Origin: an uncultured Bacteroidales bacterium
GTDB lineage: Bacteria; Bacteroidota; Bacteroidia; Bacteroidales; Paludibacteraceae
Direction of reading: 5' to 3'
Length of the DNA stretch: 50,742 nt
NCBI GenBank assembly: GCA_902799555.1
Contig: CADCBB010000013.1
Span: 1 to 50,742 of the forward strand
The notes below the pieces were generated by a model that searched no databases, was not told the DNA's origin, and saw only the letters and a list, made by a program, of their open reading frames with translations. Both the position numbers and the translations under genes were made by a program. Positions 1 to 50,742 of this stretch are shown here, one piece after another. How positions within the stretch are numbered: the first letter of the stretch is position 1; every line of letters starts with the position of its first letter.

Positions 1-1
1 G

Positions 2-298
2 TACCTCATCGGTACTCACCGCACCGCTGCAACCACCAATCCGAATTGCACGAGTCTTTATGTGCGCGAGGCAGATACGTACAAGCGTACGTCTCAGCCG
101 ACCAGCTTGGAGCTCGCTAACCGCGCTCGCTTCACCGCTGTATCGGCGGCAATCAAGACCCGTAAAGCGGACTTGATGAAGGTCACCGAGGACGAAGCTG
201 CGTTCATGGCGCAGAAGAATCTGCCGGGCGGCAAGAAGACCCTCAAGGCTTACTACTGGATGGTCTGCGGCGCAGAGTACGACCAGGAGCACGCCTAA
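2..298 (+). CDS. Unrecognised protein, 5'-truncated by the window edge
   Basis: The reading frame is open from base 2 and ends with TAA at 298, so the true start lies outside the window; the GTG at 62 is only an internal codon. About 98 residues are visible. They contain a Tyr/Arg-rich start, a Pro-Thr-Ser step, an Ala/Arg-rich helix (LELANRARFTAVSAA) and a Lys-rich C-terminal stretch. I do not recognise the family. The order of features (YxR, Pro-rich step, A-x-R-x-x-F, a Lys-Thr-Leu/Val helix) resembles the N-terminal half of the protein at 45843-46517, but this is a by-eye similarity. A strong terminator follows 19 bases after the stop, so this is the last gene of its transcript. Confidence 0.6.
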   Translation, partial: YLIGTHRTAATTNPNCTSLYVREADTYKRTSQPTSLELANRARFTAVSAAIKTRKADLMKVTEDEAAFMAQKNLPGGKKTLKAYYWMVCGAEYDQEHA

Positions 299-316
299 GC
301 TGGCCTCTCTCAAAGG

Positions 317-350
317 AAAAATCGCTCATTTCGGGCGATTTTTCTGTTTT
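317..350 (+). terminator. Rho-independent terminator
   Basis: AAAAATCGC (317-325) pairs perfectly with GCGATTTTT (335-343) around a 9-base loop, and a T-rich run follows (to about 363). It ends the transcript of the truncated first gene and separates it from the promoter of the EF-G paralogue. Confidence 0.9.
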
Positions 351-374
351 TATTTCTTTTTTTGGAAAAATTCC

Positions 375-405
375 TTGCATATCTCAAATATTTGTTGTAA
401 ATTTG
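375..405 (+). promoter_or_regulatory. Bacteroidota-type promoter for the EF-G paralogue
   Basis: TTG at 375-377 and TAAATTTG at 398-405 are 20 bp apart. This matches the -33/-7 pattern (TTG, TAnnTTTG) used by the Bacteroidota primary sigma factor. Transcription would begin near 411, giving a leader of about 55 bases. Confidence 0.75.
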
Positions 406-465
406 CAGCCGATTTTGTAGCATTGCGTCTATAAACGAAAATTAAATACCTAAAAAATACACATT

Positions 466-2622
466 ATGGCTAAAGTTTATCAAGCAAATGAGATCAAGAA
501 CGTCGCTATGTTGGGCGGCTCAGGATCCGGTAAGACGACTCTCATGGAGTCTATGTTGTTCGAGTGCGGGGTGATCAAACGCCGCGGATCGATTGAAGCG
601 CAATCGACTGTCTGCGACTATTTCCCGGTTGAGAAAGAGTACGGCTATTCCGTTTTTTCCACGGTTTGTAACATCGAGTTTGAGGGTAAGAAACTCAATA
701 TTATTGACTGCGCAGGTTCTGATGACTTCTGCGGCGGTACGGTTTCTTCCCTTCAGATGTGTGGATCCGCCCTCGTGGTGCTCAGCGCCAACGGCGGTGT
801 AGAGGTAGGTACCCAGAATAACTTCCGCCTCGTCGAGCATGCCAAGAAGCCGCTCGCTTTCGTGATCAATAAATGCGACCATGAGAATGCCGATTTTGAG
901 CGTACCTTCAATCAGCTCAAGGACGTTTTCGGAAATAAATGTACCTTGATCCAATTCCCGGTCAATGCCGGCGCAGGCTTCAATGCCGTGATCGATGTGC
1001 TCAAGGGCAAGATGCTCGTTTGGAAAGCAGAGGGCGGTGCTCCGGAACTCAAGGACATCCCGGCGGAGTACGCAGATCGCGTAGAAGAGATGCGTTCCCA
1101 GCTCTCTGAGGCTGCTGCCGAGGCAGATGAGACGCTCCTCGATAAGTTCCTGGGCGAGGGTCTGACCGACGAAGAGATTATGCAGGGCCTGAAGTCCGTT
1201 TATGCGGACGGTTCGATGTATCCGGTGCTCTGCTGCTCCGCTCTCAAGGATATGGGTGTTCGCCGCTTGATGGACTTCCTCAACGGCATGGCTCCGAGTC
1301 CTGCTAATTTCAGCTATCCGACCGTAGACGGCAAGAAGATCAGCCCGGACGCTAAGGCGCCGACCAGTGTATATGTCTTCAAGACTTCCGTTGAGCCGCA
1401 TATCGGTGAGGTCAACTACTTCCGCGTAATGCAGGGTACGATCCATAACGGTGACGACCTGGAGAACATGGAGCGTGGCTCGAAAGAGCGTATCTCGCAG
1501 CTCTATCAGGTAGCCGGTTCGATCCGTGTGCCGGTAGATGAGCTGGCAGCAGGCGACATCGGAGCGACCGTGAAACTCAAAGATACCCGTACGGGCAATA
1601 CCCTCAATGTCAAGGGTTGTGATCTCCAATATGCGCCGATCAGCTATCCGCAGCCGCGTTACCGCCGCGCTATCAAGCCGGTAACGGAGTCCGATGCTGA
1701 GAAGCTCGCTGCGCTCCTGACGCGTTATCACGAGGAGGATCCGACATGGATCGTAGAGCAGAGTAAAGAGCTCCGTCAGATGATCGTTTCCGGTCAGGGT
1801 GAGTTCCACCTCCGTACCCTCAAATGGCGTCTGGAGAACAACGATAAGATGCCGATCGAGTTCCTCGAACCGAAGATCCCGTATCGTGAGACGATCACCA
1901 AGGCTGCACGTGCCGACTATCGTCATAAGAAGCAGTCCGGTGGTGCCGGTCAGTTCGGTGAGGTGCACCTCATCGTTGAGCCGTACGAGGAGGGTCAGCC
2001 CGTTAAGGAGACCTATAAGTTCGGCAACCAGGAGTATAAGATCTCTGTCAAAGACCAGCAGGAGATCAACCTCGAGTGGGGCGGTAAGCTCATCATTATC
2101 AACTCCATCGTCGGTGGTGCCATCGACGCACGCTTCATCCCGGCTATCGTAAAGGGTATCATGGATCGTATGGAGCAAGGTCCGTTGACCGGTTCGTATG
2201 CACGCGACGTACGCGTCATTATTTATGATGGTAAGATGCACCCGGTTGATTCGAACGAAATCTCCTTCCGTCTCGCAGGACGTAATGCCTTTGCAACCGC
2301 CTTCAAGGAGGCTAACCCGAAGGTATTGGAGCCGGTTTATGACCTCGAGGTATTCGTTCCGAGTGAGATCATGGGTGACGTCATGTCTGACATCAACGGC
2401 CGTCGCGGTATGGTAATGGGTATGGAGACGGAGAAATCCTTCACCCGCCTCAAAGCGCAAGTGCCTTTGAAAGAACTCAGCAGCTATTCTACTACGCTGT
2501 CTTCGCTCACCGGCGGTCGTGCTACCTTCACCATGAGCTTCAACAGCTATCAGCTCGTTCCGGCAGATGTTCAGGAGAAGTTGCTGGCTGCTTATGCTGC
2601 TTCGCAGACGGAAGAAGAGTAA
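466..2622 (+). CDS. EF-G-like translation factor with degenerate GTPase centre (EF-G2 type)
   Basis: 718 residues with full EF-G length and domain order: G domain, domains II and III, domain IV (a KKQSGGAGQFG segment near residue 490) and a domain V tail. The P-loop GGSGSGKTT (17-25) and NKCD (135-138) are intact. Two catalytic parts are altered: the switch I box usually read as ERGIT is EYGYS (58-62), and the switch II DTPGH box is DCAGS (81-85), which puts Ser85 where the catalytic histidine should be. A paralogue of this kind, EF-G2 of gut Bacteroides, has been reported to support translation without GTP hydrolysis. I infer the same role here, in addition to a standard EF-G elsewhere in the genome. 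It has its own promoter and is followed 51 bases later by a WG-repeat lipoprotein, probably co-transcribed. Confidence 0.9.
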   Translation: MAKVYQANEIKNVAMLGGSGSGKTTLMESMLFECGVIKRRGSIEAQSTVCDYFPVEKEYGYSVFSTVCNIEFEGKKLNIIDCAGSDDFCGGTVSSLQMCGSALVVLSANGGVEVGTQNNFRLVEHAKKPLAFVINKCDHENADFERTFNQLKDVFGNKCTLIQFPVNAGAGFNAVIDVLKGKMLVWKAEGGAPELKDIPAEYADRVEEMRSQLSEAAAEADETLLDKFLGEGLTDEEIMQGLKSVYADGSMYPVLCCSALKDMGVRRLMDFLNGMAPSPANFSYPTVDGKKISPDAKAPTSVYVFKTSVEPHIGEVNYFRVMQGTIHNGDDLENMERGSKERISQLYQVAGSIRVPVDELAAGDIGATVKLKDTRTGNTLNVKGCDLQYAPISYPQPRYRRAIKPVTESDAEKLAALLTRYHEEDPTWIVEQSKELRQMIVSGQGEFHLRTLKWRLENNDKMPIEFLEPKIPYRETITKAARADYRHKKQSGGAGQFGEVHLIVEPYEEGQPVKETYKFGNQEYKISVKDQQEINLEWGGKLIIINSIVGGAIDARFIPAIVKGIMDRMEQGPLTGSYARDVRVIIYDGKMHPVDSNEISFRLAGRNAFATAFKEANPKVLEPVYDLEVFVPSEIMGDVMSDINGRRGMVMGMETEKSFTRLKAQVPLKELSSYSTTLSSLTGGRATFTMSFNSYQLVPADVQEKLLAAYAASQTEEE

Positions 2623-2673
2623 CAATAACAATGAGTAATACACTCGATATTTATTCACTAAAACAAAAACATT

Positions 2674-3867
2674 ATGAAAAAATCATTATTTTTCGCAATC
2701 GCGCTCATGAGCGCTGCTATCCTTTCTTCTTGTGGCGGTGACACCCTCACTCCGGAAGGTGACACGACCCAACTCTGGCCTGCAGGCAAGAACAACTCCG
2801 AGAGAATGGGTTACATCAACAAGAGCGGTGATTTCAAAATCGACCCGAAATTCGATGATTGCTCCCTCTTCTCCTGCGGTTATGCCTTGGCTGAAAATGA
2901 CGGTGATATCATGTTCATCGACAAGAGCGGTAAGAAAGTAAAATCCGTTGATAAAGCTGATCTCTATGACGACTATTTCTACTACAACCTCATCCGCTTC
3001 AAAGACGGAGACTATAAAGGTATGTGGAATACGAAGTTCGAAGTAGCTATCCCGGCTGACTACAAGTACCTCGGTGAGGCTACCAAGGACGGTTTGATCG
3101 CTTGCTCGGAGGATAACAAAGAGTACAAGTACATCGACACCAAGGGTAAAACCGCTATCACCGGTGACTTCTATCGCATTTATCCGTTCGTGGACGGTAT
3201 GGCTGTTGTGGTCGAGAAGAACGATGACAACTATCGTTATGGTGTGATCGACAAGAAAGGTAAATACATCATCGAGCCGCAAAAGAACGGCCTGCAGAGC
3301 ATTGGCGAAGGTCTGCTTGGTATGCAGAAGACCAATGGTAAACTCGTTATGATCGACAAAGCCATGAACGAGATCGGTAGCGCCTATGACGGCAGCCACG
3401 GTGTATTCTCCTGCGGCTTGATCGGCGTTTACAAATCCGAAAAGGGTTATGGTTTCATCAACAAGAAGGGTGACGAGATCGTTCCTTGCAAATACGCGAA
3501 TGTTTGGAACTATACCGATAATGTTACTTGGGTAAAGAAAGAATCTGACTCGAACTGGGAAGCAATCGACACCAAAGGTGAGAGCCTCTTTAAAATCAAA
3601 GATGATGAAATGCCGAAAACCGGTTTCCACAACGGCTTGGCGCTCGTTAGTCGCTCTGAGTGGGACAAAGAGAGCTATAAGTTCATCTACTCCTACCGTT
3701 ATGTAGACAAAACCGGAGAGACCGTTTACAAATGGACTCCGGGTGAGGACGAAGATGAAAAGGCTCCGAAGAGCTGGGAAGAGCTCGACCGTGAGAACAT
3801 TATGCGTACCGAGGTGGGCGCTATCGTTCGTGAGATCGAAGAGATGAACGCTTTGATGGTTCGCTAA
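2674..3867 (+). CDS. WG-repeat lipoprotein
   Basis: 397 residues. The N-terminus is a lipoprotein signal peptide with lipobox LSSC and Cys20 as the lipidated residue, so the protein should be anchored in a membrane, probably the outer one. The body carries repeated WG-type units of about 40-50 residues, seen as 'G.IDKKGKYIIEP' and 'GFINKKGDEIVPCKY' phrases. WG repeats form beta-structured scaffolds in Bacteroidota; their ligand is usually unknown. The C-terminal 40 residues are acidic and helical rather than repeated. No promoter of its own is obvious. It converges with queH, and the two stop codons share 4 bases (3864-3867). Confidence 0.85.
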   Translation: MKKSLFFAIALMSAAILSSCGGDTLTPEGDTTQLWPAGKNNSERMGYINKSGDFKIDPKFDDCSLFSCGYALAENDGDIMFIDKSGKKVKSVDKADLYDDYFYYNLIRFKDGDYKGMWNTKFEVAIPADYKYLGEATKDGLIACSEDNKEYKYIDTKGKTAITGDFYRIYPFVDGMAVVVEKNDDNYRYGVIDKKGKYIIEPQKNGLQSIGEGLLGMQKTNGKLVMIDKAMNEIGSAYDGSHGVFSCGLIGVYKSEKGYGFINKKGDEIVPCKYANVWNYTDNVTWVKKESDSNWEAIDTKGESLFKIKDDEMPKTGFHNGLALVSRSEWDKESYKFIYSYRYVDKTGETVYKWTPGEDEDEKAPKSWEELDRENIMRTEVGAIVREIEEMNALMVR

Positions 3868-4430
3868 TGGCTGAACTCGCAGCCGCAGAACAGTTGGTTA
3901 TAGAATCCGTATTCTTTGAGTAGCTCGTTTCTGCGCTCCTGCAATCCCTCTTTGCGCCAGTTCTGCGCCCAGAAGGATATTCCATATTTCAATGCTGCCG
4001 CATTTCCGGCAGCATTGATTTGTTCTAAGCGTTTCCATCGGGACGAAGCCAACGTAGTTGCAAAAAACGCAATCCCTAACTCCTGCGCTTTCTTCGCCGT
4101 CGCTTCCAGCCGGTGATAGAAACACATCTCGCACCGCTTGCCCCGCTCCGGCTCGTTCTCCAAACCCGTCACCGCACATCGCCAAGCGGCATGGTTATAG
4201 TCATCATCAATCCACGTGATACCCAGACTCTCGGCATGCCGCTTACTCTCGTTCTTACGGATCTCATATTCCTCCAAGGGGTAGATATTCGGATTGAAAT
4301 AATAGATCACCGGTTCGATCCCGTGACCCAACATCCATTCCACAATCGCACTCGAGCATGGCGCACAGCACGCATGTAAAAGTACCTTCTTGCACCCCTC
4401 CGGAACTACTATAGCACTCTGTTTTTTCAT
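3864..4430 (-). CDS. queH: Epoxyqueuosine reductase QueH
   Basis: 188 residues from the ATG at 4430; an upstream in-frame ATG at 4469 would run back through the promoter and is rejected. QueH reduces epoxyqueuosine to queuosine in tRNA, the last step of queuosine synthesis, as the non-orthologous alternative to QueG. The family signature is clear: LHACCAPCS near the N-terminus with the paired cysteines, a central GKRCEMCFYHRL motif, a conserved FATTLASSRWK segment, and the C-terminal FCGCEF cysteines. These cysteines bind the Fe-S cluster and non-haem iron in characterised QueH. It diverges from nadE, sharing a 78-bp intergenic region that carries two interleaved promoters, and converges with the WG-repeat lipoprotein. 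Confidence 0.93.
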   Translation of the reverse strand: MKKQSAIVVPEGCKKVLLHACCAPCSSAIVEWMLGHGIEPVIYYFNPNIYPLEEYEIRKNESKRHAESLGITWIDDDYNHAAWRCAVTGLENEPERGKRCEMCFYHRLEATAKKAQELGIAFFATTLASSRWKRLEQINAAGNAAALKYGISFWAQNWRKEGLQERRNELLKEYGFYNQLFCGCEFSH

Positions 4431-4439
4431 AATCGGCGA

Positions 4440-4469
4440 CAAAAGTACAAAAAAATTTTGATATGTCAA
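4440..4469 (-). promoter_or_regulatory. queH promoter
   Basis: On the minus strand TTG (4469-4467) is followed after 19 bp by TACTTTTG (4447-4440), a good -33/-7 pair. The -7 box ends only 9 bases before the queH ATG (4430), so the mRNA must be almost leaderless. The -33 lies inside the region covered by the nadE promoter. Confidence 0.7.
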
Positions 4470-4487
4470 AATATTTTAGTAATTTTG
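4458..4487 (+). promoter_or_regulatory. nadE promoter
   Basis: TTG at 4458-4460 and TAATTTTG at 4480-4487 with a 19-bp spacer. The nadE start codon is at 4509, so the leader is short. It overlaps the oppositely oriented queH promoter by 12 bp, so RNA polymerase probably cannot occupy both at once. Confidence 0.75.
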
Positions 4488-4508
4488 CAGCGCAAAATAC
4501 TAAATACA

Positions 4509-6440
4509 ATGAAAACAAATTTTGGATTTGTACGTGTGGCGGCCGCAGTGCCGACGATCAAAGTGGCCGATTGCCGCTATAACGCCGAGCAGATTCGCGC
4601 GCAGATAGACGAAGCGATCGCGGAAGGCGTAGAGGTGATCTGTTTTCCGGAGTTGAGCCTTACCGGCTATACCTGTGCCGACCTCTTCTTCACCCAAGCT
4701 CTCCAGCAGAGCAGTATGCGTGAGCTCGAGGCCCTCTGTGATTATACTCGCGGCAAAGCGATCATCGTCCTCGTAGGCGCTCCGCTCCAAGTGGATAATG
4801 ACCTCTTTAACTGCGCCTTCGTCATGACCGACGGTGAGGTGCTGGGCGTGGTGCCGAAGATCAACCTGCCCAACACCGGTGAGTTCTACGAGAAGCGTTG
4901 GTTCACTTCCGGCCGTGCCGCACGCGAGTACACACCCGGTGGCGTCGCGCCGCGTATCCCGAAGATTGAGATATGGAGCGGCGAAGTGCCCTTCGGTACC
5001 GACCTGCTCTTCTGCACGCGTAACTACACCTTTGGTATCGAGATATGTGAGGACCTCTGGTCTCCGCTGCCGCCTTCAACCCAGCTGGCGATTCAGGGTG
5101 CAGAGATCATCTTTAACCTCTCGTCCTCCAACTGTATCATCGGTAAGCATATCTTCCGCCGCCAGATGATCAAGCAGCAGAGCGCACGTGTACACTGCGG
5201 ATATGTCTATACCTCTTCCGGCGTAGGTGAGTCCACGACAGACGTGGTCTTTTCGGGCAGTACGTACATTGCCGAGAACGGCGACATCCTCACCGCCGGC
5301 GAGCGTTTCCAACGGGAGAGCACCATGATCATTCAGGAGATCGATATCGAACGCCTGCGTACCGATCGGCAGCGGAATACGAACTTCACCAAAGATAAGA
5401 CCGGCCACTACCGTCATATCAATGTGGCGCCGATCGAGCGGGAAGAAGACATGACCGAGCCGATCCATCGTACCTTCTCGCCGACGCCTTTCCTGCCCAA
5501 AAAAGGCAAGGAAGATCAATACTGCTTGGATGTCTTCTCAATCCAGACCTCCGCTTTGGCACGTCGTTGGGAACATACGCATGCTGAGACGGTTGTGATC
5601 GGTATATCCGGTGGTTTGGATAGTACCCTCGCTTTGCTCGTCTGCGTGCAGACGGCCGACCTGCTGGGCTATGACCGCAGTCGGGTAGTAGGCGTGACGA
5701 TGCCGGGATTCGGAACGAGTGACCGGACGTACCAGAACGCTTTGCAGTTAATGGAAGAACTGGGTATCACGCACCGCGAGATATCGATCTGCGAAGTCAC
5801 GACCCAACATCTCAACGATATCGCCCATAATATGGATATCCATGACGCGACCTACGAGAACGCCCAGGCGCGTGTCCGTACGATGATCCTCATGGATCTG
5901 GCCAACGAACTCAACGGCCTCGTCGTCGGTACGGGAGACCTGAGCGAGCTTGCGCTCGGTTGGTGTACCTATAACGGCGACCAGATGTCGATGTACTCCG
6001 TCAATGCCGGTATTCCTAAGACCCTCGTCAAGTACCTCGTTCGTTATGCGGCAGAGAACCTCTATGGTGAGCCGCTCCGTTCGATCTTACTCGATGTGGT
6101 AGAGACACCTGTTTCGCCGGAGCTGCTGCCGACCGATGAGAACGGACAGATAGCCCAGAAGACCGAAGATAAAGTGGGACCGTACGACCTGCACGATTTC
6201 TTCCTCTATTATTTCCTCCGTTTCGGTTTTACCCGCGAGAAGATCAAATACATGGCCTGCCAGGCTTTCGAAGAGCAGTATGACGAAGCCACGATCGATA
6301 AATGGCTGGCGGTCTTTATGCGCCGTTTCTGCACCCAGCAGTTCAAGCGCTCCGCCATGCCGGACGGACCCAAAGTAGTTAGTGTTTCATTATCTCCCCG
6401 CGGAGACTGGAGAATGCCGTCAGATGCCTGCTGCATATAA
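4509..6440 (+). CDS. nadE: Glutamine-dependent NAD+ synthetase
   Basis: 643 residues from the ATG at 4509, which follows the promoter at the right distance; the in-frame ATG at 4458 lies inside the -33 box and is rejected. It makes NAD+ from nicotinic acid adenine dinucleotide, ATP and glutamine. The N-terminal half is a nitrilase-type glutaminase with the expected Glu-Lys-Cys triad: Glu48 in CFPELSLTGY, Lys in VPKINLPNTGEFYEKRWF, and Cys in GIEICEDLW. The C-terminal half is the synthetase with the pyrophosphate loop GISGGLDSTLAL and a GTGDLSELALGW segment. It is the first gene of a + strand run leading into murB and murA, with a 33-bp gap before murB. Confidence 0.95.
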   Translation: MKTNFGFVRVAAAVPTIKVADCRYNAEQIRAQIDEAIAEGVEVICFPELSLTGYTCADLFFTQALQQSSMRELEALCDYTRGKAIIVLVGAPLQVDNDLFNCAFVMTDGEVLGVVPKINLPNTGEFYEKRWFTSGRAAREYTPGGVAPRIPKIEIWSGEVPFGTDLLFCTRNYTFGIEICEDLWSPLPPSTQLAIQGAEIIFNLSSSNCIIGKHIFRRQMIKQQSARVHCGYVYTSSGVGESTTDVVFSGSTYIAENGDILTAGERFQRESTMIIQEIDIERLRTDRQRNTNFTKDKTGHYRHINVAPIEREEDMTEPIHRTFSPTPFLPKKGKEDQYCLDVFSIQTSALARRWEHTHAETVVIGISGGLDSTLALLVCVQTADLLGYDRSRVVGVTMPGFGTSDRTYQNALQLMEELGITHREISICEVTTQHLNDIAHNMDIHDATYENAQARVRTMILMDLANELNGLVVGTGDLSELALGWCTYNGDQMSMYSVNAGIPKTLVKYLVRYAAENLYGEPLRSILLDVVETPVSPELLPTDENGQIAQKTEDKVGPYDLHDFFLYYFLRFGFTREKIKYMACQAFEEQYDEATIDKWLAVFMRRFCTQQFKRSAMPDGPKVVSVSLSPRGDWRMPSDACCI

Positions 6441-6473
6441 TCTTTCGTAATCCCGAAATAACGTAATAACGTC

Positions 6474-7403
6474 ATGACGATAAAAGAAAATATTTCCTTA
6501 TTACCCTATAACACCTTCGGTATCGATGTCAAAGCCCGCCTCTTCATTGAGTACTACTCGCTGGATGAGTTGCGTCAGGTGCTCCGTGAGCATAAAGGAG
6601 AGCCCATCCTCCATATAGGCCAGGGATCGAACCTCCTTTTCACGCAGGACTTCGACGGTGTCATCCTCCATTCGGGTATGGCGCGGGCGAAATTCCTCGA
6701 TGACAACACCGTAGAAGCGCAAAACGGCTTGCGGCTCGACGATATGATTGCTCAGCTGACCGATATGGGGTACTGCGGTTTGGAGAAACTCAGCCTCATC
6801 CCGGGTGAAGTAGGTGCATCGGCCGTGCAGAACGTCGGCGCCTACGGCGTAGAAGCCAAGGATGTCATCGATCGTGTCTATACCCTCGACGTCGAGACCC
6901 TCGAAGAGCGTGTCTTCACCAATGCCGAGTGTAAGTTTGGTTATAGGGATAGTATTTTCAAGCATGAGCTCAAAGGCAAATATATCGTCACGTCGGTCGT
7001 CTATAAAGTAAAACCCGGTGATGCATCCAAGACCCGCGAAGAGATCATCGCTACCCGTAATGGCAAGTTGCCGAAAGTAGGCGAAGTAGGTTCAGCCGGT
7101 TCGTTCTTCATGAATCCCTTTGTGCCCGAAGAGCAAGCCAACGCGCTCCTCGCCCAATATCCCGACATGCCGCATTACCCCACACCGCAAGGTGTCAAGA
7201 TCCCGGCCGCATGGCTCATCGAACAATGCGGTTGGAAGGGCAAGACCCTCGGCGGCGCACAGGTATGGCCCAAACAGCCGCTCGTCATCGTCAACGCCAG
7301 CCACGCGTCCGCACAAGACATCATCGACCTCGCCGCTCAAGTCAGCGCCAGCGTCAAAGAGAAATTTAATATAGCTATTCACCCCGAAGTAAACTATATC
7401 TGA
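6474..7403 (+). CDS. murB: UDP-N-acetylenolpyruvoylglucosamine reductase
   Basis: 309 residues. MurB is the FAD enzyme that reduces the enolpyruvyl group made by MurA to give UDP-N-acetylmuramate, the second committed step of peptidoglycan synthesis. Visible marks are the N-terminal NTFGIDVKARLF, the FAD-binding stretch LHIGQGSNLLF, LSLIPGEVGASAVQNVGAYG, the catalytic serine in GSAGSFFMNP, and the C-terminal HPEVNYI carrying the catalytic glutamate. It belongs to the short (type I-like) class. The start codon sits in a run of 7-bp-spaced ACG motifs (6446-6479). murA begins two bases after its stop codon, so the two enzymes of the pathway are coupled in one operon. Confidence 0.95.
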   Translation: MTIKENISLLPYNTFGIDVKARLFIEYYSLDELRQVLREHKGEPILHIGQGSNLLFTQDFDGVILHSGMARAKFLDDNTVEAQNGLRLDDMIAQLTDMGYCGLEKLSLIPGEVGASAVQNVGAYGVEAKDVIDRVYTLDVETLEERVFTNAECKFGYRDSIFKHELKGKYIVTSVVYKVKPGDASKTREEIIATRNGKLPKVGEVGSAGSFFMNPFVPEEQANALLAQYPDMPHYPTPQGVKIPAAWLIEQCGWKGKTLGGAQVWPKQPLVIVNASHASAQDIIDLAAQVSASVKEKFNIAIHPEVNYI

Positions 7404-7404
7404 T

Positions 7405-8728
7405 ATGGCTTCATTTATCGTAGAAGGAGGACATAAACTGCATGGTTCAATCACCCCGCAAGGTGCCAAGAACGAGGCGCTGCAAGTGCTATGTGCCGTG
7501 CTGCTCACCAAGGAAACGGTAGTCATCAACAACCTGCCGAACATCCTCGATGTCAATAACCTCATCGACCTGCTCGCGTCCATCGGTGTGCGTGTCGAGA
7601 AGCTCGCCAAAGGCACCTATGCCTTCACGGCCCGCGAACTCGACACAGCCTATCTCCGCTCTGCCGACTTCCTCAAGAAGTGTAACAAACTCCGTGGGTC
7701 GGTCACTCCGTGGGTCGGTCATGCTCATCGGCCCGCTATTGGCGCGTTTGGGTGAAGTGACCTACGCGAAGCCCGGCGGAGACAAGATCGGTCGCCGTCG
7801 TCTCGATACGCATTTCCAAGGCATGGTGAACCTTGGCGCAACCTTTCAATATGACCAAGAATTGTTAGCCTATCGTTTCAGCGGCAAGCATCTGAAGGGC
7901 TGTTACATGCTCCTGGACGAGGCCTCCGTCACCGGTACGGCGAATATCATCATGGCCTCTGTCCTTGCTGAAGGCACGACAACGATCTACAATGCCGCCT
8001 GCGAGCCTTATCTGCAGCAGCTCTGCAAACTCCTCAATAATATGGGCGCCAAGATCAGCGGCGTAGGCTCGAATCTCCTGACCATCGAAGGTGTCAAAGA
8101 GCTCCACGGTGCGCAACACACGCTCCTTCCGGATATGATTGAGGTCGGTTCGTTCATTGGTATGGCCGCTATCACCGGCTCGGAGTTACGCATCAAGAAC
8201 GTAGGCTATCGTGACCTCGGTATCATCCCTGATGCCTTCCGTCGTCTCGGAATTCGTATCGATGTGGACGGCGATGATATCATCATCCCGGCGCAGGAGC
8301 ACTACCAGATAGAGTCCTTCCTGGATGGCTCGATCCTTACGATTGCGGATGCCCCCTGGCCGGGTCTTACGCCGGACTTGCTCTCCGTCCTGTTGGTTGT
8401 AGCAACCCAAGCGAAAGGTACGGTCCTCATTCACCAGAAGATGTTCGAGTCCCGCCTCTTCTTCGTCGATAAACTGATTGATATGGGCGCACAGATCATC
8501 CTCTGCGACCCGCACCGTGCAGTAGTAGTAGGCCACGACCATCAACGCCAGCTCAAGCCTAACAACATGACCTCGCCCGATATCCGTGCCGGCATCGCCA
8601 TGCTCATTGCTGCCATGAGTGCTGAAGGCACCAGCAAGATCGACCATATCGACCAAATCGACCGCGGCTATGAAGACATCGAGCATCGCCTCAACGCCAT
8701 CGGCGCTAAAATACGAAGAGAAGAATGA
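7405..8728 (+). pseudogene. murA: murA split by a +1 frameshift (16-bp tandem duplication)
   Basis: UDP-N-acetylglucosamine 1-carboxyvinyltransferase, the first committed step of peptidoglycan synthesis. The first 100 codons (7405 to about 7705) match MurA, including Lys22-Asn23 in GAKNEAL. A perfect 16-bp direct duplication (7690-7705 and 7706-7721) then shifts the frame, and the original frame stops at 7755. The rest of MurA continues in the next frame to 8728. Removing one copy restores NKLRGSVMLIGPLLARLGE and a 435-residue protein of normal length. The residue equivalent to E. coli Cys115 is Asp (GGDKIG, codon 7781-7783), a form known from fosfomycin-insensitive MurA. The stop overlaps the dsbD start (ATGA). 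Because murA is normally essential, this may be a sequencing or assembly error, a mixed population, or a reversible slippage state. Confidence 0.92.
7690..7721 (+). repeat. Perfect 16-bp tandem duplication inside murA
   Basis: CTCCGTGGGTCGGTCA occurs twice with no spacer. Sixteen bases is not a multiple of three, so the second copy causes the murA frameshift. Each copy also contains a shorter internal repeat (GGTCGGTC), which could favour slippage. Confidence 0.97.
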
Positions 8729-10251
8729 AAAAGTTTTTTACAATATTAGTTTGTTTATTGCCGCTTTGCGTGTCGGCTCAGATTGTGCAGCCTGTGAAGG
8801 CTGCTATCGAGCCCGGCTGGCATATGAATATCATCGAGTTCGGTGAACGTGAGTTTGACGAAGAGTTTGCGGACTCGTTTGTGATTACCCTTGCCCAAAC
8901 GGACCTCACCCCGATCCGTTATAACGCCTGCGACGATAAGATGTGTACGGCGCCGGAGGTATGGGAGTATGCATCATTAAGCGCAGAAAGCGCGTCACCA
9001 TTAAGCGAAGCGTCATCATTGAGTTCGGGCACCGAACGCTCATTATTACTTATCTTCCTTTTGGGCTTCCTTGGCGGTCTCCTCGCTATCTTCACCCCTT
9101 GCGTATGGCCGATCATCCCGATGACCGTCTCGTTCTTCCTCAAGAAAGGCGGCGGACGCAAAGATGCCATCCTCTACGGCTTGAGTATTATCGTCCTCTA
9201 TGTCGGTCTCGGCCTCTTGGTCACGCTCCTCTTTGGTGCGTCTGCCCTCAATGATCTCAGTACCAACGCGGTAGTGAATATCTTCTTCTTCCTGTTGCTT
9301 GTCGTTTTTGCCTTGTCTTTCTTCGGGCTCTTTGAGATAACACTCCCGGATTCTTGGTCCACGGCCCTCGATAACAAAGCCCGCAGTACCGGCGGATTCC
9401 TGAGCATCTTGCTCATGGCCTTCACGCTGGTCATTGTATCCTTCTCCTGCACAGGTCCTATCATCGGTACGCTGCTCGTCGAAGCCGCCGGCAAATCGCT
9501 CTTAGCGCCCACCTTAGGCATGCTCGGTTTTGCGATTGCATTAGCCTTACCATTCTCGCTCTTTGCGATGTTCCCCGAATGGATGAAGCAAGCGCCGAAG
9601 TCCGGCGACTGGATGACCTCCTTCAAGGTAACCCTGGCTTTCCTTGAATTGGCCCTCTCCCTTAAGTTCCTCTCCGTCGCCGACATGGCGTACGGTTGGG
9701 GTATCCTGCCGCGTTGGCTCTTCATCGCGATATGGATAGGCTGCTTTGCAGGCATCGGCATCTATCTGATCCGCAAGAGTTGGGTAGGGAAGATCATCGC
9801 TATAATCTCCTTTGCTTTTGCGGCTTACCTCGTGCCCGGTCTATGGGGCGCGCCGGTCAAAGCCATCTCTGCCTTTGCTCCGCCCATGGAGATTCAAGGC
9901 CGTGAAGTCTTCAATGACTATGAAGAAGGTATGGCTTATGCCCGCCAGACAGGCAAACCCGTTATCATTGACTTCACCGGCTACGGCTGTGTTAACTGCC
10001 GTAAGATGGAAGCATACGTCCTCGACGACGATAGCGTCAAGACTCGTCTGCAGAACTATGTCTTCATCGAGCTGTTCGTCGATGACAAACGCGACGGAAT
10101 AGGGGATCGCAATTCCGCCATACAGCGTGAGCAATTCGGCTCCAATGCCCAACCGTTCTACGTGCAACTAGATCCCTACGGGCAACAGGTAGCAGACCCG
10201 ATGGCCTTTACGACCGATCCGATTGAATTTATTAACTGGCTAAAATATTAA
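8725..10251 (+). CDS. dsbD: DsbD-type thiol:disulfide interchange protein with shortened N-domain
   Basis: 508 residues. DsbD passes electrons from cytoplasmic thioredoxin across the inner membrane to periplasmic thiol proteins. Visible parts: a signal peptide (to about residue 19), a remnant of the N-terminal periplasmic domain with its cysteine pair in ACDDKMC, then eight or so membrane helices with the two transmembrane cysteines (TPCVWPIIPMT and SFSCTGPIIG), and a C-terminal thioredoxin-like domain with GYGCVNCRKME. The N-domain is only about 85 residues, whereas this region is normally well over 100. The linker into the first helix (8972-9050) is encoded by heptamer-like CATCATTAAGCG repeats. 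It overlaps murA by 4 bases and precedes the rlmB-type gene by 5. Confidence 0.9.
   Translation: MKKFFTILVCLLPLCVSAQIVQPVKAAIEPGWHMNIIEFGEREFDEEFADSFVITLAQTDLTPIRYNACDDKMCTAPEVWEYASLSAESASPLSEASSLSSGTERSLLLIFLLGFLGGLLAIFTPCVWPIIPMTVSFFLKKGGGRKDAILYGLSIIVLYVGLGLLVTLLFGASALNDLSTNAVVNIFFFLLLVVFALSFFGLFEITLPDSWSTALDNKARSTGGFLSILLMAFTLVIVSFSCTGPIIGTLLVEAAGKSLLAPTLGMLGFAIALALPFSLFAMFPEWMKQAPKSGDWMTSFKVTLAFLELALSLKFLSVADMAYGWGILPRWLFIAIWIGCFAGIGIYLIRKSWVGKIIAIISFAFAAYLVPGLWGAPVKAISAFAPPMEIQGREVFNDYEEGMAYARQTGKPVIIDFTGYGCVNCRKMEAYVLDDDSVKTRLQNYVFIELFVDDKRDGIGDRNSAIQREQFGSNAQPFYVQLDPYGQQVADPMAFTTDPIEFINWLKY
8972..9027 (+). repeat. Heptamer-period repeat in the dsbD linker
   Basis: Eight consecutive 7-bp units. 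CATCATT recurs exactly 42 bp (6 x 7) apart at 8972 and 9014, with ATTAAGC and GAAGCG variants between. In frame it encodes the low-complexity linker LSAESASPLSEASSLSS between the periplasmic domain and the first membrane helix of DsbD. Confidence 0.65.
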
Positions 10252-10256
10252 TTAAG

Positions 10257-11030
10257 ATGAAAGTTGAAAGGAAACAATACGAAACGCGCCGACCCAAAGA
10301 GAAAGAGATGATCTTTGGTGTGCGCGCTGTGATGGAAGCTATCGATGCCGGTAAGGTACTCGATAAAGTGTTGGTACGCCGCGATATGAGTTCTGCTATC
10401 GGCAGAGAGTTGCTGATTAAGTTAGAAGGAACCGGCACGCAGATCCAACGGGTACCCCTCGAGAAACTCAACCAATTCACGGACAAGAACCATCAAGGTG
10501 TCATTGCCTTCTTGAGCCCGATTGAGTTTACGCCCCTCGACAGCCTCGTGCAATCGCTTTACGACGAAGGCAAGACGCCGTTGCTGATGATGCTGGACGG
10601 TGTGACCGATGTGCGCAATTTCGGAGCTATCGCTCGTACGTGTGTGTGCGCAGGTGTTCACGCGCTTATTATCGGTACGCGCGGGAGTGCGGCTATCAAC
10701 GGCGATGCCGTAAAAGCCTCTGCCGGTGCGCTGCATAGTCTGCCGATCTGCAAAGTGGAGAACCTGCAGAACGCGCTGCAATACCTGCAAGAAAGTGGCC
10801 TTCGCATCGTGGCGGCAACGGAACACACCGACCGTAACTACACCGAAGTCGATATGACCGTTCCGACCTGTATCGTTATGGGGTCCGAAGAGAAAGGTAT
10901 CTACGAGGAGAACCTCAAGCTATGTACCGACCAGGTGCGTCTGCCTATGACCGGCACCATTGAATCGCTCAACGTCAGTGTGGCCGCCGGTGTATTCATC
11001 TACGAAGCTATCCGCCAAAGAGGATTATGA
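10257..11030 (+). CDS. rlmB: SpoU-family rRNA 2'-O-methyltransferase (RlmB-like)
   Basis: 257 residues. Members of this family use S-adenosylmethionine to methylate the 2'-hydroxyl of a guanosine in 23S rRNA (position 2251 in E. coli). The N-terminal part (MIFGVRAVMEAIDAG, residues about 17-31, to KNHQGVIAF) is the RNA-binding substrate domain. The C-terminal SPOUT knot shows the three motifs: DGVTDVRNFGAIARTC, IVMGSEEKGI and LPMTGTIESLNVSVAAGVF. The exact target base is assigned by family resemblance only. The gene lies 5 bp after dsbD, and its stop overlaps the next start by ATGA (11027-11030). Confidence 0.9.
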   Translation: MKVERKQYETRRPKEKEMIFGVRAVMEAIDAGKVLDKVLVRRDMSSAIGRELLIKLEGTGTQIQRVPLEKLNQFTDKNHQGVIAFLSPIEFTPLDSLVQSLYDEGKTPLLMMLDGVTDVRNFGAIARTCVCAGVHALIIGTRGSAAINGDAVKASAGALHSLPICKVENLQNALQYLQESGLRIVAATEHTDRNYTEVDMTVPTCIVMGSEEKGIYEENLKLCTDQVRLPMTGTIESLNVSVAAGVFIYEAIRQRGL

Positions 11031-11707
11031 CCGTACTCTACGAAGATAGCCATATCATTGCGGTCAATAAGACCTGCAACGAGATCGTGCAAGGAGACAA
11101 GACCGGCGATACGCCCCTTTCGGAGATCGTTAAGGACTATATCAAGGTCAAGTACAACAAGCCAGGCGCGGTCTTTCTTGGTGTACCCCATCGGCTCGAT
11201 CGACCGACGAGTGGCGTAGTGCTCTTTGCCCGTACCTCCAAAGCCCTCACGCGTCTCAACGAGATGTTCAAGAGTCACGAGCAGATCAAAAAGACCTACT
11301 GGGCGATTGTGCAAGGCTGTCCGAAAGTGCCCGAAGCAAGGTTGGAAAACTACCTTACTCGCAATGAGACGCTCAATAAGAGTTTTATCGCCAAACCTAA
11401 CGCCAAGGAAGCTAAACTGGCGATCCTGACCTATAAGACACTCGTTCGCGGCGAACACTACAGCCTCTTGGAAATCAACCTTGAGACCGGACGGCATCAC
11501 CAGATCCGTTGCCAATTAGCCGCGATCGGCTGTCCCGTCAAGGGAGACCTTAAGTACGGCGCCAAGCGCTCGAATCCCGACGGAGGCATCTCGCTTCATG
11601 CCCGCCAAATAGCATTTATTCATCCTGTAAAAAAAGAACCCATATGCATCACAGCTCCTGTACCAAACGACTCGCTCTGGCAGCAATTGGCTGCCTCTGT
11701 GCAATAA
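11027..11707 (+). CDS. RluA-family pseudouridine synthase
   Basis: 226 residues. The enzyme isomerises uridine to pseudouridine in rRNA or tRNA. The catalytic aspartate is in the HRLDRPTSGVVLFA motif near residue 57, and the family's later motifs are present: KKTYWAIV, LETGRHHQIRCQLAAIGCPVKGDLKYGA and ISLHARQIAFIHP. There is no S4 RNA-binding domain at the N-terminus, so it resembles the short single-domain members. The exact RNA target cannot be told from sequence. Its 5' end overlaps the rlmB-type gene by 4 bases, and its last 64 bases also encode, in another frame, most of the signal peptide of the next gene. Confidence 0.92.
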   Translation: MTVLYEDSHIIAVNKTCNEIVQGDKTGDTPLSEIVKDYIKVKYNKPGAVFLGVPHRLDRPTSGVVLFARTSKALTRLNEMFKSHEQIKKTYWAIVQGCPKVPEARLENYLTRNETLNKSFIAKPNAKEAKLAILTYKTLVRGEHYSLLEINLETGRHHQIRCQLAAIGCPVKGDLKYGAKRSNPDGGISLHARQIAFIHPVKKEPICITAPVPNDSLWQQLAASVQ

Positions 11708-13299
11708 CTACTTTTGCCCAACTACTCGCTTTCCCCGGCGCAGAAGGTTTTGGTAAATACACCTCCGGCGGACGCGGCGGTAAGGTCGTTTATGTCACTA
11801 CGCTGGCGGACGATGCGAACGGAGAAACCGAAGGTTCCCTCCGTTGGGCCATGAAACAGTACCCCGATGAACCCATCACTGTTTGTTTTGCGGTAACCGG
11901 AGAGATCCGGTTGGTCAAGGACTTGCGTATCAACCGCAAGAACTACACGATCGCCGGTCAGACGGCACCGGGTATAGGTATTGTTATTACGCATAATAAG
12001 GTTAATTGCGGCGGATCGGAGAACTTCATTATCCGTAATATCCGTTTTCGTATCGGAAACGAGACTGCAAGCGGAGAATTCTGCAAGGAGAACGCTTTTG
12101 GTGCGGAGAATAGTTCGAACTTTATTTTGGATCATTGTGACTTCGGGTGGTCTGCTGAAGAGAATATCAATACTTTTGACAGCCATTTCTTCACGGTTCA
12201 ATATTGTATTGTGCACGAAGGCTTGTATAACTCCGGTCACCCCAAGGGAGCACGTGGATACGGCTGTCAGTGGGGCGGTTCACCGGCCACCTATCACCAT
12301 AACCTGTTAGCCCATAATAATGGTCGTTCATGTCGTTTTAACGGTGCACGCAACAATGACCGTGTGGTATATCTGGACTACATTAACAATGTGAACTTCA
12401 ATTACTTCGGAGGAAGTAGTGGCTGTCATGGCGGCGAGAATACCTGCGACGATAATAAATACAACGGCAAGAACTCCGGCCACGAAGTGAACTTTGTCAA
12501 CAACTACTATATCAAGGGCCCGAACACCACCAATACACGCCTTTTCTTTGTGGCGGACGAGAAACGTAGCGGAGCTACCAGTCATGGTCCGAGCCAATGG
12601 TACGTCAATGGTAATGTGTATGAGGGTGAACCAGGTGCAACGACCGACAATTGGTCGGCTGTGACCATCAAGACCTATACCCAGGCCCAAGCGCGCGTAG
12701 ATACATTGATCCGCACGAAGACACCGTATTGGGACTGTAATGCGGACTCTACAGAGTTTTCCGGTTTGTATGATTTTGATGATTTAGCCTATGCTGCAGG
12801 CACCTTTGAATCCGCAGAAGAGGCGCGTCAGAGCGTCTTGGATACTGTAGGTGCTTTCCCGCGCGATCATGTGGAGAATCGTATAGTGGCGGAGACACGC
12901 GACAATACCTACACCTATACCGGTAGCAAGTCCAACAAGAAAGGTATCATCGACACGCCTTCTGACGCCGAGGGATTCTATGACTATCCTTATGTAGCGC
13001 CGCTCACGGATACCGATCTCGATGGCATGCCGGACGAGTGGGAGAGTGCCAATGGTTGTGATCCTGCCGTGCCGGACCAGAACACTTTGCACTCCAGCGG
13101 CTATACGATGCTCGAAATGTATCTGGACTATGCCATAACCCATAAAGAACCCATGGATGACGGCTACCAATTACTGGGTGTCGAAAGTCCAAAGTCAAAA
13201 GTGGAAAGCAAAAAAATACTCCGCGGCGGACAATTGTTCATCCAGCGCGGAGCAAAAACATACACCCTTCAAGGGCAAGTTATAGAGGCAGGTAAATAA
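11644..13299 (+). CDS. Secreted pectate lyase-like enzyme (PL1 type)
   Basis: 551 residues. The only in-frame start that supplies a signal peptide is the ATG at 11644, inside the preceding gene; the peptide ends near FAQ (residue 26). The mature protein begins AFPGAEGFGKYTSGGRGGKV and continues as a right-handed beta-helix with IAGQTAPGIGI, IRNIRFRIGNE, NFILDHCDFGWS and HNNGRSCRFNGAR, as in family 1 pectate lyases, which cut polygalacturonate by beta-elimination. A calcium-loop-like DTDLDGMPDEWE follows near residue 459. The last 40 residues hold a heptamer-encoded linker and a motif GGQLFIQRGAKTYTLQG shared with the S8 protease at 20852-22243, possibly a sorting tail. It converges with rsmG, overlapping it by 20 bp. 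Confidence 0.85.
   Translation: MHHSSCTKRLALAAIGCLCAITTFAQLLAFPGAEGFGKYTSGGRGGKVVYVTTLADDANGETEGSLRWAMKQYPDEPITVCFAVTGEIRLVKDLRINRKNYTIAGQTAPGIGIVITHNKVNCGGSENFIIRNIRFRIGNETASGEFCKENAFGAENSSNFILDHCDFGWSAEENINTFDSHFFTVQYCIVHEGLYNSGHPKGARGYGCQWGGSPATYHHNLLAHNNGRSCRFNGARNNDRVVYLDYINNVNFNYFGGSSGCHGGENTCDDNKYNGKNSGHEVNFVNNYYIKGPNTTNTRLFFVADEKRSGATSHGPSQWYVNGNVYEGEPGATTDNWSAVTIKTYTQAQARVDTLIRTKTPYWDCNADSTEFSGLYDFDDLAYAAGTFESAEEARQSVLDTVGAFPRDHVENRIVAETRDNTYTYTGSKSNKKGIIDTPSDAEGFYDYPYVAPLTDTDLDGMPDEWESANGCDPAVPDQNTLHSSGYTMLEMYLDYAITHKEPMDDGYQLLGVESPKSKVESKKILRGGQLFIQRGAKTYTLQGQVIEAGK
13183..13210 (+). repeat. Four 7-bp units in the pectate lyase tail
   Basis: GAAAGTC, CAAAGTC, AAAAGTG, GAAAGCA in immediate succession. 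In frame they encode ESPKSKVESK, the linker before the shared C-terminal motif. Confidence 0.7.
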
Positions 13300-13894
13300 C
13301 CTGTTTAGTGGTAAACCACTCGCCTTTAAACCATTCACTGCAGGGGGTAACCTCTGCAGTTTTAATATAGGGCGCAATCTCGTCCTTCAGGTCGCCGCCT
13401 TTGAGTACGACCAGCCCGTTCGGTACCGCATTACGGTGCTTATTGGAGATGTTCTTCTGAATCAGTTTAACCAAATCGGGTAGGGGCATTACGGCCCGGG
13501 AAACCACAAAGTCAAACTTTTGCTTCTCTTCCTCCACACGTTCCTGCTTGCATACGACATTCGTCAGCCCTAAGGCCTTGGCTACCTCACACGCTACCTT
13601 GATCTTCTTTCCGATCGAATCAATCAGCAAGAATTGGCACTCCGGAAACAGAATCGCCAGAGGTATCCCCGGGAAACCGCCGCCGGTACCGACATCCATA
13701 ATACTCGTGCCGGGTTGGAAGGGTAGGAGTTTTGCAATCGCTAACGAGTGCAGCACATGATGCTCGTACAAATTATCTATATCCTTTCGCGAGATGACAT
13801 TGATCTTGCTGTTCCAGTCGCGGTAAAGCGCGTCAAGCTGAGCAAATTGCTCAGCCTGACGTTCGCTTAATCTAAAGTAATCTTCGATGATCAT
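13280..13894 (-). CDS. rsmG: 16S rRNA (guanine527-N7)-methyltransferase
   Basis: 204 residues. RsmG (GidB) methylates N7 of G527 in 16S rRNA using S-adenosylmethionine. Characteristic segments are WNSKINVISRKDIDNLYEHHVLHSL near the N-terminus, the SAM-binding loop MDVGTGGGFPGIPLAI (about residues 66-81), LLIDSIGKKIKVA and VVSRAVMPLPDLVKL. Length is normal for the family. Its start overlaps the stop of yebC by 4 bases (13891-13894), so the two are translationally coupled. Its 3' end crosses the end of the convergent pectate lyase gene by 20 bases. Confidence 0.95.
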   Translation of the reverse strand: MIIEDYFRLSERQAEQFAQLDALYRDWNSKINVISRKDIDNLYEHHVLHSLAIAKLLPFQPGTSIMDVGTGGGFPGIPLAILFPECQFLLIDSIGKKIKVACEVAKALGLTNVVCKQERVEEEKQKFDFVVSRAVMPLPDLVKLIQKNISNKHRNAVPNGLVVLKGGDLKDEIAPYIKTAEVTPCSEWFKGEWFTTKQVIYLPL

Positions 13895-14610
13895 TCTGCC
13901 ATGTTGGTGAATACGTTCTGTACATCTTCATCCTCTTCGATCTTATCGATGAGTTTCTGTACAGACTCGCGTTGCTCCTCGGTTAACTCCTTGGTGTCGT
14001 TCGGGATACGAACAAACTCGATGGATTGAATCTCAAATCCGTTATCCTCGAGGTATTTCTGCATGTTGATGGCCTCGTTGAAGTCGGAGTAGATGACGAT
14101 GGTGTTCTCTTCCTCGTCTACGCCGAGTTCCTCTACACCGAAGTCAATGAGCTCGAGTTCGAGTTCGTCCAGATCGATACCGTCCTTCATCGTCACGGTG
14201 AAGCATGCCTTGCGGTCAAAGAGGAATTGCAAACTACCCTGCGTACCCAGCGTACCGCCGAACTTGGTGAAGTACGAACGGATATTGGCTACCGTACGCA
14301 TGTGGTTGTCCGTTGCGGTCTCCACGAAGATAGCGATACCATGTGGTCCGTATCCTTCGTAGTTGATCTCCTTATAACCCTCCGATGACTTATCGGTCGC
14401 TTTCTTAATAGCGCGGTCGATATTATCCTTCGGCATGTTCTCACGCTTACACTGTTGGATCAGGGCACGCAGACGCGGGTTGGAGTCCGGATCCGGACCG
14501 CCCTCGCGGGCTGCAATCGTGATTTCTTTACCTAACTTGGTGAATGTACGGGACATATGTCCCCATCTTTTCAGTTTTGTCGCTTTGCGATATTCAAACG
14601 CTCTTCCCAT
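13891..14610 (-). CDS. yebC: YebC/PmpR-family protein (TACO1 family)
   Basis: 239 residues with the family pattern: MGRAFEYRKATKLKRWG at the N-terminus, GPDPDSNPRLRALIQQ, NMPKDNIDRAIKKA, YEGYGPHGIAIFVE, NRT-like TDNHMRTVANIRSYFTK and GSLQFLF. Older literature calls these transcriptional regulators. More recent work on YebC-type proteins supports a ribosome-associated role in helping translation of difficult (proline-rich) stretches. Which applies here cannot be seen. The gene sits between an outer-membrane protein and rsmG; the 55-bp gap upstream is almost entirely a heptamer array. Confidence 0.93.
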   Translation of the reverse strand: MGRAFEYRKATKLKRWGHMSRTFTKLGKEITIAAREGGPDPDSNPRLRALIQQCKRENMPKDNIDRAIKKATDKSSEGYKEINYEGYGPHGIAIFVETATDNHMRTVANIRSYFTKFGGTLGTQGSLQFLFDRKACFTVTMKDGIDLDELELELIDFGVEELGVDEEENTIVIYSDFNEAINMQKYLEDNGFEIQSIEFVRIPNDTKELTEEQRESVQKLIDKIEEDEDVQNVFTNMAE

Positions 14611-14625
14611 AATATATAAATTTTA

Positions 14626-14667
14626 AAATCTTCAATATTAAATCTTAAATCTTCAATCTTCAATATC
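14626..14667. repeat. Six 7-bp units between yebC and the OmpA/TSP3 gene
   Basis: AAATCTT, CAATATT, AAATCTT, AAATCTT, CAATCTT, CAATATC follow each other without a gap. The last unit overlaps the stop codon of the OmpA/TSP3 gene (14666-14668). Confidence 0.8.
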
Positions 14668-17275
14668 ATTCCTCCTCGGTAGCCGGATCGGCGTGGTCGA
14701 GGATCGTCTCATAGTGTACTTCCTCGAAGCTGATCTTGAATTCTACACGACGGTTCTTCTGACGACCGGCTTTGGTCTTGTTATCTGCAATAGGCTGCTC
14801 TGAACCGTATCCGACAGCTGTCAGGCGTTGGAAGTCGACACCCTTTGCAATCATATAGTCACGAACCGCATCGGCACGTTTCTGCGAAAGGGCTTTGTTA
14901 ACCTCTGCCTTACCGGTGTTATCCGTATGACCTTGCACCTCAATGATGTAGTTACTATTCTCAACGAAGATAGCCGCAATCTGGTCAAGCAACGGGAAGG
15001 ACTTCGACTTGATCGTTGCCTTGCCGGACTCGAACTCAATACCTTGCATCGCCTTTTGCAGTAATTGACGTACCTCGCGTTTTACTTCCGGACAGCCTTT
15101 GTTCTCTTTCAAACCGGCTACACCCGGACATTCATCTTTATAATCTGGTACATCGTCGCCGTCGCTATCCAGCTCACAACCCTTGGCATCTACGAAGCCG
15201 ATGGCTTTCTCCGGCGTATCCGGACACTCGTCCAGATAGTCAGGCACACCGTCGCCGTCGCTATCCATCGGACAGCCTTTGGCATCGATACGTCCATAGG
15301 CCGCCTCCGGCGTACCGGGACATTCATCCATATAGTCAGGCACTCCGTCGCCGTCAGAGTCTATCGGACATCCCTTGGCATTGATACGTCCATAGGCTGC
15401 CTCCGGCGTACCCGGACACTCATCCATATAGTCTGCCACACCGTCGCCGTCTGTATCCAGCGGACAGCCTACGCTATCTACCTTACCCCATGCTTCACGC
15501 GGCGTATTCGGACAAAGGTCTTTGTAATCCTCTACACCGTCGCCGTCGCTATCCATGTCGCAACCATACGTATCCACATATCTTCTTGCTTCCGGTAGGG
15601 TACCCAAGCAATGATCCAGATAGTCAGGTACTCCGTCGTGGTCTTCATCCAGCGGACAGCCTACGCTATCCACAGCCACGCCGCGCGGCGTATCCGGACA
15701 CATATCGATCTTATCCCATACGCCGTCTTTGTCTTTGTCGCGACGGTTCGAGCCCCAGCAGATCGAAACACCCATACTGATGTTGAACATCTTCGTCTGA
15801 TCAGGAATGCAGTACATAGGAGCTTTACCCGGTGCAGTGAGCGCGGACGGTTCTTTCGCATAACTTGTAGGGATATAGTCCAACGCCAACAAAAAGTTCA
15901 AACCATCGTACGGCATAAAACTGATACCGGCACCGAAATTACTGTACTTACCGTTGTTCAGCAGCGAGTAAGTAGCAGCGATATTGAACCAATTGACCGG
16001 ACGGAATGCGAAACCGAACGTTACCTCTTCATACAAACGTGCGTTGTACAGGCGGGTTGCGGATACGACACCAAGACCTATACGGTTCTCCCAAAAATTA
16101 GCATCCAGACCTACATTCAAACGCGCCGAAGTCATACGGGCAAAACCCTTGGCTGAACCGGTGCTCATCCGGAAGCCCGAAAGCAGTCCCATCATGTTGT
16201 TGGTCACAGAATCTGTCAGCATCTGAGTAGAGAACTTTCCGTTCTCATCCAGATAGTCGCTATACTCGAGGTTACCGACACCATTAAAGAAGGTATCAAC
16301 CGTGCATTTGTACTGCGAAGCATTCGTCCAATAGATGAAACCGAGGTCGGTCAGACCCAAACTTACTTGTAATTGCTCAATAGGCTTCCATGCGAAACCG
16401 AAATCCAAGGCAGCTCCATAACCGGCAGGCTTGATAGCGTTCAGTATCAAGGCACGCGGATCTGAGGTATCAATGAGTTGAGATGCGTCAAACGCACCGC
16501 TCTTGATACCATCGATGATTTGGCTCGCATCCTTGTCACTAATATAACCGGCCAAGTAGGCATTGTCAAGAATCGGCGCAGATGCCATCGTGATACCGAG
16601 ATCACCTTGCAAGCGCCATTCTTCGGTGCTGGCATTGATATCCAGTTTTTTACTGTTGATGCCTACATAGGCTGTTCCTAATAGCACCTTGAGCTTACCA
16701 CCGATCGTCCAATGCTCGTTTATTTTGTGGCTGTAACCTCCGCTGATCTCTGTATAGAGGGTTGCGCCTGTACTCAAACCGGAGAGGCTGAATAAGTTAT
16801 TGCCTCCGTTGAGCTCTTTCATACCTCCGCCGATAGTGAAATCAAAGATGGACTTAGGCAGCGTCACACCCGCCTCCATTTTTTCATTGATACCGATGGT
16901 GAGATAGCCGTTATCCTTGATTCGTACACCTATGTTCAATATACCGAGTGTAGCATCAGTATTAAAATAGGTCATGCTACGAATCTGATTAAGGAACTTG
17001 GTCCTATCTGCCTCCGGGTGTAAGATGGTAATCGTAGAACCCACATTCTTATCATAGTATATGAAATCACTGAGTGTCAACGAGTTGTTACCTGCGCTAT
17101 AGTTCATCCATCCAAGCGGACTGAAGTTGATATAGCCGTTACTTACCGGCTGGAAGGCTGGGTTGATTGTATGACGCATAGGGGTGTTCTCCAAGAAATA
17201 GAGTGTCGTCACCTGTTGTGCGCTGATACTGAGTGTTGCCAATGCCACAAGGGCTGTCAAAATATACTTTTTCAT
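14666..17275 (-). CDS. DUF5723 outer-membrane protein with TSP3 repeats and OmpA domain
   Basis: 869 residues. Signal peptide MKKYILTALVALATLSISAQ, then about 490 residues of DUF5723-like beta-barrel sequence rich in alternating patterns and 'GxGAALDFGFAWKP' type strands. Next come about eight calcium-binding thrombospondin type 3 repeats (DSDGDGVPDYxDECPxTP...), and finally an OmpA C-terminal peptidoglycan-binding domain (IIEVQGHTDNTG near residue 770, and RADAVRDYMIAKGV). It most likely tethers the outer membrane to peptidoglycan. Two neighbouring TSP3 units are near-identical at DNA level with a 96-bp period (15281 and 15377), so the repeat number may vary between strains. The start is 13 bp after the stop of the partner lipoprotein, with which it shares a promoter. 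Confidence 0.85.
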   Translation of the reverse strand: MKKYILTALVALATLSISAQQVTTLYFLENTPMRHTINPAFQPVSNGYINFSPLGWMNYSAGNNSLTLSDFIYYDKNVGSTITILHPEADRTKFLNQIRSMTYFNTDATLGILNIGVRIKDNGYLTIGINEKMEAGVTLPKSIFDFTIGGGMKELNGGNNLFSLSGLSTGATLYTEISGGYSHKINEHWTIGGKLKVLLGTAYVGINSKKLDINASTEEWRLQGDLGITMASAPILDNAYLAGYISDKDASQIIDGIKSGAFDASQLIDTSDPRALILNAIKPAGYGAALDFGFAWKPIEQLQVSLGLTDLGFIYWTNASQYKCTVDTFFNGVGNLEYSDYLDENGKFSTQMLTDSVTNNMMGLLSGFRMSTGSAKGFARMTSARLNVGLDANFWENRIGLGVVSATRLYNARLYEEVTFGFAFRPVNWFNIAATYSLLNNGKYSNFGAGISFMPYDGLNFLLALDYIPTSYAKEPSALTAPGKAPMYCIPDQTKMFNISMGVSICWGSNRRDKDKDGVWDKIDMCPDTPRGVAVDSVGCPLDEDHDGVPDYLDHCLGTLPEARRYVDTYGCDMDSDGDGVEDYKDLCPNTPREAWGKVDSVGCPLDTDGDGVADYMDECPGTPEAAYGRINAKGCPIDSDGDGVPDYMDECPGTPEAAYGRIDAKGCPMDSDGDGVPDYLDECPDTPEKAIGFVDAKGCELDSDGDDVPDYKDECPGVAGLKENKGCPEVKREVRQLLQKAMQGIEFESGKATIKSKSFPLLDQIAAIFVENSNYIIEVQGHTDNTGKAEVNKALSQKRADAVRDYMIAKGVDFQRLTAVGYGSEQPIADNKTKAGRQKNRRVEFKISFEEVHYETILDHADPATEEE
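15248..15440 (-). repeat. 96-bp tandem coding repeat (TSP3 units)
   Basis: The 32-residue unit DSDGDGVPDYMDECPGTPEAA...GCP is repeated with only a few base changes at a period of 96 bp (compare 15281-15345 with 15377-15436). Flanking units are more diverged. High DNA identity points to recent duplication. Confidence 0.7.
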
Positions 17276-17288
17276 CGTTTAGCCCTCC

Positions 17289-19190
17289 TTATTTATTGTC
17301 GTCTTTACCAAAATTTAGGATAGCATTGACCTCTCCGCTCAAACCGATCTTAAGCGTCAAGCCTTGGTCATTCGTGATTCGGATATTGCTCAGACCTTTT
17401 TGGTATGCCTCTTCCAATGAATCGTCGTCGATGTAAGCGGAATAAACCAACTTCTTGATTTTCGGGAACAAGTTCGCCTCCGCTTTCGTCAGATGCGCAG
17501 CGATCGTTGTCTCGCCCGGCTTAGTCGCCTGCCATGTACCGCTTATCTTCTCATATTGCGGTGCCTTGAGCATAATGGTATCTTGCTGGAAGATAGTGAA
17601 CGGTTTCGTCGGGTCTTTCGGATCCATTACGATATTGCCATTCTCATCCAAGCATAGCATCGTTGCCTTGATATCCAATGGTATTTCGTTCTTAGCATGC
17701 AGTAAGATCTGCACATTCGTCGTTTTGAGCGTATCGATCACTTCTACATTAGCAATCAACGAATCAATACTGTACTGACTGATATCGAGATCTACTGTGT
17801 CTTTATATTCCATATGTAAGCCTTCGTTGAAAATCAACGGTAAGGTACATGTCGCATGGATACGGATAGCCGTATTAGGCGTGATACGGATCTGCGGCGT
17901 CTCCTGATAATTGAAGTTGACGTTGAACTTATAAGCCAACAACTGCGGCATATTCTGGAACAAACGATCGATACGACCTTCTGCATCTGCTTTGCTGAAC
18001 GGGATATGGATATTCTCTGTCGAATCACCGATTGCACTCGTCAACGGAAGGTACTGACCCTCTACAATAGTCGGTTTGAAGTTGTGCTGACGGTTTGCGT
18101 AGAATTCAGCATAAGATTTGTTTTGGTTCGCATCTTCTGCATAGAGGTAGTCTCCATTCAGTACCAGCGCGCCTGCGATATGCGTGATCACCTGCATATC
18201 TATCTTCGGATCATTGAAAGGCAAGTTCCATTTGGAGATAAAATCCAAATCCTTGATGTACTCGCTGATGAGAATCGTATCTTCATCGTGCATGTCAGAC
18301 GAAGGAACGAACTTACCCCAGATAGCCGAATAACGGATAAACTCCACGTTGAGATTATAATCAAAGCCTGCATTCTTAGGCACGGTAATCTTTGTTCCGT
18401 TAGGAATGGTGAACTTGAACGTAATAAAGAACTCACAGGAGTCTACCACATTATTCAGATCGTATAAACTCCACTGTGTCTTCGGATCCAAATTGCGGTT
18501 CTTCATCAAGCAGATTGTGAATGCATCAATATCCGTGTTGATATGTTGACCATAACCTCCTGCCTCACCTTTCTGATATACCGTCATGATATTACCGTTC
18601 GGACGATTGATCTGCGGACCCATCTCCAGCGTTACTTCATCAATCCAACTCCACTCCAAAGGAAGACCGTTGTGAAGATTGATCTGGGATGTGAAACGCG
18701 CCATCTCAATCAACGCGCTATCCAGACGATCACCGCCTAACTCTTTGTTGATACCTTTCAGGTTCACCGGCATATCAAATCGCAAGGCAATTTGAGATCC
18801 ATCACCTATGACTACCTTGTCTGTCGTACCCGGTGCATAGTATTCCGGCAATTTCTCATACACATCCAAAGAAAGTTGCTTACTGGAAACCATGTTCGTC
18901 AAATCCAGAGAATCGGCATGGAAATTACGCTCAATGTCAAACGGCTTCTTCCAGGTAATGACACCTTTGTGTCCGCCATCTTTTTCTTCAATCGTGTCCA
19001 CGTAGAAATCGCCGATACGTGTGCCGAAGAAGTCGCCGATCGTTGCATGCATACTACCAACAGGCAGCGCGATACCCATTTCTACTTCTGCTTTTGCGTC
19101 GATGTTGTCCAGGTCCATCTTAGAACGACAGCCTGTCATCGCGCTGATAGCGAGAATCGCCATAAGGGCATAAAAGTACTTAAATCGCAT
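17289..19190 (-). CDS. Large lipoprotein of unknown function, partner of the DUF5723/OmpA protein
   Basis: 633 residues with a lipoprotein signal peptide (lipobox AMTGC, Cys21). The mature part is rich in Asp, Asn and beta-strand patterns and has no catalytic motif I recognise. It includes phrases such as MGIALPVGSMHATIGDFFG near the N-terminus, and two repeated statements of 'TFKFTIPNGTKI' and 'TCTLPLIFNEG' type that suggest two or three similar beta-sandwich modules. It lies directly upstream of the DUF5723/OmpA gene (13-bp gap) behind a clear promoter, so the pair is probably expressed together and may form one cell-envelope complex. That partnership is inferred from the gene order only. 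Confidence 0.75.
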   Translation of the reverse strand: MRFKYFYALMAILAISAMTGCRSKMDLDNIDAKAEVEMGIALPVGSMHATIGDFFGTRIGDFYVDTIEEKDGGHKGVITWKKPFDIERNFHADSLDLTNMVSSKQLSLDVYEKLPEYYAPGTTDKVVIGDGSQIALRFDMPVNLKGINKELGGDRLDSALIEMARFTSQINLHNGLPLEWSWIDEVTLEMGPQINRPNGNIMTVYQKGEAGGYGQHINTDIDAFTICLMKNRNLDPKTQWSLYDLNNVVDSCEFFITFKFTIPNGTKITVPKNAGFDYNLNVEFIRYSAIWGKFVPSSDMHDEDTILISEYIKDLDFISKWNLPFNDPKIDMQVITHIAGALVLNGDYLYAEDANQNKSYAEFYANRQHNFKPTIVEGQYLPLTSAIGDSTENIHIPFSKADAEGRIDRLFQNMPQLLAYKFNVNFNYQETPQIRITPNTAIRIHATCTLPLIFNEGLHMEYKDTVDLDISQYSIDSLIANVEVIDTLKTTNVQILLHAKNEIPLDIKATMLCLDENGNIVMDPKDPTKPFTIFQQDTIMLKAPQYEKISGTWQATKPGETTIAAHLTKAEANLFPKIKKLVYSAYIDDDSLEEAYQKGLSNIRITNDQGLTLKIGLSGEVNAILNFGKDDNK

Positions 19191-19230
19191 ATTATAAATA
19201 GATTTTGTTTGTATTATCCAATTTTGCGTG

Positions 19231-19261
19231 CAAAATTACAAAATATTTTGCATATATGCAA
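19231..19261 (-). promoter_or_regulatory. Promoter of the lipoprotein-OmpA operon
   Basis: Minus strand: TTG (19261-19259), 20-bp spacer, TAATTTTG (19238-19231). The -33 element lies in the 16-bp perfect palindrome TTTGCATATATGCAAA (19247-19262), which also occurs at the promoter near 49571. Confidence 0.8.
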
Positions 19262-19277
19262 ATATTTGTCACTTTTT

Positions 19278-20693
19278 TTAGCGTAAGAGGTATATTTTTT
19301 CGGTAGCACGCGTCACCGCTGTGTACAGCCATCGTAGGTATTCCTGTTTTTCGGTCTCCGTGAGTCCGTTGATCCATTCTTCGGAAAAACCCGAATCAAT
19401 ATACACATGCTTCCATTGTCCACCTTGCGCCTTATGGCAAGTTACACAATAAGCAAAACGTATCTGTAGCGCATTGTAATAGGGGGATTCGTAGATCTTC
19501 TTAATGAGTTCTTTCTTGTTGCGTATCTCCGGATAGTCTTCCGCAATGCGGCTGAAGAGCTCCCTTTGCAGCGTATAATTGGCTTCCGGACTATCGGTCA
19601 TTAGCGTATCGATCCAAACCAATGCTTCGATCTCCCAGTTATAATCGACCGAACGCAACGAGGCCGTTGCAAATTGAAATCCGTATAACTCATGGCGGTT
19701 GGTAAGGCGTTGAATTTCAAACATATCGCCGTTGGCGATAAACTCCAAGTCCTCATACTCCTTCGCCCAGAAATAGTTGTTCTTCGTTACCATGATCCGG
19801 TCGCCGTTAGACAGATCCTCTTCCTTATACAACACCCGCGCACGCACGCCGCCGTTATACAGATTTGTCATCTTGTTGCTCCGTGCAATAATCAGTGTCT
19901 CTTCCGGACCCACTTCTCGCCAACTATTCTCCAAACTCTCAATTACCTCTTCTCCCTTAAGCCGAATAATATCTCGATTGTTACTATGTACTGGTTGCGT
20001 ACTATCAATCCTAGACCATTGTCGTACTTTTGTAATACGCTCCCTGATTCGTGTTGCTTCGGAAAGAACACCGCTATCCAGCGCCTGGCGGGCTACTTGT
20101 GTTAACTGAAAACTGACGACTGACAACTGATAACTATGCTGCATATATTCCGCATCCAAGGCCGGACTTTCCGTACTGCCTACCGGCGGTAATTGGGCAT
20201 CGTCACCCAACAAGAGTAGGGAACAGCCCTTTTCGTTATACACATAGCGCACCAAATCATCTAACAAACACCCGCTACCAAAGGTGGTGTTGTCCCTGTT
20301 AGCAGAAAGCATGGACGCTTCATCTACGATAAAAAGAGTGTTCCTATGCAAGTTGTCCGATAACGAGAAGGCTTCAACGCCTAACTGGTTTTGCCGATAG
20401 ATCTGCTTATGGATCGTATAGGCTTGTTCACCCGAATAACGGCTCAATACTTTGGCGGCTCGACCGGTCGGCGCGAGGAGAATACAAGGCTGATTTAACT
20501 TCTTTAAGGCTCGAATGACCGCACTCATCACACTTGTCTTACCTGTACCGGCATAGCCACGCAAGATAAACGCTTTGCGTGGATCACGGCTGATGATAAA
20601 CGCACCAAGGGCGGTGAATAAACCGTCCTTTTCTGCATTCGGTTCGAAGGGTATCTCAGCCCGAATTCGATCAATTATGAAGTTTTGTAGCAC
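19278..20693 (-). CDS. RecD-like ATP-dependent DNA helicase
   Basis: 471 residues starting with GTG at 20693; no ATG is available. A superfamily 1B helicase like those annotated RecD2/Exo V alpha in Bacteroidota. Visible motifs: Walker A RGYAGTGKTS (about residues 45-54), motif Ia LLAPTGRAAKVLS, Walker B FIVDEASML, motif III LLLGDDAQLPPVG, and C-terminal UvrD-like FAYCVTCHKAQGGQWKHVYID and YTAVTRATEKIYLLR. It probably unwinds DNA during repair. Oddity: the segment HSYQLSVVSFQLT is encoded by five consecutive 7-bp units (20104-20138), and a nearby stretch (KVRQWSRIDSTQPVHS) also looks looser than the family, yet the frame is intact. It diverges from the SRP RNA gene. Confidence 0.88.
   Translation of the reverse strand: MLQNFIIDRIRAEIPFEPNAEKDGLFTALGAFIISRDPRKAFILRGYAGTGKTSVMSAVIRALKKLNQPCILLAPTGRAAKVLSRYSGEQAYTIHKQIYRQNQLGVEAFSLSDNLHRNTLFIVDEASMLSANRDNTTFGSGCLLDDLVRYVYNEKGCSLLLLGDDAQLPPVGSTESPALDAEYMQHSYQLSVVSFQLTQVARQALDSGVLSEATRIRERITKVRQWSRIDSTQPVHSNNRDIIRLKGEEVIESLENSWREVGPEETLIIARSNKMTNLYNGGVRARVLYKEEDLSNGDRIMVTKNNYFWAKEYEDLEFIANGDMFEIQRLTNRHELYGFQFATASLRSVDYNWEIEALVWIDTLMTDSPEANYTLQRELFSRIAEDYPEIRNKKELIKKIYESPYYNALQIRFAYCVTCHKAQGGQWKHVYIDSGFSEEWINGLTETEKQEYLRWLYTAVTRATEKIYLLR
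20104..20138. repeat. Five 7-bp units inside the RecD-like helicase gene
   Basis: AACTGAA, AACTGAC, GACTGAC, AACTGAT, AACTATG without gaps, read on the + strand. Their complement codes for SYQLSVVSFQL. Thirty-five bases is not a multiple of three, so a simple insertion would have needed compensation. Confidence 0.8.
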
Positions 20694-20709
20694 TTTTTTT
20701 GAAAAAAAC

Positions 20710-20740
20710 TTGTGTATTCCAAAAAAATGTTGTACCTTTG
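20710..20740 (+). promoter_or_regulatory. Promoter of the SRP RNA gene
   Basis: TTG (20710-20712), 20-bp spacer, TACCTTTG (20733-20740). The next gene-like sequence downstream on this strand is the SRP RNA, with a predicted start of transcription near 20745-20748. Confidence 0.8.
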
Positions 20741-20744
20741 CACC

Positions 20745-20863
20745 CGCTTTTAAGAGTTATAGGTAGGTACTATACGACCAGCTCCCTCTGAACTCCCCCA
20801 GGTCTTGACCGAAGCAAGGGTAGGAGGTTGTAGCGGTGCGATATAGTTAGCCTACCTTTTTTT
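20745..20863 (+). ncRNA. ffs: Signal recognition particle RNA (small bacterial type)
   Basis: The RNA of the signal recognition particle binds Ffh and directs ribosomes making membrane proteins to the membrane. The sequence can fold into one long hairpin: GGTAGG (20762-20767) pairs with CCTACC (20851-20856), and ACTATA with TATAGT just inside. The apical part has the conserved AACTCCCCCAGG, TTGACCGAAGCAAG and GGTAGGAGG segments of the Ffh-binding region. A run of seven T (20857-20863) directly after the closing stem acts as terminator. The promoter upstream fits. The exact 5' end is an estimate. The convergent S8 protease gene ends inside the last stem. Confidence 0.88.
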
Positions 20864-22243
20864 GATGCCTGTAATCGTATAAGTCTCCCCGTTTCGGATA
20901 ATATAAATCTGTCCGTTTTGAAGGATCTTTTGACTTTCAATAGTGGTAGATTTCACCTGCTCAACTCCGCTATGAATATCCATTTGATAGGCTGCCCATG
21001 CATTCGGAATACCATATCCCATTTGGTTTCCGGCATCGTAGTTCGGGTATAAATGCGCCGAACGGATAATACGTTCACGTATCTGCATCGCGTTATCGTT
21101 CGGCAAAGCCGACCATAGACATGCCGCCATTCCTGCCAACAGAGGCGTCGCAAAACTGGTTCCGTTACCGGTATAGATAACTCCTCCGGGATTGATCAGC
21201 GTCGCTTGTACACCTACGGCGCACACTTCCGGTTTGACACGACCGTCGGACGAAGGACCATAACTGGAGAATGTTCCCATGATACTATCTGTCGTTACGG
21301 CGCCTACGGTCAGGATACTATCGGCATCAGCAGGGGCACTAATCGTACGCCATGTATTATTTCCATCATTGCCTGCCGCTACACATACCAACATACCTTT
21401 GCGGGCAGCTATCGTGGCGGCGCGACTCACGCGCGTTGTCTTACCGTCCAAATCAGTATATTTATTGAGCGACCAAGACTCGTTGTCAAAATTGGCATAC
21501 CCCAACGATACAGAGAAGATATTCACGCCTAAGGAATCGGATTTCTCCAAAGCCGCTACTAAGTTATCCATCTCTTTTGGGGACTCCGGTTCACTCTCTT
21601 CGGAACGCATCAAGTAGTAATTGGCACGAGTTGCCGCACCATGAAACCCTTCCTGTATACCGGAAATAGAACTCAGACATGCTGTTCCATGCGCACCTGT
21701 ACTACCATAGAAATCATCGGTGTCGTCCGTGAAATCAAAATGTCCCAACTCCTGCGTTTGCCGGAAACAAGACAAAGTGTTCGCATTGTAAAAACCTCCG
21801 TCACATACCGTCATCAGGATTCCTTGTCCTTCGTATCCTGCGTTATGCAGCGGTAGTAAGTTATACAACGCTAATTGATCAGTGGTATAACTGATCGTAC
21901 CATGGTGAGGAATCACGCGTTTACGCTTGCTGTAAATGGGCGCACTGTTATCGCGTGTCATCTCTACGTCCGCTACAAAACTCATAGCTTCCACTTGAAT
22001 TGCTTGCTGTGCGCTCATCTCCACCGTCGCTCCGTTGAACCAACGGCTGCAATGATGAATCTTCACGCCCATTCGCTTGAGGCTATCCAGATAGACAGCA
22101 TTCACCGGATAGTCCAACTCGTCCGTCGGGATATTCCATTTGGCGCGTTGTGCTACCGCGCGTTCCGACAGACACGGAGTGCCTGTCTGCGGTTTATCCG
22201 TGAAGGATACGAAATATATAAAGAGTATGATTAACGTAAGCAT
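20852..22243 (-). CDS. Secreted subtilisin-like serine protease (S8 family)
   Basis: 463 residues with an N-terminal signal or anchor helix (MLTLIILFIYFVSFT). The catalytic triad of S8 proteases is complete: Asp in MTVCDGGFY (about 148), His in TGAHGTACLS (about 187) and Ser in NGTSFATPLLAGMAA (about 366), with the oxyanion Asn in VAAGNDGNNTW. A propeptide-like region of about 115 residues precedes the Asp. The C-terminus ends with NGQIYIIRNGETYTITG, which matches the tail of the pectate lyase at 11644-13299 and may be a sorting or processing signal. Its last codons (KKR-stop) are read from the terminator of the SRP RNA gene. The 5' end overlaps rlmD by 13 bp. Confidence 0.9.
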   Translation of the reverse strand: MLTLIILFIYFVSFTDKPQTGTPCLSERAVAQRAKWNIPTDELDYPVNAVYLDSLKRMGVKIHHCSRWFNGATVEMSAQQAIQVEAMSFVADVEMTRDNSAPIYSKRKRVIPHHGTISYTTDQLALYNLLPLHNAGYEGQGILMTVCDGGFYNANTLSCFRQTQELGHFDFTDDTDDFYGSTGAHGTACLSSISGIQEGFHGAATRANYYLMRSEESEPESPKEMDNLVAALEKSDSLGVNIFSVSLGYANFDNESWSLNKYTDLDGKTTRVSRAATIAARKGMLVCVAAGNDGNNTWRTISAPADADSILTVGAVTTDSIMGTFSSYGPSSDGRVKPEVCAVGVQATLINPGGVIYTGNGTSFATPLLAGMAACLWSALPNDNAMQIRERIIRSAHLYPNYDAGNQMGYGIPNAWAAYQMDIHSGVEQVKSTTIESQKILQNGQIYIIRNGETYTITGIKKR

Positions 22244-23646
22244 AGTTGTACTACATTTTCTACATGTTGGGTGTGCGGGAACATATCCACGGGTTGCACT
22301 TTCGTTACTTTGTATTTGGCATCCAGCAATGCCAAATCTCTTGCCTGCGTCGCCGGGTTACAACTCACATACACGATACGTTTGGGCGCGGCATTGAGAA
22401 TCACATTCACCACATCTTCGTGCATTCCCGCGCGTGGCGGATCGGTGATAATAACGTCCGGTCTACCGTATTGGGCTACAAACGCATCATTCAAAATATC
22501 CTTCATGTCACCTGCGAAGAAACGTGTGTTCTCAATATTATTTATCTTCGAATTGACTTTTGCGTCTTCGATTGCTTCCGGCACATACTCGATACCAATG
22601 ACTTCTTTGGCCTTGCGGGATACGAAATTGGCAATCGTTCCGGTACCTGTATAAAGGTCATAAACCAACTCATCTCCGGTCAGTTCGGCAAACTCTCTCG
22701 CTACTTTATACAACTCATATGCCTGCTCCGTATTCGTCTGATAGAAGGACTTAGGACCTACCTTGAACTGCAAGCCCTCCATCTCTTCCAGGATATATTC
22801 CTGTCCGAAATAGGTCTTCACCTCGAGGTCTCCGATCGTATCGTTGAACTTCAGATTCTCTACGTACAGCAGCGAAATAATCTCCGGGAACTCGTTATGC
22901 AGATATTCTAAGAGTTGCATACATGCCTCTGTCACCTTTTCGCCAAACGATACAATCAGCATCAACTCGCCTTTGTGGTTATTGCGTAGAATAAGCGTCC
23001 TGACTTGTCCCTCGTGCGTGTGTTCATTATAGAACGTCAACCCGTGTGTGCGAGCGTACTCGCGTACGCCATTCCGTATTCTATTGTTGATATCCGGCAT
23101 CAAATGGCATTCCTCGATATCCAATACCTTATCAAAGCAGTTCGGGATATGAAAACCGAGACCGTACGTGCTGTCGATCTTATCCAAACCACCGGCCGCC
23201 TCGATTTCCTCCCAAGGCAGCCATTTACGGTCCGCGCAGGTAAACTCTAACTTATTGCGGTACGCATAGATATGCTTCGAACCTAAAATAGGACTGATCT
23301 CCGGCAATTCGATCTTACCGATACGGGTTAAATTATCCACGATCTGTTGCTGCTTGTATTTGAGTTGCTCCGCATAGGGTAGAATCTGCCATTTGCAACC
23401 TCCACACACGCCGAAATGCTTACATCTCGCTTCACAACGCACCTTACTCGGCTCCACGATCCGCAGTACTTTCGCTTCCATGAAGGAGTGTTTCTTCTTC
23501 GTGATCTGCAAGTCCACGATATCGCCCGGTACGCAGTTCGGTACAAAGCAGACAATATCATTGATCCGCACCAATGCCTTGCCTTCTGCAGCAACGCCGG
23601 TGATCTCTATGTTCTCAAAAACAGGTAAGTTCTTTTTCTTAGTCAT
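22231..23646 (-). CDS. rlmD: 23S rRNA (uracil1939-C5)-methyltransferase
   Basis: 471 residues. RlmD/RumA-type enzymes methylate C5 of a uridine in 23S rRNA and carry a 4Fe-4S cluster. The N-terminal TRAM domain includes GKALVRINDIVCFVPNCVPGD. The Fe-S cysteines are in CEARCKHFGVCGGCKWQ. The SAM domain shows YDLYTGTGTIANFVS, IGIEYVPEAIEDAKVNS and TDPPRAGMHEDVV, and the catalytic cysteine is in IVYVSCNPATQARDLALL. Bacteroidota often have one enzyme that methylates two sites (RlmCD-like), so the exact target is less certain than the reaction. It overlaps the genes on both sides by 8-13 bases. Confidence 0.92.
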   Translation of the reverse strand: MTKKKNLPVFENIEITGVAAEGKALVRINDIVCFVPNCVPGDIVDLQITKKKHSFMEAKVLRIVEPSKVRCEARCKHFGVCGGCKWQILPYAEQLKYKQQQIVDNLTRIGKIELPEISPILGSKHIYAYRNKLEFTCADRKWLPWEEIEAAGGLDKIDSTYGLGFHIPNCFDKVLDIEECHLMPDINNRIRNGVREYARTHGLTFYNEHTHEGQVRTLILRNNHKGELMLIVSFGEKVTEACMQLLEYLHNEFPEIISLLYVENLKFNDTIGDLEVKTYFGQEYILEEMEGLQFKVGPKSFYQTNTEQAYELYKVAREFAELTGDELVYDLYTGTGTIANFVSRKAKEVIGIEYVPEAIEDAKVNSKINNIENTRFFAGDMKDILNDAFVAQYGRPDVIITDPPRAGMHEDVVNVILNAAPKRIVYVSCNPATQARDLALLDAKYKVTKVQPVDMFPHTQHVENVVQLCLR

Positions 23647-25903
23647 TGTTCAATATCCATTCTATGGATTGTTGGTATAATTTTTCATATGCTCGTACGG
23701 CCTCTATGGGGAAACCGAACACGATGCTTTTCTTTGGCGTTCCTATAGCCGCCGGTACACGCATGTCTTCATATGTTGCAATCTTGACCGCTCCCTCTTC
23801 GGCTTTGAGGCCTTCGGGATGACAAGAGAATAGTTGCTCTTCGTTGGGCTGCATCACCAGTTGGAAGGCTCGTTTCCCATCCATTCGGATACGTCCGCTT
23901 CGGGTCGCATGCGAAGCATAGGAAGAGGCATGCAGGTAGCGTTTTGCCCATATCGGGTCAATCGCATTGAAATGATCCGTACTAATTAAAAGACGTCCGC
24001 CATTATCCATATACATGGCGATAAACGCTTGGCTGTTAGCAGTGAGCGGTTGTTTTTGTCTGCCGCATATATAGTCAACGAGTCTGAATCCTGAAAGCTG
24101 ATCACTAAAAACGTCCATCATACCTGCTGTGCAGCTGACATATGAGATCCCCATCTGCTGCAGGACGCGGCCATGAAGGGCGGTATAGTCGTGGGTGTTA
24201 CCGATGGTGAATTGTCCGGCATGATCCCGATAACACGATCCCCAGCCGCAATTATCATCGTTCTTCCATTCGTCCGAACGGGTGTAGTTCCATACCTCAC
24301 CGATATAGGCGCAACTAAAGCGGTCCTCGCAGGCATAACTACCCGGCACAATACCGGCGTAGGTACTATCGGCAAACCATTCGGGACCATACACATCGTT
24401 GAACCCGTCCACAATGAGTACTGCGTCGTTGTTCGTCAAACAAGCACTCACAATAGGGCTGGGGAACGAAAGTCCTCCGTCATTGCCGGCCACTACATAA
24501 TAGTTATACCGAATGCCGGGAGTTAGCTCGAGTTGTAGTTCGGTGGTATTCTCTACTTGCTGTACATTCCATTCTCCGTCATTGGCTTGGATATAAACCA
24601 TGTAGTAAGAAGGCGTAGCGGACGGCTCAATACTATCCGTCACGGCTTTCCAACGCAGAACACCATCTGTTCCGATACCCAATTCTTGTACAGGTAGCGG
24701 TTGGACGGTCGCATCCCGACCATTCAGATAGTGCAACACACCTTTGTACACCGCACGCGCGGCCGTAAAACGGAACTTCGGATCAAGACCGTAACGCATA
24801 TCGGCCATGTTCTTGTGGCTCAGCAACTCAAGGATAACACTCGGTACGACCGGCACGCGTGTCTCGCAGTAATTGGCTTCTTTGAGTTGACGTCGTGTCC
24901 ATTCGGGAGCGATATGTTTTAGGTCTTCTGTCACCTGCGTCTGGATCCAGTCTGCAACGTTACGGTTCGTCTTCTCTCTGTTGCGTCCGTCGCGCAGCAC
25001 ATACTGACCGTCATCGTCCTTGGCGGTATAGATAACGAGGGTCCCTATAATAGTGCTGTCATTGCCGCTATCATTGCCGTCCGTATGGAAAGCAAGGCAA
25101 AGGTCTATTGGTGTCTCCTGTGCATTGATCCACATCGCCCGACATTTCATGTCGTCTTTGTATTCATTACCTTCGTATAGGTCCCAAAGGGTAGAGTCTA
25201 CACCTTCGTTCATCATCCAGTAGCGTGCTCCTTCCGTCCAGCGTGGCATGCCGGAGAAACCCGGTTCTTGTTGGTCCAAACCGGCACGAGGCATCAAAAC
25301 CGTTCCTCCGGCATTCTCCAACATACGTTTGATAAGTCGCACATACTCTTGGCTGTACAGGTCTTCCACGGTCGTCCATAACGTCGCCCGCTGCCATATC
25401 CATTCGTTTCGATCCCGATTGAAATAGAGGCCATGACTTGGATACAGCGCAATCGTCTTGTCTGTCAAATCGCAAAATCGATCTGGAGAGAATTTACATC
25501 GTCCGATAGGTTCATTAGCCCTCGCACATGCAGTGATGAGCGTCTCGATGTCCGTGTTGGCACTGTATATCGTCACCTGACCATTGGTATGACCCAAAGT
25601 CCAAAGGCTGACCTTACGCTTAACGTCCGCGATATTATCAGGCGTCCAACGATAGTCACGCAGCGTACCGTTGGTGTAAATCACCACTTTATTGCCGCTG
25701 ATACGCATGTTCTTTACCCTCACCGGCGCGCTCCATACACGGGAGAAACCGGTGTAAGCAAAGAGTGAATCACTCAGTTCAGACATACTGATCTGGGCTT
25801 GGCAAAGTGAATGGTGAAAAGTGAAAAGTGAAAGGAAGAAAAGAATGAGAATCCCTTTTACGTTTAACCTTTCAATTTTCAATTTATTAGAAATCGTCGT
25901 CAC
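23639..25903 (-). CDS. Exported amidase-like protein with Fn3 domain; signal peptide made of heptamer repeats
   Basis: 754 residues starting with GTG at 25903, 17 bases inside the previous gene; no ATG precedes the mature part. After a signal peptide ending near CQAQ come a zinc-amidase-like domain with spaced His/Glu motifs (YPSHGLYFN, LAFHTDGNDS, ILELLSHKN) as in cell-wall N-acetylmuramoyl-alanine amidases, a fibronectin type III domain (SYYMVYIQANDGEW to SFPSPIV, about 440-500), and a C-terminal region with ILIVDGFNDVYGPEWF and DNGGRLLISTDHF. Similar proteins in Bacteroidales are often labelled xanthan lyase or golvesin-domain proteins, so substrate is open. Almost the whole N-terminus (residues about 5-30) is read from two heptamer arrays. 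Confidence 0.75.
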   Translation of the reverse strand: MTTISNKLKIERLNVKGILILFFLSLFTFHHSLCQAQISMSELSDSLFAYTGFSRVWSAPVRVKNMRISGNKVVIYTNGTLRDYRWTPDNIADVKRKVSLWTLGHTNGQVTIYSANTDIETLITACARANEPIGRCKFSPDRFCDLTDKTIALYPSHGLYFNRDRNEWIWQRATLWTTVEDLYSQEYVRLIKRMLENAGGTVLMPRAGLDQQEPGFSGMPRWTEGARYWMMNEGVDSTLWDLYEGNEYKDDMKCRAMWINAQETPIDLCLAFHTDGNDSGNDSTIIGTLVIYTAKDDDGQYVLRDGRNREKTNRNVADWIQTQVTEDLKHIAPEWTRRQLKEANYCETRVPVVPSVILELLSHKNMADMRYGLDPKFRFTAARAVYKGVLHYLNGRDATVQPLPVQELGIGTDGVLRWKAVTDSIEPSATPSYYMVYIQANDGEWNVQQVENTTELQLELTPGIRYNYYVVAGNDGGLSFPSPIVSACLTNNDAVLIVDGFNDVYGPEWFADSTYAGIVPGSYACEDRFSCAYIGEVWNYTRSDEWKNDDNCGWGSCYRDHAGQFTIGNTHDYTALHGRVLQQMGISYVSCTAGMMDVFSDQLSGFRLVDYICGRQKQPLTANSQAFIAMYMDNGGRLLISTDHFNAIDPIWAKRYLHASSYASHATRSGRIRMDGKRAFQLVMQPNEEQLFSCHPEGLKAEEGAVKIATYEDMRVPAAIGTPKKSIVFGFPIEAVRAYEKLYQQSIEWILNND
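25806..25840. repeat. Five 7-bp units encoding the signal-peptide core of the amidase-like protein
   Basis: On the + strand AGTGAAT, GGTGAAA, AGTGAAA, AGTGAAA, GGAAGAA. Read on the minus strand in frame they give FFLSLFTFHHSL, the hydrophobic part of the signal peptide. Confidence 0.85.
25864..25891. repeat. Four 7-bp units at the start of the amidase-like gene
   Basis: TTAACCT, TTCAATT, TTCAATT, TATTAGA. They encode SNKLKIERLN and also contain the stop codon of the preceding gene (25887-25889). Confidence 0.75.
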
Positions 25904-26444
25904 TGAGGTCTCCGTTTGCTTTCTTGTTATTCAATGCTGCGTCCTGATAGGATTTGAGCAGGTCAGCCGACATCTTCTCCTGATAGCCTTCTGCGATATC
26001 ATAGTCCTTCGCATCATTGGCCATGAACACGATACGTACTTTGATGATTTTACCGCCTTTCTCAAGTTCTTCGATCACCTCCGGAGCTACTTCATACTGC
26101 GTTACGGTCTCATAATACGAAATTGTAGCCGTACCGTTTTTCTTACTGTACTTACGGGTTGTAACGCCGGAACCCGCTACACGGTTCAAACGAACGGCGA
26201 TACCGTCGTCAAAACGTAGCAGAACACGTGAGTCATCGGTAAACTCATTGAATTGGTTGACATTAACCGTCTGGACCAGCAGTGAAGTAATGTCCAGACC
26301 GTCCTTGCGGTCTTGCACAAAAGCCAGTTGGGGCTTCAGGTTCTTGTTCACCGAAGCGTCTACATGAATAAACTTGCCGCGTTCAGCAGCATTCATACTC
26401 AGCGCCATAAAAAGCGCAAAACATACAGAAAATACCTTTTTCAT
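25887..26444 (-). CDS. Exported protein of unknown function
   Basis: 185 residues. Signal peptide MKKVFSVCFALFMALSMNA, then a soluble mature part of about 165 residues with mixed alpha/beta patterns (LLRFDDGIAVRLNRV, ISYYETVTQYEVAPEVIEELEKGGKIIKVRIVF) and a polar acidic C-terminus ending SDDDF. No catalytic motif is recognisable. It resembles small periplasmic proteins common in Bacteroidales that lack a named domain. It lies between a GumN-like protein and the amidase-like protein in the minus-strand gene train; the upstream gap is a heptamer array. Confidence 0.75.
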   Translation of the reverse strand: MKKVFSVCFALFMALSMNAAERGKFIHVDASVNKNLKPQLAFVQDRKDGLDITSLLVQTVNVNQFNEFTDDSRVLLRFDDGIAVRLNRVAGSGVTTRKYSKKNGTATISYYETVTQYEVAPEVIEELEKGGKIIKVRIVFMANDAKDYDIAEGYQEKMSADLLKSYQDAALNNKKANGDLSDDDF

Positions 26445-26446
26445 TT

Positions 26447-26481
26447 TATTATCTATTAACTATTATCTATTAGCTATTTTA
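26447..26481. repeat. Five 7-bp units between two exported-protein genes
   Basis: TATTATC, TATTAAC, TATTATC, TATTAGC, TATTTTA follow without gaps. The array runs from 3 bases upstream of one start codon (26444) across the stop codon of the GumN-like gene (26474-26476). Confidence 0.8.
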
Positions 26482-27364
26482 CTCTTCCTCTATTAACGGG
26501 CCGTACCCTATAACCTGCTGCGCGTAATTGTTGAAGCAGTCCTTTATCTCCGCCCAGATAGACAGCATCTAAGGTGATAAACGCACCGCCTTCCGCCAGA
26601 TAGTCTTTGAGTCGCTTGACCCATTCGATATTCCGTTGACAATATACTTTGTAATCCGAAAACGAGATACTGGTCGTATTGTCCGGACCTTCCACTTGGT
26701 ATGCCATATCGGTAAGCCGTCCGTCTAAATACATTTCGCGAAGCGTACGTTCCTGCTTCACCTCATTCTCCGGATATTCCAGCACTTTCAATAACTCTTT
26801 GCATTGCCAATGAAAAGGCTCGCGGTCAAAGAGCATGTACATCGTCTCGCCGATATGGTCTAAGCCCCAGATGGGAATATTCCGTTCCGCGGCTACCGAC
26901 TCAAAGAACCCTTCCATGGATCGTTGTTCGTTATAGCCCAACCATTGTTTCATCAACTCGGTCCGTACCATCTCGGTCAGGTAGGCCGGTTTCATGCGGC
27001 ATAACTTATCCAACCCCATTCCCAGTTGTGCCCTCAGTGCATTGTCAATATAGGTGTATTCGCTTTCGGAGTAGAAATTGCTTAACTTGACCGAGTCGGG
27101 TAGGAGCGCCGCTTGCCGCAAGGCTGCTATCGCCTCGTAGTCCTGCATGGCAAACTCCGTAATGACCTTATTGCATCGGGAGAAACATTTGAATACATTC
27201 GGGATCGTATCCAAAAAGGTCATATCCACGAACTTATTCGTCGCCAAAACATACGACTTACTCTTGACCCCTTTGCCGCTGATCTCATAGAGCAGTTGAG
27301 CTCGGACAGGAACAAGCACAAAGGCCAAAAGACCAAGGACTACTATGTATCTTACATGTTTCAT
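26474..27364 (-). CDS. TraB/GumN-like exported protein lacking the expected histidines
   Basis: 296 residues. Signal peptide MKHVRYIVVLGLLAFVLVPVRAQ, then LLYEISGKGVKSKSYVLATNK, the typical opening of TraB/GumN proteins, a family related to the Tiki metalloproteases. Other family marks are VITEFAM (conserved Glu), GLDHIGETMYMLFD and the C-terminal LGGDKGLLQQLRAAGYRVRPV. In active members the opening ends in a GTxH motif and the C-terminal segment contains a second GxxH. Here both are replaced (ATNK and DAVYLGG), so the protein is probably not a working metalloprotease. It overlaps the TPR gene by 4 bases. Confidence 0.8.
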   Translation of the reverse strand: MKHVRYIVVLGLLAFVLVPVRAQLLYEISGKGVKSKSYVLATNKFVDMTFLDTIPNVFKCFSRCNKVITEFAMQDYEAIAALRQAALLPDSVKLSNFYSESEYTYIDNALRAQLGMGLDKLCRMKPAYLTEMVRTELMKQWLGYNEQRSMEGFFESVAAERNIPIWGLDHIGETMYMLFDREPFHWQCKELLKVLEYPENEVKQERTLREMYLDGRLTDMAYQVEGPDNTTSISFSDYKVYCQRNIEWVKRLKDYLAEGGAFITLDAVYLGGDKGLLQQLRAAGYRVRPVNRGRVK

Positions 27365-29313
27365 TTAAACCGTGTTATCAAATTATATGCCTGATAGATT
27401 CCTAACTCACCGGCTTTGCTCAGATCTGCCAAACCTTTCTCATTCTCGCCGATATAGATATAAGTCAGACCTCTATTAAAATACGCCTCCGCAAAATCCT
27501 GATCTACACTAATCGCGCGCGAATAATACTGAATCGCCTCCAAGTATTCTTTCTTGGAGCATAGCAGGTTCGCTTTATTATAGAGCGCAAACGTAAAATC
27601 GGGTTGCAGGCGCAGTACCTGATCATAGTCCCGCATCATTAGTTCATAGTCTGCTTCCTCCATACGATACCGCCATGTAGCACGGCAGAAACAGATGATA
27701 GGTTCAAGTTCTTTATCTGCCAACACGATTGCTTTTGTGCAGTCATCTACGGCACTGGTGTAATCCTTAATGATGGCAAACTCGATCGCGCGTGCCAAAT
27801 AACCTTCCGCATTATCGAAGTCTCCTACTAACCGATTGATCTGCGCAAAATGATAGTCTACCATCTCTGCCGTAAGGGCGATCTCTTGGTTCGTAAACCG
27901 CAAAGCAGCCGGCAGTACTTCACGACGGTTGAGTTGATCAACCAACACATGGTAGTAGTTCGTGCCCCTTAGACTCAAATCCTGACTGTAATAACTTAGT
28001 ACGATATTAGGTTCGTTCACAACATCTTGGTAACGTTTCTGTACTGTTCCTCGGGTTTGCGAATCGTATTTCTGTTCTTCTTCGGGCAGGTCGTTCTGAC
28101 TCTGTGCGGTAGAAGCCGAGAACTCTTTGCGATGATCTTTCTTCTGCGGCTGGGCGTTTGCAATAAGCATGTCCGTCTTCGGCTGCGCTGCCTGTTGGGC
28201 TTGTATCTCTTCCTTGCGGGACTCCAAATCCTGCGCCGTCTGACGATACCGATACGCAGACTTGGTATCTCCTTGTTGTGTCTTCGCTTGGGCTGCCATG
28301 TAATAAGCCGGTAAGAAATACGGATAGCGGGCAATGAGCGAATCCATATCCTCTACTACCGCTTTCCATCGTTTGAGTTGCATCTCTACCAAAGCCCGTT
28401 GATACCGCATCTCGGTGCGTTCTGGGGCTAAGGAAATGGCCGTATTCAAGTCTTCCAACGCTCGGTTATAATCTCCTACTTCTTGCCGCATTACGCCGCG
28501 ATTATAATAACAATCAGCATCGCGTGGAGCGATCTTGACCGCTTGGTCATAGTCACTCAGCGCTCCGCGGTAGTTATGCCGTCTGTAATGGATAATACCT
28601 CGGTTGATATAGTCGCCCGCCCATTTAGAACCCAAGTTAATAGCCTGTGTCAATTGAACATACGCATCGTCCTCCCGCTCAAGCATCAGGTTCGTAACAC
28701 CCAAAGCTGACCAAACGGCAGGGTTGTTCTTATCGAACGAAGCCGCTTGTTCAAAGGCCTCTAACGCGAGTAATGTATCTTTCTTGAGGATACACACATG
28801 GCCTTTCTCGCTCCATACGGACGCGGACTGAGGTTCGCGTTTGAGCATCGCTTCGATGTCCTCCAGCGATCCGTCGTAGTTCTTGCGCTGGGCACGTGTA
28901 TCCGCCCGCAAGAGCATATACGTGCGGTTCTCCGGAGAGAATTGCAAAGCCTGCGTATAGTCCGCCTCGGCTTCTTCTAACCGGTTGAGTTGGCGGTAGA
29001 TATATCCTCGTGTGTAGTAACAACCCGGAGAGAAAGGATTGCGCTCTATTGCATCGTTGCAGTCTTTCAATGCCCCCTGATAGTCCTCCAACTGGATCTT
29101 CGCGATTGAACGGTAGAAATAGGGTTCGGCCAAATAGGGTTTCAGACGAATGACCTGGTTGAAATACTGAATCGACAGCACATAGTCCTCAAAATACAAC
29201 GCATTCCGCCCGATCGCAGTAATGCGGTCGGTGTTGAGTTGCGCAAAAAGAGGAGTACAGAGTACAGAATACAGAGTACAGACTAATAATGCTATGTATC
29301 TAAAACCTTTCAA
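27361..29313 (-). CDS. Exported TPR-repeat protein
   Basis: 650 residues with at least ten tetratricopeptide repeats, for example LAEPYFYRSIAKIQLEDYQGA, DADCYYNRGVMRQEVGDYNRA and DFAEAYFNRGLTYIYIGENEKG. A low-complexity Gln/Lys-rich region near 370-430 separates two repeat blocks. TPR arrays bind partner proteins; the partner here is unknown. The frame begins with TTG at 29313, giving MKGFRYIALLVCTLYSVLCTPLFAQ as signal peptide. An ATG at 29327, two bases after the PBP1 stop, is followed by AAA but runs into a stop in another frame; a 14-bp pair of heptamers separates it from GGTTTTAGA. The signal-peptide core is itself five heptamers (29253-29287). Confidence 0.85.
   Translation of the reverse strand: MKGFRYIALLVCTLYSVLCTPLFAQLNTDRITAIGRNALYFEDYVLSIQYFNQVIRLKPYLAEPYFYRSIAKIQLEDYQGALKDCNDAIERNPFSPGCYYTRGYIYRQLNRLEEAEADYTQALQFSPENRTYMLLRADTRAQRKNYDGSLEDIEAMLKREPQSASVWSEKGHVCILKKDTLLALEAFEQAASFDKNNPAVWSALGVTNLMLEREDDAYVQLTQAINLGSKWAGDYINRGIIHYRRHNYRGALSDYDQAVKIAPRDADCYYNRGVMRQEVGDYNRALEDLNTAISLAPERTEMRYQRALVEMQLKRWKAVVEDMDSLIARYPYFLPAYYMAAQAKTQQGDTKSAYRYRQTAQDLESRKEEIQAQQAAQPKTDMLIANAQPQKKDHRKEFSASTAQSQNDLPEEEQKYDSQTRGTVQKRYQDVVNEPNIVLSYYSQDLSLRGTNYYHVLVDQLNRREVLPAALRFTNQEIALTAEMVDYHFAQINRLVGDFDNAEGYLARAIEFAIIKDYTSAVDDCTKAIVLADKELEPIICFCRATWRYRMEEADYELMMRDYDQVLRLQPDFTFALYNKANLLCSKKEYLEAIQYYSRAISVDQDFAEAYFNRGLTYIYIGENEKGLADLSKAGELGIYQAYNLITRFK
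29253..29287. repeat. Five 7-bp units encoding the signal-peptide core of the TPR protein
   Basis: GAGTACA, GAGTACA, GAATACA, GAGTACA, GACTAAT on the + strand; the complement reads LVCTLYSVLCT in frame. Confidence 0.88.
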
Positions 29314-29330
29314 CTCTCAACTTTCATCTT
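29310..29330. repeat. Three 7-bp units at the start codon of the TPR gene
   Basis: TCAACTC, TCAACTT, TCATCTT on the + strand. The TTG start (29313) and the out-of-frame ATG (29327) both lie in this array. Confidence 0.75.
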
Positions 29331-31597
29331 TACTTACATCCTTCATTCGGATCAAACCATGCCGGTACATCGAACTGCTCCTCGGGATTATAACCCAATT
29401 CCTGATCTGCGAGTACTTTTTGCATATAGAGTGCACAGATAGGCAGGGCCATTGACGCACCCTGTCCTTCTGCCATGTTATCGAAATGGATGGCACGGTC
29501 TTCGCCGCCTACCCATGTTCCGCTGACCAGCGAAGGAGTAAAGCACATGAACCAACCGTCGGAGTTGTTGTTCGTCGTACCGGTCTTACCTCCCATCGGC
29601 GCCGAGATCCCGTATCTGTACCGCATGCGAACACCCGTTCCGTGATCAATCACTTGACGAAGCATGTAAATCATCTTATAAGCCGTCGTCTCGCTGATGA
29701 TCTCGTGGGTACGCGGGGTGAAACTACCGATCACATTGCCGTTCGCGTCTTCAATACGGGTGACGTAAAGCGGTTCGGTTCGGATACCTTTGTTAGCAAA
29801 GGCAGTATAGGCATCTACCATCTCAGCCACCGTCACTTCACACGGTCCGAGACAAAGCGAAACGACCGGATCGAGTTGACCCTGAATACCGAATGAACGC
29901 ATCATCTTCACTAACTGTTCCGGTGTGAAGAGAGACATCAAATACGCTGACATCCAGTTAGACGACTCTTTGAGTCCCCAGGTGAGTGTGACGGTATCTC
30001 CTTGGTACTTGTCGTGCGTATCACGCGGTACGTAACGGGTGCCGTCGGGTAAGATGAAGACCACGGAGTCATATACCCAGGTCTCACAAGGCCACATGCC
30101 TTCATCCATGGCTAAGGTGTAGAGGTAGGGCTTCACGGTCGAACCTACCTGCCGACGACCTTTGGTCGTCATGTCGTATTGGAAATAACTGAAGTTAGGT
30201 CCGCCTACATATGCTTTGACATGACCGCTATGCGGATCCATGGACATGAAGCCGCAACGCAGGAAACTCTTCTGCCATTTGATGGAGTCGTACGGACTCA
30301 TGACGGTGTCAATGATGCCGTCGTAGGTGAAGACTTGCATCTCGCGTGGGGTCATGAAGGCCGCCATGATCGAGTCGTGACTGTATCCGGCACGTTTCAT
30401 AATACGATAACGGTCTGTCTGACGCATGGAGCGGTTCATGATACCATCTACCTCTTCCTGCGTCAATTGTTTGGAGAAAGGCGCGTTCTTCTTGCGTTTG
30501 AGTTCACGGAAGAAGGCTTTCTGTTGTGCCTGCATATGTTCGCTTACCGCCTCTTCGGCGTACCGCTGCATACGAGAATCGATGGTCGTGTAGATCTTCA
30601 AACCATCCTGATAGATGTCGTAATGGGTACCATCGGGTTTCTTGTTCTTCTCACAAAAACCGTACAAGGGGTTATTCTCCCACTGCCATTTATCCAACTC
30701 ATATTGTTGTTTGTTCCATTCAGCGTACTCACTCTCGCGGGGCTCTTTGGCGGTCAATACAACACGCAGGTACTCCCGGAAATAGGGCGCCGTACCTTGC
30801 TTGTGATCTACCGAACGGTAATGCAACTCCAGCGGTAACGCCATGACGGAATCACGGGTAGCCTCGTCGATATAATGGTATTTCTCCATTTGACTCAACA
30901 CCGTGTTACGACGTCGCGTGGCACGTTCAGGATGACGAACGGGGTTGTATAAAGAGGGGTTCTTACACATACCTACCAGCATCGCTGCTTCTTCCATCTT
31001 CAGTTTAGCCGGGGTAGTAGAGAAATAGACCTGCGATGCAGACTGAATTCCTACGGCGTTATAGAGAAAATCGAACTGGTTGAGGTACATAAGCAAGATC
31101 TCGTCCTTCGAGTAGAGGCGCTCTAACTTCGTGGCAATGATCCACTCGATGGGTTTCTGCATCGCACGCTCGAAGATATTATTGGCGCGAGGCGACCATA
31201 ACTGCTTGGCTAACTGCTGGGTGAGGGTAGAACCGCCGCCGGCACGACCCAGTTTAAGGATGGCGCGGAAGAGAGACTTGAAATCTACACCCGTATGTTG
31301 GTAGAAACGGGCGTCCTCGGTAGCGATCAACGCGTTGATGATATTCGGCGACAAATCGGTATATTGCACACCGATGCGGTTCTCGTAGCGGTAATAACGA
31401 CCCAAGGACTGCATGTCGGACGAGATGATCTCGCTGGCGAAGTTGTTCTTCGGGTTTTGTAACTCCTCCAAAGGAGGCAGATAGCCCAGTACACCGCGGG
31501 TGATCAACCACATCACAAACCAAATCACCAAGAGCCCTCCAATGAAAAGCCCCCAAAACCATGCTAAAAACGGTTTATACCAACTCTTTGTGTTCAT
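29330..31597 (-). CDS. Class A penicillin-binding protein (PBP1)
   Basis: 755 residues. A short cytoplasmic tail and one membrane helix (about 10-35) precede a GT51 transglycosylase domain (IIGTEDARFYQHTG-type ALIATEDARFYQHTGVD, GGGSTLTQQLAKQLW, KDEILLMYLNQFDF) and a transpeptidase domain with the three active-site motifs: SxxK in GSTVKPYLYTLA, SxN in ESSNWMSAYLM and KTG in GGKTGTTNNNSDGWF. It polymerises and crosslinks peptidoglycan outside the inner membrane. An insertion of about 120 residues between the two domains (KKNAPFSKQLTQEEVDGI...) is usual in Bacteroidota PBP1. It overlaps hemW by 4 bases. Confidence 0.95.
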   Translation of the reverse strand: MNTKSWYKPFLAWFWGLFIGGLLVIWFVMWLITRGVLGYLPPLEELQNPKNNFASEIISSDMQSLGRYYRYENRIGVQYTDLSPNIINALIATEDARFYQHTGVDFKSLFRAILKLGRAGGGSTLTQQLAKQLWSPRANNIFERAMQKPIEWIIATKLERLYSKDEILLMYLNQFDFLYNAVGIQSASQVYFSTTPAKLKMEEAAMLVGMCKNPSLYNPVRHPERATRRRNTVLSQMEKYHYIDEATRDSVMALPLELHYRSVDHKQGTAPYFREYLRVVLTAKEPRESEYAEWNKQQYELDKWQWENNPLYGFCEKNKKPDGTHYDIYQDGLKIYTTIDSRMQRYAEEAVSEHMQAQQKAFFRELKRKKNAPFSKQLTQEEVDGIMNRSMRQTDRYRIMKRAGYSHDSIMAAFMTPREMQVFTYDGIIDTVMSPYDSIKWQKSFLRCGFMSMDPHSGHVKAYVGGPNFSYFQYDMTTKGRRQVGSTVKPYLYTLAMDEGMWPCETWVYDSVVFILPDGTRYVPRDTHDKYQGDTVTLTWGLKESSNWMSAYLMSLFTPEQLVKMMRSFGIQGQLDPVVSLCLGPCEVTVAEMVDAYTAFANKGIRTEPLYVTRIEDANGNVIGSFTPRTHEIISETTAYKMIYMLRQVIDHGTGVRMRYRYGISAPMGGKTGTTNNNSDGWFMCFTPSLVSGTWVGGEDRAIHFDNMAEGQGASMALPICALYMQKVLADQELGYNPEEQFDVPAWFDPNEGCK

Positions 31598-32667
31598 ATC
31601 ATCAAATCTTCAATTATTCTGTTTAATATATGTATCCCTTCTTGCGTAGCCACAACTCGTCCGTCATCGGTCTTGCGCAACAAGCCTTTTCGGATATAAT
31701 CGGTCGTTATCTTACGAGAATGGACCGATAATGGATCGACAATGCCTCGATTTGTCCTCAATCCCAACATAATCCGTTCGTTGTACAGATCGGTCTCGTT
31801 TAACAGCTCACTTTCACGTACCTCTTCGCCTTTTAGATATCCCTCCAAGTCATCCTTGTTCCAACTCCGAACAGGGGGAATATACGTGTGCGCGCCTGCG
31901 CCTACACCTATATAAGGTGTGTGATCCCAGTACCGACTGTTATGCTTTGCTTCGTAGCCCGGTAAGGCAAAATTACTCACCTCATAATGCACGAATCCTG
32001 CTTGTTTCAATCGTTCACATAACGCATCGTACATTGCATTCTCCGTCTCTTCGTCAATCGCTTCTAATGCTCCGTTCTCTACCGCTTGGGTCAAGGCAGT
32101 GCCCTCTTCGTAAATCAACCCATAACTCGATATATGTTGTACGCTCAAACTTATCGCCGTCTCAATATCTGCCTTCCAAGCGGCCATTGTCTGCGTCGGT
32201 AAGGCGTACATCAAATCAATCGATATATTCCCAAATCCGGCCTCTTGCGCCATGCGAACGGCGTCTATTGCTTGTTGCGCATTATGTCTTCGGCCTATCA
32301 GCGTCAGCAACTCGTCCTGAAAGGACTGAATACCGATCGACAGACGGTTGATGCCTATGTTGCGCAAAGCCTGCATGTACGTCGGTGTAGCATCGCCCGG
32401 GTTGAGTTCCATCGTGACCTCTTCCGTTTGATCGATACCTATGGCACCTAGAATACGCGCTATGTCTTGCGGCACTAAAGTGCTTGGCGTACCGCCGCCG
32501 ATATACACCGTTCGGATAGGCTCACCTGCCTCATCCTTTCGTGCCGCTATCTCTTTGACCAAGGCTGCTACATACGCTTCCTGCCGCTCCAAGCGAGTCG
32601 TAGAGAAGAAATCGCAGTACTTACATCGCCTCTTGCAAAACGGAATATGTACGTACAAGCCTGCCAT
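31594..32667 (-). CDS. hemW: HemW-like radical SAM protein
   Basis: 357 residues from the ATG at 32667, which gives the family-typical start MAGLYVHIPFC and forms a TAATG junction with the rarA stop; an ATG five codons upstream is less likely. HemW binds haem and a 4Fe-4S cluster and is thought to deliver haem to respiratory proteins; it was long annotated as oxygen-independent coproporphyrinogen oxidase. The radical SAM motif is CKRRCKYCDF, followed by IGGGTPSTL, ELNPGD, GINRLSIGIQSFQ, HISSYGLIYEEGT, HYEVSNFALPG and HNSRYWDHTPYIGVGAGAH. True HemN enzymes are longer and carry an extra N-terminal part, which is absent. Confidence 0.93.
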   Translation of the reverse strand: MAGLYVHIPFCKRRCKYCDFFSTTRLERQEAYVAALVKEIAARKDEAGEPIRTVYIGGGTPSTLVPQDIARILGAIGIDQTEEVTMELNPGDATPTYMQALRNIGINRLSIGIQSFQDELLTLIGRRHNAQQAIDAVRMAQEAGFGNISIDLMYALPTQTMAAWKADIETAISLSVQHISSYGLIYEEGTALTQAVENGALEAIDEETENAMYDALCERLKQAGFVHYEVSNFALPGYEAKHNSRYWDHTPYIGVGAGAHTYIPPVRSWNKDDLEGYLKGEEVRESELLNETDLYNERIMLGLRTNRGIVDPLSVHSRKITTDYIRKGLLRKTDDGRVVATQEGIHILNRIIEDLMI

Positions 32668-33887
32668 TAATCTTTTTTCCAAAATACTATGCCTTGTAGT
32701 TCGTCCGGCAAGTACTGTTGAGCAATCCAGTGTCCCGGATAGTCATGCGGGTACAAGTAGCCGTCCGCGTAGCCTAACTCTTTCATCAAGCTCGTCGGAG
32801 CGTTGCGTAAGTGCAACGGAACGGGTAGATTTCCGGTCTCTCTTACTTTTGCCAAGGCCTCGTCGATTGCCAGATAGGCAGAGTTATCTTTCTTACAAGT
32901 CGCCAAGTATATCGTCGTTTCTGCCAAAGGAATACGTCCTTCCGGCCAACCGATCTTATTCACTACATCAAAGCAGGTGTTGGCAAGTAACATCGCGTTC
33001 GGGTTCGCAAGCCCGATATCTTCGCTTGCCAATATCACCAACCGACGCGCAATGAATTTCGGGTCTTCGCCTCCTTCGATCATACGTGCCAACCAATAGA
33101 TCGCCGCTTGCGGATCACTGCCGCGTACCGACTTGATGAACGCCGAGATAATATCATAATGCATCTCACCGTCTTTGTCGTATGCCACAGGATTCTGCTG
33201 TAGTTGCTTGGTCACCGTCTCGTTGTCAATAACCTTGACACCACTGTTGCTTACCAGTTCGATGATATTGAGTAATTTACGCGCGTCTCCTCCGCTATAA
33301 CGGAGTAGGGCTTCGGTATCTTTAACTTGCAATCCAAGCGAATGGATATACGCATCTTGGGTCAGTACACGGTTGAGCAATTCGAGCAGGTCGCTCTTGT
33401 CCAAGGACTTGAGCACATACACCTGACAGCGACTCAGCAGCGGAGTAATAACCTCAAAGGATGGGTTCTCGGTCGTAGCACCTACCAATGTGATCGTACC
33501 TTCTTCTACGGCACCCAACAAGCTGTCCTGCTGACTCTTGCTGAAACGGTGGATCTCATCAATAAACAAGATCGGACTGCGACTATCGGCAGGAGCAAAG
33601 AGTCCGCTATTGAGACTCGCATTGCGTTTGGCTTTATCAATCACGTCCCGCACCTCCTTCACACCGCTTGTCACGGCACTCAAGGTGTAGAACGGACGTT
33701 GTAACTGGTGCGCAATGATACGTGCAAGAGTCGTCTTACCTACGCCCGGAGGACCCCACAGAATGAAGCTGGCAATGTTCCCGCTTTCAATCATCTGTCG
33801 CAGGATCGCTCCTTCACCTACCAGATGTTTCTGTCCTATGTATTCGTCCAAGGTCTTTGGACGCATGCGTTCTGCTAATGGCAACAT
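32667..33887 (-). CDS. rarA: Replication-associated recombination protein A
   Basis: 406 residues. RarA (MgsA) is a clamp-loader-like AAA+ ATPase acting at stalled forks. Evidence: the opening PLAERMRPKTLDEYIGQKHLVG, Walker A GPPGVGKTTLARI (about 44-56), Walker B ILFIDEIHRFSKSQQDSLL, sensor 1 LVGATTENPSFEV, the arginine finger in PLLSRCQVY, and the C-terminal tetramerisation region with HYDIISAFIKSVRGSDPQAAIYWLARM. Its 5' end overlaps recN by 13 bases, so two DNA-repair genes are coupled. Confidence 0.95.
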   Translation of the reverse strand: MLPLAERMRPKTLDEYIGQKHLVGEGAILRQMIESGNIASFILWGPPGVGKTTLARIIAHQLQRPFYTLSAVTSGVKEVRDVIDKAKRNASLNSGLFAPADSRSPILFIDEIHRFSKSQQDSLLGAVEEGTITLVGATTENPSFEVITPLLSRCQVYVLKSLDKSDLLELLNRVLTQDAYIHSLGLQVKDTEALLRYSGGDARKLLNIIELVSNSGVKVIDNETVTKQLQQNPVAYDKDGEMHYDIISAFIKSVRGSDPQAAIYWLARMIEGGEDPKFIARRLVILASEDIGLANPNAMLLANTCFDVVNKIGWPEGRIPLAETTIYLATCKKDNSAYLAIDEALAKVRETGNLPVPLHLRNAPTSLMKELGYADGYLYPHDYPGHWIAQQYLPDELQGIVFWKKD

Positions 33888-35452
33888 AGTAGTTCTTTGG
33901 CTGTTTTAAGTGCTGCTTCGGTGACGTTCTTGCCGCTTACCATCGAAGCAATCTCCGTGATGCGTTCTTCGTCATTCAGAAGACGTATATGGGTCTCGGT
34001 ACGTTTGTCCGTGTCGGCTTTATAAACCTTGTAATGGTGCGTACCTTTGGCGGCTATCTGCGGCAAATGCGTAATGGCGATGATCTGTCTGTGCCCCGCC
34101 ATCTCGTTCATGATAGCAGCCATTTGTGTAGCAATATCTCCGCTGACACCGGTATCTATCTCATCAAAGATGATAGTCGGTAGCCCTTTAGTGCTGGCGA
34201 TTAAGGCTTTTACGCAAAGCATTAATCGACTAATCTCACCGCCGGAGGCTACTTCACTCACGTTTCTCAGACTCTGGTTGAGGTTAGCGGCAAACAACAA
34301 CTGCACCTCGTCGCAGCCGGTTGGCGTAAAGTCTTCCGTCGGAGTGATTGGGATCTCCACTTTTGCATGTGCTACGCCCAAGCGCGTGAGACCGCTAATG
34401 AGCATCTCGCATATATGTGGGATAATGTTCTTACGACTCTCCGTAAGGGCTTTGGCAGACTTGGTCAAAGTTGCGCGTTGGGTACCAACCTCCTTCTGTG
34501 CCTTAGCGATATCAAAGTCAAATGAGTCCAAACGGTTCACTTGTTCCGCCAACTCATCCCGCATCGCAATCAATTCTTCGATCGTTTCGGCACTAAACTT
34601 ACGTTTCAGTTCTTCCAACGCTCCTATACGCTCTTCTACCCATTCCAAGCGTTGCGGATCCATCTCCACGCGGTTTGCCATGCGTTCCGCTTCCTCGGCT
34701 ATGTCCTGCAACTCGATCCGCGCACTCTCGATACGTTCTTGCAACTCCGGTGCGGCATCGTCCAGCCGGCATGCCCGCAAGGCTTCGATAGCGCTACCTT
34801 GCTCGCCGTTTAAGGCGGCGACTGCGATCTCCAAAGCCGTACGGATCTCCTCCGCATGACTCAAGCGGTACTGCTCTTGCTCCAACTCTTCCAACTCTCC
34901 TTCCTGCAGGTTCGCTTCGTCCAATAGTTGATAACGATACTGGATATAGTCGGCGTCCTGTTGACTTTTCTTAGCCAAAGCCTGTAACTTATGCAAGGCC
35001 TCCAAGGCTGCGATATAAGCGGTATAGTCGGTGCTGTATTGGTCTTTCAACGCTTCGTTCTGAGCGACCGCATCAATGACCTCCAACTGAAAATCCGCAT
35101 TCTCGATGAGTAGGTTTGCATGTTGCGAATGAATATCAATGAGTCGGTTTGCCAGCACTTTCAGTTCTTGCAGCGTCACCACACTGTCGTCCACGAACGA
35201 ACGACTCTTCCCGTTGGCGTATAGTTCCCGACGAATGATATAATCTGAGAACTCCGCCTCGATGATACATTTGTCTTCGCCGTCCGTGATGGCTTTGCTG
35301 TCTGCACGAGCGCCCAGTACCAAAGCTAACGCTCCTAAGATAATGGTCTTACCCGAACCCGTCTCACCGGTCATGACCGAGAAACCGTCCGCAAAATCCA
35401 TGTCCAGATGACTGATCAGCGCGTAATTCTGTATATGTAAATGCTTAAGCAT
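33875..35452 (-). CDS. recN: DNA repair protein RecN
   Basis: 525 residues. RecN is an SMC-like ATPase that helps repair double-strand breaks. The N-terminus MLKHLHIQNYALISHLDMDF and Walker A GETGSGKTIILGAL (about 30-43) are typical. A long central coiled coil (about 150-350) follows, then the signature VASGGEISRLMLCVKAL, Walker B PTIIFDEIDTGVSGD and ITHLPQIAAKGTHHYKVYK. It is slightly shorter than the E. coli protein, as is common. The gene order recN then DUF4835 (PorD) recurs in Bacteroidota; here the recN start and the porD stop share one base (35452). Confidence 0.95.
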   Translation of the reverse strand: MLKHLHIQNYALISHLDMDFADGFSVMTGETGSGKTIILGALALVLGARADSKAITDGEDKCIIEAEFSDYIIRRELYANGKSRSFVDDSVVTLQELKVLANRLIDIHSQHANLLIENADFQLEVIDAVAQNEALKDQYSTDYTAYIAALEALHKLQALAKKSQQDADYIQYRYQLLDEANLQEGELEELEQEQYRLSHAEEIRTALEIAVAALNGEQGSAIEALRACRLDDAAPELQERIESARIELQDIAEEAERMANRVEMDPQRLEWVEERIGALEELKRKFSAETIEELIAMRDELAEQVNRLDSFDFDIAKAQKEVGTQRATLTKSAKALTESRKNIIPHICEMLISGLTRLGVAHAKVEIPITPTEDFTPTGCDEVQLLFAANLNQSLRNVSEVASGGEISRLMLCVKALIASTKGLPTIIFDEIDTGVSGDIATQMAAIMNEMAGHRQIIAITHLPQIAAKGTHHYKVYKADTDKRTETHIRLLNDEERITEIASMVSGKNVTEAALKTAKELLCCH

Positions 35453-36357
35453 TAGTTGTTAATTTGATCGTATGTGGTTGATCTCGTCGGATCGATGTCC
35501 GTCAAGATCTCATAAACCGTTTTCTTCTCTTTGTCCGTTCCCTTACGGAAGATATCTACCAGTTCTTGCGATTTGGCGTCCAGGAAGGTATTGATGACAT
35601 ATGTTGCAGGACGGGCACGGTAGGCTTCTTTCAAAACCGGCATGCCTTCCGCGATACGGGCTCTACCGTTTGTTACATTAGCGCTCATCTCGTCCAGCCC
35701 CAGACGATGATACTCGTAGTAATAGTTGCGGTATTTCTTGAAGGACTCGTCTAATAGATTGCTGATCAACGCATAACGGTTTCGGTTACTGTCAAAAGCC
35801 AACCATCCTTTTTGTTCAGACTGATCCATGCTGGCACTCTGACATACATTGACGATCTCCGAACAAGCCTCAAAGAAAGGCGTACCGCCCAAGCGCTGAA
35901 AACTGTCTTGATCGTGACCGATGATAAGGTAACAGTAATACGCCAACATCGCCGTCAGGTTCGTGGTGAAGGTGTTTTGTTGCCACTCGATACGGTCAAA
36001 CTCCTGGTAGGTGAAGTTAAAACTCTTATCCACAAAGTTCAACAGCGGCGTAGAGTAGGTCGTACCGTACACAGGACGACGACTCTGCAAGGTCATCTCG
36101 CATTTGTACATGTTGTCCGCTACCTCATTGACCACAATGAGCATGCTGCACTCGATCTTCTCGTGTTCGGCATAGGTCATGTTGGTCCATCGGTTTTGAC
36201 TGATATAGTCCTGAATACCGGCCTTCAGCGTCTCGAAGACCTGCTTGTTCGAACCTTCTATCTGATCGGAGTTGATGGTTACCGTACAGTTGATCTCTTG
36301 CGCACTCGCTATGCTTACGGCACACAGCATGCATGCTATGTAAAAATACTTTCTCAT
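35452..36357 (-). CDS. porD: DUF4835 protein, type IX secretion PorD-like
   Basis: 301 residues. Signal peptide MRKYFYIACMLCAVSIASAQ, then the DUF4835 pattern: EINCTVTINSDQIEGSNKQVFETLK, MLIVVNEVADNMYKCEMTLQSRRPVYGTTYSTPLLNF, FTYQEFDRIEWQ, MLAYYCYLIIGHDQDSF and GRARIAEGMPVLKEAY. The family is named PorD in some annotation schemes and counted as an accessory factor of the type IX secretion system, although its exact job is not known. Its position next to recN is the usual one. The PorE-like gene at 41916-43973 supports a T9SS in this organism. Confidence 0.85.
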   Translation of the reverse strand: MRKYFYIACMLCAVSIASAQEINCTVTINSDQIEGSNKQVFETLKAGIQDYISQNRWTNMTYAEHEKIECSMLIVVNEVADNMYKCEMTLQSRRPVYGTTYSTPLLNFVDKSFNFTYQEFDRIEWQQNTFTTNLTAMLAYYCYLIIGHDQDSFQRLGGTPFFEACSEIVNVCQSASMDQSEQKGWLAFDSNRNRYALISNLLDESFKKYRNYYYEYHRLGLDEMSANVTNGRARIAEGMPVLKEAYRARPATYVINTFLDAKSQELVDIFRKGTDKEKKTVYEILTDIDPTRSTTYDQINN

Positions 36358-37406
36358 TTGCTGATGGAAACGATATTTCCGGTTTTATCGCTAAAAATAA
36401 TCTTCGGCAGTTCGGCGCCGGTGAACATGCTCTTCGGAAGAGCCACGTCGATACCTAACTGCGCTACTTGTACGGTGCGGTCAGCCAGGCTGTGGTTTTT
36501 ATACAGCACACTTACCTGACAACTTCCAGGGATGTTATATTCAATCTGCGTCAACTCGTTCTCGCCTTTCTTCTTACCCTTTTTCTCCTCAACTACAGCA
36601 GGTTTGCGCGTCTGTTGTTTACAAAACATACGCACTTCAATCGTGTCTGCATCGATATTGTCACCGTTAGTGAATCCGTTCTCGTCGGAGAAGAAAAGCA
36701 GTTGTCCGTTGTTGGTCGGTTCAACACGAATGGTCTTATGCTCGCGGCGGGTCTTTTTCTCGCCCACGAATAACTGAATCAGGGCCTGCTCCTGGCGGTT
36801 CAACTCGTCCAGCACCAACTCCATCGCCTTTCCATCTGCCGGAGCATGTTCTACCTCACCGTTGATGAGGTACATGCGCGTCTCACGCAAATGGAAGATC
36901 TGCTTGGCTACTTCAAATGCCTGTGCCTCCGGAGTCGCAGCTTTCAGAACCTCTTCCGGATAGGGAGGAGCCTGAAGCGTTGCATCTTTGGGTTGCACCT
37001 TGCGATCCTTCTCATGGGAATTGAAAGGCGCTTTCTTCTCCAGCAGCGGTACGTTATAACCCGTCAACAGACCACGGTCGTTGATGGTAAGCAGCACCGG
37101 AAAACCCGCATCGGTCTTCACTTTATGCGGACGGGTATAGTCCGCCGAAGTCGCCGTACCGATCCGTACATCCTTAATTTCATAACGCGTGCTCGTCTCC
37201 TTCACCGCGTCATGGATATCCAACATGGACTCTGCATATTCCGCGAACTGACCGCGCACTTGCGTTTCGACCGTGTACGTGAAATCCAAAGTCACACTCG
37301 TCTTCGGACTGTAATACACCAGTGCCGATTCGTTCTCTTCCAATACCTGCGCACTCAGCGCAGCACTCATAATCGCTCCTAAGAGCAAAAAAACTATCTT
37401 TTTCAT
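36354..37406 (-). CDS. DUF4831 exported protein
   Basis: 350 residues from the ATG at 37406, which yields the signal peptide MKKIVFLLLGAIMSAALSAQ and an ATGA overlap with the aroE stop; in-frame upstream ATG codons would lie inside aroE and give no signal peptide. The mature part (LVYYSPKTSVTLDFTYTVETQ, YEIKDVRIGTATSADYTRPHKV, INDRGLLTGYN, FEVAKQIFHLRETRMYLINGEVEH) fits the DUF4831 family of Bacteroidota. Function is unknown. A Lys/Glu-rich insert (VVEEKKGKKKGENE) lies near residue 270. It overlaps porD by 4 bases, so both envelope proteins are translated together. Confidence 0.85.
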   Translation of the reverse strand: MKKIVFLLLGAIMSAALSAQVLEENESALVYYSPKTSVTLDFTYTVETQVRGQFAEYAESMLDIHDAVKETSTRYEIKDVRIGTATSADYTRPHKVKTDAGFPVLLTINDRGLLTGYNVPLLEKKAPFNSHEKDRKVQPKDATLQAPPYPEEVLKAATPEAQAFEVAKQIFHLRETRMYLINGEVEHAPADGKAMELVLDELNRQEQALIQLFVGEKKTRREHKTIRVEPTNNGQLLFFSDENGFTNGDNIDADTIEVRMFCKQQTRKPAVVEEKKGKKKGENELTQIEYNIPGSCQVSVLYKNHSLADRTVQVAQLGIDVALPKSMFTGAELPKIIFSDKTGNIVSISK

Positions 37407-38119
37407 ATATTCCAAATTTTCCATGCAGCTTTCGCTTGACCGTATAACATCTCTATACCATTTTGTGTTTTGGCTCCTTGTGCGCGTCCTTTGCGCAGGA
37501 AGACCGTTTCTTCGGGGTTGTAGATACAATCAAACAACAAATGTTGTGCCGAAATCAGTTCGTAGGGTATCGGCGGATAACTCTCCGTGTCCGGCACCAT
37601 GCCTAAAGGCGTACAATTGACAATAATCGTGTGCTCCGCCATCAAGCCCTCCGTCAAGTCGCTATAACCGATCATTCCGTCTTTCGGCGTTCGGCTGACC
37701 AGAGTAGTGGCTATGCCTAATTGCTTGAGTCCATAACAAACCGCTTTCGAGGCACCGCCGGTACCGAGCACCAATGCTTTCCTGTCAGAGTCTCGCAACA
37801 AAGGTTTGATCGACTCCATAAATCCGATACAGTCGGTGTTATAGCCCACGCGCTTATGCACCACGTTCACTGCGCCTACTGCTTCGGCTGTCTCATCCAA
37901 CCGATCCAGATACGGAATGATCGTCTGTTTATACGGCATCGTCACATTCATCCCGTCCAAACGATGGAATAAATCTTCAATCTTCAATCTCAAATCTTCC
38001 ATGTCGATAGGGTACAATGAGTACTCCGCCTCGATGCCTTCCTGCTCAAACTTCTCCGAGAAATACTTCGCGGAGAACGAGTGGTGTAATGGATAGCCTA
38101 TGATACCGTAGTGACGCAT
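37403..38119 (-). CDS. aroE: Shikimate dehydrogenase
   Basis: 238 residues. AroE reduces 3-dehydroshikimate to shikimate with NADPH in aromatic amino acid synthesis. Substrate motifs are GYPLHHSFSAKYF, the catalytic lysine in NVTMPYKQ and the aspartate in YNTDCIGF; the nucleotide loop is VLGTGGASKAV, and the C-terminal GIEMLYGQAKAAWKIW is typical. It is at the short end of the family, as in other Bacteroidales. Residues about 41-50 (DLRLKIEDLF) are encoded by four 7-bp units (37971-37998), replacing what is normally a variable helix. The start overlaps tilS by 22 bases. Confidence 0.94.
   Translation of the reverse strand: MRHYGIIGYPLHHSFSAKYFSEKFEQEGIEAEYSLYPIDMEDLRLKIEDLFHRLDGMNVTMPYKQTIIPYLDRLDETAEAVGAVNVVHKRVGYNTDCIGFMESIKPLLRDSDRKALVLGTGGASKAVCYGLKQLGIATTLVSRTPKDGMIGYSDLTEGLMAEHTIIVNCTPLGMVPDTESYPPIPYELISAQHLLFDCIYNPEETVFLRKGRAQGAKTQNGIEMLYGQAKAAWKIWNI
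37971..37998. repeat. Four 7-bp units inside aroE
   Basis: AAATCTT, CAATCTT, CAATCTC, AAATCTT on the + strand. The complement encodes LRLKIEDLF of AroE. The units are the same as in the intergenic array at 14626-14667. Confidence 0.85.
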
Positions 38120-38979
38120 AATTTTCCTTTTTTTATCTTTGCCTGATGGGTCTTGGAAGTAAAAACTTTCCCTCCTTCACCCTTCTCTAAGGCATCGTAT
38201 ATCTTCTCTATTTCTGCAAATCCGTACATGCGAAGTTCTTCATATAGCTTAACAACTCCTGCTTCGCGCGTGTTTTTGTCTCCCAATATATCTATATAGC
38301 CCTGCATATATTCTGCCGTTTGGGCGATGTGTTCGATCTCCGCTTTGGTGTACGTCCGCAGTTGTTCACGGATGGCATTGCGGGTGATAGAGGTGTCACT
38401 GTTCGTGCTGTCCGTCACCCAGTTTAGATGCCGTTTGTCCCGCAGATAATGCTCAATATAATCGCGGGTCGTGCAGAGTAGGGGACGAATGACAGGGACA
38501 CCCTCCAGCGCCATCGGGTTCGTGCTTTTCGGACGCATACCTGCCAAGCCTCGGATACCTGTTCCGCGTTTGAGGTTCAATAGTACTGTTTCCGCCTGAT
38601 CGTTCTGATGATGGGCTACGCAAATCGCTTGACAGTTATGTTGCTGTGCTACCTGTTCGAACCATGTGTACCGTAACTCCCGTGCTGCCACTTCGATACT
38701 CGCATTGTGTGTGTGCGCGTATGATAAGGTGTCAAAAGACGCTACTTCCAGCGGCACGTTCATCGTCGCGCATAGTTCCCGCACAAATGCTTCGTCGCGG
38801 TCACTCTCTGCGCCCCGCAGATGAAAGTTACAATGCGCGGCAACGCATCGATAGCCCGCCTGCAGCAGTACATCCAGCAACGATACGCTGTCCGCACCTC
38901 CGCTCACCGCGACCAACACCGGTTTCTCCTTCTCTAGCAACCTGTGTTTACGAATATATGTCGTAACACGCCTAAGCAC
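38098..38979 (-). CDS. tilS: tRNA(Ile)-lysidine synthase, short form
   Basis: 293 residues starting with GTG at 38979, overlapping the ettA stop. TilS converts the wobble cytidine of the AUA-reading tRNA(Ile) to lysidine. The PP-loop VLVAVSGGADSVSLLDVL (about 20-37) and the family segments HCNFHLRGAESDRDEAFVRELC, AARELRYTWFEQ, CVAHHQNDQAETVLLNLKRGTGIRGLAGM and TDSTNSDTSITRN are all present. Many TilS proteins have about 430 residues with large C-terminal tRNA-binding domains; here most of that part is missing and only a short Lys-rich tail (KVFTSKTHQAKIKKGKL) remains. The size is close to the compact TilS of Aquifex, so it is probably functional. Confidence 0.92.
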   Translation of the reverse strand: MLRRVTTYIRKHRLLEKEKPVLVAVSGGADSVSLLDVLLQAGYRCVAAHCNFHLRGAESDRDEAFVRELCATMNVPLEVASFDTLSYAHTHNASIEVAARELRYTWFEQVAQQHNCQAICVAHHQNDQAETVLLNLKRGTGIRGLAGMRPKSTNPMALEGVPVIRPLLCTTRDYIEHYLRDKRHLNWVTDSTNSDTSITRNAIREQLRTYTKAEIEHIAQTAEYMQGYIDILGDKNTREAGVVKLYEELRMYGFAEIEKIYDALEKGEGGKVFTSKTHQAKIKKGKLCVTTVS

Positions 38980-40648
38980 CTAAACCTCTATATTTAACGC
39001 GTTTGGGTTGACATGCTTCTTCGCCCAACCGCATTTTTTTATTCTCTTCGTATTCCGAGTAACTGCCTTCGAACCAGAACACTTTTCCGTCGCCTTCATA
39101 TGCGAGGATATGCGTGCAGATACGGTTGAGGAACCAACGGTCATGCGAGATCACTACGGCGCAACCGGCGAAGTTCTCCAGACCTTCCTCCAAGGCACGT
39201 AAGGTATTCACATCGATATCGTTGGTAGGCTCGTCCAGCAGTAACACGTTCGCTTCGGATTTGAGGGTCAGCGCCAAGTGCAGACGATTTCGTTCACCAC
39301 CGGACAGTACACCGCATTTTTTTTCTTGGTCTGCGCCTGTGAAATTGAAGCGACTCAAATACGCACGTGCGTTGATCTCACGACCTGCCACACGGATAAA
39401 CTCCGTACCGCCGCTGATCTGCTCAAACACACTCTTATTTGGATCGATGTCCGTATGTTGCTGATCCACATAGCCGATCTTCACGGTCTCACCCACACTG
39501 AACGTTCCCTTATCGGCTTTCTCGGTACCGATGATCATTCTAAAGAGCGTTGTTTTACCGGCGCCATTCGGACCGATCACACCGACGATGCCGTTGGGCG
39601 GTAACATAAAGTTCAGGTCCTCGAACAAGAGACGGTCCCCAAAGGACTTGGCAACGCCCTCAGCGTTGATGACCTTATTGCCCAAACGCGGACCGTTCGG
39701 GATGAAGATTTCGAGTTTCTCTTCGCGCTCCTTTTGTTCCTCATTCAACATGCGGTCGTACGACTCCAAACGCGCTTTCTGCTTTGCGTGACGGGCTTTG
39801 GGTGCCATACGGATCCATTCTAACTCACGCTCCAAGGTCTTGCGACGCTTAGATGCCTGTTTTTCTTCCTGCGCCATGCGGTTCGTTTTCTGCTCCAACC
39901 AAGAGGAGTAGTTGCCCTTCCATGGAATACCTTCTCCTCGGTCGAGTTCCAGGATCCAACCGGCTACATTATCGAGGAAGTAACGGTCGTGGGTGATACA
40001 GATCACCGTTCCTGCATATTGTTGCAGGTGCTGCTCCAACCAGTCGATACTCTCCGCGTCCAAGTGGTTCGTAGGCTCGTCTAACAACAATACGTCCGGT
40101 TGTTGCAACAACAGACGGCAAAGAGCTACTCGACGACGTTCACCTCCCGAAAGGGTAGTGACGTTTGCATCATCGGGCGGACAACGGAGCGCGTCCATCG
40201 CGCGATCGAGTTTCTGATCGATATTCCATGCGTCGGCTGCGTCGAGTTTGTCTTGCAATTCAGCCTGACGAGCCAATAACTTATCGAAATCGGCATCGGG
40301 CTCTGCAAAGGCCATATTGATCTCGTCGTACTCTTTGAGCATATCCATGATCGGCTGCACACCTTCCTGCACCACTTCCCGAACGGTCTTGTTCGGGTCC
40401 AGTTTCGGGTCTTGTTCGAGATAGCCCACGCTATAACCGGGGCTCCAAACGACTTCGCCCTGGTACTCTTTTTCGATACCGGCGATGATCTTTAAGAGGG
40501 TTGATTTACCGACACCGTTAAGACCGATGATACCGATCTTAGCACCATAGAAAAAACTCAGGTAGATATTCTTCAATACCTGTTTTTGGGGACCGAAACT
40601 CTTGTTCAGTCCTACCATCGAAAAAATAATCTTCTTATCGTCTGCCAT
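38972..40648 (-). CDS. ettA: Energy-dependent translational throttle protein EttA (ABC-F)
   Basis: 558 residues from the ATG at 40648 ([19 protein letters not shown]); earlier in-frame ATGs would lie deep in folA. EttA is a ribosome-binding ABC-F ATPase that controls entry into elongation according to energy status. Two ABC domains are complete: Walker A GLNGVGKST and GPNGAGKTT, signatures LSGGERRRVALCRLLL and LSGGERNRLHLALTL, and Walker B LLLDEPTNHLD and LLLDEPTNDID. The linker (KRRKTLERELEWIRMAPKARHAKQKARL) is the P-site tRNA interaction motif and has the EttA sequence. The 5' end overlaps folA by 14 bases and the 3' end overlaps tilS by 8. Confidence 0.93.
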   Translation of the reverse strand: MADDKKIIFSMVGLNKSFGPQKQVLKNIYLSFFYGAKIGIIGLNGVGKSTLLKIIAGIEKEYQGEVVWSPGYSVGYLEQDPKLDPNKTVREVVQEGVQPIMDMLKEYDEINMAFAEPDADFDKLLARQAELQDKLDAADAWNIDQKLDRAMDALRCPPDDANVTTLSGGERRRVALCRLLLQQPDVLLLDEPTNHLDAESIDWLEQHLQQYAGTVICITHDRYFLDNVAGWILELDRGEGIPWKGNYSSWLEQKTNRMAQEEKQASKRRKTLERELEWIRMAPKARHAKQKARLESYDRMLNEEQKEREEKLEIFIPNGPRLGNKVINAEGVAKSFGDRLLFEDLNFMLPPNGIVGVIGPNGAGKTTLFRMIIGTEKADKGTFSVGETVKIGYVDQQHTDIDPNKSVFEQISGGTEFIRVAGREINARAYLSRFNFTGADQEKKCGVLSGGERNRLHLALTLKSEANVLLLDEPTNDIDVNTLRALEEGLENFAGCAVVISHDRWFLNRICTHILAYEGDGKVFWFEGSYSEYEENKKMRLGEEACQPKRVKYRGLGA

Positions 40649-41123
40649 ATTCTGCAAAGGTATAATCGTAAGGGTTATTCTCGTCTGCGCTGTGTCGCTC
40701 TGCGCTGAGTTGTTTCCACACTTTCGGATCGATCTCCGGGAAGAAGGTATCGGCATCGGGCCAAGAATGATGGATATGCGTGATATATAACTTATCCGCC
40801 CGTTCCATCATCTGGCGATACACCATACCTCCGCCAATAACGAAGGCTTCTTCATCGGGATTCACTTGAGCGACCATCTCATCCAAGGAATAAACGGTCT
40901 CTGCGCCCTCAAAAGTCTTGCCTTTTACATCGGTCAGCACAATATTCCGCCGATTCGGCAGCGGGTGTTTTGGTAAGGATAGGAACGTTCGCTCGCCCAT
41001 CATGACGGTATGCCCGCTTGTGATCGTCTTGAAATGCTTCAAGTCCGCCGGCATGTGACACAGCAGGTCACCTTTCTTACCGATCGCATAGTTCTCTGCG
41101 ACCGCAACTATAATCGAAATCAT
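40635..41123 (-). CDS. folA: Dihydrofolate reductase
   Basis: 162 residues. It reduces dihydrofolate with NADPH to regenerate tetrahydrofolate used by ThyA. Typical features: [32 protein letters not shown] at the N-terminus (with an Asp in PADLKHF in the substrate site), [37 protein letters not shown] and [20 protein letters not shown]. It directly follows thyA with a 4-base overlap (41120-41123), which puts the enzyme that produces dihydrofolate and the one that recycles it in one translational unit. Confidence 0.95.
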
Positions 41124-41914
41124 ACGCTTACAACACCTGCGATATGAGGGTGAGGATCATAGCCTTCCAGCGTGAAATCTTCAAATTGGAAGCTAAAGAG
41201 ATCCTTCACCTCGGGGTTAATAATCATCTTTGGCAGCGGTCTTGGCTCACGGGTCAACTGCAGTTTCACCTGCTCCAAATGGTTTAGGTAGATATGTGCG
41301 TCACCGAGTGTGTGTACGAAATCACCGCATTGCAAGCCCGTCACCTGTGCCATCATCTGCAGGAGTAGGGCATAAGATGCGATATTAAACGGTACGCCCA
41401 AGAAGATATCGGCACTCCGCTGATAGAGCTGCAGACTCAGCTTACCGTCTGCTACATAGAACTGGAACAGACAATGACAGGGCGGCAACGCCATCTTCTC
41501 CACTTCCGCTACATTCCATGCACTCACCATCAAGCGTCGGCTGTCAGGATTATTCTTGATCTGCTCAACGAGATTCTTGATCTGGTCGATATGACCGCCG
41601 TTATAGTCCGGCCAAGAACGCCATTGATGCCCATAGACGGGACCCAACTCTCCGTTCTCGTCTGCCCATTCGTTCCAGATACGAACGCCATGATCTTGCA
41701 GGTATTTCACGTTCGTGTCGCCCTGTAAGAACCACAACAATTCATAGATGATGGACTTGAGGTGCAGCTTCTTCGTGGTCAGGAGCGGAAAACCGTCCTC
41801 CATCTTAAACCGCATCTGGTGACCGAAAACCGACATAGTTCCCGTGCCTGTCCGGTCATGTTTGACGGTGCCTTCTTCCAGCACACGCTTGCATAAATCC
41901 AAATATTGTTGCAT
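41120..41914 (-). CDS. thyA: Thymidylate synthase
   Basis: 264 residues, exactly the usual length. ThyA methylates dUMP to dTMP with methylenetetrahydrofolate. Motifs: [60 protein letters not shown], the catalytic cysteine in [35 protein letters not shown] and [11 protein letters not shown]. It follows the PorE-like gene by one base and overlaps folA by 4 bases. Confidence 0.96.
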
Positions 41915-41915
41915 G

Positions 41916-43973
41916 TTAATACAATTTATACGTTGTTTTTACCACTTTAAACTCCGTTCGACGGTTGATCTGATTGCAGATCTCCTGTTTGTCGTCGGGT
42001 AGGGCGGTAATGAATACCTCATTTAATTCTTGCTCTACCGGAATCCACGGGTATTTCTTATTGAGTGCCTTGTCGCAGATCACCGGCTTCGTCTTGCCGT
42101 ATCCCACCGGCGTCAGGCGTTCGCGTTCGATGCCGTGCTTGATGAGGAAATCGCAACAACTCTGTGCACGTTTCTGACTCAAGTCGTTGTTGAACTCGTC
42201 CGTTCCTTTCATATCCGTGTGGGCACTCAACTCAATCGTGATATTGGGGTTGTCTTCGAGTAACTTCACCAAGTGCAGCAACTCGGTCTCAGACGCTTGC
42301 GTCAACTCCCATCTACCAAACTCATAGAAGATATTCTCCATCTTCACCGGTCGGCTAATCGGACTCAACGCGATATTCATTGAGTAGGTCTTGCTGTCCT
42401 TGAGGTTGAGCGTATTCCATTGTTCCTTGGCGTTCAGGTGTCCTCGGCAAGTCGCTAACATGACGTACTTCACTTCGCGGTTCAACTTGATCTTATACGT
42501 TCCGTCGCGGCGCACGTTCAGTTTACTGTTCGTGCCGTCCGAACCTACGATACGCAGTTGGGCATCACTCAGCGGGTTGCCTTGTTCATCGGTCACGAGA
42601 CCTTCGGCGATAAACTCCATCTCCGGCAGCCAGAAACGGTAAATCTTGTCATAGCCCTTCTTCTCGCCTTTGTTCGAAGAGAAGAATCCGTTCTGCGTCT
42701 CGCCTTCGAACGTAATACCGAAATCGTCGCCGACACCGTTAAACGACGGCCCCATGTTGTAGAGCACCCAGACGGTTGAGTCCTTAAATGTCGTGTCTCT
42801 GGTGGCTTTATAGAGGTCCAAGCCTCCGTATCCGGGATGACCGTTCGATGCGAAATAGAGCGTACCATCGGCATGCACGTACGGATACATCTCGTCCGCG
42901 GCTGTGTTAATACCTTTACCCAACGGCTGGGCATTTAACCAGTTCTCGCCGTCCAACTCCGCCATCCAGATATCTTTACCGCCTTCACCGCCTGGCGCGT
43001 CACTTACGAAATAGAGCGTATCACCCGTCACGTTCAAAGCAGGGTGACCCACCGTGATCGAACTGTCCAGGAATAATTTCACTTCCTGCGGCTCTCCCCA
43101 TTCACCACTCGCGCGGTCGGAACGATAGATCTTAGCGCCTAAGTCCTGCCCGTTGATAGGCTTTGAGTAGGTAAAGAGCATCGTACGGCCGTCACGGGTG
43201 AACGTACAAACGCCCATCTCCGCTGTTCCGCCTTTGGTGTCTGCTGAGTCTTTGCTTTGCTCCGACTCTCCGCCGTCGTACAGACCTTCCGCCAACTCGA
43301 TCTCTTCCCATTCACCGGCAGCGTTCTTGCGCGTCTGGTATATCTGGAAAAGTTGCTGACCCGTTACGTTACTCGGCCGTTGCAGCTTTTTTGAACCGCC
43401 TTTGGGTTTCTCCTGACGGTTAGAGGCAAAGACCAACGCATCGGTATTGTCACCAATGAACATCGGCGCGAAATTACTTGTACGGCGTTGATTGAACTCC
43501 TTGGCTTCGGAGATCTTGTACCGCGAACCTTCTTTCTTCCACTCGTCGATCTTCGAACAAGCGTACTTACCCGCTTGTGCTACATAATTATCCGGGTGAG
43601 CTTCCAAATAGAGTTCATAACTCTTGGCTGCGTCTTTGTATTTACCCTGATATTGCAGCACTTGACCGGCATGCAAGAAAATCGTTGAGTCCTGTAACTG
43701 GTACTTGCAGCGCAACGCACTCTGATACGCGTTTGCCGCACGCGGATTATTGATCAGACGGTAACACTCGCCCTGCCGATAGGCCACGTAGCCTTTCAAC
43801 TCGCGGTCTTTCTTAGCGCTCAACTGACCGTAACAAGACTTGTAGATATCCGCTGCGGTGTAATACTCACCGATAGCGAACTTCTTATCCGCCCGCTTGA
43901 TCTTCCGCTGCACACTACATCCCGTCAGACATAGGATCGCTAATAATATATAGAATAGCTTATGCCAATTCAT
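41916..43973 (-). CDS. porE: PorE-like T9SS lipoprotein (TPR, beta-propeller, CRD, OmpA)
   Basis: 685 residues. Lipoprotein signal peptide with LTGC (Cys19). The domain order is a TPR region (about 25-150, [19 protein letters not shown]...), PD40-type beta-propeller blades ([67 protein letters not shown]), a carboxypeptidase-regulatory-like fold ([20 protein letters not shown]), and an OmpA domain ([39 protein letters not shown]). This matches PorE, the Porphyromonas protein that links the type IX secretion machinery to peptidoglycan. Related PD40-OmpA lipoproteins exist outside T9SS, so the assignment is strong but not certain. It overlaps the DUF1015 gene by 14 bases. Confidence 0.82.
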
Positions 43974-45225
43974 GTATCACGAGTCCGCTTCTTAGTTTGG
44001 GTTCAAACCACGTCGTCTTCGGCGGCATAATATTTCCGCTGTCGGCAATGTCGATGATCTGCTGCATGGTAACAGGGTAGAGTGCCAGCGCGACCTTCAT
44101 CTCGCCGCTATCCACTCTCCGCTGCAACTCGCCCAGACCACGGATACCGCCTACGAAATCAATTCGTTTGTCGGTACGCAAGTCCTTGATGCCGAGAATC
44201 TTATCCAGTATCAGGTTACTCGAGATCGTCACGTCCAGTACCCCGATCGGGTCTGCGTCGTTGTACCGACCTTCTTTGGCCGTCAACGAGTACCATTTGC
44301 CGCCCAGATAGAGGCTGAAGTTATGCAAGCGCTGAGGCTTGTAGATCTCGGTGCCTTTCTCTTCTACATCGAAGTCTGCCTTGAGAGCCTCTAAGAACGC
44401 TTCTTCGCTGAGGCCGTTCAGGTCGCGAACGACACGGTTATAGTCAATGATATTCAACTGGTTCTCCGGGAAACAAACGGCCAGGAAATAATTGAACTCG
44501 GCTTTCTTGTCTCCGGTGGCTTTCTGCTTCTCTGCACCTACGCCAGCCGCTGCTGCCGACCGGTGGTGTCCGTCTGCGATATACATCGCCGGGATCTCTG
44601 CGAAGATCTCCGTGATACGCTCGATCGTCTTTTTATCGTCGATCACCCAGAATGTGTGGCGGAAGCCTTCCGGTGCTGCCACAAAATCATACTCCGGCGC
44701 ACCCTTAACCACCTCGGCTACGATCGCATCGAGGTCTTCACGGTGCGGATAGGCAAAGAATACCGGCTCCATGTTGGCGTTCAACGTACGCACATGCTTC
44801 ATGCGGTCTTCCTCTTTGTCCTTACGCGTCAACTCGTGTTTCTTGATCCGGCCCTCCAAGTAGTCATCTACCCAAGCGCCGACCACGAGACCATATTGCG
44901 TCTTGTCCTTACCGCCGGAAAGCGGGTTGTTCGCCAAGATCGTCTGCGCATAGACATAATATTTCTCCTCCTGGTCTTGTTCCAGCCATCCTTTGACGCG
45001 AAAACGCTTGTATTGGGACAGCGCCTCTTGGTACACACGCGGGTCGTGCTCATCGGTGCCCGGCTCAAAATTGATCTCCGGCTTGATGATATGGTACAGA
45101 CTCATCTCGTTGCCTTCCGCTTCCTGACGTGCCTCTTCGCTGTTCAGCACGTCGTACGGCCGGCTACTCACCTTGGTCACCAATTCCTTCGGTGGCCGAA
45201 TTCCCTTAAAAGGTTTTATCTTCAT
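43960..45225 (-). CDS. DUF1015 family protein
   Basis: 421 residues. It opens MKIKPFKGIRPPKELVTKVSSRPYDVLN and contains the family's strongly conserved MYIADGHHRSAAA motif (about residue 215), QYGLVVGAW, FFLAV-type NYFLAVCFPENQLNIIDYNRVV and a C-terminal MPPKTTWFEPKLRSGL. DUF1015 proteins are widespread and have a ParB-like HxHR signature; some ParB-fold relatives are small-molecule kinases, but the reaction of this group is not settled, so no function is given. In Bacteroidales it is commonly near serC/serA, which are absent here. A repeat element of about 155 bp separates it from bactofilin upstream. Confidence 0.88.
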   Translation of the reverse strand: MKIKPFKGIRPPKELVTKVSSRPYDVLNSEEARQEAEGNEMSLYHIIKPEINFEPGTDEHDPRVYQEALSQYKRFRVKGWLEQDQEEKYYVYAQTILANNPLSGGKDKTQYGLVVGAWVDDYLEGRIKKHELTRKDKEEDRMKHVRTLNANMEPVFFAYPHREDLDAIVAEVVKGAPEYDFVAAPEGFRHTFWVIDDKKTIERITEIFAEIPAMYIADGHHRSAAAAGVGAEKQKATGDKKAEFNYFLAVCFPENQLNIIDYNRVVRDLNGLSEEAFLEALKADFDVEEKGTEIYKPQRLHNFSLYLGGKWYSLTAKEGRYNDADPIGVLDVTISSNLILDKILGIKDLRTDKRIDFVGGIRGLGELQRRVDSGEMKVALALYPVTMQQIIDIADSGNIMPPKTTWFEPKLRSGLVIHELA

Positions 45226-45383
45226 AAAACGTTAATCGGTTAAAATGTTTTTTTATTCAAAAAACGTTAATCGGTTAAGATGGTCTCACTGCGTTCGACG
45301 TTATTCATGGTGCTGCATAGTAACGTGCGAAGCACCATTTTAACTGTTTAACGTGACGCAGTCACCATTTTAACCCTTTAACG
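45226..45383. repeat. Inverted-repeat element between bactofilin and DUF1015 genes
   Basis: Two direct copies of a 22-bp motif starting AAAACGTTAATCGGTTAA (45226-45247 and 45261-45282, 35-bp period) face two inverted relatives, CACCATTTTAACxxTTTAACG (45333-45353 and 45363-45383, 30-bp period). Between them ATGGTGCT (45307-45314) pairs with AGCACCAT (45331-45338), and ACTGCGT pairs with ACGCAGT. The whole segment can fold as one imperfect hairpin with arms of about 50 bp. The bactofilin stop codon (45370-45372) lies inside it. It resembles a small non-autonomous repeat unit, and could also end or stabilise the bactofilin mRNA. Confidence 0.75.
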
Positions 45384-45735
45384 GAGCGGATTTTTCCGCT
45401 CCCATACTGCATGTTCCGTTAAACAGCGCACCCGGCTCTACGATCAGCGTCTTGGTATGTACATCGCCGACGATCTTTCCGTTAGCGCGCAAACTCAACT
45501 GCTGATTGCAGGTGATCTTGCCTTCCATCAGACCTAATATCTCTGCGTTCGCGCAGGTCACCGTGCCTTTGATGCGACCTGCCTCACCAATTACCACTTT
45601 GCCCGTACAGTTCAGATCACCTTCGATCATTCCGTCGATACGGAAATCGCTGTCTGCCGTGATGTTTCCCACGATCTTACTCCCAGCGGTCAATGCGTTG
45701 AACATCATGCCGCTCTGTTGTTTGTCATTTGCCAT
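45370..45735 (-). CDS. Bactofilin family cytoskeletal protein
   Basis: 121 residues. Bactofilins polymerise without nucleotides into beta-helical filaments that position cell-envelope enzymes. The sequence shows the core pattern of short repeating strands: FNALTAGSKIVGNITADSDFRIDGMIEGDLNCTG, KVVIGEAGRIKGTVTCANAEILGLMEGKITC, LSLRANGKIVGDVHTKTLIVEPGALFNGTCSM. Length is typical for the short, single-domain type. The last residues (PLKG-stop) are read from the inverted-repeat element. It is the first gene of the long minus-strand gene train and has a clear promoter. Confidence 0.93.
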   Translation of the reverse strand: MANDKQQSGMMFNALTAGSKIVGNITADSDFRIDGMIEGDLNCTGKVVIGEAGRIKGTVTCANAEILGLMEGKITCNQQLSLRANGKIVGDVHTKTLIVEPGALFNGTCSMGAEKSAPLKG

Positions 45736-45796
45736 AATTCCTATATATTTTTAATAATTTTCTCACACTCGTGCGTGTATGCACATAAATCGGCTG

Positions 45797-45827
45797 CAAA
45801 ATTACAAAAAAAAAATGACATATGCAA
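45797..45827 (-). promoter_or_regulatory. Bactofilin promoter
   Basis: Minus strand TTG (45827-45825), 20-bp spacer, TAATTTTG (45804-45797). Around the -33 the sequence GCATATGCttGCATATG forms two overlapping small palindromes. It probably drives bactofilin and part of the genes downstream. Confidence 0.8.
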
Positions 45828-45842
45828 GCATATGCCATATTT

Positions 45843-46517
45843 TTATGAAAAAAAGTGTTCTATTCGTTGCAAAATGTACTGGTCGTAGTCCGGTTCGAGC
45901 GTTAAAAGACGGCTGATCGTGGTTTCATTGGCGGTGTTGGTAACGACGCGGGCATAGGCAATGACATGACCTTTTCGGAAGATGGCAAAATGGGTCGCGA
46001 CATAGTCGAGATCGTCCAGATCGGGAGTGGAAACATGCTGATCCAAATAGAACATTTTGAAGCGAACTTTGAGGATCTCGTATAGTTCGGTCGTGGAGAG
46101 TTCTGAGAAGGTTTTGATATGCAGCTTGTCGCCTTTCGGTAGGGCTTTCAAAATGGGTTTACGGCGCCGTTTAATAGATTGAGTGTTAGCCAGTTGTTCG
46201 CTAAGTACAGCATGTGCATAAGAGCGGACGGTCTTGTAACGTTTAGCCGTCGGATCAAGGGCAATACTATGGTTGTAGGCAACGCGCTTGGTTTCCCATA
46301 ATTCATACTTTTGAGGATCGGAAACGATGGCATTGACAAGGGCCGTGATTTTGCCGAAAAACTTACGATGAGCCTTCTGCGCCGGAGAGGCTGGAGCGGC
46401 ACTTGGATCAGCGGTGTAGACCTGCTGTTTTCCATAACTGATACGGTAAATGACCTTGTCTTTTTTGTTGAGTTTACCGCGTCTGACCGAGTAGTCTTGA
46501 TTGCTTGTTTTTGCCAT
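45843..46517 (-). CDS. Fusion of an unknown N-terminal domain with an ElaA-like acetyltransferase
   Basis: 224 residues. The C-terminal half (from about 140: LSTTELYEILKVRFKMFYLDQHVSTPDLDDLDYVATHFAIF then VIAYARVV) matches the ElaA branch of GNAT N-acetyltransferases, which normally consist of this domain alone. The domain ends early (ISRLLTLEPDYDQYIL..), so the usual acetyl-CoA loop (R/QxxGxG) is missing or replaced. The N-terminal 110 residues (VRRGKLNKKDKVIYRISYGKQQ, SPAQKAHRKFFGKITALV) are basic and resemble small Bacteroidales proteins of unknown role. Catalytic activity is doubtful. It has its own promoter 150 bp upstream and a leader with an 11-bp tandem repeat. Confidence 0.7.
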   Translation of the reverse strand: MAKTSNQDYSVRRGKLNKKDKVIYRISYGKQQVYTADPSAAPASPAQKAHRKFFGKITALVNAIVSDPQKYELWETKRVAYNHSIALDPTAKRYKTVRSYAHAVLSEQLANTQSIKRRRKPILKALPKGDKLHIKTFSELSTTELYEILKVRFKMFYLDQHVSTPDLDDLDYVATHFAIFRKGHVIAYARVVTNTANETTISRLLTLEPDYDQYILQRIEHFFS

Positions 46518-46590
46518 AGTTTCATCAAAAAGTATATATATACTATGTATATATATAGTATATGTTACAAAATTGCATTTTCAGGCCTTC

Positions 46591-46634
46591 TATCCTATGG
46601 GAATCCTATGGGAATGGTATGGGAATCCTATGGG
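46591..46634. repeat. Four 11-bp tandem repeats in the leader of the acetyltransferase fusion gene
   Basis: TATCCTATGGG, AATCCTATGGG, AATGGTATGGG and AATCCTATGGG follow without gaps on the + strand. They lie between the promoter (46667-46697, minus) and the start codon (46517), so they are in the 5' untranslated region. Confidence 0.9.
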
Positions 46635-46666
46635 ACGGATAGGTAATTGATAGCTAAATGCGAGTG

Positions 46667-46697
46667 CAAAGGTACTACAAAAAATCGAGATGTGCAA
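46667..46697 (-). promoter_or_regulatory. Promoter of the acetyltransferase fusion gene
   Basis: Minus strand TTG (46697-46695), 20-bp spacer, TACCTTTG (46674-46667). The predicted leader is about 145 bases and includes the 11-bp repeats and an AT-rich palindrome. Confidence 0.75.
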
Positions 46698-46736
46698 ATA
46701 TTTACGTGAGAAAAATGAAGATTTTGTTATTTTGAC

Positions 46737-46781
46737 CCAGAATGAAATTTCTGGAAACGAAGGTGGGCGCCATGCGGATGG
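46737..46781. repeat. Palindromic repeat, copy 1 (transposase-associated family)
   Basis: CCAGAATGAAATTTCTGG (46737-46754) forms a 6-bp stem, CCAGAA with TTCTGG, and is followed by AAACGAAGGTGGGCG and a second small hairpin, CCAT-GCGG-ATGG. Compared with copies 2 and 3 it lacks 4 bases in the middle. It lies about 1.8 kb from the transposase gene. Confidence 0.85.
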
Positions 46782-46788
46782 AACGAAA

Positions 46789-46812
46789 GCAAGCAACCTC
46801 GCGGCTGCTTGC
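46789..46812 (-). terminator. Possible terminator hairpin behind the AT-rich exported-protein gene
   Basis: GCAAGCA (46789-46795) pairs with TGCTTGC (46806-46812) around a 10-base loop, 27 bases beyond the stop of the gene ending at 46839. Only a weak T-rich tail (TTTCGTT) follows on the minus strand. Confidence 0.4.
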
Positions 46813-46838
46813 TAAATGTATAAAGATGGTATGCGTAT

Positions 46839-47945
46839 TTATTTATCAACGATTATATACTCCAAATAATAAAGCGAAAAATTTTCCCTGTCTAAACCGT
46901 TGATTTCACAACTTGCTCCATATACTTTTATTTCCCGTATCTTTATATCCACACTCAATGTATTAGCCTTGTAATCATTATGGTTTGCTATATAACTTTG
47001 CACATTACTTGTCAGTTCTGGTGCAATAGTTGCTGTTGGCAAAGAAAATACTATTGATATTCTGTTCAAGTCCAGATTCTTTTCATTTAGTTCCGGTACC
47101 GAAACAATCCATTTGTTAGCCTTCTTGTCGAATTTGGTCTTTACATTTATATATTTACCCTTCTCTTTTAAGCAAGAACCAAGATTAGCTTTATTTATTT
47201 TAATGGTGTGTTTTGTAACAATAGGTAAACTTTTGTTAATGGCCTTGTATTCTCTCCTTAAAGGAACTATTTTAGTGAATGAAATAAGCTCAAATAATCT
47301 CGCACTTTCAATATTGTTCCCCTCGTCTAAATTGACATGTCCTGTTGTGTCAATTTTGCAATAAATAGTATATTCATATTCCTTGCTTTCTTTTATGTAT
47401 TTAAAAAGAGCACTTGTGTCCACAAACAATTGTGAAGCATTTCCAACTTCCGTTATGCCCGAGATACTATCTGATTTGTATTGTTTTAACTCTTTGAGAT
47501 TTTTCTTCATTATTTTGTATGAACCAACCTCAAATACATTCAATAAACTTATAGAAAAGCCATCCCCTCTTAAATTAAAATCGGCGTATTCTTCACCACT
47601 CTTATGCGCTTCTAATGTCGCTTCGTTTGTGAATCGTACTCCATCGTACATCATACCAAAATATGTATCTAACGTTTCGGTACGAACAATGTGCTCATTT
47701 TGAGCAAAGAAAATAGGAATATTATCAAACCCTTTACCTTTCATAACAAATGCCCATCCTGCAGTTCCTCCTAATACACATGGAGAAAAAGAAGCTTGGC
47801 AAACAACCGTATCTGATTCTATTGAATGTTCTTGTACCCGAGGATATCCGCCTTTGTACACTTCTAATGTCTTAAAAACATGATATTCTTCCGCACTCAT
47901 AGAAAGCGCGAGGATAGAAAATATGAACAGGATACTTTTTTTCAT
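46839..47945 (-). CDS. AT-rich exported protein of unknown function
   Basis: 368 residues. Signal peptide MKKSILFIFSILALSMSAEE. The mature protein has beta-rich stretches (TAGWAFVMKGKGFDNIPIFFAQNEHIV, DGFSISLLNVFEVGSYKI) and a C-terminal region with ISIVFSLPTATIAPELTSNVQSYI and VKVYGASCEI-like IREIKVYGASCEINGLD. I do not recognise a family. The gene is visibly richer in A+T than everything to its left, and codon use differs, which points to recent acquisition. It follows the small gene at 47955-48230 by 9 bases on the same strand, so both belong to one transcript starting at the promoter 48283-48313. Confidence 0.75.
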   Translation of the reverse strand: MKKSILFIFSILALSMSAEEYHVFKTLEVYKGGYPRVQEHSIESDTVVCQASFSPCVLGGTAGWAFVMKGKGFDNIPIFFAQNEHIVRTETLDTYFGMMYDGVRFTNEATLEAHKSGEEYADFNLRGDGFSISLLNVFEVGSYKIMKKNLKELKQYKSDSISGITEVGNASQLFVDTSALFKYIKESKEYEYTIYCKIDTTGHVNLDEGNNIESARLFELISFTKIVPLRREYKAINKSLPIVTKHTIKINKANLGSCLKEKGKYINVKTKFDKKANKWIVSVPELNEKNLDLNRISIVFSLPTATIAPELTSNVQSYIANHNDYKANTLSVDIKIREIKVYGASCEINGLDRENFSLYYLEYIIVDK

Positions 47946-47954
47946 AACTAAATA

Positions 47955-48230
47955 TTATTTTACTTTAGTCCATTTTGTGCATTCGCTTTTATAACCTTTG
48001 ATGTTCATAGAAACGACCTTAACCCCCTTAGAAAGACCCAGCTCGGTGCACCACGAAGAAATCCGTTTGGCGATTTGTCCATCTGCTGTGCGAGCGTCAC
48101 CATTGTACTTCCATAAGACATCCAAATATGAGAGCGTATAAGCACAAGCATATACCAAGATAAAATCGTGTGAATCAAATTCATCTTTCATCATAGATGT
48201 AATGTGTCGAGCTTCTTTGAGGGTAATCAT
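47955..48230 (-). CDS. Small protein of unknown function
   Basis: 91 residues, no signal peptide. It begins MITLKEARHITSMMKDEFDSHDFILVYACAYTL and ends with basic residues (GYKSECTKWTKVK). The pattern is mostly helical with a few Cys and Trp. No family is recognised. It is the first gene behind the promoter at 48283-48313 and precedes the AT-rich exported protein, so the two may be functionally linked. Confidence 0.65.
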   Translation of the reverse strand: MITLKEARHITSMMKDEFDSHDFILVYACAYTLSYLDVLWKYNGDARTADGQIAKRISSWCTELGLSKGVKVVSMNIKGYKSECTKWTKVK

Positions 48231-48282
48231 AGGGGATAATTGTTTACATCAATATTACTCTTTCCAATATGGAAAGACGCTG

Positions 48283-48313
48283 CAAAATTACAAAAATATT
48301 TTGATATGAGCAA
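48283..48313 (-). promoter_or_regulatory. Promoter of the small unknown gene and the AT-rich exported protein
   Basis: Minus strand TTG (48313-48311), 20-bp spacer, TAATTTTG (48290-48283), followed by a leader of about 45 bases. Confidence 0.78.
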
Positions 48314-48341
48314 ATATTTTTAATGAAAAAAGCGTGCGAGC

Positions 48342-48372
48342 TTGCGTATGTCAAAAAAATGTAGTAATTTTG
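48342..48372 (+). promoter_or_regulatory. Promoter of the Y1 transposase
   Basis: TTG (48342-48344), 20-bp spacer, TAATTTTG (48365-48372). The leader of about 185 bases contains both palindromic repeats. Confidence 0.78.
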
Positions 48373-48396
48373 CAAGCGGAAAGATGGGGTGTTGGT

Positions 48397-48445
48397 CCAG
48401 AATGAAATTTCTGGAAACGGACGAAGGTGGGCGCCATGCGGATGG
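48397..48445. repeat. Palindromic repeat, copy 2
   Basis: CCAGAATGAAATTTCTGG (48397-48414) then AAACGGACGAAGGTGGGCG and CCAT-GCGG-ATGG. It is in direct orientation with copy 3, period 60 bp, in the transposase leader. Confidence 0.9.
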
Positions 48446-48456
48446 GGGATATTGAT

Positions 48457-48505
48457 CCAGAATGAAATTTCTGGAAATGGACGAAGGTGGGTGTCATGCG
48501 GAGGG
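48457..48505. repeat. Palindromic repeat, copy 3
   Basis: CCAGAATGAAATTTCTGG (48457-48474) with an intact first stem; the second small hairpin is degenerate (TCAT-GCGG-AGGG). Confidence 0.88.
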
Positions 48506-48564
48506 GAGCATGGAAAATAAATCATAGGAAATAAAAATCATAAGGGACTAAAAATCAATAGTAT

Positions 48565-49509
48565 ATGGGATGCGATAAATGGCATTGGCAGGAGATAGGG
48601 AAGGCATGGAAGGGTGTAGGGATTTATCATGTGACATTGACAACGCCGAAGAGAGAGCACTTGTTTGGAGAGTTGGAGATTCCTGATAATGATCCTGCGA
48701 AAGCTATTGTGAAGCGTACGAAGTATGGCAATGCCGTTGTGGAAGCGTTGCTGCGTATACACGATTTTTATCCGGAGACACGGGTGCTGCAATTTTGTTT
48801 GATGCCTGATCATTTGCACGCTATTATACAAGTGACACGAGAGATGTCAAAGGGCTTTCTGTCGGTAACTCGTGGATATTGGCAGGGTGTCAAGCGTATA
48901 GGGCGAGAGATGATGCCGGAGAAATTTGCGGAAGAGGGATTCACATGGGAGAAACCCTTTGTTCGGCCGATGTCACGTAGAGGACAGTTGAATACTATGA
49001 TTCATTATGTGCAGATGAACCCGATTCGTTTGGCGACTAAGATGCTAAAGCCCGGATTTTTCTATGTTCAAAGGGATGTTGAGGTGAACGGGCATTGTCT
49101 TAATGCAGTAGGCGATATTTCTATTTTGCAAGCTAAGCGATTTGTGACTGTTCATGTGCGGCACAAGATGGAAGAGATGGCCAGAAATGGTGAGGACCAT
49201 GCCTTGAGAGATTATATGAACGGATGTGTTTTGGATGCAAGGCAAGGGGCCGTAATGGTGTCTCCGTTTATCAGTAAAAACGAACAGAGAGTGCTTGAGG
49301 TGCTATTGAAAGAAAAGAGAACGATCATCTATATAGCCAGTAACGGATTTAGAGAGTATTACAAGCCATCTGATTTGTTGTTCGATGCTGTAGCAGAGGG
49401 GCGCGCTTTGATTCTAGCGCCTAAATCTTATGATCCGGAAAAGCGTTTTCTTTCTCGCGAGGATTGTATAGCGCTGAATAAAATTGCAGAAGAAATCTGC
49501 GTTCGATAA
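48565..49509 (+). CDS. REP-associated-type Y1 transposase with an extra C-terminal domain
   Basis: 314 residues. The N-terminal 190 residues are a Y1 (HUH) single-strand transposase of the REP-associated kind: opening strand GVGIYHVTLTTPKR, metal-binding His83 and His85 in MPDHLHAIIQV, RGQ-type segment FVRPMSRRGQLNTM, and nucleophile Tyr148 in MIHYVQMNP. Residues about 225-314 form a second domain (VMVSPFISKNEQRVLEVLLKEKRTIIYIASNGF, YKPSDLLFDAVAEGRALILAPKSY, LSREDCIALNKIAEEIC) that looks like a DprA/SLOG-type Rossmann fold by eye. Three copies of a palindromic repeat lie to its left, two of them in its leader, and an inverted, diverged copy is behind its stop. It likely recognises or moves these repeats. 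Confidence 0.85.
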   Translation: MGCDKWHWQEIGKAWKGVGIYHVTLTTPKREHLFGELEIPDNDPAKAIVKRTKYGNAVVEALLRIHDFYPETRVLQFCLMPDHLHAIIQVTREMSKGFLSVTRGYWQGVKRIGREMMPEKFAEEGFTWEKPFVRPMSRRGQLNTMIHYVQMNPIRLATKMLKPGFFYVQRDVEVNGHCLNAVGDISILQAKRFVTVHVRHKMEEMARNGEDHALRDYMNGCVLDARQGAVMVSPFISKNEQRVLEVLLKEKRTIIYIASNGFREYYKPSDLLFDAVAEGRALILAPKSYDPEKRFLSREDCIALNKIAEEICVR

Positions 49510-49514
49510 GAAAT

Positions 49515-49549
49515 CCAACCTTCGTTTGTTTCCTGAAATTGTATTCTGG
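49515..49549. repeat. Inverted, diverged copy of the palindromic repeat (copy 4)
   Basis: The complement of 49515-49549 matches copy 2 in 29 of 35 positions counted by eye (CCAGAAT, AATTTC, GGAAAC, ACGAAGGT conserved). It starts 6 bases after the transposase stop, so the gene is bracketed by inverted copies. Confidence 0.78.
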
Positions 49550-49570
49550 ACGATTTTTTTATGCTTTTAT

Positions 49571-49601
49571 TTGCATATATGCAAAAAAAGTAGTATCTTT
49601 G
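49571..49601 (+). promoter_or_regulatory. Promoter of the small membrane protein and OmpH-like genes
   Basis: TTG (49571-49573), 20-bp spacer, TATCTTTG (49594-49601). The -33 element lies in the palindrome TTTGCATATATGCAAA (49570-49585), identical to the one at 19247-19262. Confidence 0.8.
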
Positions 49602-49641
49602 CGCTCGATTTTATATGCGCGTGTATATTAGGTAAGGAATT

Positions 49642-49848
49642 ATGAAGGAATTATTGATTGTGTTGGGGCTTATTGGGGCGGCGGTTTTGCTGCTGAGTGT
49701 GGGCGTGATTCTGAGGAAAGATCATAGCTTTCGGTCGCAACATATACATCAGAATAAGCGGATGAAGCAAGATGGGATACATTGTGCTCTTTCGGAAGAC
49801 AAGCTTGCCCGAAAGGAGCACAAATTGAAAATTGAAGAATTATCTTAG
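49642..49848 (+). CDS. Small membrane protein conserved in Bacteroidales
   Basis: 68 residues: one membrane helix (LLIVLGLIGAAVLLLSVGVIL, starting at residue 4) followed by a short polar tail with KDHSFRSQHIHQNKRMKQDGIHC. The SxHI...N/DxxMxxxGIHC pattern is one I associate with small uncharacterised Bacteroidota membrane proteins; function is unknown. The last codons (KLKIEEL) are encoded by two 7-bp AAATTGA units and a diverged third (49822-49842). It is the first gene behind the promoter at 49571-49601. Confidence 0.75.
   Translation: MKELLIVLGLIGAAVLLLSVGVILRKDHSFRSQHIHQNKRMKQDGIHCALSEDKLARKEHKLKIEELS
49822..49842. repeat. Three 7-bp units at the end of the small membrane protein gene
   Basis: AAATTGA, AAATTGA, AGAATTA; they encode the C-terminal KLKIEEL. 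Confidence 0.55.
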
Positions 49849-49902
49849 GTCCAAAAAGACCAAAAATGATCCCAAAAATAATTAATAAGCCATGCGGCGA
49901 GT

Positions 49903-49920
49903 GGCGACAAGAATGTCGCC
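49903..49920. other. Small perfect hairpin between two genes
   Basis: GGCGACA (49903-49909) pairs with TGTCGCC (49914-49920) around the tetraloop AGAA. No T-run follows on either strand, so it is not a standard terminator. The CCATGCGG just before it (49890-49897) also occurs in the palindromic repeats; possibly a repeat fragment. Confidence 0.5.
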
Positions 49921-49956
49921 AAAATGCAAAATAGGAATTAAAAATTATATATCAAA

Positions 49957-50583
49957 ATGAACAAGATTAGTATTATTGTTGAGTCGATTTTAGGTGCAGC
50001 GGTGATTGCGCTGTTTGTGTTGTTTTTTACAGTAAACCCGTGGGCGAAGAAGCCGGCAGACGGTGAGGTTGAGGCGCAGGGTGAGTTGCTTCCGATCGCG
50101 GTAGTGAACACCGATTCGATCTTGGCGCACTACACGCTGGCGGTAGAGGCGAATGACAAGTTGCAATCGAAGTACGAGGAGTCGATGGTGAAGATGGACG
50201 GTAAAGCAAAAGCCTTCCAAAAGGAATACGAGACCTTCCAGAAAGACGTTATGGATTTTCAGCGTAAGGTGGAGGCTAACGCTTTCCTGAGCCGTGAGCG
50301 TGCGGAGAGTGAGCAACGTAAGTTGCAGAACAAAGAGCAGCAGTTGTTGGCTAAGCAGCAGGAGTTGGAGAACCTGCGTCAGGAGTTGAGTAATGACTTC
50401 ATGAACCAGCAGGCAGCGCTGACCCAACAGTTGTCGGATTCGGTACAGAGTTATCTGAATGAGATCAACGCAGATGGTCATTATCATCTGATCCTCAATA
50501 GCGCCGTACTGATGAATAAAGTAGCCGGTTATGATATCACGAATGAAGTGATTGAAGGACTAAATGCTCGCTATGCGAAGTAA
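49957..50583 (+). CDS. OmpH/Skp-like protein
   Basis: 208 residues. An N-terminal membrane helix (IIVESILGAAVIALFVLFF) is followed by LLPIAVVNTDSILAHYTLAVEANDKLQSKYEE and a long coiled coil rich in Gln, Glu and Lys (about 75-155, EQRKLQNKEQQLLAKQQELENLRQEL). It ends with YHLILNSAVLMNKVAGYDITNEVIEGLNARY. This is the pattern of OmpH/Skp periplasmic chaperones, which hold unfolded outer-membrane proteins. Here the uncleaved-looking N-terminal helix suggests it stays attached to the inner membrane. It lies 108 bp after the small membrane protein. Confidence 0.88.
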   Translation: MNKISIIVESILGAAVIALFVLFFTVNPWAKKPADGEVEAQGELLPIAVVNTDSILAHYTLAVEANDKLQSKYEESMVKMDGKAKAFQKEYETFQKDVMDFQRKVEANAFLSRERAESEQRKLQNKEQQLLAKQQELENLRQELSNDFMNQQAALTQQLSDSVQSYLNEINADGHYHLILNSAVLMNKVAGYDITNEVIEGLNARYAK

Positions 50584-50611
50584 TGAATAATGAATATCTC
50601 GTTATGACGTT

Positions 50612-50742
50612 ATGACGACATTACGACAGATAGGATTTATTTTTGCGGCGAGTCTTTCGTTAAGCCTAAGCGCGCAAAGGATTCCCGAGATGATTGAGTA
50701 CACGGAGGTGTATGACTTCATCGAGGAGTTGACGACGGACGG
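50612..50742 (+). CDS. Start of an exported protein, cut by the window edge
   Basis: ATG at 50612 opens MTTLRQIGFIFAASLSLSLSAQ, a signal peptide, then RIPEMIEYTEVYDFIEELTTD to the end of the window. The ATG at 50604 is followed almost at once by a stop and is rejected. The start of the mature part has the 'vYdfieEL' look of some Bacteroidales outer-membrane proteins, but 44 residues are too few to assign it. It follows the OmpH-like gene by 28 bp, with ACG/TATGACG short repeats between. Confidence 0.6.
   Translation, partial: MTTLRQIGFIFAASLSLSLSAQRIPEMIEYTEVYDFIEELTTD

Follow-up and report, generated by a model that had tools for sequence, protein, structure and literature searches.

Heptanucleotide tracts of a Paludibacteraceae genome as part of a genus-wide repeat population that is gained, lost and rewritten between relatives

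Short tandem tracts with a period of seven nucleotides are scattered through the genome of an uncultured Bacteroidales bacterium, and the window considered here (the whole 50,742-nt stretch that was analysed) holds one genome's share of a heptamer-tract population that extends across its genus. Comparison of relatives shows that tracts are gained, lost and rewritten. The sites that host them are permissive ones, namely positions after stop codons, short gene junctions, signal-peptide-like regions and variable in-frame loops, their lengths are quantised, and their units form a restricted vocabulary that, as a group, does not derive from the flanks of the sites. The tracts belong to the known heptanucleotide repeat class of Xanthomonas, Nostoc and Beggiatoaceae, as a new variant (PMC4692102, PMC4679880). 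As to their origin, we tentatively favor, as a possibility that still falls short of probable, placement in trans followed by editing in 7-nt steps. A tract would usually arrive near-complete, copied from other tracts by template switching or ectopic repair at short homology; slippage would later alter it in cis, by a single heptamer or, where a reading frame must hold, by three (21 nt); and selection would act mainly to remove copies that break genes. We ascribe no dedicated regulatory function to the tracts.

Tracts were scored by comparing DNA with itself at lag 7 (+1 for a match, -2 for a mismatch), with segment thresholds of at least 9 or at least 11. The window contains 10 segments scoring at least 9 and 6 scoring at least 11 (Table 1), against means of 0.37 and 0.03 in 30 local first-order shuffles. 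The own-genome sample, which comprises the window and 20 further stretches (450,742 bases of a genome of 2,339,087 bases in 82 contigs), contains 67 segments of at least 11, where five shuffles of the same DNA gave 0-1; the excess of 7-bp runs over shuffled DNA that a preliminary description of the window presupposed is thus borne out at both scales. Heptamer tracts are confirmed as a genome-wide phenomenon, and by proportion the full genome would carry some 350 of them. Other lags in these 450,742 bases gave 0 (lag 5), 1 (lag 6), 20 (lag 8), 6 (lag 9), 0 (lag 10), 8 (lag 11), 1 (lag 13) and 11 (lag 16) segments, with 3 at lag 12 from a separate count. Over-representation of period 7 against other unit sizes (67 against 0-20 for the lags counted from 5 to 13) is a mark of the known class. 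A dispersed element of about 90 bp, built on the 11-nt unit ACCTACTAATC (L019:8766-8859; about 20 among the matches listed, in the relatives G114 and G015, at 81-94% identity), probably accounts for some of the lag-11 segments. Nine of the eleven sites listed in the preliminary description score at least 9; the site at 8972 lies below threshold and that at 49822 is only a weak 2.7-copy row in TRF, and a site missing from that list, 50581-50596, scores 9.

Table 1. Period-7 tracts of the window with their gene context and their state in related genomes (G numbers)
Position	Strand	Unit	Lag-7 score	Context	In relatives
13180..13202	.	GTCNAAA (weak tract)	10	Near 3' end of ORF 11644-13299	
14627..14664	.	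AATCTTC (gene sense GAAGATT)	19	1 nt past stop codon of OmpA-family gene 14666-17275(-), ahead of YebC-family gene 13891-14556(-) (Pfam)	Different sequence in G015 and G043
20104..20135	.	AACTGAC	13	Within RecD/PIF1-like helicase gene 19278-20693(-) (Pfam matches AAA_30/UvrD_C_2/PIF1); encodes SYQLSVVSFQL	
25807..25833	.	GTGAAAA	14	Second arm of signal-peptide-like cassette (~25787-25886), before gene 23639-25786(-)	Absent in G114
25870..25885	.	TTTCAAT	9	Inverted partner tract; adjoins stop of gene 25887-26408(-)	
26447..26478	.	TATTATC/TATTAAC	16	Over stop codon of TraB-family gene 26474-27364(-)	Decayed in G114
29253..29282	.	GAGTACA	17	In probable signal-peptide part, upstream or at 5' end of TPR protein gene called at 27361-29199(-)	Same in G114; other heptamers at that site in other species
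29310..29331	.	CTTTCAA/CTCTCAA	9	Junction after stop of gene 29330-31597(-)	Lacks exactly one CTTTCAA unit present in G114 (7-nt difference)
37972..37997	.	AATCTTC	13	Within shikimate dehydrogenase (aroE) gene 37403-38119(-) (matches PF08501); encodes EDLRLKIEDL	Unit CTTTCAA in G114, length unchanged
50581..50596	.	TAATGAA (short tract, 2.3 units; TRF)	9	At stop of ORF 49957-50583(+)	

Genes were called by a simple codon-score method, which misplaces some starts and therefore mislabels some DNA near 5' ends as 'coding'; signal peptides were identified by eye, and gene names more specific than a Pfam family are putative. With these calls, 35 of the 67 own tracts lie outside genes (66.5 per 100 kb) and 32 inside them (8.0 per 100 kb). 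The clustering at gene junctions described earlier therefore holds for about half of the tracts and does not extend to the 32 that genes contain. In 27 of 49 cases (own and G015) a tract edge falls in the interval from -12 to +10 nt around a called stop, where uniform placement in gaps would give about 14.6; intergenic preference and stop-codon proximity are both marks of the known class, and both are seen here. Neighbouring tracts no more than 100 nt apart are inverted in 9 of 21 pairs against a random expectation of 17%. Such proximity to stops and such inversion, together with the identity of some tracts in G114, would fit a selected regulatory or structural element, in which junction tracts are kept as hairpins, as stops in all frames or as tuners of translation of the next gene; yet six of the nine inverted pairs are copies of one signal-peptide-like cassette. 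We consider selection for such an element quite unlikely in view of the 32 own tracts inside called genes, the absence of a common unit or orientation, the 34 of 46 mapped G015 tracts that are missing in the own genome and the 11 of 40 sampled genus genomes that are tract-free over 12-20 kb. Several of the in-gene tracts are internal and in frame, and the frame stays open; heptad peptides that they encode include KGERLKVKGE, FQLSTFNFQL and KSPMTNHQSPM. By Pfam, tract-bearing genes comprise the AAA_30/UvrD_C_2 helicase, the shikimate dehydrogenase N-domain, an ABC transporter, a TruA-type pseudouridine synthase, a signal peptidase, an HflX-type GTPase, Rho, a DegT aminotransferase and PcrB. The tract in the gene for the transcription terminator Rho (L015:17814-19562) lies in its N-terminal region, and another lies near the 5' end of a called ORF (L019:13007-14158) that fuses PcrB and MafB19-like/cytidine deaminase domains.

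Tract anatomy was examined in 227 tracts scoring at least 11 from 1,413,063 bases of genus DNA. Lengths of 24-27, 28-30, 31-34, 35-37 and 38-41 nt are represented by 43, 29, 94, 8 and 17 tracts, respectively, and the length modulo 7 is 3-6 in 175 and 0-2 in 52; in simulations built from four or five whole units, by comparison, the maximum falls at 28-29 or 35-36 nt. Since lengths are mostly 7n+3 to 7n+6 with a peak at 31-34 nt, the typical tract consists of five cores and four spacers, that is, about five copies of a core of 3-6 nt that recurs every 7 nt, the letters in between being variable, as in ATTT GTG ATTT ATG ATTT CTG ATTT TTG ATTT. Variant letters are confined to fewer columns than chance would give (1.99 against 2.80 of 7 in 130 tracts, p 8e-17). 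Coding and intergenic tracts of the own genome and G015 share the peak at 31-34 nt (20 of 50 and 25 of 58, respectively). Arrays of period 8 have theirs at 34-36 nt (16 of 44), which likewise corresponds to four units and a few bases. Tracts of 2.0-2.4 units show no excess over eight control lags (277+70, or 347, against 316.5+64.9, or 381), those of 2.6-2.9 units a modest one (60 against 32.5) that extends over 2.6-3.3, and those of 4.3-4.6 units a clear peak (75 against 0.4). The number of arrays does not fall monotonically with unit number in the manner of slippage microsatellites, and the length distribution does not look like slippage.

These lengths weigh on the proposal that tracts arise purely by slippage in cis, in which a polymerase misaligning by 7 nt duplicates and extends a local 7-mer and the vocabulary is the sequence bias of slippage; the polymerase-footprint idea is attributed to Mrazek et al. 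2007 (as cited in PMC4679880 and PMC4692102). Slippage can claim the lengths of 7n plus 3-6, which re-annealing of the primer by 3-6 nt would produce, and the minor periods 8 and 11, as well as intervals that differ by exactly 7 nt (two sites) or by 21 nt (two own/G015 sites), two G015 sites with words of 10 and 9 nt common to the empty allele and the finding of the GAAAGGT unit in many phyla. As a complete account it is nevertheless doubtful, if credible, because the excess at 2.0-2.4 units is absent and the peak lies at 4-5 units, empty alleles hold no group-wide local seed, units are genome-specific, and 70 and 73 nt were gained at once where the gene pairs touch in two relatives. A dedicated short-template repeat-adding machine, like a telomerase or reverse transcriptase, or else a minimal mobile element some 31-34 nt long, working in fixed rounds, would accommodate both the missing group-wide seed and the like geometry of periods 7 and 8 (about four rounds plus core). 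The searches for MutS_I, Y-family polymerase and Y1 transposase yielded no candidate enzyme, however, and Y1 transposase, found in 42 of 121 genus genomes, has no match in the array-bearing G015, G004, G006 and G002; this explanation is rather improbable. We regard as unlikely a related reading in which, at permissive sites across the chromosome, conserved genes included, a dedicated activity would lay down some four rounds of 7 nt (or 8 nt), finish on the core and keep rewriting the tracts, each of which would amount to an enzyme-less mobile tract of 31-34 nt.

The local source of tract sequence was addressed with a seed test that compares the longest word common to a tract and its empty allele with composition-matched random windows. 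With power limited because the empty allele belongs to a modern relative, a first run (n=49) gave a combined p of 0.20, with 6 of 49 cases at p<0.05, and a stricter definition of 'empty' gave p 0.74 for own/G114 (n=14) and 0.50 for own/G015 (n=32). Two exceptions in G015 look like real local seeds, L039 17470 with 10 nt in common with the own allele (p 0.003) and L037 11193 with 9 nt (p 0.007), so that placement in trans has apparent exceptions in which seeding was local; at L347 6685 in G114 the tract's 7-mer TCAATCT lies in the flank (p 0.14). Other low-p cases were discounted: the tract at 26447 (against G114 and G015) faces a decayed tract, and L019 10020 faces another repeat in G015. Local templated expansion, the mechanism suggested in the preliminary description, survives in the single-unit cis change at 29310 and the seeds at L039 17470 and L037 11193; as a rule it lacks support, given the seed results, the absent 2-unit excess, the peak at 31-34 nt and the recurrence of units within genomes.

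This recurrence is seen among genomes with at least five tracts, where a unit is common to 467 of 8,944 pairs within genomes (5.2%) and to 1,097 of 37,112 pairs between genomes (3.0%); 467 was never reached in 2,000 label shuffles (p 0.0005), and composition alone would give about 0.3%. The known class would lead one to expect one dominant unit per genome, whereas the own arrays hold 33 distinct units among 59, the top unit occurring six times. Of the 34 lineage-specific tracts of G015, on average 29 have their unit among 59 other G015 tracts, 16 have it in the own genome and 14 in G114, random heptamers finding a unit in 6-13% in the same test. The corresponding figures are 3.9 of 6 at home, 4.0 in G015 and 2.0 in G114 for the own lineage-specific tracts, and 6.8 of 9 at home, 7.7 in the own genome and 8.0 in G015 for those of G114; an advantage of the home genome is therefore absent in the own (6) and G114 (9) sets. 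Against the favored reading stand this result, the modest excess of tracts at 2.6-2.9 units and the scarcity of exact 7-nt differences between the own genome and G114 (two independent sites). The G114 stretches L274-L293, which gave no usable overlap with the sampled own-genome DNA, entered the unit vocabulary only. Imperfect 25-mers form 26 groups, of which those printed with different flanks are mostly AAAGGTG/AATTGAA mixtures from distant genomes, and one is identical at two junctions of G070. An imperfect 32-mer common to three genomes was rejected as a copied variant, being orthologous.

Copying is also suggested by the signal-peptide-like cassette, which carries a heptamer tract at each end (inverted) around a conserved hydrophobic core (window 25787-25886; L016:2530-2640). 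Matches with a query span of at least 70 nt occur at four places in the own genome, nine in G015, two in G114, two in G086 and one in G006, and there are none in G070, G047 and G017. Cassette copies precede different genes in the own genome and G015. Three G015 cassettes stand before different genes of one gene row, and tract-bounded pieces have therefore probably been copied between genes.

Turnover was sorted automatically by flank mapping against G015 and against the close relative G114, which is 92% identical in the window region; the relatives were represented by one genome per species, and tracts listed twice owing to overlapping loci were counted once. Both flanks of 20 of the 67 own tracts could be mapped in G114, where 12 tracts are shared, 2 weak and 6 missing, the six including that at 26447, which is decayed rather than gone. 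In the reverse direction 22 G114 tracts were mapped (duplicates removed), 13 shared and 9 called missing, two of the nine being doubtful because they lie beside an own tract of the same unit. Among 46 mapped G015 tracts, 9 are shared with the own genome, 3 weak and 34 missing; 30 of the 34 have no own tract within about 200 nt and 4 have some own tract there, and the automatic sorting thus contains errors (2 of 9 'missing' entries for G114, 4 of 34 for G015). Intervals shared by the own genome and G114 are equal in length in 7 of 12 cases. Exact 7-nt differences between these two genomes occur at only two independent sites, window 29310 and, with another unit, L008 16516, and two own/G015 intervals differ by 21 nt. 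The unit itself has switched between the own genome and G114 at two shared sites, aroE 37972 and L008 16516, and the tracts at 29253 and L019 9302 are unchanged.

Rewriting at a fixed place can be followed inside conserved genes. The aroE site scores at least 9 in 12 of 30 genus loci, with the unit AAGATTG in the own genome, AAAGTTG in G114 and G131 (G043 similar), AAAGTCG in G015, G102, G116 and G034, AAATTGG in G091, CAATGGA in G046 and G002, and AAAGGTG in G006; the encoded loop equals the own length in 9 of the 12, being four residues longer in G046 and G002 and two longer in G006. The helicase sites score at least 9 in 23 of 30 genus loci, and there the peptide xYxLxVxxYxL is encoded by heptamers of the CAGTTAT, CAATTAT, CAATTAC, CAACTTT or GGTTACG type. 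In 29 order-level outgroups this loop differs in length by at most one residue, lag-7 scores are 0-6 and part of the Y.L.V..Y.L pattern is often already present, so that heptamers overwrote an existing peptide pattern with its length nearly unchanged. Gene junctions vary more freely in length. The genes at 27361 and 26474 overlap by 4 nt in the own genome, G047 and G054; tracts of GTGAAAG, GGTGAAA, ATTTGAA and AAATGAN separate them in G015, G070, G006 and G002, and five further species have other spacers. At the junctions 43973/41914 and 36330/35452, the genes of the own genome and G043 are a single nucleotide apart or overlap by 1 nt, and G015 carries paired heptamer tracts that total 73 and 70 nt. 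With two relatives to place them, these tracts count as gains in G015.

The wider distribution was surveyed in 40 further species of the genus, using stretches of 11-20 kb around the helicase gene (750,965 bases). This is not a random sample, and its densities are slightly biased because the helicase often itself carries a tract. Lag 7 yielded 102 segments in this survey, and the remaining lags between 4 and 13 yielded 0-27; tracts were lacking over 12-20 kb in 11 of the 40 genomes, and the densest had 35-45 per 100 kb, comparable figures for G015 being 45 per 100 kb in 90,948 bases. Dense carriage of tracts is a property of only some species of the genus. In other families of the order, eight genomes (126,120 bases) gave one match, in G028, where lags 8, 9, 10, 13 and 16 also score. 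Farther afield, GAAAGGT four times in a row occurs in at least 117 stretches of GTDB genomes from many phyla, the matches listed including Bacteroidales and Paludibacteraceae MAGs, Mucilaginibacter, Pedobacter, Balneola, Methylotuvimicrobium, Methylomicrobium, Wenzhouxiangella, Gallionella, Geobacter, Thiocapsa and Phormidesmis. Of the named records among these listed matches, the closest to the genus by blastn is RUG14447 (79% over 2.8 kb), followed by Paludibacteraceae Sheep_1_mag_28 (70% over 3.7 kb), matches that would place the organism among uncultured Bacteroidales, perhaps close to Paludibacteraceae. IMG/VR holds one stretch with (GAAAGGT)3GAAA (an exact 25-mer) against the at least 117 (GAAAGGT)4 stretches in GTDB genomes, a weak test of carriage by phages because it covers one unit only.

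Loss of mismatch repair and error-prone Y-family polymerases are classical causes of repeat instability, and either might be supposed to lie behind the tracts. Both are very improbable as the cause here, mismatch repair being judged by MutS_I. Of the 121 genus genomes 114 encode MutS_I, including all 51 good ones, and each lag from 2 to 6 gives 1-2 segments, part of which are runs of N. The Y-family polymerase (IMS) is found in 95 of 121 genus genomes and is missing, by elimination, from array-bearing G127, with 3 tracts in 11 kb, and G131. Conversely, G047, G053, G109, G014, G017 and G088 possess IMS and have tract-free stretches, and among the 40 surveyed genomes densities are 0-27 per 100 kb in the 7 without IMS, absence being by elimination for the six unlisted genomes, and 0-45 in the 33 with it. 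An enzyme co-occurring with high lag-7 signal, which the preliminary description proposed to look for, did not emerge from the searches for MutS_I, Y-family polymerase and Y1 transposase; these yielded no agent of tract making, and all three were rejected as explanations of tract presence on the genus-genome counts. A REP/REPIN system with a RAYT (Y1) transposase was likewise set aside, given the same Y1 distribution (42 of 121, none matched in G015, G004, G006 and G002).

Bacterial heptamer repeats are a long-standing observation, and G-quadruplexes, regulator binding and polymerase footprints have been conjectured to explain them. Heptamer repeats of varying unit number occur in Haemophilus hmw promoters; the 7-nt tandem unit is alike, but those are single loci under phase variation as opposed to a genome-wide population. 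The small dispersed repeats of cyanobacteria are reportedly mobile, with a conserved sequence of about 20-27 nt. Those elements, of about 20 bp, are like the tracts in being very short and dispersed (Elhai et al. 2008, as cited in PMC2884548). Closer kin are the GGGNATC and GGGGA(C/T)T heptamers of Xanthomonas and Nostoc, for which Rehm et al. 2015 follow one G-rich unit type and link a four-unit preference to G-quadruplexes (PMC4692102). Those repeats and ours have in common the period of 7, genome-wide and mostly intergenic occurrence near the upstream ORF, frequent inverted pairs, a preference for four units, and variation in length and sequence between related species (PMC4692102). They differ in that dozens of mostly A+T-rich units per genome, free of G-tracts, show a four-to-five preference here, and in the in-gene share, about half here against 7-11% in Xanthomonas and Nostoc (PMC4692102). 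The units lack the G-tract that a quadruplex would draw from each, the commonest (AAAGGTG, AAAGTCG, AAAAATT and AAAGTTG) being without GGG. A preference for four to five units among units without G-tracts suggests that quadruplexes are unnecessary to explain it.

The preliminary description knew of no established mechanism for Bacteroidales. That nothing is known there is corrected by MacGregor 2015, in which TAACTGA direct repeats are described from Beggiatoaceae, cyanobacteria and five Bacteroidetes including Paludibacter (PMC4679880). As here, the heptamers adjoin start or stop codons, other heptamers are mixed in (in some Bacteroidetes and Microcystis), and repeat-free intergenic regions of relatives are shorter; two Cyanothece differ by indels in 7-nt steps (PMC4679880). 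That study concerns a single motif, as opposed to the whole vocabulary with controls, genus-wide site comparison and in-gene rewriting treated here (PMC4679880). Long simple sequence repeats with units of 5-11 nt (Mrazek et al. 2007, at second hand through PMC4679880 and PMC4692102) share the predominance of heptanucleotides among long units; slippage and a polymerase footprint were proposed there, and the length distribution found here is unlike slippage. In literature searches that covered subscription journals only in small part, no publication surfaced on Bacteroidales heptamer populations that are in-gene or multi-unit.

The origin of such repeats becomes a testable question in a genus whose species range from dense through array-poor to apparently array-free, and whose tracts show in-gene positions, lineage-specific gains and quantised lengths. 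Because tracts rewrite signal-peptide-like regions and loops of conserved proteins, they are also a source of protein variation, one that annotation may take for ordinary divergence. Tracts that come, go and change spelling between species, between genes and inside conserved genes offer a good place to study how repeats originate.

Several other features were recorded alongside the tracts. A Bacteroidales small SRP RNA (RF04183) lies at window positions 20754-20861, between genes 19278-20693 and 20852-22243. The OmpA-family gene, which also matches DUF5723 and thrombospondin type 3 repeats, contains a 96-nt tandem repeat at 15122-15469. Imperfect tandem repeats of 35 and 30 bp with GTGCGAAGCACCATTTTAAC motifs occupy 45206-45383, at and before the start of gene 43960-45225, and an 11-nt unit, ATCCTATGGGA, is present in four copies at 46592-46635. 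Palindromes of the TTGCATATATGCAA type, followed downstream by a TTTTGCA element, mark a dispersed sequence resembling a promoter at L011:17396-17478 and 19361-19437 and at L008:14072-14118; this sequence has many matches in relatives, and similar sequences lie upstream of window genes 17289-19163 and 45370-45735.
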